22,747 nucleotides of DNA, from positions 1 to 22,747 of the IMG/VR virus record IMGVR_UViG_3300044946_000251; one strand, 5' to 3'. The number at the start of each line of letters is the position of its first letter. The first letter of the stretch is position 1. This document shows, piece by piece, positions 1 through 22,747 of the stretch. Both the position numbers and the translations under genes were made by a program. The DNA comes from a virus. The notes under the pieces are model-generated. The model made no database searches. It saw nothing but the letters and a program-made list of their open reading frames with translations, and was not told the origin of the DNA.

Positions 1-665
1 ACGGCGGCGCTGATCGTATCCTTGGGATAGCCAATCAGCACATAGACCCGCATCCGATGCGATTCGGCAGTGAACCCGGCATCCAAAAGCCGCCGCGCCG
101 CCGAGCGCAGCGTCTCGAACTCGTCGCCGGGATCGTAGGCGAAGAACATGTTCGGTCGAGGCGTGAGACCCGCCAAGAGATCGACCTGATAATCCTCCAA
201 GGCCAGCGCCTCCAGACCCCCAGTGAACTCCACCCGCCGCTTCTGCCCCCGCAGCATCGCAAACACCGCCTCGACATGCTCGCGCGGGCAGGCGAGAAGA
301 TTGTCATCGAGAATGTTCCAGCCGTCGATGACCGGCAACAACCTCGGAACCGGGTCGCGTTTCCAGACCGAACAGAACCAGCAACGCCGAGGGCACCCCC
401 GGCTGGTGAAGACGTACCCTGGCTTGATGTAGCGGCCAGGAACAAACTCATCACCGCGATCGCCATAAGCGACGCCGCCGACCTTGACCGGCGCAACATG
501 CCGCCATTGCTCGGCCAGCCATTCCGCCTTCGGCTTGTCGTAGGTGAACGCCACCGAAACATGCACCTCGTCGGCGCGCGCGAACAAATCAGGGGGTCCG
601 AAATAGGCCAGCTCGTCGTCCGGCGTCGCCTTCGTCTTGCGTGGAAACACCCGGATCAGCGTCAT
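1..665 (-). CDS. Radical SAM protein, partial (C-terminus beyond left edge)
   Basis: The minus-strand frame stays open from ATG at 665 to the window edge, giving 221 visible residues. Around residues 85-100 it reads TSRGCPRRCWFCSV, a CxxxCxxC motif of the radical SAM family that binds a 4Fe-4S cluster and cleaves S-adenosylmethionine. Further on, VEFTGGLEAL and VYVLIGYPKDT look like later strands of a radical SAM barrel. A GGGAGG Shine-Dalgarno sequence lies 9-10 nt before the ATG. The gene is downstream of the terminase genes in the same direction. Substrate and role are unknown; the family call rests on the cysteine motif and barrel-like pattern. Confidence 0.8.
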   Translation of the reverse strand, partial: MTLIRVFPRKTKATPDDELAYFGPPDLFARADEVHVSVAFTYDKPKAEWLAEQWRHVAPVKVGGVAYGDRGDEFVPGRYIKPGYVFTSRGCPRRCWFCSVWKRDPVPRLLPVIDGWNILDDNLLACPREHVEAVFAMLRGQKRRVEFTGGLEALALEDYQVDLLAGLTPRPNMFFAYDPGDEFETLRSAARRLLDAGFTAESHRMRVYVLIGYPKDTISAA

Positions 666-725
666 GTCGCTTTTTCCTCCCAGGATGGAGGTGTACAGTC
701 CGGAGGTTCGGTCCGCCAACGCGCC

Positions 726-959
726 TCACGGATGGACTGAAGGGGCCGGTTCCGGCGCTGGGGCCGGTCCCACCGCCCGCACAGTCCGCTGCGGCCGGAA
801 ATAGGTCGTCCCGCCATCGTCCTCGACGCCAACCACGCCGCAGCGGCAGATGTGCGTGATCACTCCCTCGCAATAACCCCAGCTGTCCGGATTGCGGAAC
901 GCACCGACTCGGACCCTCGTCCGCCGGTCCATCGCCCTGATCGCCTCCGCCCGCGTCAT
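726..959 (-). CDS. Small hypothetical protein
   Basis: This 77-residue protein begins MTRAEAIRAMDRRTRVRVGA and contains the stretch GYCEGVITHICRCGVVGVED. The pattern suggests a small beta-rich domain with a few cysteines and a proline/alanine-rich tail (PAPAPEPAPS). I do not recognise the family. AGGAG lies about 11 nt before ATG at 959. It follows the gene at 972-1181 by 12 nt and precedes the radical SAM gene by 60 nt, so it is probably co-transcribed with both. A longer ORF in another frame (589-966) covers the same bases but is arginine/glycine-rich and looks like a shadow. Confidence 0.65.
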   Translation of the reverse strand: MTRAEAIRAMDRRTRVRVGAFRNPDSWGYCEGVITHICRCGVVGVEDDGGTTYFRPQRTVRAVGPAPAPEPAPSVHP

Positions 960-971
960 CTTCCAACGCTC

Positions 972-1181
972 CTAGCGCGGCCGATTCCGGCGGGCGATTT
1001 TGCGCTCGGCGAACGCGACGACTTCAAGCACCTCAGACGGCCTCAACTGCTCCAGCACGTCGATGACCTCGTTTGCATCGACGCCTTTCCATGCGCGCAA
1101 CATCTGAACGACCTTAGCGGCCGGAACGACCACATTCCCCGGAATGTTGTCCAAAATGGTCACGGCCTCATCTGTGGTCAT
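972..1181 (-). CDS. Small hypothetical protein, apparently leaderless
   Basis: This 69-residue, largely helical protein begins MTTDEAVTILDNIPGNVVVP and ends in a basic tail (ERKIARRNRPR). The family is not recognised. No Shine-Dalgarno sequence precedes the ATG. Instead a well-formed promoter (TTGACC, 17 nt, TATATT) ends 7 nt before the start codon, so the transcript would begin at or next to the ATG. The promoter overlaps the 3' end of the terminase gene, which gives this gene and those after it a start of transcription separate from the terminase genes. Confidence 0.65.
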   Translation of the reverse strand: MTTDEAVTILDNIPGNVVVPAAKVVQMLRAWKGVDANEVIDVLEQLRPSEVLEVVAFAERKIARRNRPR

Positions 1182-1188
1182 AATGGCG

Positions 1189-1217
1189 AATATAGCCGCC
1201 GTGGCCGTTTAGGTCAA
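1189..1217 (-). promoter_or_regulatory. Sigma70-type promoter for the 972-1181 gene
   Basis: On the minus strand TTGACC (1217-1212) and TATATT (1194-1189) are separated by exactly 17 nt. The predicted start, around 1182-1183, is at or 1-2 nt before the ATG at 1181, which implies a leaderless mRNA. The -35 box overlaps the terminase stop codon. Confidence 0.6.
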
Positions 1218-2872
1218 ATCGGGTACAGCGGCTGCGGGGGAAGCGGCGACGCCATCAGCTCCGCGTATTCCTCCGCCTGGACCTCGGTCGACTTCTTCAG
1301 CAAGCCCCGATCGCGGCACCACTTCAGCGCCTGACACAAGGCGTCAACGATGTCGTCGAATTTCCCTTTCGGGAAGCTCGCGCACTGGCTCATGCACAGC
1401 TCGGCCCAATCCCGAGGCCAAACCGCCCCGTTACTCTGCGTCTGAGCTGGGCACCAGATGACGCCCTTGCGCACACTGCCATCCGCCTGCTCCTCGCCCC
1501 ACAAATGCGACAGCGCGTTCGCGCGCGAAACCTTGTCCATATTACCCGGATCGATCCGCTGGACCGCAAATTCCTCGTCCCGCGTCAGCCGCGAAATCTC
1601 CTGCGCGACCGAGATCCCTGACGCTTTCAGCTCGATTAAGAGCCGATCGACCTTCAATTTTCTGCACGATTTGATCACCTCCTCGACCAGATCGTTCAAC
1701 GCCAGCCGCTTCTGCCAGCAAGCCATCAACATCGCCTGTTGCACCCCGCGATGGTTCGTCCAGAGCCCGAGCACGATGAAGGCCGAAAAATCGGCTTCCT
1801 GCTTCTCGCCGTAAGCCGGGTCCAGCGAGCCCAGGATCACGTCCATGTCCGGATATTGCGATTCGTTCCTGCCGAACGTCAGCGCAATCCCGCGATGCCA
1901 ATATTCCCAGCCGCCATACGGAAACAGCCCCCCGCCTCGCGGCGCCGGCCGCTGCTGGTACTGGCCAGCCCACGCAAATTTGTCCATGTCCCGCTTGAGG
2001 TTCTCAACCTCCTGCCGGCCCCACCGCGCCGGAAACAAAAGCTCCCCCTCGCTGCGCCGCCAGTCGCTAAATCCAATGCTCGTTTCGCAATGCCGCGACG
2101 ATTCGTACTCCATCGGCAAAACCAACAAACAATAATCGGGCATGTACTCCATGATCACTCCGCTGATGTCCGCCTCGTGCAAACGCTGCATCACCACAAC
2201 GATCGCCGAGCGCGCCTGATCGTTCAGACGGTTCACCGCGCTCTCCCGAAACCGCCGCGTCGCCTTCTCCCGATCGTTCGGGCTCTCCGCCTTCTCCACA
2301 CTGTGCGGGTCATCCAGAATCAATCTGTCACCGCGCCGGCTAGTCAGACTGGAGAACGCAACCCCGTCCCGCGTCCCCGTCATCGAATTTTCAAACGACA
2401 GCTCCCCACCGCGCGTCAGCTCAACATGCGGCCAGTGACGCTGATACCAGTCGCTGGTCACCAACATCCGCATCTTGCGAACGTCCCGAACGCACGCGCT
2501 CTCCGCAAAACTCGAGCTGATGTACCGATAGCTGGTCAGCCCCCTCGGACCCCATTCCCACGCCGGCCACAGCACTGAAACCAAAAGGCTCTTCGCGCTC
2601 CCAGGCGGAACATTGATCAGCAACCGCGTGATCAGCCCCGCTGAAACCGCCTCAAGATGCTCGCAAATCGCCTCGACCAGAGGCCCCTTCACAAACGGCA
2701 TCCTCGGCTCAAGGATCGGCCACGCCTCCTCAACAAAATTGACGAGGCTATTCCGGCACCGCTCCCGAACCGTCGACACGCTCGCCGACGCCTCCATCGA
2801 TGAGATCCCCAGCTCCCGCCGCATCAACTCGGCGACTACGCTCTCGTGACTCGGTAAGTTCGACCTCGGCAT
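1214..2872 (-). CDS. terL: Phage terminase large subunit
   Basis: The terminase large subunit is the ATP-driven motor and nuclease that packages phage DNA into the procapsid. Around residue 90 the Walker A motif reads NVPPGSAKSLL, a deviant P-loop usual for this family, and the Walker B motif near 184-191 is RLILDDPH. The C-terminal RNase H-like nuclease shows DPAYGEKQEADFSA near 352 and FDDIVDAL near 515. Full length is about 552 residues. The start is uncertain: ATG at 2872 overlaps the small-subunit gene by 125 nt, and ATGs at 2824 or 2797 would also fit. The 2797 start would place the N-terminus near the family's usual NFVEEAWPILEP segment. Confidence 0.93.
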   Translation of the reverse strand: MPRSNLPSHESVVAELMRRELGISSMEASASVSTVRERCRNSLVNFVEEAWPILEPRMPFVKGPLVEAICEHLEAVSAGLITRLLINVPPGSAKSLLVSVLWPAWEWGPRGLTSYRYISSSFAESACVRDVRKMRMLVTSDWYQRHWPHVELTRGGELSFENSMTGTRDGVAFSSLTSRRGDRLILDDPHSVEKAESPNDREKATRRFRESAVNRLNDQARSAIVVVMQRLHEADISGVIMEYMPDYCLLVLPMEYESSRHCETSIGFSDWRRSEGELLFPARWGRQEVENLKRDMDKFAWAGQYQQRPAPRGGGLFPYGGWEYWHRGIALTFGRNESQYPDMDVILGSLDPAYGEKQEADFSAFIVLGLWTNHRGVQQAMLMACWQKRLALNDLVEEVIKSCRKLKVDRLLIELKASGISVAQEISRLTRDEEFAVQRIDPGNMDKVSRANALSHLWGEEQADGSVRKGVIWCPAQTQSNGAVWPRDWAELCMSQCASFPKGKFDDIVDALCQALKWCRDRGLLKKSTEVQAEEYAELMASPLPPQPLYPI

Positions 2873-3326
2873 CAATCAAAACCGGATTTCTCGCCAGCGG
2901 CCTCAACGCCCGCTCAAGCTCAATCAATTGCGGCACACTCAGTCTTGTCAAATCCGGCCCATGATCCTGATCCGGCCTCGGCGGCGCCCAAATCGGTCCT
3001 CCCCGCCGCTCCAACCAAAATTTGTTCATCGACGCATCCGCCTGACGCCAGTTCTTCTCCGGCCCTCCCGTCGCCATCAAATACGCCGCCTGCGCAACCT
3101 CGTTCGTCCGCCTCGCCCCGCCCTTCATCATCTGCCCCTTGTACTTCCGATACAAACGATCCGCACTCAACCCCGTCAGCAGACTGATCTCCTGAGGCGT
3201 CAGCCCATTCGCCGCCATCTGCTCAATCGATCCCTCCATTTCCTTCGCTTGCTTCTCCCGCTCCGCAAGCGCCTCACTCGTCAAAACCCGACTGCGCCGC
3301 GTTCGTGGTTTCCCCGCATCCGCCAT
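2748..3326 (-). CDS. terS: Terminase small subunit-like DNA-binding protein
   Basis: This 192-residue protein lies directly upstream of terL and overlaps its 5' end. Residues 35-65 contain an HTH-like segment (LTPQEISLLTGLSADRLYRKY), followed by a helical region ending in MNKFWLERRGG. This order is typical of small terminase subunits, which recognise the packaging site and recruit the large subunit. GGAGGAG lies 6 nt before ATG at 3326; a TTG two codons upstream is less likely. The C-terminal 40 residues are arginine- and glycine-rich where they overlap the large-subunit frame, so they may be poorly conserved. Confidence 0.75.
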   Translation of the reverse strand: MADAGKPRTRRSRVLTSEALAEREKQAKEMEGSIEQMAANGLTPQEISLLTGLSADRLYRKYKGQMMKGGARRTNEVAQAAYLMATGGPEKNWRQADASMNKFWLERRGGPIWAPPRPDQDHGPDLTRLSVPQLIELERALRPLARNPVLIDAEVELTESRERSRRVDAAGAGDLIDGGVGERVDGSGAVPE

Positions 3327-3699
3327 GTTCAACTCCTCCAGAGAGGACCATATTTTTACCTCAACGCTACAAGCCTAAAAGTTCAAGATGGGCGGTCCCC
3401 CCCCCCCACCCTCCTGCCGCCGCTGCGGCCCTCTATTGGCACTGATTTGGCACGATGCACGCCCTGGAAGTGGTATGCGTTTATTGCGTGTCTCACAATC
3501 TTCAGATACACGCACAGGCACACAGCAACATCAAGCACTTAACCCCTGTTTGAGCCCGCTCGCAACGCTCGACGCTCGACCGGCGCAGAACCGGCCAGGG
3601 ACAGGACAAAACGACACTCGTTCTCGTCTCCGGAGGAGGGAACCGGCGGGTGAAGAGGAACGAAGGCGGAGGCTCTGCGCTGCCTTGATAGGGGAGAGA

Positions 3700-3739
3700 G
3701 CTTCTAAGCTTCGCCGTAAGGCGCGAAGCGCTTAGAAGC
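3700..3739. repeat. Inverted repeat
   Basis: The arms are GCTTCTAAGCTTCGC at 3700-3714 and GCGAAGCGCTTAGAAGC at 3723-3739. They pair fully except for a 2-nt bulge. The right arm includes AAGCGCTT, which recurs at once at 3736, with AAGCGCT again at 3791 and 4634. Confidence 0.7.
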
Positions 3740-3741
3740 GC

Positions 3742-3756
3742 TTGCAGAAGGTGCAG
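3742..3756. promoter_or_regulatory. Near-match to the TTGCA-N5-TGCAA operator
   Basis: TTGCA GAAGG TGCAG matches the palindrome seen elsewhere in the window except for the last base. It differs from the perfect copy at 5065 (TTGCA GAACG TGCAA) at two positions. It lies between divergent operons next to the inverted repeat at 3700-3739. Confidence 0.45.
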
Positions 3757-3770
3757 AAAGGGAGGAGATA

Positions 3771-3786
3771 GGGACGCTAACGTCCC
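3771..3786. repeat. Short hairpin GGGACG-CTAA-CGTCCC
   Basis: A perfect 6-bp stem with a 4-nt loop. No T-run follows, so it is not an obvious intrinsic terminator. Confidence 0.55.
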
Positions 3787-3847
3787 CTAGAAGCGCTAAG
3801 ATCGCAGGTTTTTTATGGTTGATCATTTGCGGTCGCATCCCCACAGG

Positions 3848-3869
3848 GGGCCTAGCGACGCCTAGGCCC
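3848..3869. repeat. Hairpin GGGCCTAG / CTAGGCCC
   Basis: A perfect 8-bp inverted repeat with a 6-nt loop (CGACGC). It is flanked by smaller palindromic runs, CCCCACAGGGG before and CCCAGTGGG after, so the 3839-3875 segment is densely symmetrical. No T-run follows. Confidence 0.65.
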
Positions 3870-4019
3870 AGTGGGCTGCTGTAATTTGTTAGGGATTCGC
3901 GCGCGAGGGGTTAGCAGGGACAGTTGAAGGATGTCAAGGGCTTAGGGTTTTGGCTTTGATAAGATTGGGGTTTTTGGAGTGGCGATTTCGCTTGACAGGT
4001 TTTGGTAGCGGAGGCGCAA

Positions 4020-4634
4020 ATGATTGAAATTGCGAGGCGTGACAGTCCAACCCTGGCGAACGCTGATGAGGTTCTGGCGTTGTTTGAGCCTTGGGCGGTG
4101 ATCAATCGAGCCACGCGCGCGGTGCTCATCACCTGTTCCATTCGGCGCCCTGGACCGACCGCGAAACGCTCGGACCGCACTTTGACGGCGCGCGTACTGA
4201 CCGAGCGGCGTTATGGCGATTTGGCCTGGATTCGCGATAGCGGCGAATTAGCCCACTGCGGGCGTTGGGCGCATGAGGCGTTCCGCAAGCCCAATTGCCG
4301 CGAGTGGATCATCGCTGCGCGCCTGTGGCCCTATCTAAGGCGTGGCGAGATCCCTGACACGGTGGAGATCATTGCGGACAGCGCTTTCGTCCGCGATCGA
4401 CGGTTGCGCTTCCAGGCCGAGCACGGCGACGTCTGGCGTCGGCTCATCAATCCGACCAAAGGCGCGGCTTGGTACAACGGCGGCAAGCTTGAGCTGGTCG
4501 ATCGGTTCGGCACGCTCACGGACAAAGAGCTGGCGAAAATTCGCGCTCAAAAGACCGAGCGCAACTGGCAAGCGATCGACGACCGTGAGCCATCGCCCAA
4601 GCGCGACTTCGACGTCGACGACGAGATCCACTGA
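4020..4634 (+). CDS. Hypothetical phage protein
   Basis: This 204-residue protein opens the plus-strand operon. The ATG at 4020 has GGAGG 6 nt upstream; a TTG at 4002 is less likely. The sequence is mixed charged and hydrophobic (VLALFEPWAVINRATRAVLI near the N-terminus, EWIIAARLWPYL in the middle) and ends in an acidic tail (DFDVDDEIH). It has no signal peptide or membrane segment, and I recognise no motif. The composition looks strongly coding. As first gene beside the large regulatory gap it may be expressed early, but that is inference. Confidence 0.75.
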   Translation: MIEIARRDSPTLANADEVLALFEPWAVINRATRAVLITCSIRRPGPTAKRSDRTLTARVLTERRYGDLAWIRDSGELAHCGRWAHEAFRKPNCREWIIAARLWPYLRRGEIPDTVEIIADSAFVRDRRLRFQAEHGDVWRRLINPTKGAAWYNGGKLELVDRFGTLTDKELAKIRAQKTERNWQAIDDREPSPKRDFDVDDEIH

Positions 4635-4669
4635 AGCGCTCTTGACCGCGATCCATTCCTGGCGTCCAT

Positions 4670-4684
4670 TTGCATGATCTGCAA
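4670..4684. promoter_or_regulatory. Palindromic operator TTGCA-TGATC-TGCAA
   Basis: A perfect 5+5 bp palindrome lies 20 nt before the start codon at 4705. A TTGACC at 4642-4647 might be a -35 element, but no good -10 follows at normal spacing. It belongs with the copies at 5065, 17660 and 20900. Confidence 0.5.
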
Positions 4685-4693
4685 GTGGAGTGA

Positions 4694-4701
4694 GGAGTCG
4701 A
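4694..4701 (+). promoter_or_regulatory. First copy of the recurrent ribosome-binding motif GGAGTCGA
   Basis: GGAGTCGA lies 3 nt before the ATG at 4705. Exact plus-strand copies start at 4694, 5332, 5703, 6497, 6963, 7383, 8579, 8865, 9603, 11666, 13165 and 21070, each 2-7 nt before a start codon. Minus-strand copies are at 16123-16130 (before GTG at 16122) and 14793-14800 (before ATG at 14791). GGAG is the Shine-Dalgarno core; TCGA is not predicted by anti-Shine-Dalgarno pairing. Confidence 0.85.
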
Positions 4702-4704
4702 GCC

Positions 4705-4923
4705 ATGCTGTACGGGATCGCCGAGGGCAATTGGACGAGGACGCCAGAACGCGATGAGGCAATAAGGCTTGCGGTCCTATCGGGCCGATCGCTGCGATCG
4801 GTCGGCGATGAGTTTGGCTTGTCGCGTGAGCGGGTCCGGCAGATCTATGCCCTCGGTCAACGGCGTCGGGGATTGAGCCTGCATGTTCCATCCAGTCTCC
4901 CAAGATTTCGGAAAACACCGTAA
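4705..4923 (+). CDS. Small sigma-region-4-like HTH protein
   Basis: This 72-residue protein has one clear domain: residues 15-50 end in DEFGLSRERVRQIYALGQRR, very close to the recognition helix of sigma70 region 4.2. It should bind DNA and could contact RNA polymerase as a small transcription factor. The ATG at 4705 is fixed by GGAGTCGA; an upstream in-frame codon at 4690 is less likely. An operator palindrome lies just before the gene and a T-rich hairpin terminator follows, so it may be a monocistronic, repressor-controlled regulator. It is far too short to be a full sigma factor. Confidence 0.78.
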   Translation: MLYGIAEGNWTRTPERDEAIRLAVLSGRSLRSVGDEFGLSRERVRQIYALGQRRRGLSLHVPSSLPRFRKTP

Positions 4924-4988
4924 AACGAGACAACCTGGGAAAAGGCCTAGTACAGCGTAAACATAGTCACTTCTCAGAACGAACCCTT

Positions 4989-5016
4989 TCGGCTTTGCCG
5001 ACTTTTTCTGTTTTTT
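4989..5016 (+). terminator. Probable intrinsic terminator
   Basis: TCGGC-TTT-GCCGA is followed by a T-rich run of about 14 nt (5003-5016). The stem is only 5 bp but the U-tract is long. It lies 65 nt after the HTH gene, and the -35 box of the next promoter begins at its end. Confidence 0.5.
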
Positions 5017-5043
5017 GACCAGTTTCATGTAGTAGGCTAATTT
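5015..5043 (+). promoter_or_regulatory. Sigma70-type promoter
   Basis: TTGACC (5015-5020), a 17-nt spacer and TAATTT (5038-5043) form a good promoter. The predicted start is near 5050, about 15 nt before the operator at 5065, so a bound repressor could block elongation. The first gene downstream is at 5344, and the transcript would run through the GGGACA array. Confidence 0.55.
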
Positions 5044-5064
5044 GGCCAGAGAAGGGGGCTAGAC

Positions 5065-5079
5065 TTGCAGAACGTGCAA
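5065..5079. promoter_or_regulatory. Palindromic operator TTGCA-GAACG-TGCAA
   Basis: A perfect palindrome; the flanks extend it to CTTGCA/TGCAAG. It lies about 15 nt downstream of the predicted start of the 5015-5043 promoter and belongs to the same family as the sites at 4670, 17660 and 20900. Confidence 0.6.
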
Positions 5080-5101
5080 GGCCAGTGTCCGGGACCGAAA
5101 A

Positions 5102-5241
5102 GGGACAGCTGCGAGGGACAAACCGGGACAAACGAGGACATGGCCGAGCTGGGGACAAGCGCGGGACAAACTGGCTGTTCCTCGAGCCTGGGAAGGGGAC
5201 TGGCTGGGGACAATGTAATAAGGAGTCGGCTCTGCGGGACA
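5102..5241 (+). repeat. Phased GGGACA repeat array (iteron-like)
   Basis: Seven exact same-strand GGGACA hexamers start at 5102, 5115, 5125, 5152, 5163, 5207 and 5236, with variants AGGACA at 5135 and GGGACT at 5196. Three are followed by AAC. An eighth exact copy is at 5302. Many steps are 10-11 bp or near multiples of it, placing the copies on one face of the helix. This resembles iterons or a cooperative protein-binding array. A start-to-stop frame runs through it from GTG at 5085, but it lacks a ribosome-binding site. Confidence 0.65.
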
Positions 5242-5270
5242 AAAATCGTCACGATGACGACGAAAATAGC

Positions 5271-5339
5271 TTGACCGGCGTATCGTAACCCCCCTATTTG
5301 AGGGACAGGCGCCGCCTACGGCGCCCAAACTGGAGTCGA
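5271..5339 (+). promoter_or_regulatory. Leader module A: promoter, 5' hairpin with CCTA loop, GGAGTCGA
   Basis: TTGACC (5271-5276) is followed after 18 nt by TATTTG (5295-5300), with a predicted start near 5306. A perfect 7-bp hairpin, GGCGCCG-CCTA-CGGCGCC (5308-5325), would stand at the very 5' end of the transcript. GGAGTCGA follows at 5332. The -10 box is weak, so support comes mainly from the shared layout with the modules at 7317 and 9537. Confidence 0.5.
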
Positions 5340-5343
5340 ACCC

Positions 5344-5625
5344 ATGAAATTGCGCATTGAGATTGATTGCGACAACGCCGCTTTCGAGCCGTCGCCCAAC
5401 GCTGACCTTGCCCGCATCCTGCGATGCCTCGCGACCGACATTGAGCGCGGGGACATGGATGTCTGCCGCGCTGACGGTTCCTGGTCGCGCCCGCTGATGG
5501 ACTGGAACGGCAACAAGGTGGGCGTTGCCCGCTTCGCGGACGCTCCGGCTCCGGCGCCCGCGTCCAGCGGCCCATCGAGCGACACGTCTATCTCGCAGCG
5601 TGCGAAACGCTTGCGGCGCTACTGA
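5344..5625 (+). CDS. Hypothetical phage protein
   Basis: This 93-residue protein begins MKLRIEIDCDNAAFEPSPNA. Its N-terminal half has the alternating pattern of a small alpha/beta domain (LARILRCLATDIERGDMDV), followed by GSWSRPLMDWNGNKVGVARF and a low-complexity proline/alanine/serine tail. The same layout is common among small uncharacterised phage proteins, but I cannot name the family. GGAGTCGA lies 4 nt before the ATG. Its TGA stop (5623-5625) directly abuts the first hammerhead ribozyme, so cleavage would leave this message with a structured 3' end. Confidence 0.75.
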   Translation: MKLRIEIDCDNAAFEPSPNADLARILRCLATDIERGDMDVCRADGSWSRPLMDWNGNKVGVARFADAPAPAPASSGPSSDTSISQRAKRLRRY

Positions 5626-5687
5626 AGGCGAAACGCGACCGGCCGGAGCCGATCGCGTCACGGCGTTGTGCGCCGTCTGACGAGCCT
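5626..5687 (+). ncRNA. Type II hammerhead ribozyme 1
   Basis: Stem II is AGGC (5626-5629) with GCCT (5684-5687). GAAA is at 5630-5633. Stem III pairs CGCGA (5634-5638) with TCGCG (5653-5657), and an inner CGGC/GCCG stem closes a CGGA loop. T5658-C5659 completes the GUC cleavage triplet. Stem I is ACGGCG/CGCCGT (5660-5665, 5671-5676), then CTGACGA (5677-5683), matching CUGANGA. Cleavage is predicted between 5659 and 5660. It lies between a stop codon and the GGAGTCGA of the 5715 gene. Confidence 0.9.
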
Positions 5688-5714
5688 ACCGTCTGAACCA
5701 CTGGAGTCGAATCT

Positions 5715-6167
5715 ATGAACACCTACGAGCCGATTAGCGACGAGCGTCGCGAAGAACTGGCCAGAGCCACAGCTATCGGTCGCGAGCGTTCTCAGCGCCC
5801 GTTCGCGTTCGAGGACTTGCCCTACCGCAACGGCAAGCGCGTCGAGCCCGAGTCCTGGGGGCCAATTTACACCAAGCCAGCGAAACCCGGCCGCAAGGTC
5901 GCGGTCGACACTTGGCCGACTAATGCCCCGAGCGGGCAGAAGACGGCGCACGTCGACGACGCCAAACACCGCGCAAAGATCCGCGCTGAGTTCGCGGCGC
6001 AGGCTAACGCCGATCGCGCCGCCTGGGCGACCGGCAAACTCTCCCTCGACCGCGTCGGCATGCACGGGGGCATTGTCGAGGCCTACAAGGCGGCCATGGC
6101 GGCCAAGCGCGAGCGTCTCGCCCGCGAAGCGCTGCCGGTGCGGTTCCCGCTCGCGAGGGCAGCATGA
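5715..6167 (+). CDS. Hypothetical phage protein
   Basis: This 150-residue protein is charged and probably mostly helical, rich in alanine, arginine and lysine (KHRAKIRAEFAAQANADRAA; YKAAMAAKRERLAREAL). The N-terminal third contains EDLPYRNGKRVEPESWGPIY. I recognise no domain, signal peptide or membrane segment. GGAGTCGA is 4 nt before the ATG and hammerhead 1 lies immediately upstream, so its mRNA is predicted to start with the ribozyme's stem I hairpin. The stop overlaps the next start as ATGA, so the two genes are probably translationally coupled. Confidence 0.75.
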   Translation: MNTYEPISDERREELARATAIGRERSQRPFAFEDLPYRNGKRVEPESWGPIYTKPAKPGRKVAVDTWPTNAPSGQKTAHVDDAKHRAKIRAEFAAQANADRAAWATGKLSLDRVGMHGGIVEAYKAAMAAKRERLAREALPVRFPLARAA

Positions 6168-6418
6168 GCGCGCTGCAAGACGCCGTCGCGGTCGCGGAGC
6201 TGCGCTACGCCATGGAACCATGGGAGCGGCACGTCATGGTGAAGTTCTCCGCTCATCCCAGGCGGCCGGTCCGCCATCTGAAGCTCTACCGCGACGAGCG
6301 CGGGCTCTACGTGATCATGGGCTTCTACGGGAAGCGTCGCCGCTACCTCGATGAGATGGGCGACGGGCGGGTTCTAAGCCACGTCCAGACGCTGGCGATC
6401 TTCTATGAGGTGAAATGA
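6164..6418 (+). CDS. Small hypothetical protein
   Basis: This 84-residue protein has a basic central region with a beta-hairpin-like pattern: HLKLYRDERGLYVIMGFYGKRRRY. It begins MSALQDAVAVAELRYAMEPW. The family is not recognised. It has no GGAGTCGA of its own; the ATG overlaps the previous stop as ATGA, so translation depends on coupling. Hammerhead 2 begins 4 nt after the stop codon, which would separate this two-gene message from the next. Confidence 0.72.
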   Translation: MSALQDAVAVAELRYAMEPWERHVMVKFSAHPRRPVRHLKLYRDERGLYVIMGFYGKRRRYLDEMGDGRVLSHVQTLAIFYEVK

Positions 6419-6421
6419 CCA

Positions 6422-6488
6422 AGGCGAAACGCGCGAGGCCTGCCACGGGCCTCCTGCGTCTCGGCGTGATGCGCCGACTGATGAGCCT
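6422..6488 (+). ncRNA. Type II hammerhead ribozyme 2
   Basis: Stem II is AGGC (6422-6425) with GCCT (6485-6488), and GAAA is at 6426-6429. Stem III pairs CGCG (6430-6433) with TGCG (6455-6458) and GAGGCC with GGCCTC (6435-6440, 6448-6453) around one mismatch. T6459-C6460 completes GUC. Stem I is TCGGCG/CGCCGA (6461-6466, 6472-6477), then CTGATGA (6478-6484). Cleavage is predicted between 6460 and 6461. Against ribozyme 1, the first stem I pair changes from A-T to T-A. Confidence 0.92.
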
Positions 6489-6509
6489 ACCAAACTGGAG
6501 TCGAAGACC

Positions 6510-6854
6510 ATGGAATGCATGATCGAAGTGAAGGCCGCCGATATTCGCATTGGCGACCGAGTGGACCTTGAGGGCGATGACATTGCCGACTGGGACGGAC
6601 GGCTGGTCGCTTGCGAGTTGGCGACTGTCACTGGAAGCGAGCGCGAGACGGCGGACTGCGTGCGCGTTGATTTTGAGGACGAGTCCTTTGGGTTCCCGCC
6701 GGAGCATCTTTTGCGCATCGTGCCTCGCACCGCAGATCGCGGCTGGGAACATGTCCGCGAATATCTGTTGCAGCCTGACGAGTTCGGCGCGGTCACGGGC
6801 GAATATGACCCGATCGACATCGAAGAGGGCGGCAGCGGGAAAGTCTACGTCTGA
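6510..6854 (+). CDS. Hypothetical acidic phage protein
   Basis: This 114-residue acidic protein begins MECMIEVKAADIRIGDRVDL, a pattern typical of small beta-barrel folds in which a strand ends in an IRIGDRV-type turn. FEDESFGFPPEHLLRIVPR follows in the middle, and the C-terminus is acidic (DPIDIEEGGSGKVYV). Acidic phage proteins can be inhibitors or DNA mimics, but nothing specific supports that here. GGAGTCGA precedes the ATG by 5 nt; a second in-frame ATG at codon 4 is less well spaced. It lies between hammerheads 2 and 3, so processing would yield a monocistronic RNA. Confidence 0.75.
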   Translation: MECMIEVKAADIRIGDRVDLEGDDIADWDGRLVACELATVTGSERETADCVRVDFEDESFGFPPEHLLRIVPRTADRGWEHVREYLLQPDEFGAVTGEYDPIDIEEGGSGKVYV

Positions 6855-6879
6855 GGAACGCGAGCGGGACTCTGAACCA

Positions 6880-6945
6880 GGGCGAAACGCGGAGGCCCGT
6901 CCTGGGGCCTCTGTGTCGCGGCGTAAGGCGCCGCCTGATGAGCCT
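6880..6945 (+). ncRNA. Type II hammerhead ribozyme 3
   Basis: Stem II is GGGC (6880-6883) with GCCT (6942-6945), including one G-U pair. GAAA is at 6884-6887. Stem III is nearly continuous: CGCG with TGTG (two G-U) and GAGGCCC (6892-6898) with GGGCCTC (6905-6911). T6916-C6917 completes GUC. Stem I is GCGGCG/CGCCGC (6918-6923, 6929-6934), then CTGATGA (6935-6941). Cleavage is predicted between 6917 and 6918. The end pair of stem I is G-C here, against A-T and T-A in copies 1 and 2. Confidence 0.92.
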
Positions 6946-6973
6946 ACTCACAGCAATCTGAAGGAGTCGAGAA

Positions 6974-7150
6974 ATGGACTGCGTAAACATCATTACGCGC
7001 TGCCGCGAGATTCGTCGCGAGGCGCGCCGCGCGGAAGAGGCCATCAAGAGCGGCGATTCAACCCGGTGCGGTTTGGCGATGAGCGTGCTGGAGCTTCACC
7101 TTCAGGCCATCCGCGCCGAGCTGGATTCGCGGCGGAAGGAGCTGCGCTGA
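6974..7150 (+). CDS. Small helical hypothetical protein
   Basis: This 58-residue protein runs from ATG at 6974 to TGA at 7148-7150. It is basic and almost wholly helical, with two segments, CREIRREARRAEEAIKSGD and LELHLQAIRAELDSRRKEL, that suggest a helical hairpin or short coiled coil. Three cysteines lie in the N-terminal two thirds, but not in a clear zinc motif. GGAGTCGA is 3 nt before the ATG, and hammerhead 3 lies just upstream. The stop overlaps the next start by one base (TGATG). Confidence 0.72.
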   Translation: MDCVNIITRCREIRREARRAEEAIKSGDSTRCGLAMSVLELHLQAIRAELDSRRKELR

Positions 7151-7320
7151 TGACCCGCAAAATTCGCTGGCGGCGTGTCGTCTGCCCGATCTGCGGCGAT
7201 CGTATCACCAACAATGCGCTGGGGAAGGCGGCGCATATTCGCCACTGCACCAAGGAAAAGGCGGCGGCCAGGGCCGAGGCCGAGCGGCGCGCCCGCAATC
7301 CAAAATCGTCGCCATCTTGA
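7150..7320 (+). CDS. Small C2HC zinc-finger protein
   Basis: This 56-residue protein begins MTRKIRWRRVVCPICGDRIT. It has CxxC followed by HIRHC (CPIC...H..HC), the spacing of a small C2HC/C2H2-type zinc finger, then a basic alanine-rich helix (KEKAAARAEAERRARN). It probably binds nucleic acid or protein. The ATG shares an A with the previous stop (TGATG), and GGAG lies 9-10 nt upstream. Its TGA is embedded in the TTGACA of the next promoter. Confidence 0.75.
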   Translation: MTRKIRWRRVVCPICGDRITNNALGKAAHIRHCTKEKAAARAEAERRARNPKSSPS

Positions 7321-7390
7321 CAGTTTTTGCATCTAACGCTATCTGAGAGGGGCGCAGGCCTACCCGCGCCCTTTAACTTTTTGGAGTCGA
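7317..7390 (+). promoter_or_regulatory. Leader module B: promoter, 5' hairpin with CCTA loop, GGAGTCGA
   Basis: TTGACA (7317-7322), 17 nt, TATCTG (7340-7345), predicted start near 7352. The hairpin GGGCGC-a-GG-CCTA-CC-c-GCGCCC (7350-7371) has one mismatch and is followed by a T-rich stretch and GGAGTCGA (7383). The 19 nt around the -35 box (7313-7331) match module C (9533-9551) with one mismatch. The hairpin can be read as a 5'-end stabiliser, an attenuator or a terminator of the upstream operon. Confidence 0.65.
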
Positions 7391-7395
7391 ACCCA

Positions 7396-8310
7396 ATGCG
7401 AGACATGCACCGCGAGATCACCGACAAGATTCTCGCTCAGCTGAAAACTGGCGTTGCGCCCTGGCGCAAGCCCTGGTCCGAGCGCGTTGGCGCGCACGGC
7501 AGCGTCATGCCGCGCAACGCGGTCACCGGCCGCTTCTACAGCGGCGCTAACGTCCTGTTGCTCTGGGGCGTGGCCGAGGTCGAGGGCTACAGCACGCCGC
7601 GCTGGCTGACCTTCAAGCAGGCCAAGGCGGCAGGCGGCAACGTCAAGAAACACGAGCACGGCGTCGCCGTGATCTTCGTCAAGCGCATGCTCGTGAAGGA
7701 CGATAAGAATCCTGGCGAGAAAAAGACCATTGGTTTCTTGCGCAGCTACACGGTTTTCAACGTGGCGCAGTGCGAGGGGCTGCCGGATTCGGTCATGGGC
7801 CTGGGCGAGCCTCGCCAGCATGCCCCGGTCAATCCTGACGGGCGCGACGCTGATCTCGACGCCTTCGTCGCCGCGACCGAGATCCGCATCGAGGAAGGCC
7901 GAGGCGCGCGCGCCCAGTATGCGCCCTCGCTCGATCGCATCCAGATGCCCGCGTTTGAGGCCTTTGTCGGCGCCCATGCCTTCTACAGCACGCTCTTTCA
8001 TGAGATGGGCCACGCGACCGGGCATCCCTCGCGCCTGGGCCGCGAGCTGAAGGGCAAGTTTGGGGACCGCGAATATGCGGCCGAGGAGCTGATCGCCGAG
8101 CTAACGGCGGCTTTCGTCTGCGCCGAGTGGGGCATCGACATGGGCGAGGCTCCGGCCGCCTACATCGACCACTGGGTTTCGCTCCTGTCCCAGAAAGAGA
8201 CGGCGATCGTGACCGCCGCCAGTGCGGCCAGCAAGGCCGTAGACTGGTTACGCGGCAAGGTGAGTGCAGAGGAGGCGGACGAGGAGGAACCCGCTCTGGA
8301 GGCCGCCTAA
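7396..8310 (+). CDS. ardC: ArdC-like antirestriction protein (zincin metallopeptidase)
   Basis: The N-terminal ArdC domain is clear (residues 1-130): ITDKILAQLKTGVAPWRKPW, then TGRFYSGANVLLLW and WLTFKQAKAAGG. The C-terminal half carries the zincin motif HEMGH at about 202-206, inside STLFHEMGHATGHPSRLGR, and AAEELIAELTAAFVCAEWGI. ArdC proteins bind single-stranded DNA and protect incoming plasmid or phage DNA from host restriction. The 304-residue length is normal for the family. The start is fixed by GGAGTCGA 5 nt before ATG at 7396. It has its own promoter module, which fits early, strong expression. TAATG links it to the next gene. Confidence 0.93.
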   Translation: MRDMHREITDKILAQLKTGVAPWRKPWSERVGAHGSVMPRNAVTGRFYSGANVLLLWGVAEVEGYSTPRWLTFKQAKAAGGNVKKHEHGVAVIFVKRMLVKDDKNPGEKKTIGFLRSYTVFNVAQCEGLPDSVMGLGEPRQHAPVNPDGRDADLDAFVAATEIRIEEGRGARAQYAPSLDRIQMPAFEAFVGAHAFYSTLFHEMGHATGHPSRLGRELKGKFGDREYAAEELIAELTAAFVCAEWGIDMGEAPAAYIDHWVSLLSQKETAIVTAASAASKAVDWLRGKVSAEEADEEEPALEAA

Positions 8311-8597
8311 TGCCCGCCATCGTCGATCTGAGCGGAATCCGTTTCGGGCGGCTCATTGCCGTCCGACTCGCCGCGCGAGCTGGCAAGCACACATTTTGGA
8401 ATTGTTCATGCGACTGCGGCGCGACCTCGATCGCGCGCAGCAACAATCTGCGCAGGGGCCACACAAAGTCTTGTGGCTGTTTGGATCGTGAGCTGCGCGC
8501 TCATTGGAACGAGGTTAGGGGCGCCGCCGCTCAAGAGAAACGACAAGCAGAGGCGGCACGCGCCCTCGGTCGATTGAAGGAGTCGAACCATGATTGA
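8310..8597 (+). CDS. Small zinc-ribbon-type protein
   Basis: This 95-residue protein carries FWNCSCDCGATSIARSNNLR and then HTKSCGCLDRE: two cysteine clusters (CxCxCG and CGC) linked by a short loop. The pattern W-C-CDCG...L..G.T.SCGCL is common in small phage proteins and next to HNH endonucleases, and probably binds zinc or DNA. No HNH catalytic residues follow; the C-terminus is a charged helix. The ATG shares an A with the ardC stop (TAATG), so it is likely translated by coupling. It overlaps the next gene by 8 nt. Confidence 0.75.
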   Translation: MPAIVDLSGIRFGRLIAVRLAARAGKHTFWNCSCDCGATSIARSNNLRRGHTKSCGCLDRELRAHWNEVRGAAAQEKRQAEAARALGRLKESNHD

Positions 8598-8796
8598 TGC
8601 CCCAAGCGAAGACGCCGTTGAACTGTATCGCGTGGCGTTGCGCGCCCTCGCGCTCGCCGGACTCTATTCGGCGGAGGAGGTTGGCTACGCGCTGGGCCGC
8701 CTCAGAAGCGAGCAATCGCGGATCACTCGCGATGACAACGAGTGGAAGGCGTTCGAGCATATGTGCGACGCCCTCCAGCTCGCCGCGATGGGTTGA
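8590..8796 (+). CDS. Small helical hypothetical protein
   Basis: This 68-residue acidic protein is predicted to be mostly helical: DAVELYRVALRALALAGLYS, EEVGYALGRLRSEQ, EWKAFEHMCDALQLAAMG. I recognise no family. GGAGTCGA lies 3 nt before the ATG, inside the end of the previous gene, so the gene has its own ribosome-binding site even though it overlaps the preceding coding sequence. It ends 13 nt before the hairpin at 8810-8834. Confidence 0.72.
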   Translation: MIDAPSEDAVELYRVALRALALAGLYSAEEVGYALGRLRSEQSRITRDDNEWKAFEHMCDALQLAAMG

Positions 8797-8809
8797 GCGA
8801 ACGTGAGGC

Positions 8810-8834
8810 CATGCGCGTCTAGGCGGCGCGCATG
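8810..8834 (+). repeat. Leader hairpin CATGCGCG / CGCGCATG
   Basis: A perfect 8-bp stem with a 9-nt loop (TCTAGGCGG) lies between the genes at 8590 and 8877. No U-tract follows. It fits the pattern of a stable hairpin placed ahead of GGAGTCGA (8865), but no promoter or ribozyme core is visible. Confidence 0.55.
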
Positions 8835-8876
8835 ACCGGACGATCGATCGATCGAAACCGAGAAGGAGTCGAACCC

Positions 8877-9086
8877 ATGGAACACCAAAGCGCGCGAGAC
8901 GCGGAGCACTACCTCCTCGATCGCGACGATTACATCCGGCTTTGTCGCATCATGACTAAGCTTTTTGAGAGCAACGACAAACCCGAGCTGCGGACAGCCG
9001 ATGCGCGCCGCGATATGGCGCAGGAAATGAACAATTGTTTAGGCCGCGCTTTGCCTTATGGGCCAACCCATAGGGGGCTGCGATGA
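8877..9086 (+). CDS. Small hypothetical protein
   Basis: This 69-residue protein begins MEHQSARDAEHYLLDRDDYI and continues CRIMTKLFESNDKPELRT. It is charged and helical with no recognised motif. GGAGTCGA lies 4 nt before ATG at 8877; the frame is also open upstream (from 8832) but without a ribosome-binding site. The stop overlaps the ATG of a 14-codon mini-ORF (ATGA), the first link of a chained overlap to the gene at 9124. Confidence 0.7.
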   Translation: MEHQSARDAEHYLLDRDDYIRLCRIMTKLFESNDKPELRTADARRDMAQEMNNCLGRALPYGPTHRGLR

Positions 9087-9127
9087 GCCTGCGCTATAGC
9101 TGGGTCCGCAATCAGGTGGAGCTGTGA
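9083..9127 (+). CDS. Mini-ORF of 14 codons bridging two genes
   Basis: The ORF encodes MSLRYSWVRNQVEL. Its ATG overlaps the previous stop (ATGA) and its TGA overlaps the GTG start of the next gene (GTGA). The GGTGGAG that could serve the 9124 gene lies inside it. It may be a translational coupling device rather than a source of a functional peptide. Similar bridges occur at 17643-17684 and 21899-21961. Confidence 0.4.
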   Translation: MSLRYSWVRNQVEL

Positions 9128-9522
9128 CCCGGCCTCACAGCATGGCGAGGTCCAGCCGCCCGGTTTGCGTCCACTGTGGCGCCAAGTATGGCCAGCGCCA
9201 TACGCATCAGGAGGACGTGCGCTGGCCCGAGGGCGAGCCGATGCCGAGCTATACCGGCAACGGCGTCGTCTGGAAGACGAGCGAGCCGAGCCGGCTGGGG
9301 CTCAAAGCGGAGTTCCTGGCCGATCAGCAAAAACGAACCTCATGGGCTGGCGGCCTCGCGCGCAAGAGGGAAGAGCCGGACCCGCGCTTCTACACCGACA
9401 CGCCCACCCTGCACGCCTACCGGGAAGTGTGGGACGGCGAATCGTGGACGGGCGGCTATGACCCGTTCTGCACGCTCCGCTGCGCGCTGAGTTACGCCCG
9501 CAAGGCTTATGCGGCGAGATAA
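9124..9522 (+). CDS. Zinc-ribbon phage protein
   Basis: This protein is 132 residues if it starts at GTG 9124, which overlaps the stop of the mini-ORF; ATG at 9142 is the alternative. CVHCGAKYGQRHTHQED near residue 15 supplies two cysteines and two histidines, and FCTLRCALSYARKAY at the C-terminus supplies two more cysteines, so a split zinc-binding site is likely. The middle is polar with aromatic residues (YREVWDGESWTGGYD). The last CxxxC-helix resembles the ends of small TRASH/FCS-type zinc fingers, but I cannot assign a family. Confidence 0.75.
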   Translation: MTRPHSMARSSRPVCVHCGAKYGQRHTHQEDVRWPEGEPMPSYTGNGVVWKTSEPSRLGLKAEFLADQQKRTSWAGGLARKREEPDPRFYTDTPTLHAYREVWDGESWTGGYDPFCTLRCALSYARKAYAAR

Positions 9523-9536
9523 AAACTGGCGTCATC

Positions 9537-9610
9537 TTGACGGTTTTTGCAGAGCATGCCATATCAGGACCGGGCGGCGCCTACCGCCCGGTTTTCTTTT
9601 TTGGAGTCGA
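9537..9610 (+). promoter_or_regulatory. Leader module C: promoter, strong hairpin plus U-tract, GGAGTCGA
   Basis: TTGACG (9537-9542) is followed after 17 nt by CATATC, a poor -10, with a predicted start near 9572. The hairpin CCGGGCGG-CGCCTA-CCGCCCGG (9570-9591) has an 8-bp GC stem and is followed by TTTTCTTTTTT. By sequence alone this is a textbook intrinsic terminator, yet GGAGTCGA and the helicase start lie directly behind it. It could end the upstream operon, attenuate, or cap the 5' end of the helicase mRNA. Confidence 0.6.
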
Positions 9611-9615
9611 GTTCA

Positions 9616-11610
9616 ATGGCAATCAAAGTTGTGCAAGAGGGCCGCATTTGGATCGCGCGGTCCGACTACGCGGACAAGGATATCGTGAAGGCGGCCGGGT
9701 TCCGGTGGAACCCCGATCGCAAAATCTGGTGGACCGACAAGCCGGAAGTCGCGGCCAAGATCGACGGCGACAACGCGGACCTCGTCGCCCGCATCAACGC
9801 CGAGCGGCAGGCGCAGCATCAGGCTCGCGAGGCCTCCATTGTCGCCTCGCACGCGACCGATGCCGCGATCGACCTTCCCTTGTCCGACGTCTGCCGCAAG
9901 TTAGGGCTCAACTACCTCCCCTACCAGCGGGCCGGGATCGCTTATGCGGCGGCGCGCACCAATACCCTGATCGGCGATGAAATGGGCCTGGGCAAGACGA
10001 TCCAGGCTGCGGGCGTCATCAATGCCACGCCGTCGATCCGCAAGGTTCTGGTCGTCTGCCCTGCGAGCCTCAAAATCAATTGGGAGCGGGAGCTGCGAAA
10101 GTGGCTGGTGCGTCCGCTCAGCATTGGCGTCGCCAACGGCGGCTGGCCGGCGACTGACGTTGTGATCGTCAATTATGACGTGCTGCGCAAGTTCGACGCA
10201 GAGATCAAGGCGGTGGACTGGGATCTCGCGATCTTCGACGAGTGCCACTACGTCAAGAACGGCAAGGCGCAGCGCACCCAGGCGATATTCGGCAAGTGGG
10301 ACGCTGACGCGAAGGCCTGGAAGGTCGCGCCGATCCGCGCTGCGCGCCGCCTGTTCTTGACCGGCACGCCCATCTTAAACCGCCCGAAAGAACTGTGGAC
10401 GATCGTTCACGCGCTCGACCGGCAGGGGCTGGGCGCCAATTGGCGGGGCTTCCACGTCCGCTACTGTGCCGGTCATCAGACCGAATATGGCTGGGACATC
10501 GACGGCGCGTCGAACCTCCCCGAGCTGAACAGCAAGCTCCGCGCTGCGTTCATGATCCGCCGGCTGAAGAGCGAAGTTCTGACCGAGCTGCCTGCCAAGC
10601 GCCGGCAGGTGATCGTGCTTGAGCCGAGCAAGAAGGCGCGCGCCCTGATCGAGCGGCAGAACGCCCTCGCAGAGCGCGTCACAAAGGCCAAGGAAGCCCT
10701 CGCCGCGTCGAAGGCCTCAGAGGACCCCAAAGCGTTCGAGGCGGCTGTAGCCGCCCTGGAGGACGCCTCTGGGGCCGCTTTCGAGGAAATGTCCGCGCTG
10801 CGGCATGAGATCGCCCTCGCCAAGCTTCCTCAAGTCATCGAGCACGTTCGCGATGCGCTGGACGGCAGCGAGGGGAAGATTCTCGTTTTCGCCCATCACC
10901 GAGACGTCGTCGAGGCGCTAACGAAAGAGTTCGCCGATGTCGGCGCGGTCAAGCTCATGGGCGGCGCCAGCGCCGATGACAAGCAGGCGGCGATCGATCG
11001 TTTCCAGACTGATCCGAGCTGCCGCGTGTTTGTCGGTTCGATCAAGGCCGCCGGCGTTGGCATCACATTGACGGCGGCGACTCACGTTGTCTTCGCCGAG
11101 CAAGATTGGACCCCAGGTTGGAACCAACAGGCCGAGGATCGGGCCCACCGCATTGGTCAGCGCGAGTCGGTTCTCATCCAGTATGTCGTGCTTGACGGTT
11201 CGCTGGACGCGCACATTGCGCAGGTGAACGTGGACAAGGCGGCGATTGCCGACGCGGCGCTCGACAAGCCTGGGGCCGCGCTTCAGCCACTCGCCGCCTT
11301 GGTCGCGCCATTGCCCTCGGCTCCCAAAGCCCCAGAGAAGCCCGCTGGCGGCAACGGCGCGGCCGAGCCGGACGATCTAACCCGCGACCAGATCGCGGCC
11401 ACCCACGAGGCTCTGAGGATCATCGCTGGCATGTGCGACGGCGCCCAGGCCCTCGACGGCTACGGCTTCAACAAGCTGGATAGTTCATTCGGCAAAGATC
11501 TCGCGAGCAAGCTGTCGCTGAGTCAAAAGCAAGCCCGATATGGCCGCACGCTGGCGATCAAATATGGCCGCCAGATCCCGGCGGCGCTCCTGGCGATCAT
11601 CAAAGGCTGA
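9616..11610 (+). CDS. SNF2-family DNA helicase/translocase
   Basis: This 664-residue SF2 ATPase has a short N-terminal module (FRWNPDRKIWWTDKPE, about 29-44), then DEMGLGKTIQ (motif I, about 120-129), FDECHYVKN (motif II, DECH in place of DEAH, about 207-215), FLTGTPILN (motif III), and a C-terminal helicase lobe with FAHHRDVVEAL, AAGVGITLTAATHV and DRAHRIGQ (motif VI). The order matches bacterial and phage SNF2 proteins related to SMARCAL1. Such proteins translocate on dsDNA and may remodel forks, assist recombination or displace host proteins. The C-terminal 100 residues are alanine-rich and less conserved. GGAGTCGA precedes the ATG by 5 nt. Confidence 0.93.
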   Translation: MAIKVVQEGRIWIARSDYADKDIVKAAGFRWNPDRKIWWTDKPEVAAKIDGDNADLVARINAERQAQHQAREASIVASHATDAAIDLPLSDVCRKLGLNYLPYQRAGIAYAAARTNTLIGDEMGLGKTIQAAGVINATPSIRKVLVVCPASLKINWERELRKWLVRPLSIGVANGGWPATDVVIVNYDVLRKFDAEIKAVDWDLAIFDECHYVKNGKAQRTQAIFGKWDADAKAWKVAPIRAARRLFLTGTPILNRPKELWTIVHALDRQGLGANWRGFHVRYCAGHQTEYGWDIDGASNLPELNSKLRAAFMIRRLKSEVLTELPAKRRQVIVLEPSKKARALIERQNALAERVTKAKEALAASKASEDPKAFEAAVAALEDASGAAFEEMSALRHEIALAKLPQVIEHVRDALDGSEGKILVFAHHRDVVEALTKEFADVGAVKLMGGASADDKQAAIDRFQTDPSCRVFVGSIKAAGVGITLTAATHVVFAEQDWTPGWNQQAEDRAHRIGQRESVLIQYVVLDGSLDAHIAQVNVDKAAIADAALDKPGAALQPLAALVAPLPSAPKAPEKPAGGNGAAEPDDLTRDQIAATHEALRIIAGMCDGAQALDGYGFNKLDSSFGKDLASKLSLSQKQARYGRTLAIKYGRQIPAALLAIIKG

Positions 11611-11658
11611 TTGCCAGCGCGCGCGCCTCGACGTTTCGGGGCGCGGTCGCGGGCAATC
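11609..11658 (+). repeat. Long hairpin between helicase and next gene
   Basis: The outer arms are GATTGCC and GGCAATC (11609-11615, 11652-11658). Inside, CGCG pairs with CGCG and CGCGCCTCGA pairs with TCGGGGCGCG (one G-U) around a CGTT loop. That gives about 21 bp with one 2x2 mismatch. It overlaps the helicase stop codon, has no U-tract, and ends 7 nt before GGAGTCGA (11666). It resembles an RNase III substrate or a protective stem. Confidence 0.7.
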
Positions 11659-11675
11659 CCCGGAAGGAGTCGAAA

Positions 11676-11987
11676 ATGGATGAGCTGAATATCAAGAGGC
11701 ATGTCGAAGTGGCGCGTTACCCGCGCCGGTACGAGGTCGATCGCACGCCTATGATCCGCCTGTACAAGTCGAGCCCGGAAAGCGCGACGCTGCAATTGCG
11801 TGGCGAAACCGCATACGCGAGCGCGCAATATCTCAGCGTGAGCGAAATGCGCGAGTTGATCAGCAAGTTTCGGGAGATCGTCGAGGCGATCGAGCCCACC
11901 CAGAAGCTTCACTTCAACATGTTCGCGCGCAAGGAGCCATGGTTTTGGCCGGTCGAGGACGCGGACGAGCGCGGTTCGGAGGGTTAA
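11676..11987 (+). CDS. Hypothetical phage protein
   Basis: This 103-residue protein begins MDELNIKRHVEVARYPRRYE. It has beta-strand-like segments (PMIRLYKSSPESATLQLRGE) followed by a long helix (VSEMRELISKFREIVEAIE) and an aromatic stretch (MFARKEPWFWPVED). It looks like a compact alpha/beta protein, but I recognise no family. GGAGTCGA lies 2 nt before the ATG, and the long hairpin at 11609-11658 is just upstream. The next gene starts 3 nt after its stop. Confidence 0.75.
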   Translation: MDELNIKRHVEVARYPRRYEVDRTPMIRLYKSSPESATLQLRGETAYASAQYLSVSEMRELISKFREIVEAIEPTQKLHFNMFARKEPWFWPVEDADERGSEG

Positions 11988-11990
11988 GCG

Positions 11991-12485
11991 ATGACACTGG
12001 ATAAAATGATGGAACTGGCCAAGGACCAAGCTAACCGGGTGATGGTCGGCACCAAGGACGAGCTGACGCCCATATGGCTCTTGGTCACCGAGAAGGGGGA
12101 CAAGCCGGACGACGTCACGGTCTACGCCACGCCGTGGGGGAACAATCGCGAGAAGCATCTCGTGATCGAAACTATGCGCGACGTCATGCGCGAGAGGCGG
12201 TGCACCGCGTACAGCATGCTGACCGAGGCCTGGATGCTGCGCGTCCAGGGCGTCGGGATCACCGAGGAGAACTACACCGGGCCGACGCCGAGCGAGAGCC
12301 CGGACCGGCAAGAGTGCGTCGTCGCCATGGCCGCCAACAAGGCCGGAGAGCATCGCTACCAGACCTTGCAGACGGTGCGCGCGGCCGATGGAACATGCAC
12401 CGAGCTGCGCGCCCTCTCGGCGGTCGAGGACCGATTCACCGGCGTTTTCGACAATCTTCTCGACAACAAACGGAGGGCGAATTGA
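11991..12485 (+). CDS. Hypothetical phage protein
   Basis: This 164-residue alpha/beta protein contains LTPIWLLVTEKGDKPDDVTV, YATPWGNNREKHLVIETMRD and later ECVVAMAANKAGEHRYQTLQ. The ordered strands around W-L-L-V-T and V-V-A-M-A-A suggest a single globular domain, possibly with bound ligand or metal, but I see no catalytic signature. GGAGGG lies 8 nt before the ATG, an ordinary Shine-Dalgarno sequence rather than GGAGTCGA. The stop overlaps the TTG start of the next gene (TTGA), implying coupled translation. Confidence 0.78.
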   Translation: MTLDKMMELAKDQANRVMVGTKDELTPIWLLVTEKGDKPDDVTVYATPWGNNREKHLVIETMRDVMRERRCTAYSMLTEAWMLRVQGVGITEENYTGPTPSESPDRQECVVAMAANKAGEHRYQTLQTVRAADGTCTELRALSAVEDRFTGVFDNLLDNKRRAN

Positions 12486-12703
12486 GCGCACAGCCCTTTC
12501 AAACATGGACCTTTCTAACCGACGAGGAGCTGAAGCACGGCGCCGCCCTGCATCAAGGCGCAGCGGCGTTTGCTCACGCTGAGTCCGTCGACGCGCTGCG
12601 CCGGGGCATGCCCGATTACGCGGCGGAGTGGCAGAAGGTCCAGGCGTTCCATTATCGCGCCGCCGCAGTGCTGTTGGGCTTCCTGTTGCGGAGGCCGTCA
12701 TGA
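12482..12703 (+). CDS. Small hypothetical protein, TTG start
   Basis: This 73-residue protein starts at TTG 12482, which overlaps the preceding stop; GGAGGG lies 5 nt upstream and there is no ATG in a better position. Residues 10-60 are acidic and helical (FLTDEELKHGAALHQGAAAF; MPDYAAEWQKVQAFHYRAAA), with a short hydrophobic end (VLLGFLLRRPS). The family is unknown. The stop overlaps the following ATG (ATGA). The unusual start codon is inferred from the overlap and ribosome-binding site. Confidence 0.65.
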   Translation: MSAQPFQTWTFLTDEELKHGAALHQGAAAFAHAESVDALRRGMPDYAAEWQKVQAFHYRAAAVLLGFLLRRPS

Positions 12704-12924
12704 AGCAGCGCTTCACGGTCGAGCTGCAACGATACCCGCGCCAAGAGGCGACGATCGAGGTCATGGCAGAGGGCCTCGTCGAGGCGCAAGCGAAAGCCCT
12801 CGACATGGCGCGGAGCGCTGACTTCCCATGGGTCAGCGAACATGAAGGCGCGCGCATCACCAAGGTGATCTGCCACGCCGGGGAGGTGTCCGATGAGCCG
12901 GATTCGGCGCCGCCAGTATCCTAA
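12700..12924 (+). CDS. Small hypothetical protein
   Basis: This 74-residue protein begins MKQRFTVELQRYPRQEATIE and continues VMAEGLVEAQAKALDMARSA. The strand-strand-helix pattern resembles small phage proteins that modify a single-strand motif into an alpha/beta sandwich, but I cannot name it. GGAGG lies 5 nt before the ATG and the gene is coupled to the preceding one by ATGA. Its last 32 nt overlap the next gene in another frame. Confidence 0.7.
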   Translation: MKQRFTVELQRYPRQEATIEVMAEGLVEAQAKALDMARSADFPWVSEHEGARITKVICHAGEVSDEPDSAPPVS

Positions 12925-13180
12925 GCACAGCGGCGACGCCTACGACCGTTTCCTGACCGAGCGGTCGCGGGGCGAGGACGGCGAGTTCTCGTTTGAGAAG
13001 TTCGTCGCGCTGATGCGCTCGCTCGACTGCCCGGATGATTTCGTCCCCGCCGACGGGAATAACGGCACCAAGCGTATGACCGCCGGCATCCTTCTGCGGT
13101 CATGGTTCGGGGACGGGCGAATCAGGTTTCGGGATGGGAGTGTGGTCATACTGAACTTAGACGAGGAGTCGAAACAGTGA
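12893..13180 (+). CDS. Hypothetical phage protein
   Basis: This 95-residue protein has a basic N-terminus (MSRIRRRQYPKHSGDAYDRF) and an acidic, helical middle (GEFSFEKFVALMRSLDCPDD). The C-terminal half (LLRSWFGDGRIRFRDGSVVI) looks like a beta-hairpin. The family is unknown. GGGAGG lies 7 nt before the ATG, inside the previous gene. Its stop shares an A with the ATG of the next gene (TGATG), and the next gene's GGAGTCGA is read here as codons for EES. Confidence 0.7.
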   Translation: MSRIRRRQYPKHSGDAYDRFLTERSRGEDGEFSFEKFVALMRSLDCPDDFVPADGNNGTKRMTAGILLRSWFGDGRIRFRDGSVVILNLDEESKQ

Positions 13181-13398
13181 TGCAAGTTAGCCGGATGAGG
13201 CGCGGTTGGCGTCTGCGTCTCACTGATAACGAGTATGAGATGCTACGCGAGGCGGTGAATCGCGGCCTCGCCACCCTCGACGAGGACCAAATCGAGGCTC
13301 TGCCGTACAAGATCCGCAAGGTGCTCACGCGCGACGGTCGCTGGAGCCTGCCGCACGGCCCTCTGTGGCCCGACGACGACAGGAGGCTCTCGGGATGA
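13180..13398 (+). CDS. Small hypothetical protein, last gene of the plus-strand run
   Basis: This 72-residue protein begins MQVSRMRRGWRLRLTDNEYE and continues MLREAVNRGLATLDEDQIEA. A basic start, a helical core and a tail rich in proline and aspartate (SLPHGPLWPDDDRR) are visible; no family is recognised. GGAGTCGA lies 7 nt before ATG 13180; GTG at 13177 is an alternative start. Eighteen nucleotides separate its stop from the stop of the convergent LuxR-type gene, and no terminator hairpin is obvious between them. Confidence 0.7.
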   Translation: MQVSRMRRGWRLRLTDNEYEMLREAVNRGLATLDEDQIEALPYKIRKVLTRDGRWSLPHGPLWPDDDRRLSG

Positions 13399-13415
13399 AT
13401 AGAGCCGAGAAGCCT

Positions 13416-13646
13416 CTAGCGCCCTTCCAGATCAATCGACGTGAGGATGCCCCGCGCGACCGCGAGGGCGGTCGCTTGTGGCAGGGTGGCGCAATTGAGC
13501 TTGTGGCGCGCTTTGTCGAGATAGGTTTTGACCGTCCCGTAGGCGATGCCAGTGATCGTCGCCGTCTCGTGGTACGTTTTGCCGCGAGCGATCCATAGGA
13601 GACATTCGCGCTCACGACACGAGAGTCCGTTGGCGAGATTGTCCAT
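13416..13646 (-). CDS. LuxR-type HTH protein
   Basis: This 76-residue protein consists almost only of a LuxR/GerE-type HTH: GLSCRERECLLWIARGKTYH, then TGIAYGTVKTYLDKARHKLN and a final helix ATALAVARGIL. There is no N-terminal autoinducer or receiver domain, so it is a minimal DNA-binding regulator. Such stand-alone LuxR tails are common beside phage methyltransferase genes in Rhizobiales, as I recall. It overlaps the end of the methyltransferase gene by 35 nt. The start at 13646 is favoured by the family's N-terminus; no clear ribosome-binding site is seen. Confidence 0.85.
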   Translation of the reverse strand: MDNLANGLSCRERECLLWIARGKTYHETATITGIAYGTVKTYLDKARHKLNCATLPQATALAVARGILTSIDLEGR

Positions 13647-14151
13647 TGGCGCGGCCGATAAAGGTTGCGCGGCGACCGTAGCGATAAAATAGCAGCCACG
13701 CACAATTGTCCTTACCGACATGGGGCGAATTGGGAATCCACCGCACGCGGCCGACGGCGACAATCCGGCGCAGCCGCTTGGCGATGATCGCGCCGGAGGA
13801 CTGGTTGAACAGCCAGTCGCTCGACATCAGGAGCCACGTCGGCGCCTGATCCGAGAGGTTCTCGATCAAGGGATGCAGATCTTTCGGCCGGCCCCATGCT
13901 GGGGGATTTGTGATGAAGATCTCGCCGGGGAGCACGCCGTAGTCATGCTCGCGCGCGTCGGTCGGCAGATCGTGGCGTGCCATCAGCCGGTGCCCTGCGG
14001 CCATTAGGGAGCGCGCCAGCGCCCCTTCGCCGTAGCAAGGCTCTATGAAGGGCGTTCCCCGATGGAGCCAGCCCAGGAGCGGCCTGACGGCCTCCGCAGG
14101 CGTATTGTAGAGATCTCTCTCAACCCTCTCGAACGTGGAGCGCTTGCCCAT
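13612..14151 (-). CDS. Phage DNA methyltransferase-like protein
   Basis: This 179-residue protein begins MGKRSTFERVERDLYNTPAE and carries FIEPCYGEGALA (SAM-binding motif I, about 35-46) and IFITNPPAWGRP (motif IV, NPPAW at about 82-86), which point to an N6-adenine/N4-cytosine-type DNA methyltransferase fold. Target specificity cannot be read. It could protect phage DNA from restriction or alter host regulation. GAGG lies 5 nt before the ATG at 14151. The open frame extends upstream to 14298, but the composition there is poor. The start codon overlaps the ATG of a divergent ORF on the other strand. Confidence 0.85.
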   Translation of the reverse strand: MGKRSTFERVERDLYNTPAEAVRPLLGWLHRGTPFIEPCYGEGALARSLMAAGHRLMARHDLPTDAREHDYGVLPGEIFITNPPAWGRPKDLHPLIENLSDQAPTWLLMSSDWLFNQSSGAIIAKRLRRIVAVGRVRWIPNSPHVGKDNCAWLLFYRYGRRATFIGRANGQSRQRTLVS

Positions 14152-14347
14152 GGCCGCCTCAAAACGCGCGAAGAAATCGGAAGCGCGGCTGCCGCCGGGG
14201 CCTAACCCGGCGGCCAGCCGGCCGATGCAGGTCGCGCCGTTCGGCAAGGCCTGGGCGGTCATCGAAGGCCTGGGCGTGATCTTTGCCAGCCGGGACAAGG
14301 CGGAGTGCGAGGCTGAACTGGCGAGGCGACAAGGGGAGAGCCATTAG
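14150..14347 (+). CDS. Small hypothetical protein opposed to the surrounding run
   Basis: This 65-residue ORF is the only plus-strand gene between 13400 and 20900. It begins MAASKRAKKSEARLPPGPNP and ends AWAVIEGLGVIFASRDKAEC plus a helical tail. Third-position GC is high, as expected for a gene here, and GGAG lies about 10 nt before the ATG. That ATG overlaps the methyltransferase ATG on the other strand through the palindrome CATG (14149-14152). Its promoter would have to lie inside the methyltransferase gene, so it may instead be a high-GC artefact. Confidence 0.45.
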   Translation: MAASKRAKKSEARLPPGPNPAASRPMQVAPFGKAWAVIEGLGVIFASRDKAECEAELARRQGESH

Positions 14348-14491
14348 CCCTCCCCCGTTCCGCCCGTGCTTTCGTTGAGCCAATTGCAAAGTCCCAACGC
14401 CGACGAGGGCGTGGAAGGAACGGTTCAGCCGATCCCTTCTCCTGGGGACCCATCCCGAGGTTGCGTGTCTCACCGGGACGCCGGAGCGAAA

Positions 14492-14791
14492 TCATTTTGT
14501 CGGCTCCACAAACTCGACGCAGTCGAACCGCTGCGCGATCTGGCCCGCCGCAAACTCATCCTTGTGCCGGTTCCAGAAACCGCGACAGGTGGCCTTACCG
14601 CCCTTTTCCTGCGAGTGGCAGATCCGAGATCCCTTGAAGCCGGTCGCGCCCTTATGTTTTTCGCGGACCTGATCTTCTAGGACCGCGATCGGCGTCCCGC
14701 CCAGCTCTTGCCACGCCTTGCTGTAAATGCACGTTTCGCACTGGCGCTTCATCACGGGGAAGCCGCCCAGTAGTATTTTCCCGATCCCCAT
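14492..14791 (-). CDS. Cysteine-rich small phage protein
   Basis: This 99-residue protein starts MGIGKILLGGFPVMKRQCET. Cysteines occur in CETCIYSK, SRICHSQ, ATCRGFW and FDCVEF, suggesting a zinc-binding or disulphide-rich fold; lysines are frequent. I cannot name the family. GGAGTCGA, one of only two minus-strand copies, lies just before ATG 14791, which identifies the start even though an ORF in another frame (14652-14882) covers the same bases. Downstream, a 340-nt stretch without a minus-strand gene separates it from the methyltransferase. Confidence 0.75.
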   Translation of the reverse strand: MGIGKILLGGFPVMKRQCETCIYSKAWQELGGTPIAVLEDQVREKHKGATGFKGSRICHSQEKGGKATCRGFWNRHKDEFAAGQIAQRFDCVEFVEPTK

Positions 14792-14882
14792 CTCGACTCC
14801 TTAGATCCACGAGGTAGGCCTCGATCTCGTCGGCCGCCGCGAGCACCGCCGCGATCGACGCCTTCAGCTCACTGTCGGACAT
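14652..14882 (-). CDS. Small protein with a long overlap of the next gene
   Basis: This ORF encodes 76 residues. Its first 27 (MSDSELKASIAAVLAAADEI onward) look coding: helical, with GC-rich third positions. The remaining 49 (RSRDGDRENTTGRLP and so on) overlap the 14492-14791 gene in another frame, and third-position composition there is not coding-like. The true product may therefore be a short peptide with an accidental tail, or a gene damaged by a frameshift. It overlaps the upstream gene's end by 14 nt. Start 14882 is the only clear ATG. Confidence 0.4.
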   Translation of the reverse strand: MSDSELKASIAAVLAAADEIEAYLVDLRSRDGDRENTTGRLPRDEAPVRNVHLQQGVARAGRDADRGPRRSGPRKT

Positions 14883-15144
14883 CAGTCGGCGGGTCCGGAA
14901 TTGGAGGTTGCTCGATCGGCTGCATGGCTTTGGTGACGATCGTCCATTTCATGCACTCGATGCCCCCGATGAGATCCGTTTGGGGCCGGTTGCCGAAATG
15001 CCAACGCCACCCCACAATCCCGTTAGGATCGACGGTGATGACGGCGAAGGCTGAGATCTGCGCATCCTGCGCGCGCTTCAGGATCTCCTCGAACGCCTCG
15101 ATCGAGCGCGGGAAGGGATGGGTAGGGGGCGCGGTGTCATTCAT
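14869..15144 (-). CDS. Hypothetical phage protein
   Basis: This 91-residue protein begins MNDTAPPTHPFPRSIEAFEE and has a helix (ILKRAQDAQIS), then strands AFAVITVDPNGIVGWRWHFG. A second helix and a proline-rich tail (IEQPPIPDPPTDVRQ) follow. The pattern is that of a small alpha/beta domain, not recognised. Its start overlaps the preceding gene's stop by 4 nt, as with most genes in this run, so it is probably translationally coupled. Confidence 0.72.
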   Translation of the reverse strand: MNDTAPPTHPFPRSIEAFEEILKRAQDAQISAFAVITVDPNGIVGWRWHFGNRPQTDLIGGIECMKWTIVTKAMQPIEQPPIPDPPTDVRQ

Positions 15145-15359
15145 TGTGCTTCACCTTTCACAATCGGGATATCTGCCTCCATTTGATCCGCGATGCTTCT
15201 CAACATCGCTGGCAAGGCCAAGGTCACCTCCAGCGTGGCTTGGCAGGAGAAGCCCTCGCCTCGATTGCCGCCGACCACGATCAAGATCACGCCGCGCGCT
15301 TGCGTCGAGGCTTGTATTGGGGTGACGAGGTCGTCGTATTTTCCTGGCCCAATGGTCAT
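15141..15359 (-). CDS. Small hypothetical protein
   Basis: This 72-residue protein begins MTIGPGKYDDLVTPIQASTQ and has strand-like segments ARGVILIVVGGNRGEGFSCQ and a helix LPAMLRSIADQMEADI. It resembles small phage proteins made of a three-stranded sheet and one helix, but the family is unknown. It overlaps its neighbours by 4 nt on each side (ATGA-type), placing it firmly in the minus-strand operon. Confidence 0.7.
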   Translation of the reverse strand: MTIGPGKYDDLVTPIQASTQARGVILIVVGGNRGEGFSCQATLEVTLALPAMLRSIADQMEADIPIVKGEAQ

Positions 15360-15553
15360 TCGGCCGCCTGCCTGACCGGCAACGCTTGCTCGACCTCAAA
15401 CGTGACGACGATCCGGCCGGTGTGCGGATCGTGAGCAATCAGGAGATCGTTTCCGACAATGGCGAGACCGTGCTTTTCGACATGGGCGCTGATCGGCGCG
15501 CGCAGCGTCTTGGCGAACAGCTTGGTCAGGTCAATCAATTCATCGATCACCAT
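15356..15553 (-). CDS. Small hypothetical protein
   Basis: This 65-residue protein starts at ATG 15553, preceded by AAAGG; the longer frame to 15709 has unlikely composition. It begins MVIDELIDLTKLFAKTLRAP and continues with strands HGLAIVGNDLLIAHDPHTGR and IVVTFEVEQALP. A helix plus a beta-meander is suggested. No family is recognised. It overlaps the preceding gene's end by 14 nt and the following gene's start by 4 nt. Confidence 0.68.
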   Translation of the reverse strand: MVIDELIDLTKLFAKTLRAPISAHVEKHGLAIVGNDLLIAHDPHTGRIVVTFEVEQALPVRQAAE

Positions 15554-15872
15554 GTAATTGCCTTTCTGGGTACAGGTTGTAGTCGCGCTCAAGCAGCGCG
15601 GTGATGAAGTCGAGCGCGGCCTGCGCATCCTTAAATTGTTCGATCTTCCCCCTTGCAATGCCGCGCTCAATTGCGCCCAGGCACCATTTGAGGTGTTTGC
15701 GGTCGTCATCGTTTAGGTCTTGCTGCCTCGCGGCGAGCTGCCGTGAGAAAAGCGATGGCGGCTCGCCGTGCCTGCCTATGTACTTGTCGGCTAGCTTCTT
15801 GGTCGCCAGCGAGTGGACGACCTTCTCGACGTCGGGCCGCAAGTTCTTTGTCCTTCTGGTAGGCGCCAACAA
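15540..15872 (-). CDS. Hypothetical protein, possibly the C-terminal part of a frameshifted gene
   Basis: The frame from TTG 15872 encodes up to 110 residues. From RPDVEKVVHSLATKKLADKY onward it has strongly coding composition and a plausible helical structure (DDRKHLKWCLGAIERGIARG; AALDFITALLERDYNLYP). There is no ATG and no ribosome-binding site near its beginning. It is in the +1 frame relative to the upstream gene (15706-16122), whose own tail loses coding character exactly where this frame gains it. It may be a second gene started at TTG or the second half of one protein. Confidence 0.6.
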   Translation of the reverse strand: MLAPTRRTKNLRPDVEKVVHSLATKKLADKYIGRHGEPPSLFSRQLAARQQDLNDDDRKHLKWCLGAIERGIARGKIEQFKDAQAALDFITALLERDYNLYPERQLHGDR

Positions 15873-16122
15873 GATCGATCATCGAAACCAAGCGCAGATC
15901 TCCAGCGACATCGACGATCTCCGCGTCAGTTAGAGGCCGCAGGGAGAGATCTGCGCGGTACGCCATGACGTGACGGCAATAGATGCAGATCGTGATGTCG
16001 CCATCGCCAGGGCCGCGACTAGGCTGCTCTATGCTATGCACCGAGGAAGCATCGAGCCCCTTGCCACAGTTCAGACACGCCGACTCAGTGTGCAGTGTGG
16101 TGTTCGCATACAGGCCCTTCAC
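15706..16122 (-). CDS. Zinc-ribbon-like phage protein (3' part questionable)
   Basis: The GTG at 16122 is preceded by GGAGGAGTCGA, a clear ribosome-binding site. The N-terminal half has two CxxC pairs, ACLNCGKGLD (near residue 15) and ICIYCRHVM (near 45), forming a likely zinc ribbon, then LSLRPLTDAEIVDVAGDLRL, a segment I associate with small phage zinc-ribbon proteins of about 90-100 residues. After about residue 92 the frame (ARRREGRPLAGDQEASRQ) has non-coding-like third positions and overlaps 15540-15872. The real protein may end soon after that, or continue in the +1 frame. Confidence 0.7.
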   Translation of the reverse strand: MKGLYANTTLHTESACLNCGKGLDASSVHSIEQPSRGPGDGDITICIYCRHVMAYRADLSLRPLTDAEIVDVAGDLRLVSMIDLVGAYQKDKELAARRREGRPLAGDQEASRQVHRQARRAAIAFLTAARREAARPKR

Positions 16123-16318
16123 TCGACTCCTCCCCGTCAATTTGCCGCATCACGCCCGCTAGGAAGGCGATCCAGCCCTCGCGATCCCAGCCGAATATGC
16201 CGATCTCCTTCTCGTGCTCATCGAGGAGTATAGCGTTGTACGCGCCGCACCCGCATGGGCATAACCCCATCCATTGGACGCTATCGGCCACCGGAATCTT
16301 GCGGTCACGTTTGCGCAT
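16085..16318 (-). CDS. Small cysteine-containing hypothetical protein
   Basis: This 77-residue protein begins MRKRDRKIPVADSVQWMGLC and continues PCGCGAYNAILLDEHEKEIG. The CPCGCG cluster and a later CEHH could bind zinc. The segment GIFGWDREGWIAFLAGVMRQ is helical and aromatic. ATG 16318 lies 2 nt after the helicase stop; a TTG at 16324 overlapping that stop is the alternative. The last 38 nt overlap the next gene, whose GGAGTCGA lies within this coding sequence. Confidence 0.68.
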   Translation of the reverse strand: MRKRDRKIPVADSVQWMGLCPCGCGAYNAILLDEHEKEIGIFGWDREGWIAFLAGVMRQIDGEESSEGPVCEHHTAH

Positions 16319-16320
16319 GC

Positions 16321-17646
16321 TCAAAATTCCACGTCAGCCACAGGCTCCGAATCTTCGCTCTCGGTCCTGGGGCGGGGTTGTGTCTCGGGAAACGCGCGGA
16401 GCGGCTTGCCGGTCCAGTAGACAAACGTCCGCCCCTCGTGGCGCACGACGCCCAGGATGCCGAGCGCTTCCAAATCCTCGCGCATCCTTTGGATTCGTTT
16501 TTTCATCGTCTCGCGCCAGCGCTTGTCCGCGATCTCCGCCTCGGCCGTCGTCTGTTGATCTGGCGTGAGGGCGTCGGACGGGCTCATGTCGCCATACACC
16601 CGTTTGACGTCTTCCCATGGGGCCAGCGAACGCACGTAGACGGGCAAGGAAACCTCGCGCGGGACTGGCTGGCCGTATCGGCGCTCGACGTCGAAGAACG
16701 CCTGCATGAAGACCTCTTGGGTCTTATTGAGGCGGAAGCCCTTTAATTCTTCCTCGCGCCGGACGGCGTCCTTCTCGCCAACGGGGAGGCAAATGCAGGA
16801 CGTGATCTTCTCGCCGTCCTCGTCCACGCCGATCACAACTTGCATCAACTCGAATTTCATTTCCTTGCCATCAATGTCGTCTTTTTGCTTGTCGAGCTTG
16901 ACCGTCCTGATTCCGGTGTCTTCGTCACGCTCGACCAGCATCACCTGACCAACATTTGCGTAGACGCTTGTGTGGCCCCTCAGTTTGCCCCCGGCCGCGT
17001 TCAAGTGATGCACGAGCATGACGTGGCACTGGCACTTGTCGCAGATCCTGGCGACGTTCCCGAGAACCGTCGACATGTCCCGGCCGGAATTTTCATCGGC
17101 TCCGGGGGTTGCTGTCGCTAAGGTGTCGATGACGACGAGCCGGAGCGGGTCCTCGAACACTTTCGCGTGCGCCAGGATCTCGCTGATCAGCGAATCGACC
17201 TCTTCGGTGGAGTGATAGATATCGATCGGCCGCTGCAACAAGACGAACGGGGTCTCTCGGGTCCAGACCCGGCCATGATGCTGGCGCCAAGCACGCAAGC
17301 GCTTTTTGACGCCTATCGCGCCCTCGCCCGCTTGATAGACCACGGCGCCATGCTTCACTTTCAACCCGAATAACGGGCGCGCTTCGGCGACGCACAGCCC
17401 AGTCTCCAGGGCGAGAAAACTCTTGCCCGAGCGCGAGGCGCCGGCGACGACGCTCACCTCGTTGGCCGCCAACCAGCCCTGTACGAGCCAGTTGTGTTCG
17501 GGTCCGGGGTTGTCCAATTCGTCCAAGTAAAGTGCTCCAAATTTGCTCCTCACCGGCTGGTCGAAGATGAAGGCGATTCGCTTGAGGAAATCGGCACCGG
17601 ATTCGATCCCGACTGGGTGCTCCAGAACGGCGGGGTAGATGGTCAT
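16321..17646 (-). CDS. RepA/DnaB-type replicative helicase (RecA-like AAA ATPase)
   Basis: This 441-residue RecA-fold ATPase has Walker A GASRSGKS (about 69-76), Walker B LRLVVIDTLA (D174) and VHHLNAAGGKLRGHTSV (about 212-227), the sensor and arginine region typical of RSF1010 RepA-like AAA_25 helicases. The C-terminal third is helical and probably contains a winged-helix segment (RIQRMREDLEALGILGVVRH). It should unwind DNA at the phage fork together with the Toprim primase encoded directly upstream. The ATG at 17646 lacks a Shine-Dalgarno sequence; it overlaps the stop of a 13-codon mini-ORF, so translation is probably coupled. Confidence 0.9.
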   Translation of the reverse strand: MTIYPAVLEHPVGIESGADFLKRIAFIFDQPVRSKFGALYLDELDNPGPEHNWLVQGWLAANEVSVVAGASRSGKSFLALETGLCVAEARPLFGLKVKHGAVVYQAGEGAIGVKKRLRAWRQHHGRVWTRETPFVLLQRPIDIYHSTEEVDSLISEILAHAKVFEDPLRLVVIDTLATATPGADENSGRDMSTVLGNVARICDKCQCHVMLVHHLNAAGGKLRGHTSVYANVGQVMLVERDEDTGIRTVKLDKQKDDIDGKEMKFELMQVVIGVDEDGEKITSCICLPVGEKDAVRREEELKGFRLNKTQEVFMQAFFDVERRYGQPVPREVSLPVYVRSLAPWEDVKRVYGDMSPSDALTPDQQTTAEAEIADKRWRETMKKRIQRMREDLEALGILGVVRHEGRTFVYWTGKPLRAFPETQPRPRTESEDSEPVADVEF

Positions 17647-17684
17647 AGGCTAGCCAAATTTGCAGTTGGTGCAAGTGGCGTCAT
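17643..17684 (-). CDS. Mini-ORF of 13 codons between primase and helicase genes
   Basis: It encodes MTPLAPTANLASL. A strong GGAGGAG lies 6 nt before its ATG. The ATG overlaps the primase stop (ATGA), and its TGA overlaps the helicase ATG (ATGA). The helicase has no ribosome-binding site of its own, so the mini-ORF probably loads ribosomes for it. The operator at 17660-17674 lies within these codons. Confidence 0.5.
   Translation of the reverse strand: MTPLAPTANLASL
17660..17674. promoter_or_regulatory. Palindromic operator TTGCA-GTTGG-TGCAA
   Basis: Perfect palindrome, identical in all 15 bp to the copy at 20900-20914 before the Cro-like gene. It lies just upstream of the helicase start, inside the mini-ORF. 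A regulator binding here could control an internal promoter or block elongation into the helicase gene. Confidence 0.6.
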
Positions 17685-18877
17685 CGACTCTCCTCCAGCA
17701 AAAGTTGGTTATAATCCTTGCCTGTCGGCGGCCAGCTGATCTCGACGTTGAGTTCCTGCGCCTGGAAGCGCCGCACCGCTACCGCGAGAAGGGCCGCCGT
17801 GGCGTAGCTTTCGGAGTCAGAATCCGCGATGATGATTACGTTTTTGATCCCATCTGGCAGGATCACACCGGGGCTCTTAGGGTCCGGCAGACCGTTCGGC
17901 ATTCGCCTAGGTCGCCCTTCTGGATCGACCAGCGTTTTGTGAGCGATCTGCCCGGTCGCGCGGCCTGCTAGGTTGCCGAGATCGACGGCGGCGGCCAGCA
18001 TGACCTCCTGCGGCCCCAACCCAAGCGCATGCCACGCCAGAGCATTTTCCCAGCCCTCCGCTATCGCGATCGTTTCAGCTGGGCGACCCAGCCTGATCAT
18101 GCCCCCTTGTTTACGCCCGCGAATTTTCTTCGGGCTGTTTCGCGGGCTCCCGGTTGGCTTCCACTTTGTGGGCTCGTTGGGATCAAGAAAGGTCTGCGAG
18201 ATGCCGATGACGTCGCCGAGCTGGTCGCGGATGATCGCGATCAGAGCCGGTACGCTGGCGAGAAGGACAGGCTCGTTACTGCCGTTATCGCCCGCTCCCC
18301 AATAGTCTAAGGTTGCGACGAAACGCAGATCGCCGATAAGCCAACGCGGCGGATTCAGGTGGCGCGCAACGCGCATGTAGTGGTCAGCGTGGGTTGTCCC
18401 GTCGAGCGGCTTAGCGCGCTTGATGATGTCGGCGATCGACGCCTCGTCCCGCGCCGCCTTGCGCTCCATGGCGGCCCGCTCGTCCGCCTCGCGCTTGGCG
18501 TATTCGGTCGCCAGCGCGCGGTGCCGTAGCTCTCGCTTCTTGCGCTCGTCCGCGTTCTCGTCACGGGTCCGGTCCGGGCGCGGCGTGCCGGTGATGCGCT
18601 CGACCGCCTCGATGAAATCGCAGCCGACGACGTGCATGACCAAGTTGATGGAATCGCCGGCGCCATACGTGCCCTCGCCCGAGCCTCGGCAATTGAAGAT
18701 GCGCTTCTGCTGGTTGACCGCGAAGCGGTCTCGCCCGCCGCAGATGGGGCAGGGGCCGATCCACTCATGGCCATCGCGCTTTAGGTGGGCGCCATATTCG
18801 ACCGCGACATCATGGATGTCCCGCGTTCGGGCGAGCGCGATCCAGTTCTCCCATTCTGCCCTACTTGCACGCGCCAT
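17681..18877 (-). CDS. Toprim-domain DNA primase (P4/CHC2-like)
   Basis: This 398-residue protein has an N-terminal zinc-binding region, GPCPICGGRDRF (C43, C46) then IFNCRGSGEG (C63), and a Toprim domain with IAIAEGWENALAWHALG (E273) and VIIIADSDSESYATA (D351, D353). Toprim primases make RNA primers for phage replication. The usual fourth cysteine of the CRGC motif is serine here (CRGS). About 80 charged residues (RDENADERKKRELRHRA onward) link the two domains. It ends in ATGA overlap with a mini-ORF that leads to the helicase. No clear ribosome-binding site precedes the ATG at 18877. Confidence 0.92.
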   Translation of the reverse strand: MARASRAEWENWIALARTRDIHDVAVEYGAHLKRDGHEWIGPCPICGGRDRFAVNQQKRIFNCRGSGEGTYGAGDSINLVMHVVGCDFIEAVERITGTPRPDRTRDENADERKKRELRHRALATEYAKREADERAAMERKAARDEASIADIIKRAKPLDGTTHADHYMRVARHLNPPRWLIGDLRFVATLDYWGAGDNGSNEPVLLASVPALIAIIRDQLGDVIGISQTFLDPNEPTKWKPTGSPRNSPKKIRGRKQGGMIRLGRPAETIAIAEGWENALAWHALGLGPQEVMLAAAVDLGNLAGRATGQIAHKTLVDPEGRPRRMPNGLPDPKSPGVILPDGIKNVIIIADSDSESYATAALLAVAVRRFQAQELNVEISWPPTGKDYNQLLLEESR

Positions 18878-18911
18878 TGGCTCGGTCCGCCTTCCGAATT
18901 GGGCGCTAATT

Positions 18912-19091
18912 TCAGCTTCTTCTTATTCGTCTCAGCATCTCCTCGCGGTCGATTTTGCCGCTGAGATATTCCTGCACCGCCCTGCGGTCGTAGACCTGGG
19001 TGGCCTCGCGCGATTTGCGCGGCTGATAGAATTCACTCTGCTTTCGCGTGAGCGTCGGCCCGCGCTCCCAAACCTCCTTTGGCAGTGTCAC
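18912..19091 (-). CDS. Small basic hypothetical protein, GTG start
   Basis: This 59-residue protein starts at GTG 19091, which overlaps the preceding stop (GTGA). It reads MTLPKEVWERGPTLTRKQSE and then SREATQVYDRRAVQEYLSGK, ending EMLRRIRRS. It is basic and mostly helical, suggesting a DNA- or protein-binding role next to the primase. The longer frame to 19181 is discounted because its first 30 codons have poor composition. The family is unknown. Confidence 0.65.
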   Translation of the reverse strand: MTLPKEVWERGPTLTRKQSEFYQPRKSREATQVYDRRAVQEYLSGKIDREEMLRRIRRS

Positions 19092-19414
19092 TGGAACGCT
19101 TCGATGAAGGTCGCCATCGCCTGTCGGGCGATCGTCTTCAGCCAATCGGGGCGTGGGTGCTTCTCGTCGGCGCTCTGCCATTGGCCAACGAGATGCGTGA
19201 AAACGTCGGCCGCCGCCTCCATGGCGATCAGCCTCTTGAGGTGCTCTTTGCCCTCCGGGCTCTGACAGTACAGGAAGCTGTTGGCCTCGAACCCGGTGCG
19301 CAGCCCGTAGGCGCGCTCGATGAGCGTATCGCGGATGAACTCAAGCATGCGCTCGCGCTTGACGTCCTTGGCCGCCTCGTCGGCCTTGCGATCGATGATG
19401 CTCGTGTCAGACAT
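19088..19414 (-). CDS. Hypothetical phage protein
   Basis: This 108-residue helical protein begins MSDTSIIDRKADEAAKDVKR and continues ERMLEFIRDTLIERAYGLRT, FLYCQSPEGKEHLKRLIAME, and ends with KTIARQAMATFIEAFQ. It is probably an all-helical bundle; no motif identifies it. It overlaps the previous gene by 8 nt and the next by 4 nt, within the early replication operon between resolvase and primase. A role in replication or recombination would be inference from position only. Confidence 0.72.
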   Translation of the reverse strand: MSDTSIIDRKADEAAKDVKRERMLEFIRDTLIERAYGLRTGFEANSFLYCQSPEGKEHLKRLIAMEAAADVFTHLVGQWQSADEKHPRPDWLKTIARQAMATFIEAFQ

Positions 19415-19631
19415 TCGCCAGCTCCATCAGCTGAGCGACAAAGGCGTTAGTCGCCTCCCGACAGCACTCCTCCAATTCCTTGCGCATATTGTGCGAGATG
19501 TTGTCGTCTCGCTCATGCCGCCAATAGTCGATCAGAGCCTTGTCGTAAGCGCGATAGAGCTTGCCCAGATCGGTCATCATGAACGCGACATAGCGCTTAT
19601 TCAGAGCGTGCCAGTCTTCCGTCTCGGTCAT
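19407..19631 (-). CDS. Small helical hypothetical protein
   Basis: This 74-residue protein starts at ATG 19631, which overlaps the resolvase stop (ATGA). It begins MTETEDWHALNKRYVAFMMT and continues DLGKLYRAYDKALIDYWRHE, HNMRKELEECCREATNAFVA. It is helical with acidic and aromatic residues and a CC pair near residue 57. The longer frame upstream (to 19790) is arginine-rich and antisense-like, so it is not used. The family is unknown. Confidence 0.7.
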   Translation of the reverse strand: MTETEDWHALNKRYVAFMMTDLGKLYRAYDKALIDYWRHERDDNISHNMRKELEECCREATNAFVAQLMELANV

Positions 19632-20185
19632 GCGGCTACCCGCCGCCGGAACGGGACAACCTCGACGATCTGCTTCTGCATGAGCTTGGAGATCGGCGTG
19701 GGCTTGCCGTGGGCGAGGCCGGCGAACCAGAATATGCAGCCGGCGTCCGCTTCGTCGTCGTTCTGAGGGGTCCAGCCGAGCAACCGGCACATCGCGCGAG
19801 AGCGCTTCTTCGCCACAGCGCGCTTGAGCCCGCCATGGCCCAGAAACCCCTTGCGGGCGGTCGTGATCTTGACGGGATGCACAGGCACGCCCTTGAGGCG
19901 CGCCGCCGCGCCGATGATCATGTAAAGGCCGTTAAGCCGCACGCGGGACGCGGCGCTCGTTTCGCCTTCCTTCCCACTGAACGCCAACGGCTCCTCCATC
20001 CAGATCTCGTCCGGACGGTCATCAGACAGCCGAAAGGCGATCCACTTCAAGCACTGGGCGCCAACCTGCAAATGGTTGTCCCCGTTATCCCCAAAGTGAA
20101 CGGTTTCGAGTCGTGGAGTTTCTCCCGGCTCGCCGGAAGCGAGGCCGCATTGCGTCGCGCAGTCGATCGCCAGGATCTTGGTCAT
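19628..20185 (-). CDS. RuvC-like Holliday junction resolvase / RNase H-fold nuclease
   Basis: This 185-residue protein has the ordered acidic residues of the RuvC superfamily: LAIDCATQCGLA (D8) on the first strand, IWMEEPLAF (E64/E65), and NDDEADAGC (D143-D147) on the last helix. The length matches small phage RuvC-like resolvases, which cut branched DNA before packaging or during recombination. It begins at ATG 20185, 11 nt after the preceding gene, and its stop overlaps the next start (ATGA). It belongs to the operon with the primase and helicase. Confidence 0.85.
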   Translation of the reverse strand: MTKILAIDCATQCGLASGEPGETPRLETVHFGDNGDNHLQVGAQCLKWIAFRLSDDRPDEIWMEEPLAFSGKEGETSAASRVRLNGLYMIIGAAARLKGVPVHPVKITTARKGFLGHGGLKRAVAKKRSRAMCRLLGWTPQNDDEADAGCIFWFAGLAHGKPTPISKLMQKQIVEVVPFRRRVAA

Positions 20186-20196
20186 GGCCGCCCCGG

Positions 20197-20640
20197 TTAT
20201 TCGGCGGCGGCGGCGTCTTCCGGCGGCTGGTCTTCCTCGCGCACCAGCTCATCGATGGGGTCGCGCCTCTTGCGCGGGCGCCGCGCCGTGCCAGCTTTCG
20301 CCGCGTCCATGGCGGCCCTGCCGAGCGGCGAATCAGAGAACGTTCCGAGTTGGCTCTGGAGGCGATCGAGCGCGGTCTGCGTGACCTCGTCCAGCTCGTT
20401 CTCCAATTTCTCCATTTTTCTTAGGTATTCGCGCTGCTTCACGCCCACCTTCAACGCCTTCTTGTCGAAACCCTTGGTTTTGACGGCGTCTTCGATCGTG
20501 TCCTTGATGGCCTCATGGAGGGGTTTGCAGCGCGACATGTAGAGCGCTTTCTCCGACAGGAGATCGGCCATATAGCCTTCGATCGCCTGGACGACTTCCT
20601 CGGTTTCCTCTTGAGTTGGCCCATTCGGTCGATCGGTCAT
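20197..20640 (-). CDS. Coiled-coil DNA-binding-like protein, possibly GapR/DUF2312-like
   Basis: This 147-residue protein contains a long charged helix, EALYMSRCKPLHEAIKDTIE-like at residues 30-50 (the actual start is SEKALYMSR), then GFDKKALKVGVKQREYLRKM and coiled-coil LENELDEVTQTALDRLQSQL. The segment with GFD-K-AL-V-R resembles the alphaproteobacterial GapR/DUF2312 family, which clamps overtwisted DNA ahead of forks, but the match is partial. The C-terminal tail (ARRPRKRRDPIDE) is basic then acidic. AAGGAGG precedes the ATG, which overlaps the stop of the Cro-like gene (ATGA). Confidence 0.55.
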   Translation of the reverse strand: MTDRPNGPTQEETEEVVQAIEGYMADLLSEKALYMSRCKPLHEAIKDTIEDAVKTKGFDKKALKVGVKQREYLRKMEKLENELDEVTQTALDRLQSQLGTFSDSPLGRAAMDAAKAGTARRPRKRRDPIDELVREEDQPPEDAAAAE

Positions 20641-20852
20641 ACTGCCTCCTTGCCGACCTGGGAGACCGCGAACATCAGATCGCTAATGTCGACCTCGCCC
20701 TCGGTCGCAGCCAAGATTTTCTTCAGATTTTGCCGCTTAGGAATCGTCGCGCCGGATAGCAGCCGGTAGATAGTCGTAGGGTGGACCCCTACCCGCGCAG
20801 CGAACTGCTCGGGGTTCAGCTGATTCTTGGCGAGATACACGCTCAGTCGCAT
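20637..20852 (-). CDS. Cro/C1-type (XRE) HTH regulator
   Basis: This 71-residue protein is a single HTH domain: LNPEQFAARVGVHPTTIYRL with recognition helix PTTIYRLLSGATIPK. It is the first gene of the minus-strand replication operon and the likely ligand of the TTGCA-N5-TGCAA operators around it. I chose ATG 20852, which aligns with the family's N-terminus and lies 8 nt after a TATCTT -10 box, implying a leaderless mRNA. An upstream ATG at 20936 would add 28 residues read through both operators, which is less likely. Confidence 0.85.
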   Translation of the reverse strand: MRLSVYLAKNQLNPEQFAARVGVHPTTIYRLLSGATIPKRQNLKKILAATEGEVDISDLMFAVSQVGKEAV

Positions 20853-20860
20853 GGCGGCGA

Positions 20861-20889
20861 AAGATAGGCGTTCTTGCGCCGAATGCAAA
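20861..20889 (-). promoter_or_regulatory. Probable promoter of the minus-strand replication operon
   Basis: On the minus strand TTTGCA (20889-20884), 17 nt, TATCTT (20866-20861). The -35 is weak but overlaps the imperfect operator at 20874-20888, as expected for an autoregulated gene. The predicted start is at or next to ATG 20852. The 11-mer AAGATAGGCGT that includes the -10 recurs at 20920-20930. Confidence 0.5.
20874..20888. promoter_or_regulatory. Imperfect operator TTGCG-CCGAA-TGCAA
   Basis: One mismatch from the TTGCA-N5-TGCAA palindrome. Its centre is 26 bp from the centre of the perfect site at 20900-20914. It overlaps the predicted -35 element of the Cro-like gene. Confidence 0.5.
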
Positions 20890-20894
20890 TTCGA

Positions 20895-20924
20895 TTGACT
20901 TGCAGTTGGTGCAACCGGCAAGAT
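20895..20924 (+). promoter_or_regulatory. Weak candidate rightward promoter
   Basis: TTGACT (20895-20900) followed after 18 nt by CAAGAT (20919-20924), a poor -10. The operator lies in the spacer. It would serve the genes from 21080 on. Support is modest and rests on position opposite the minus-strand promoter. Confidence 0.3.
20900..20914. promoter_or_regulatory. Palindromic operator TTGCA-GTTGG-TGCAA
   Basis: A perfect palindrome 48 nt before the Cro-like start codon and identical to the 17660 copy. On the plus strand it fills the spacer after TTGACT (20895-20900), so it could also control rightward transcription. Confidence 0.65.
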
Positions 20925-21036
20925 AGGCGTGCCCATCGTTCAGCTCGTTCGGCCGATTCGATGCGCTGGTCGTCGGGAACGGCAGCGAAGTGGCCGCTTA
21001 GGCGCGCGCCAATGAGCTGAGCGGTCCGTGGGAGGT

Positions 21037-21066
21037 CGGGGGCGGCCTTTATGTGGGCCGCCCCCG
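21037..21066 (+). repeat. Leader hairpin, 11-bp perfect stem
   Basis: CGGGGGCGGCC pairs perfectly with GGCCGCCCCCG around an 8-nt loop (TTTATGTG). It lies 3 nt before GGAGTCGA (21070) and ATG 21080. This follows the hairpin-then-GGAGTCGA layout of the other leaders, with no ribozyme core visible. Confidence 0.75.
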
Positions 21067-21079
21067 CAGGGAGTCGAAC

Positions 21080-21502
21080 ATGAAATATCGCGTTCAATTT
21101 TTGGTCAGCGCCACCCGCCTGCCTGATGTCGTCGCAGCCGCCTTTGGCGGCAAGCTCGATTACGATCCGGAGCTGAAGCTCTGGCCTGCGTCTCAGCCAA
21201 CGCCGCAAGAGTCAGGCTACGCGCACACCCGCAAGATGATCGACGAGAACCTCTACAAGAAGGTCGCCACGCCGAAGCGTAGGGCTGCGGTTCCTGGCAA
21301 GCGCCAAGAGGTAGTCGAGGCTGCGCTGCGGACGGGACCGAAACGCTGGGGCGATCTAAGGACGGCCCTTGCGGCGGGCGGGCTCTCCGAAAGCTCGCTG
21401 AACAGCCTGATCTCGCAATGGCAAAAACAGGGGAAGATCGTCCGAGATGGCAGATTCTGGAGTCTGAACGATGGGCCGACGCAAACCGCGCATGCTGGAT
21501 GA
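21080..21502 (+). CDS. Hypothetical protein with C-terminal winged-helix-like segment
   Basis: This 140-residue protein opens the rightward operon. The N-terminal 40 residues (MKYRVQFLVSATRLPDVVAA) look like a small alpha/beta unit. A linker rich in lysine follows, and residues 85-135 (RQEVVEAALRTGPKRWGDLR; LNSLISQWQKQGKIVRDGRF) have the helix-helix-helix-wing pattern of a winged-helix DNA-binding domain. It may regulate or assist the exonuclease genes downstream. GGAGTCGA lies 2 nt before the ATG, behind a strong hairpin. The last 32 nt overlap the next gene. Confidence 0.75.
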   Translation: MKYRVQFLVSATRLPDVVAAAFGGKLDYDPELKLWPASQPTPQESGYAHTRKMIDENLYKKVATPKRRAAVPGKRQEVVEAALRTGPKRWGDLRTALAAGGLSESSLNSLISQWQKQGKIVRDGRFWSLNDGPTQTAHAG

Positions 21503-21902
21503 CTTTCCAGACATGCCATGGCTGGGCCAGTACATCCTCGGCGGCGAAGAGGGGCGCACGCCGATCCCCTGCTATTCGCTCACCCAATGGGGCGAGTGGC
21601 TCAACGATGTTGGGCATCGTCAAGTCGCCTTCACCGGCAACAAGACCAAGTACGTGAGCACCGTTTTCTTGGGCCTCGATCACCGGCACATGGGCGGCGG
21701 GCCGCCGCTCGTGTTCGAGTCCATGGCCTTTATCGAGGAAGGCAAATGGTTCGAGGGGGCTTATGGCGAGCGGGTCTATTACCCGACATCGCTCGATTGT
21801 GAGCGCTACAGCAGCTGGGAGGACGCCGAGATCGGCCACAAGGCGATGGTCCGACGATATCTCGTCAATCCCAAAACCCGCGCAAAAGTGAGCGACGAAT
21901 GA
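21471..21902 (+). CDS. Conserved-looking phage hypothetical protein
   Basis: This 143-residue protein contains VSTVFLGLDHRHMGGGPPLV followed by FESMAFIEEGKWFEGAYGER and ERYSSWEDAEIGHKAMVRRY. I recall the pattern VSTVFLGLDH...GGGPP..FE.M.F and a W-EAE-GH ending in many phage proteins of unknown function. ATG 21471 has GGAG (in GGAGTCTGA, a GGAGTCGA-like variant) 9 nt upstream; ATG 21492 is the alternative. The stop overlaps the ATG of a 20-codon mini-ORF. Confidence 0.8.
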   Translation: MGRRKPRMLDDFPDMPWLGQYILGGEEGRTPIPCYSLTQWGEWLNDVGHRQVAFTGNKTKYVSTVFLGLDHRHMGGGPPLVFESMAFIEEGKWFEGAYGERVYYPTSLDCERYSSWEDAEIGHKAMVRRYLVNPKTRAKVSDE

Positions 21903-21961
21903 ACTGCCGCTGGGCCACAGCCAAAGAGCAGCGCGCGAACCAGAGGAGGAATAGGCTGTGA
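21899..21961 (+). CDS. Mini-ORF of 20 codons before the exonuclease gene
   Basis: It encodes a basic peptide, MNCRWATAKEQRANQRRNRL. Its ATG overlaps the preceding stop (ATGA) and its TGA overlaps the exonuclease GTG (GTGA). The AGGAGG serving the exonuclease start lies within it. It is the third bridge of this kind in the window. Confidence 0.45.
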   Translation: MNCRWATAKEQRANQRRNRL

Positions 21962-22747
21962 TCCATTCCTGGCGAGTCACAAGCCGCGAGGAATGGCGGA
22001 ACCGTAGGGCGCTTAACATTAACGCGAGTGAGGCGGCAGCTCTCTTCGGACCCGACATCCACCCGTTCCTCACCCCCTACAAACTCTTTGCTCTGAAGAG
22101 CGGGAAGCTTGGCGGCGAAGCGGACAACCCCACACTGCGGCGCGGACGGCTCTTTGAACCGGTCGTCATCGATATTCTGCGCGAGGATTATCCCGACTGG
22201 AAGATCGACAGAAGCGACCACTATTTTTGGGATGATTCGACGCGGATCGGATGCACGCCCGACGCCATCGCGACCCGGCCGGACCAGCCCTACGGCCATG
22301 GAGTGATCCAGATCAAGACCGTGGGCGCGTTCGCCTTCAAACGCCACTGGCACGATGAGCATAACCAGATTGCCGTGCCTACGTGGATCGCCGTCCAAGC
22401 TTCCATAGAGGCCTATCTGACTGGCGCGAGCTGGGCGGGCGTGGCGGCGATGAAGCTCGGCGACGGCGGCATCGAGATCGCCTACATCGACATCCCGCTC
22501 AAGCCGCACCTTATCCATAAGATCGAGGATCTCACTGCGGAGTTCTGGCGCCGAATTGCGGAAAACGACTTTTACGATCCCGATTTCGGCCGCGACCGCA
22601 AAGTCGTCTTCGATCTCTACGAAGAGGGCTCCGGGCCGATCATCGATCTGTCGGACGATGGCGAGTTTCGCGACATCCTCAACGATCGAGCCCAATTTAA
22701 GCAGGTCGAAAAGGCGGGCGCGGACGCGACGGATCAGCGCAAGATCC
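21958..22747 (+). CDS. YqaJ/lambda-type recombination exonuclease, partial
   Basis: The frame from GTG 21958 is open to the right edge (263 codons). ASEAAALFG (about 24-32), PYKLFALKSGKL and TLRRGRLFEP form the N-terminal core; RIGCTPDAIA (D102) and VIQIKTVG (Q118, K120) form the active site; ASIEAYLTGASW follows. The order matches YqaJ-like 5'-3' exonucleases used in phage single-strand annealing recombination. The usual glutamate of the ExK pair is glutamine. AGGAGG lies 9 nt upstream. A partner annealing protein would be expected beyond the edge. Confidence 0.88.
   Translation, partial: MIHSWRVTSREEWRNRRALNINASEAAALFGPDIHPFLTPYKLFALKSGKLGGEADNPTLRRGRLFEPVVIDILREDYPDWKIDRSDHYFWDDSTRIGCTPDAIATRPDQPYGHGVIQIKTVGAFAFKRHWHDEHNQIAVPTWIAVQASIEAYLTGASWAGVAAMKLGDGGIEIAYIDIPLKPHLIHKIEDLTAEFWRRIAENDFYDPDFGRDRKVVFDLYEEGSGPIIDLSDDGEFRDILNDRAQFKQVEKAGADATDQRKI

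Follow-up and report, generated by a model that had tools for sequence, protein, structure and literature searches.

We have found three elements on the plus strand of a virus record of 22,747 nucleotides (hereafter the window), namely E1 (5626–5689), E2 (6422–6490) and E3 (6880–6947), which are almost certainly hammerhead ribozymes of type II as judged from sequence comparison. From their position, they probably serve to divide a polycistronic RNA into shorter messages through putative cleavage. The window, as a virus record, fits the arrangement of clustered phage hammerheads that flank single genes or short gene blocks. The sequence-only reading had placed three tandem hammerheads here with GUC triplets ending at 5659, 6460 and 6917, and both the elements and the triplets are indeed located at these positions. 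The type II identity that it had assigned is upheld by a unique core pattern, the isolated folds, a phage covariance model, the covariation within the phage family, and an Rfam match in a sister phage.

The three elements share one form on the plus strand, A/G-GGC-GAAA-(stem III hairpin)-GUC-(stem I hairpin)-CUGANGA-GCC. That is, the order is stem II, GAAA, stem III, GUC, stem I, CUGANGA and stem II again, with stems I and III closed by loops and stem II open, which is the type II permutation. In E1, stem II is formed by 5627–5629 with 5684–5686, the stem III hairpin spans 5633–5658, the stem I hairpin 5660–5676 and the core CUGACGA 5677–5683, and the predicted cleavage site ends at 5659. In E2, the corresponding parts are 6423–6425 with 6485–6487, 6429–6459, 6461–6477 and the core CUGAUGA at 6478–6484, with predicted cleavage after 6460; in E3, they are 6881–6883 with 6942–6944, 6887–6916, 6918–6934 and the core CUGAUGA at 6935–6941, with predicted cleavage after 6917. 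Everything expected of the core has been found in all of them, i.e., CUGANGA, GAA, A15.1-U16.1 and an NUH cleavage triplet. When both strands of the window are searched with the pattern GGCGAAAC..GTC..CTGANGA, the only three matches are E1, E2 and E3, while 100 shuffled sequences give none. The core is closed by three helices in each element, according to the isolated minimum free energy (MFE) folds and the paired covariation in 20 elements of the phage family.

As for the stems, a 5-nt loop closes stem I, which has 6 bp, and the terminal pair reads A-T, T-A and G-C in E1, E2 and E3, respectively, just as the sequence-only reading described; the run can be extended to 7 by a U.G pair inside the loop. 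Stem III was said to differ completely in sequence while remaining paired. This is overstated, since the base of the stem is largely common and E2 and E3 both contain GAGGCC/GGCCTC; the stem of E2 also has one internal mismatch. Among 100,000 within-element letter shuffles, the stem I run is equalled in 776 (E1), 384 (E2) and 89 (E3), and the stem III run in 2318, 8467 and 74, respectively. By these shuffle counts, the individual stems are less striking than the cores.

When folded in isolation, E1, E2 and E3 all show the three-way hammerhead junction in both the MFE structure and the centroid. The z-scores are −2.2, −3.6 and −4.1, and an equally good fold is reached by 5, 0 and 0 of 200 shuffles, respectively. 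In a context of 121–126 nt, the whole hammerhead stays the MFE structure for E2 only. E3 keeps stems I and III in this context and loses stem II, and E1 turns to an alternative fold (z −0.7, 44 of 200 shuffles fold as well). In the folding prediction, stem I of E1 can pair instead with the terminal part of the gene that precedes it.

The accessible text of PMC3088659 reports that a pseudoknot of at least 4 pairs between loop I and the tail is possible for the majority of type II hammerheads. No loop I–tail helix with at least 4 Watson-Crick pairs has been found in E1–E3, the best being 3 pairs in each, and for this reason their cleavage rates could be low. The three elements have in common a UAC tail and, on stem I, a pentaloop of the form U-NNN-G. 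We have compared 139 IMG/VR elements, a set with several further ArdC-family contigs and no correction for relatedness; a UA tail is present in 22 of the 29 with a U-NNN-G 17-nt hairpin vs 16 of the 110 others. This suggests that the pentaloop subclass may use a different loop–tail contact. Among genome contigs, the pattern of this subclass gave no match. A further structural paper on a pseudoknot hammerhead (PMC11300833) has, in its accessible part, no bearing on phages.

An Rfam hammerhead search had been proposed as a check on the assignment, and its outcome is mixed. The model RF02276 matches E1 at 25.4 bits and E2 at 25.3 bits, both below the gathering score of 37, and lists no match to E3 at E ≤ 1. 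At E ≤ 10, this model also gives matches below the cut-off in 10 of 14 well-known control genomes, and it is weakly informative at low scores. Since such matches alone were unconvincing, we have built our own covariance model from 19 IMG/VR elements whose stem I hairpin is as long as that of E1–E3; the ArdC-related contigs found contributed none of these. It scores E1, E2 and E3 at 55.9, 54.5 and 51.7 bits, respectively, while the next site in the window reaches 12.0. At the level of sequence comparison, a model made from unrelated phage elements thus settles the identity of E1–E3 as predicted hammerheads. Apart from these, an Rfam match to DUF2693-FD at 5488–5524 (E 0.13, 24.9 bits, gathering score 44.5) has been treated as chance.

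We have also searched IMG/VR by the core letters alone, which avoids choosing elements by their pairing. Both stems reach 4 bp or more in 139 of 164 distinct elements, compared with 0.5% of 2165 shuffled spacers, although a stem III of 4 bp, taken by itself, is seen in 20% of shuffles. In bacterial genomes, the identical core letters give 128 matches, 22 of which have two such stems.

Relatives of the window's phage have been reached via the 114-aa, 150-aa and ArdC-like proteins, leading to virus contigs of up to 78 kb. In this family, we have examined 20 elements: of 300 cells, 299 are paired, both sides have changed in 10 of 15 pairs, and the covariation score is 0.537 vs 0.145 after shuffling; here the pairing percentage and the invariance of the core are partly by construction, because both this set and the 19-element set were picked by descriptors that require the core and the stems. 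A search over the whole length of seven related records gives 1–5 elements per record in the vicinity of ArdC, with scores of at least 42 bits; two matches under 20 bits were left uncounted. The descriptor search found none in 3 of 12 sources of ArdC relatives (L158, L161 and L162), and the covariance model finds one element in the record of L161. In addition, distant DNA similarity links the window to 38 phage records at its SNF2 helicase and ArdC genes. As these phages infect Caulobacter, Brevundimonas, Sphingobium and others, we can only infer that the host may be alphaproteobacterial.

The sister phages bear on whether the elements could be structured leaders that remain uncut, with an inactive core and hairpins that act as stabilisers or attenuators. 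The Rfam scores below threshold and the lack of a loop–tail pseudoknot of at least 4 pairs in E1–E3 would agree with such leaders. However, the catalytic core is complete in E1–E3 and at the corresponding sites of the sisters L122 and L124, while the letters of the stems change in pairs. At the position of E2, L122 has a hammerhead whose stems are different and still paired, and its Rfam score of 39.3 bits is above the cut-off of 37. Plain hairpins would need neither CUGANGA nor GAAA nor GUC. We have discounted the core invariance in the descriptor-chosen sets, as those searches required the core. Overall, uncut leaders appear hardly credible.

The same comparisons raise the question of recombination. 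The window and L122 are 99.6% identical from 6472 to 9851, and the alignment begins inside E2; L122 also encodes a protein identical to the product of the 114-aa ORF of the window (6510–6854). The homology to L125 likewise starts inside E2. The DNA of the gene at 6164–6418 does not align with L125, which has a 60-aa ORF there, and E1 with its neighbourhood (5347–5791) has no counterpart in this phage. In L124, the DNA between two hammerheads is different, and the window DNA between E2 and E3 does not align with it. These limits of homology would be in line with elements that are mainly cassette borders for recombination, each half travelling with its own gene, and in Streptomyces phages half-hammerheads do weakly follow the adjacent gene. 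When only the upstream flank is shared, the 5' half is at least 90% identical in 3 of 7 cases and the 3' half in 0 of 7; when only the downstream flank is shared, the numbers are 5 of 18 and 7 of 18. On the other hand, a looser definition of shared flanks leaves only small half-tracking differences, and homology ends occur at 47.2 per kb in hammerhead gaps vs 48.4 in other gaps (19.9 in coding sequence). Since homology ends are not enriched in hammerhead gaps and half-tracking is weak, we do not claim a role in recombination, and consider it very unlikely that the elements exist mainly for this purpose.

Processing of an operon mRNA appears to be the best reading of the positions, and the neighbouring genes are as follows. 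All of these features are on the plus strand. Upstream of E1 is an ORF of 93 aa (5344–5625), which weakly matches phrog_9027 of unknown function. E1 is followed by a ribosome-binding site GGAGTCGA (5703–5710) and two ORFs of 150 aa (5715–6167) and 84 aa (6164–6418), the start of the latter overlapping the stop of the former. E2 is followed by GGAGTCGA at 6497–6504 and the 114-aa ORF, and E3 by GGAGTCGA at 6963–6970 and an ORF of 58 aa (6974–7150). No PHROG or Pfam family was found for these four ORFs downstream of E1. Beyond the cluster lies an ArdC-like antirestriction protein (7396–8310; phrog_7245, PF08401, PF18818). The start codons are 28, 22 and 29 nt past stem II of E1, E2 and E3, respectively. 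There are 12 exact plus-strand copies of GGAGTCGA, each 2–5 nt ahead of a start codon, so we regard it as the general ribosome-binding site of the phage, which lies outside the ribozyme.

Two earlier statements about this layout need to be narrowed. The elements were said to separate consecutive cistrons, which is true of the single gene between E2 and E3, while the interval between E1 and E2 holds two overlapping genes. They were also said to lie just after a stop codon, which applies to E1 (1 nt) and E2 (4 nt), but not to E3, which is 26 nt past its stop. Between 4600 and 8600, no promoter-like site has been found (0.6 expected), which says little about the transcription unit. In the same range there are nine terminator-like matches (3.6 expected), none of which is in the three leaders; two overlapping ones on the plus strand are inside the gene at 6510–6854.

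Using mechanical ORFs, we have examined 178 elements from 104 of 121 sources, two of them in the window. The median distance to the upstream stop is 4 nt (170 measured) vs 158 nt for random positions, and a start with a ribosome-binding site follows at a median of 25 nt (154 measured) vs 95 nt. Only 15 of the 178 elements are inside a long ORF of the same strand, compared with 48% of random positions. Proteins adjacent to hammerheads matched 63 PHROG families in 135 cases (75 of 96 downstream and 60 of 81 upstream), and 19 of the 25 families listed, out of these 63, have no description. For control proteins from the same loci, 133 of 165 matched 99 families; the 25 listed include terminases and thymidylate synthases. 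We have therefore put aside a functional theme of the flanked genes, as this comparison gave no common function beyond "accessory".

The footprint of a terminating ribosome would cover the stem II strand when the stop lies very close. The stop spacing of E1 and E2 allows the ribosome to time the cut, which would await its release from the upstream stop, and message release would then be tied to the translation of the upstream cistron. The short median distance given above is in line with this, and so is a stop within 5 nt of 45 of 99 (descriptor) and 43 of 132 (Rfam-based) elements of Streptomyces phages; moreover, a ribosome at the stop would remove the upstream gene end that competes for stem I of E1. 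However, the stop of E3 is distant, the median distances in Streptomyces phages are 11 nt (descriptor) and 14.5 nt (Rfam-based), and tight packing alone would yield short distances. Taken together, a translation-timed switch seems unlikely, if worth bearing in mind.

As the most likely course, we propose the following. E1–E3 are predicted type II hammerheads that belong to a plus-strand transcript covering an accessory region of the phage, and each would fold once transcribed and cut after its GUC, giving one message for the genes at 5715–6418, one for the gene at 6510–6854, and flanking pieces. The downstream message would begin with a 5'-hydroxyl on the stem I hairpin, shortly before its own ribosome-binding site, while the last part of the upstream message would be the stem III hairpin, bearing a 2',3'-cyclic phosphate. 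Hairpins beside RNA ends are expected to slow decay. As both new ends adjoin hairpins, the stability and translation of the neighbouring cistrons should be uncoupled, and each element would act as a cut-and-cap unit between cistrons. Our analysis has established the sequence, predicted structure, covariation and position of E1–E3, and we infer the cut sites and end groups from hammerhead chemistry and the purpose from position. According to the accessible text of PMC6155905, the upstream product of hammerhead cleavage carries a 2',3'-cyclic phosphate, and the downstream one has a 5'-hydroxyl. Tandem cleavage of the same strand gives by this chemistry the right ends for circular messages, in which the fragments would be joined by an RtcB-type ligase or by the reverse reaction of the ribozyme. 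However, Perreault et al. detected no spliced or circular products as far as the accessible text shows (PMC3088659), and we regard circular messages as extremely improbable.

Clustered phage hammerheads were described in 2011, thus the window is a further case of a known arrangement; the case is clean and its novelty modest. Perreault et al. reported that they flank single genes, and proposed cleavage into single-gene mRNAs (accessible text of PMC3088659). The same text states that tandem phage hammerheads cleave in vitro, the triple of Agrobacterium tumefaciens also in E. coli, that 4 of 18 consensus hammerheads assayed showed no cleavage, and that a link of clustered hammerheads to ardA exists. 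From what is available of a 2017 review (PMC6155905), prokaryotic hammerheads often flank small non-conserved ORFs and show a persistent phage association, and their role in bacteria and phages was an open question.

E1–E3 resemble the RF02276 type, as presented in the accessible part of PMC3088659, in the core, the three stems, the permutation with stem II open, the GUC site and the phage setting. They differ from it in the score (about 25 bits vs the gathering score of 37), in the U-NNN-G pentaloop and UAC tail, and in having no Watson-Crick loop–tail pseudoknot of at least 4 pairs. Likewise, the accessible text describes prophage clusters in Agrobacterium tumefaciens, Azorhizobium caulinodans and Clostridium scindens in which several hammerheads flank genes or short blocks, as in the window. 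The triple of A. tumefaciens surrounds the antirestriction gene ardA, whereas the window cluster has ArdC downstream. These clusters belong to other phages, and the window comprises one two-gene and one one-gene interval.

The pattern is denser in cultured Streptomyces phages than in the window. One IMG/VR contig with five pattern matches (L034) matches Streptomyces phage Hank144 at 100% over 7001 bases, and 139 Streptomyces phage records, some of them duplicates, resemble it. We have taken the annotated corresponding regions from 16 of these records. With the descriptor, they contain 104 elements, all on the coding strand and four within annotated CDSs, while none is found on the other strand or in the reversed sequence. 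Rfam at E ≤ 0.05 gives 130 matches, 116 of them over the cut-off. Rfam searches did not cover L150 and L153, which were left out of the gap count, and the other 14 regions hold 134 elements, 8–11 per region. In these 14 regions, Rfam plus descriptor place a hammerhead in 88 of the 92 gaps of 61–130 nt (the descriptor alone, over the 16 regions, does so in 72 of 112, and Rfam supplies the rest). Longer gaps hold one in 14 of 21 cases, and gaps of 6–60 nt in 8 of 46. For gaps of at most 5 nt, the count is zero (0 of 129) by construction, as an overlap of 25 nt was required; counting mere touch with the descriptor, it is 0 of 145 over the 16 regions. Most of the elements lie past a stop codon and ahead of the ribosome-binding site that follows: 96 of 132 have the upstream stop within 20 nt, and 91 of 132 have the downstream start at 15–35 nt. 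An overlap of over 45 nt with an annotated CDS is seen for 12 of the 134.

The near-complete filling of wide-enough gaps fits the cut-and-cap unit proposed above. Based on it, we tentatively suggest that in some phage lineages the hammerhead may be the standard intercistronic punctuation of early or accessory regions, filling the loose gaps between stop codon and ribosome-binding site; the terminating ribosome would time the cut, the cistrons would leave with hairpin ends, and accessory genes could be swapped regardless of their neighbours. We hold this wider view to be possible, with the balance against it.

The early/accessory region of the R4-like Streptomyces phages (Arquatrovirinae) resembles the window in that its genes run in one direction, with type II hammerheads placed after a stop codon and before a ribosome-binding site. 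It differs in having 8–11 copies per region, longer stem I hairpins, and 116 of 130 Rfam matches over the cut-off. In the accessible parts of PMC3088659 and PMC6155905, we found neither the R4-like density nor the proximity to stop codons nor the subclass with the pentaloop, and we make no wider claim of novelty. No ribozyme is annotated in the 16 feature tables, and no published description of the R4-like hammerhead cluster was found in a literature search that covered few subscription journals. The single paper returned for hammerhead ribozymes together with Streptomyces phages (PMC9239200) is, in its accessible part, on aminoglycosides. Four of the 16 regions have an Ocr-like antirestriction gene in their annotation; the antirestriction link as such rests on few cases.

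When whole records are searched at E ≤ 0.01, R4, Hank144 and Janus show 8, 9 and 10 elements, respectively, on one strand at ~41.8–49.5 kb. Since the recorded host of R4 is Streptomyces coelicolor A3(2), the idea of processing is directly testable, and the function of the hammerheads can be addressed in cultured and annotated Streptomyces phages such as R4, Hank144, Pablito and others.

In the R4-like Streptomyces phages (Arquatrovirinae), 8–11 type II hammerheads were found per region, all within one gene run (14 regions: L138–L149, L151 and L152). Over these regions, gaps of 61–130 nt are filled by such an element in 88 of 92 cases, and the feature tables of these phages contain no hammerheads. 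Each of four bacterial contigs, L174 (Cellulomonas), L206 (Sphingomonas), L246 and L272, carries three elements with both stems; these contigs are perhaps prophages.

Comparison of window positions 5346–6980 with the sister phages (L122/L125 and L124) shows that the hammerhead-flanked DNA is unlike between sisters, and that the DNA neighbouring these stretches is up to 99.6% identical.

We have also observed a variant form in L160 (4932–4996) and L163 (2315–2380), where GAAAG...CUC replaces GAAAC...GUC. This is a compensated change of the pair adjoining the predicted cleavage site, with CUC as the resulting triplet. On the minus strand of L014, two matches to the hammerhead pattern (5060–5110 and 5126–5184) stand back to back, and the 15 nt between them are too short for any gene.

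In a few cases, antirestriction genes adjoin hammerhead clusters repeatedly: ArdC in the window (7396–8310), an Ocr-like gene in 4 of 16 R4-type regions (L138, L144, L148 and L151), and ArdA in the published Agrobacterium tumefaciens cluster (PMC3088659).

The ribosome-binding site of the window's phage, GGAGTCGA, is strikingly uniform (12 plus-strand sites, 4694 to 21070), with a start codon 2–5 nt 3' of it at all 12.

When the hammerhead E1 (5626–5689, plus strand) is folded with flanking sequence (5600–5720), the 3' strand of stem I is predicted to be able to pair with GCGGCGC from the end of the upstream gene, which results in an alternative fold; a ribosome positioned at the stop codon would remove it.
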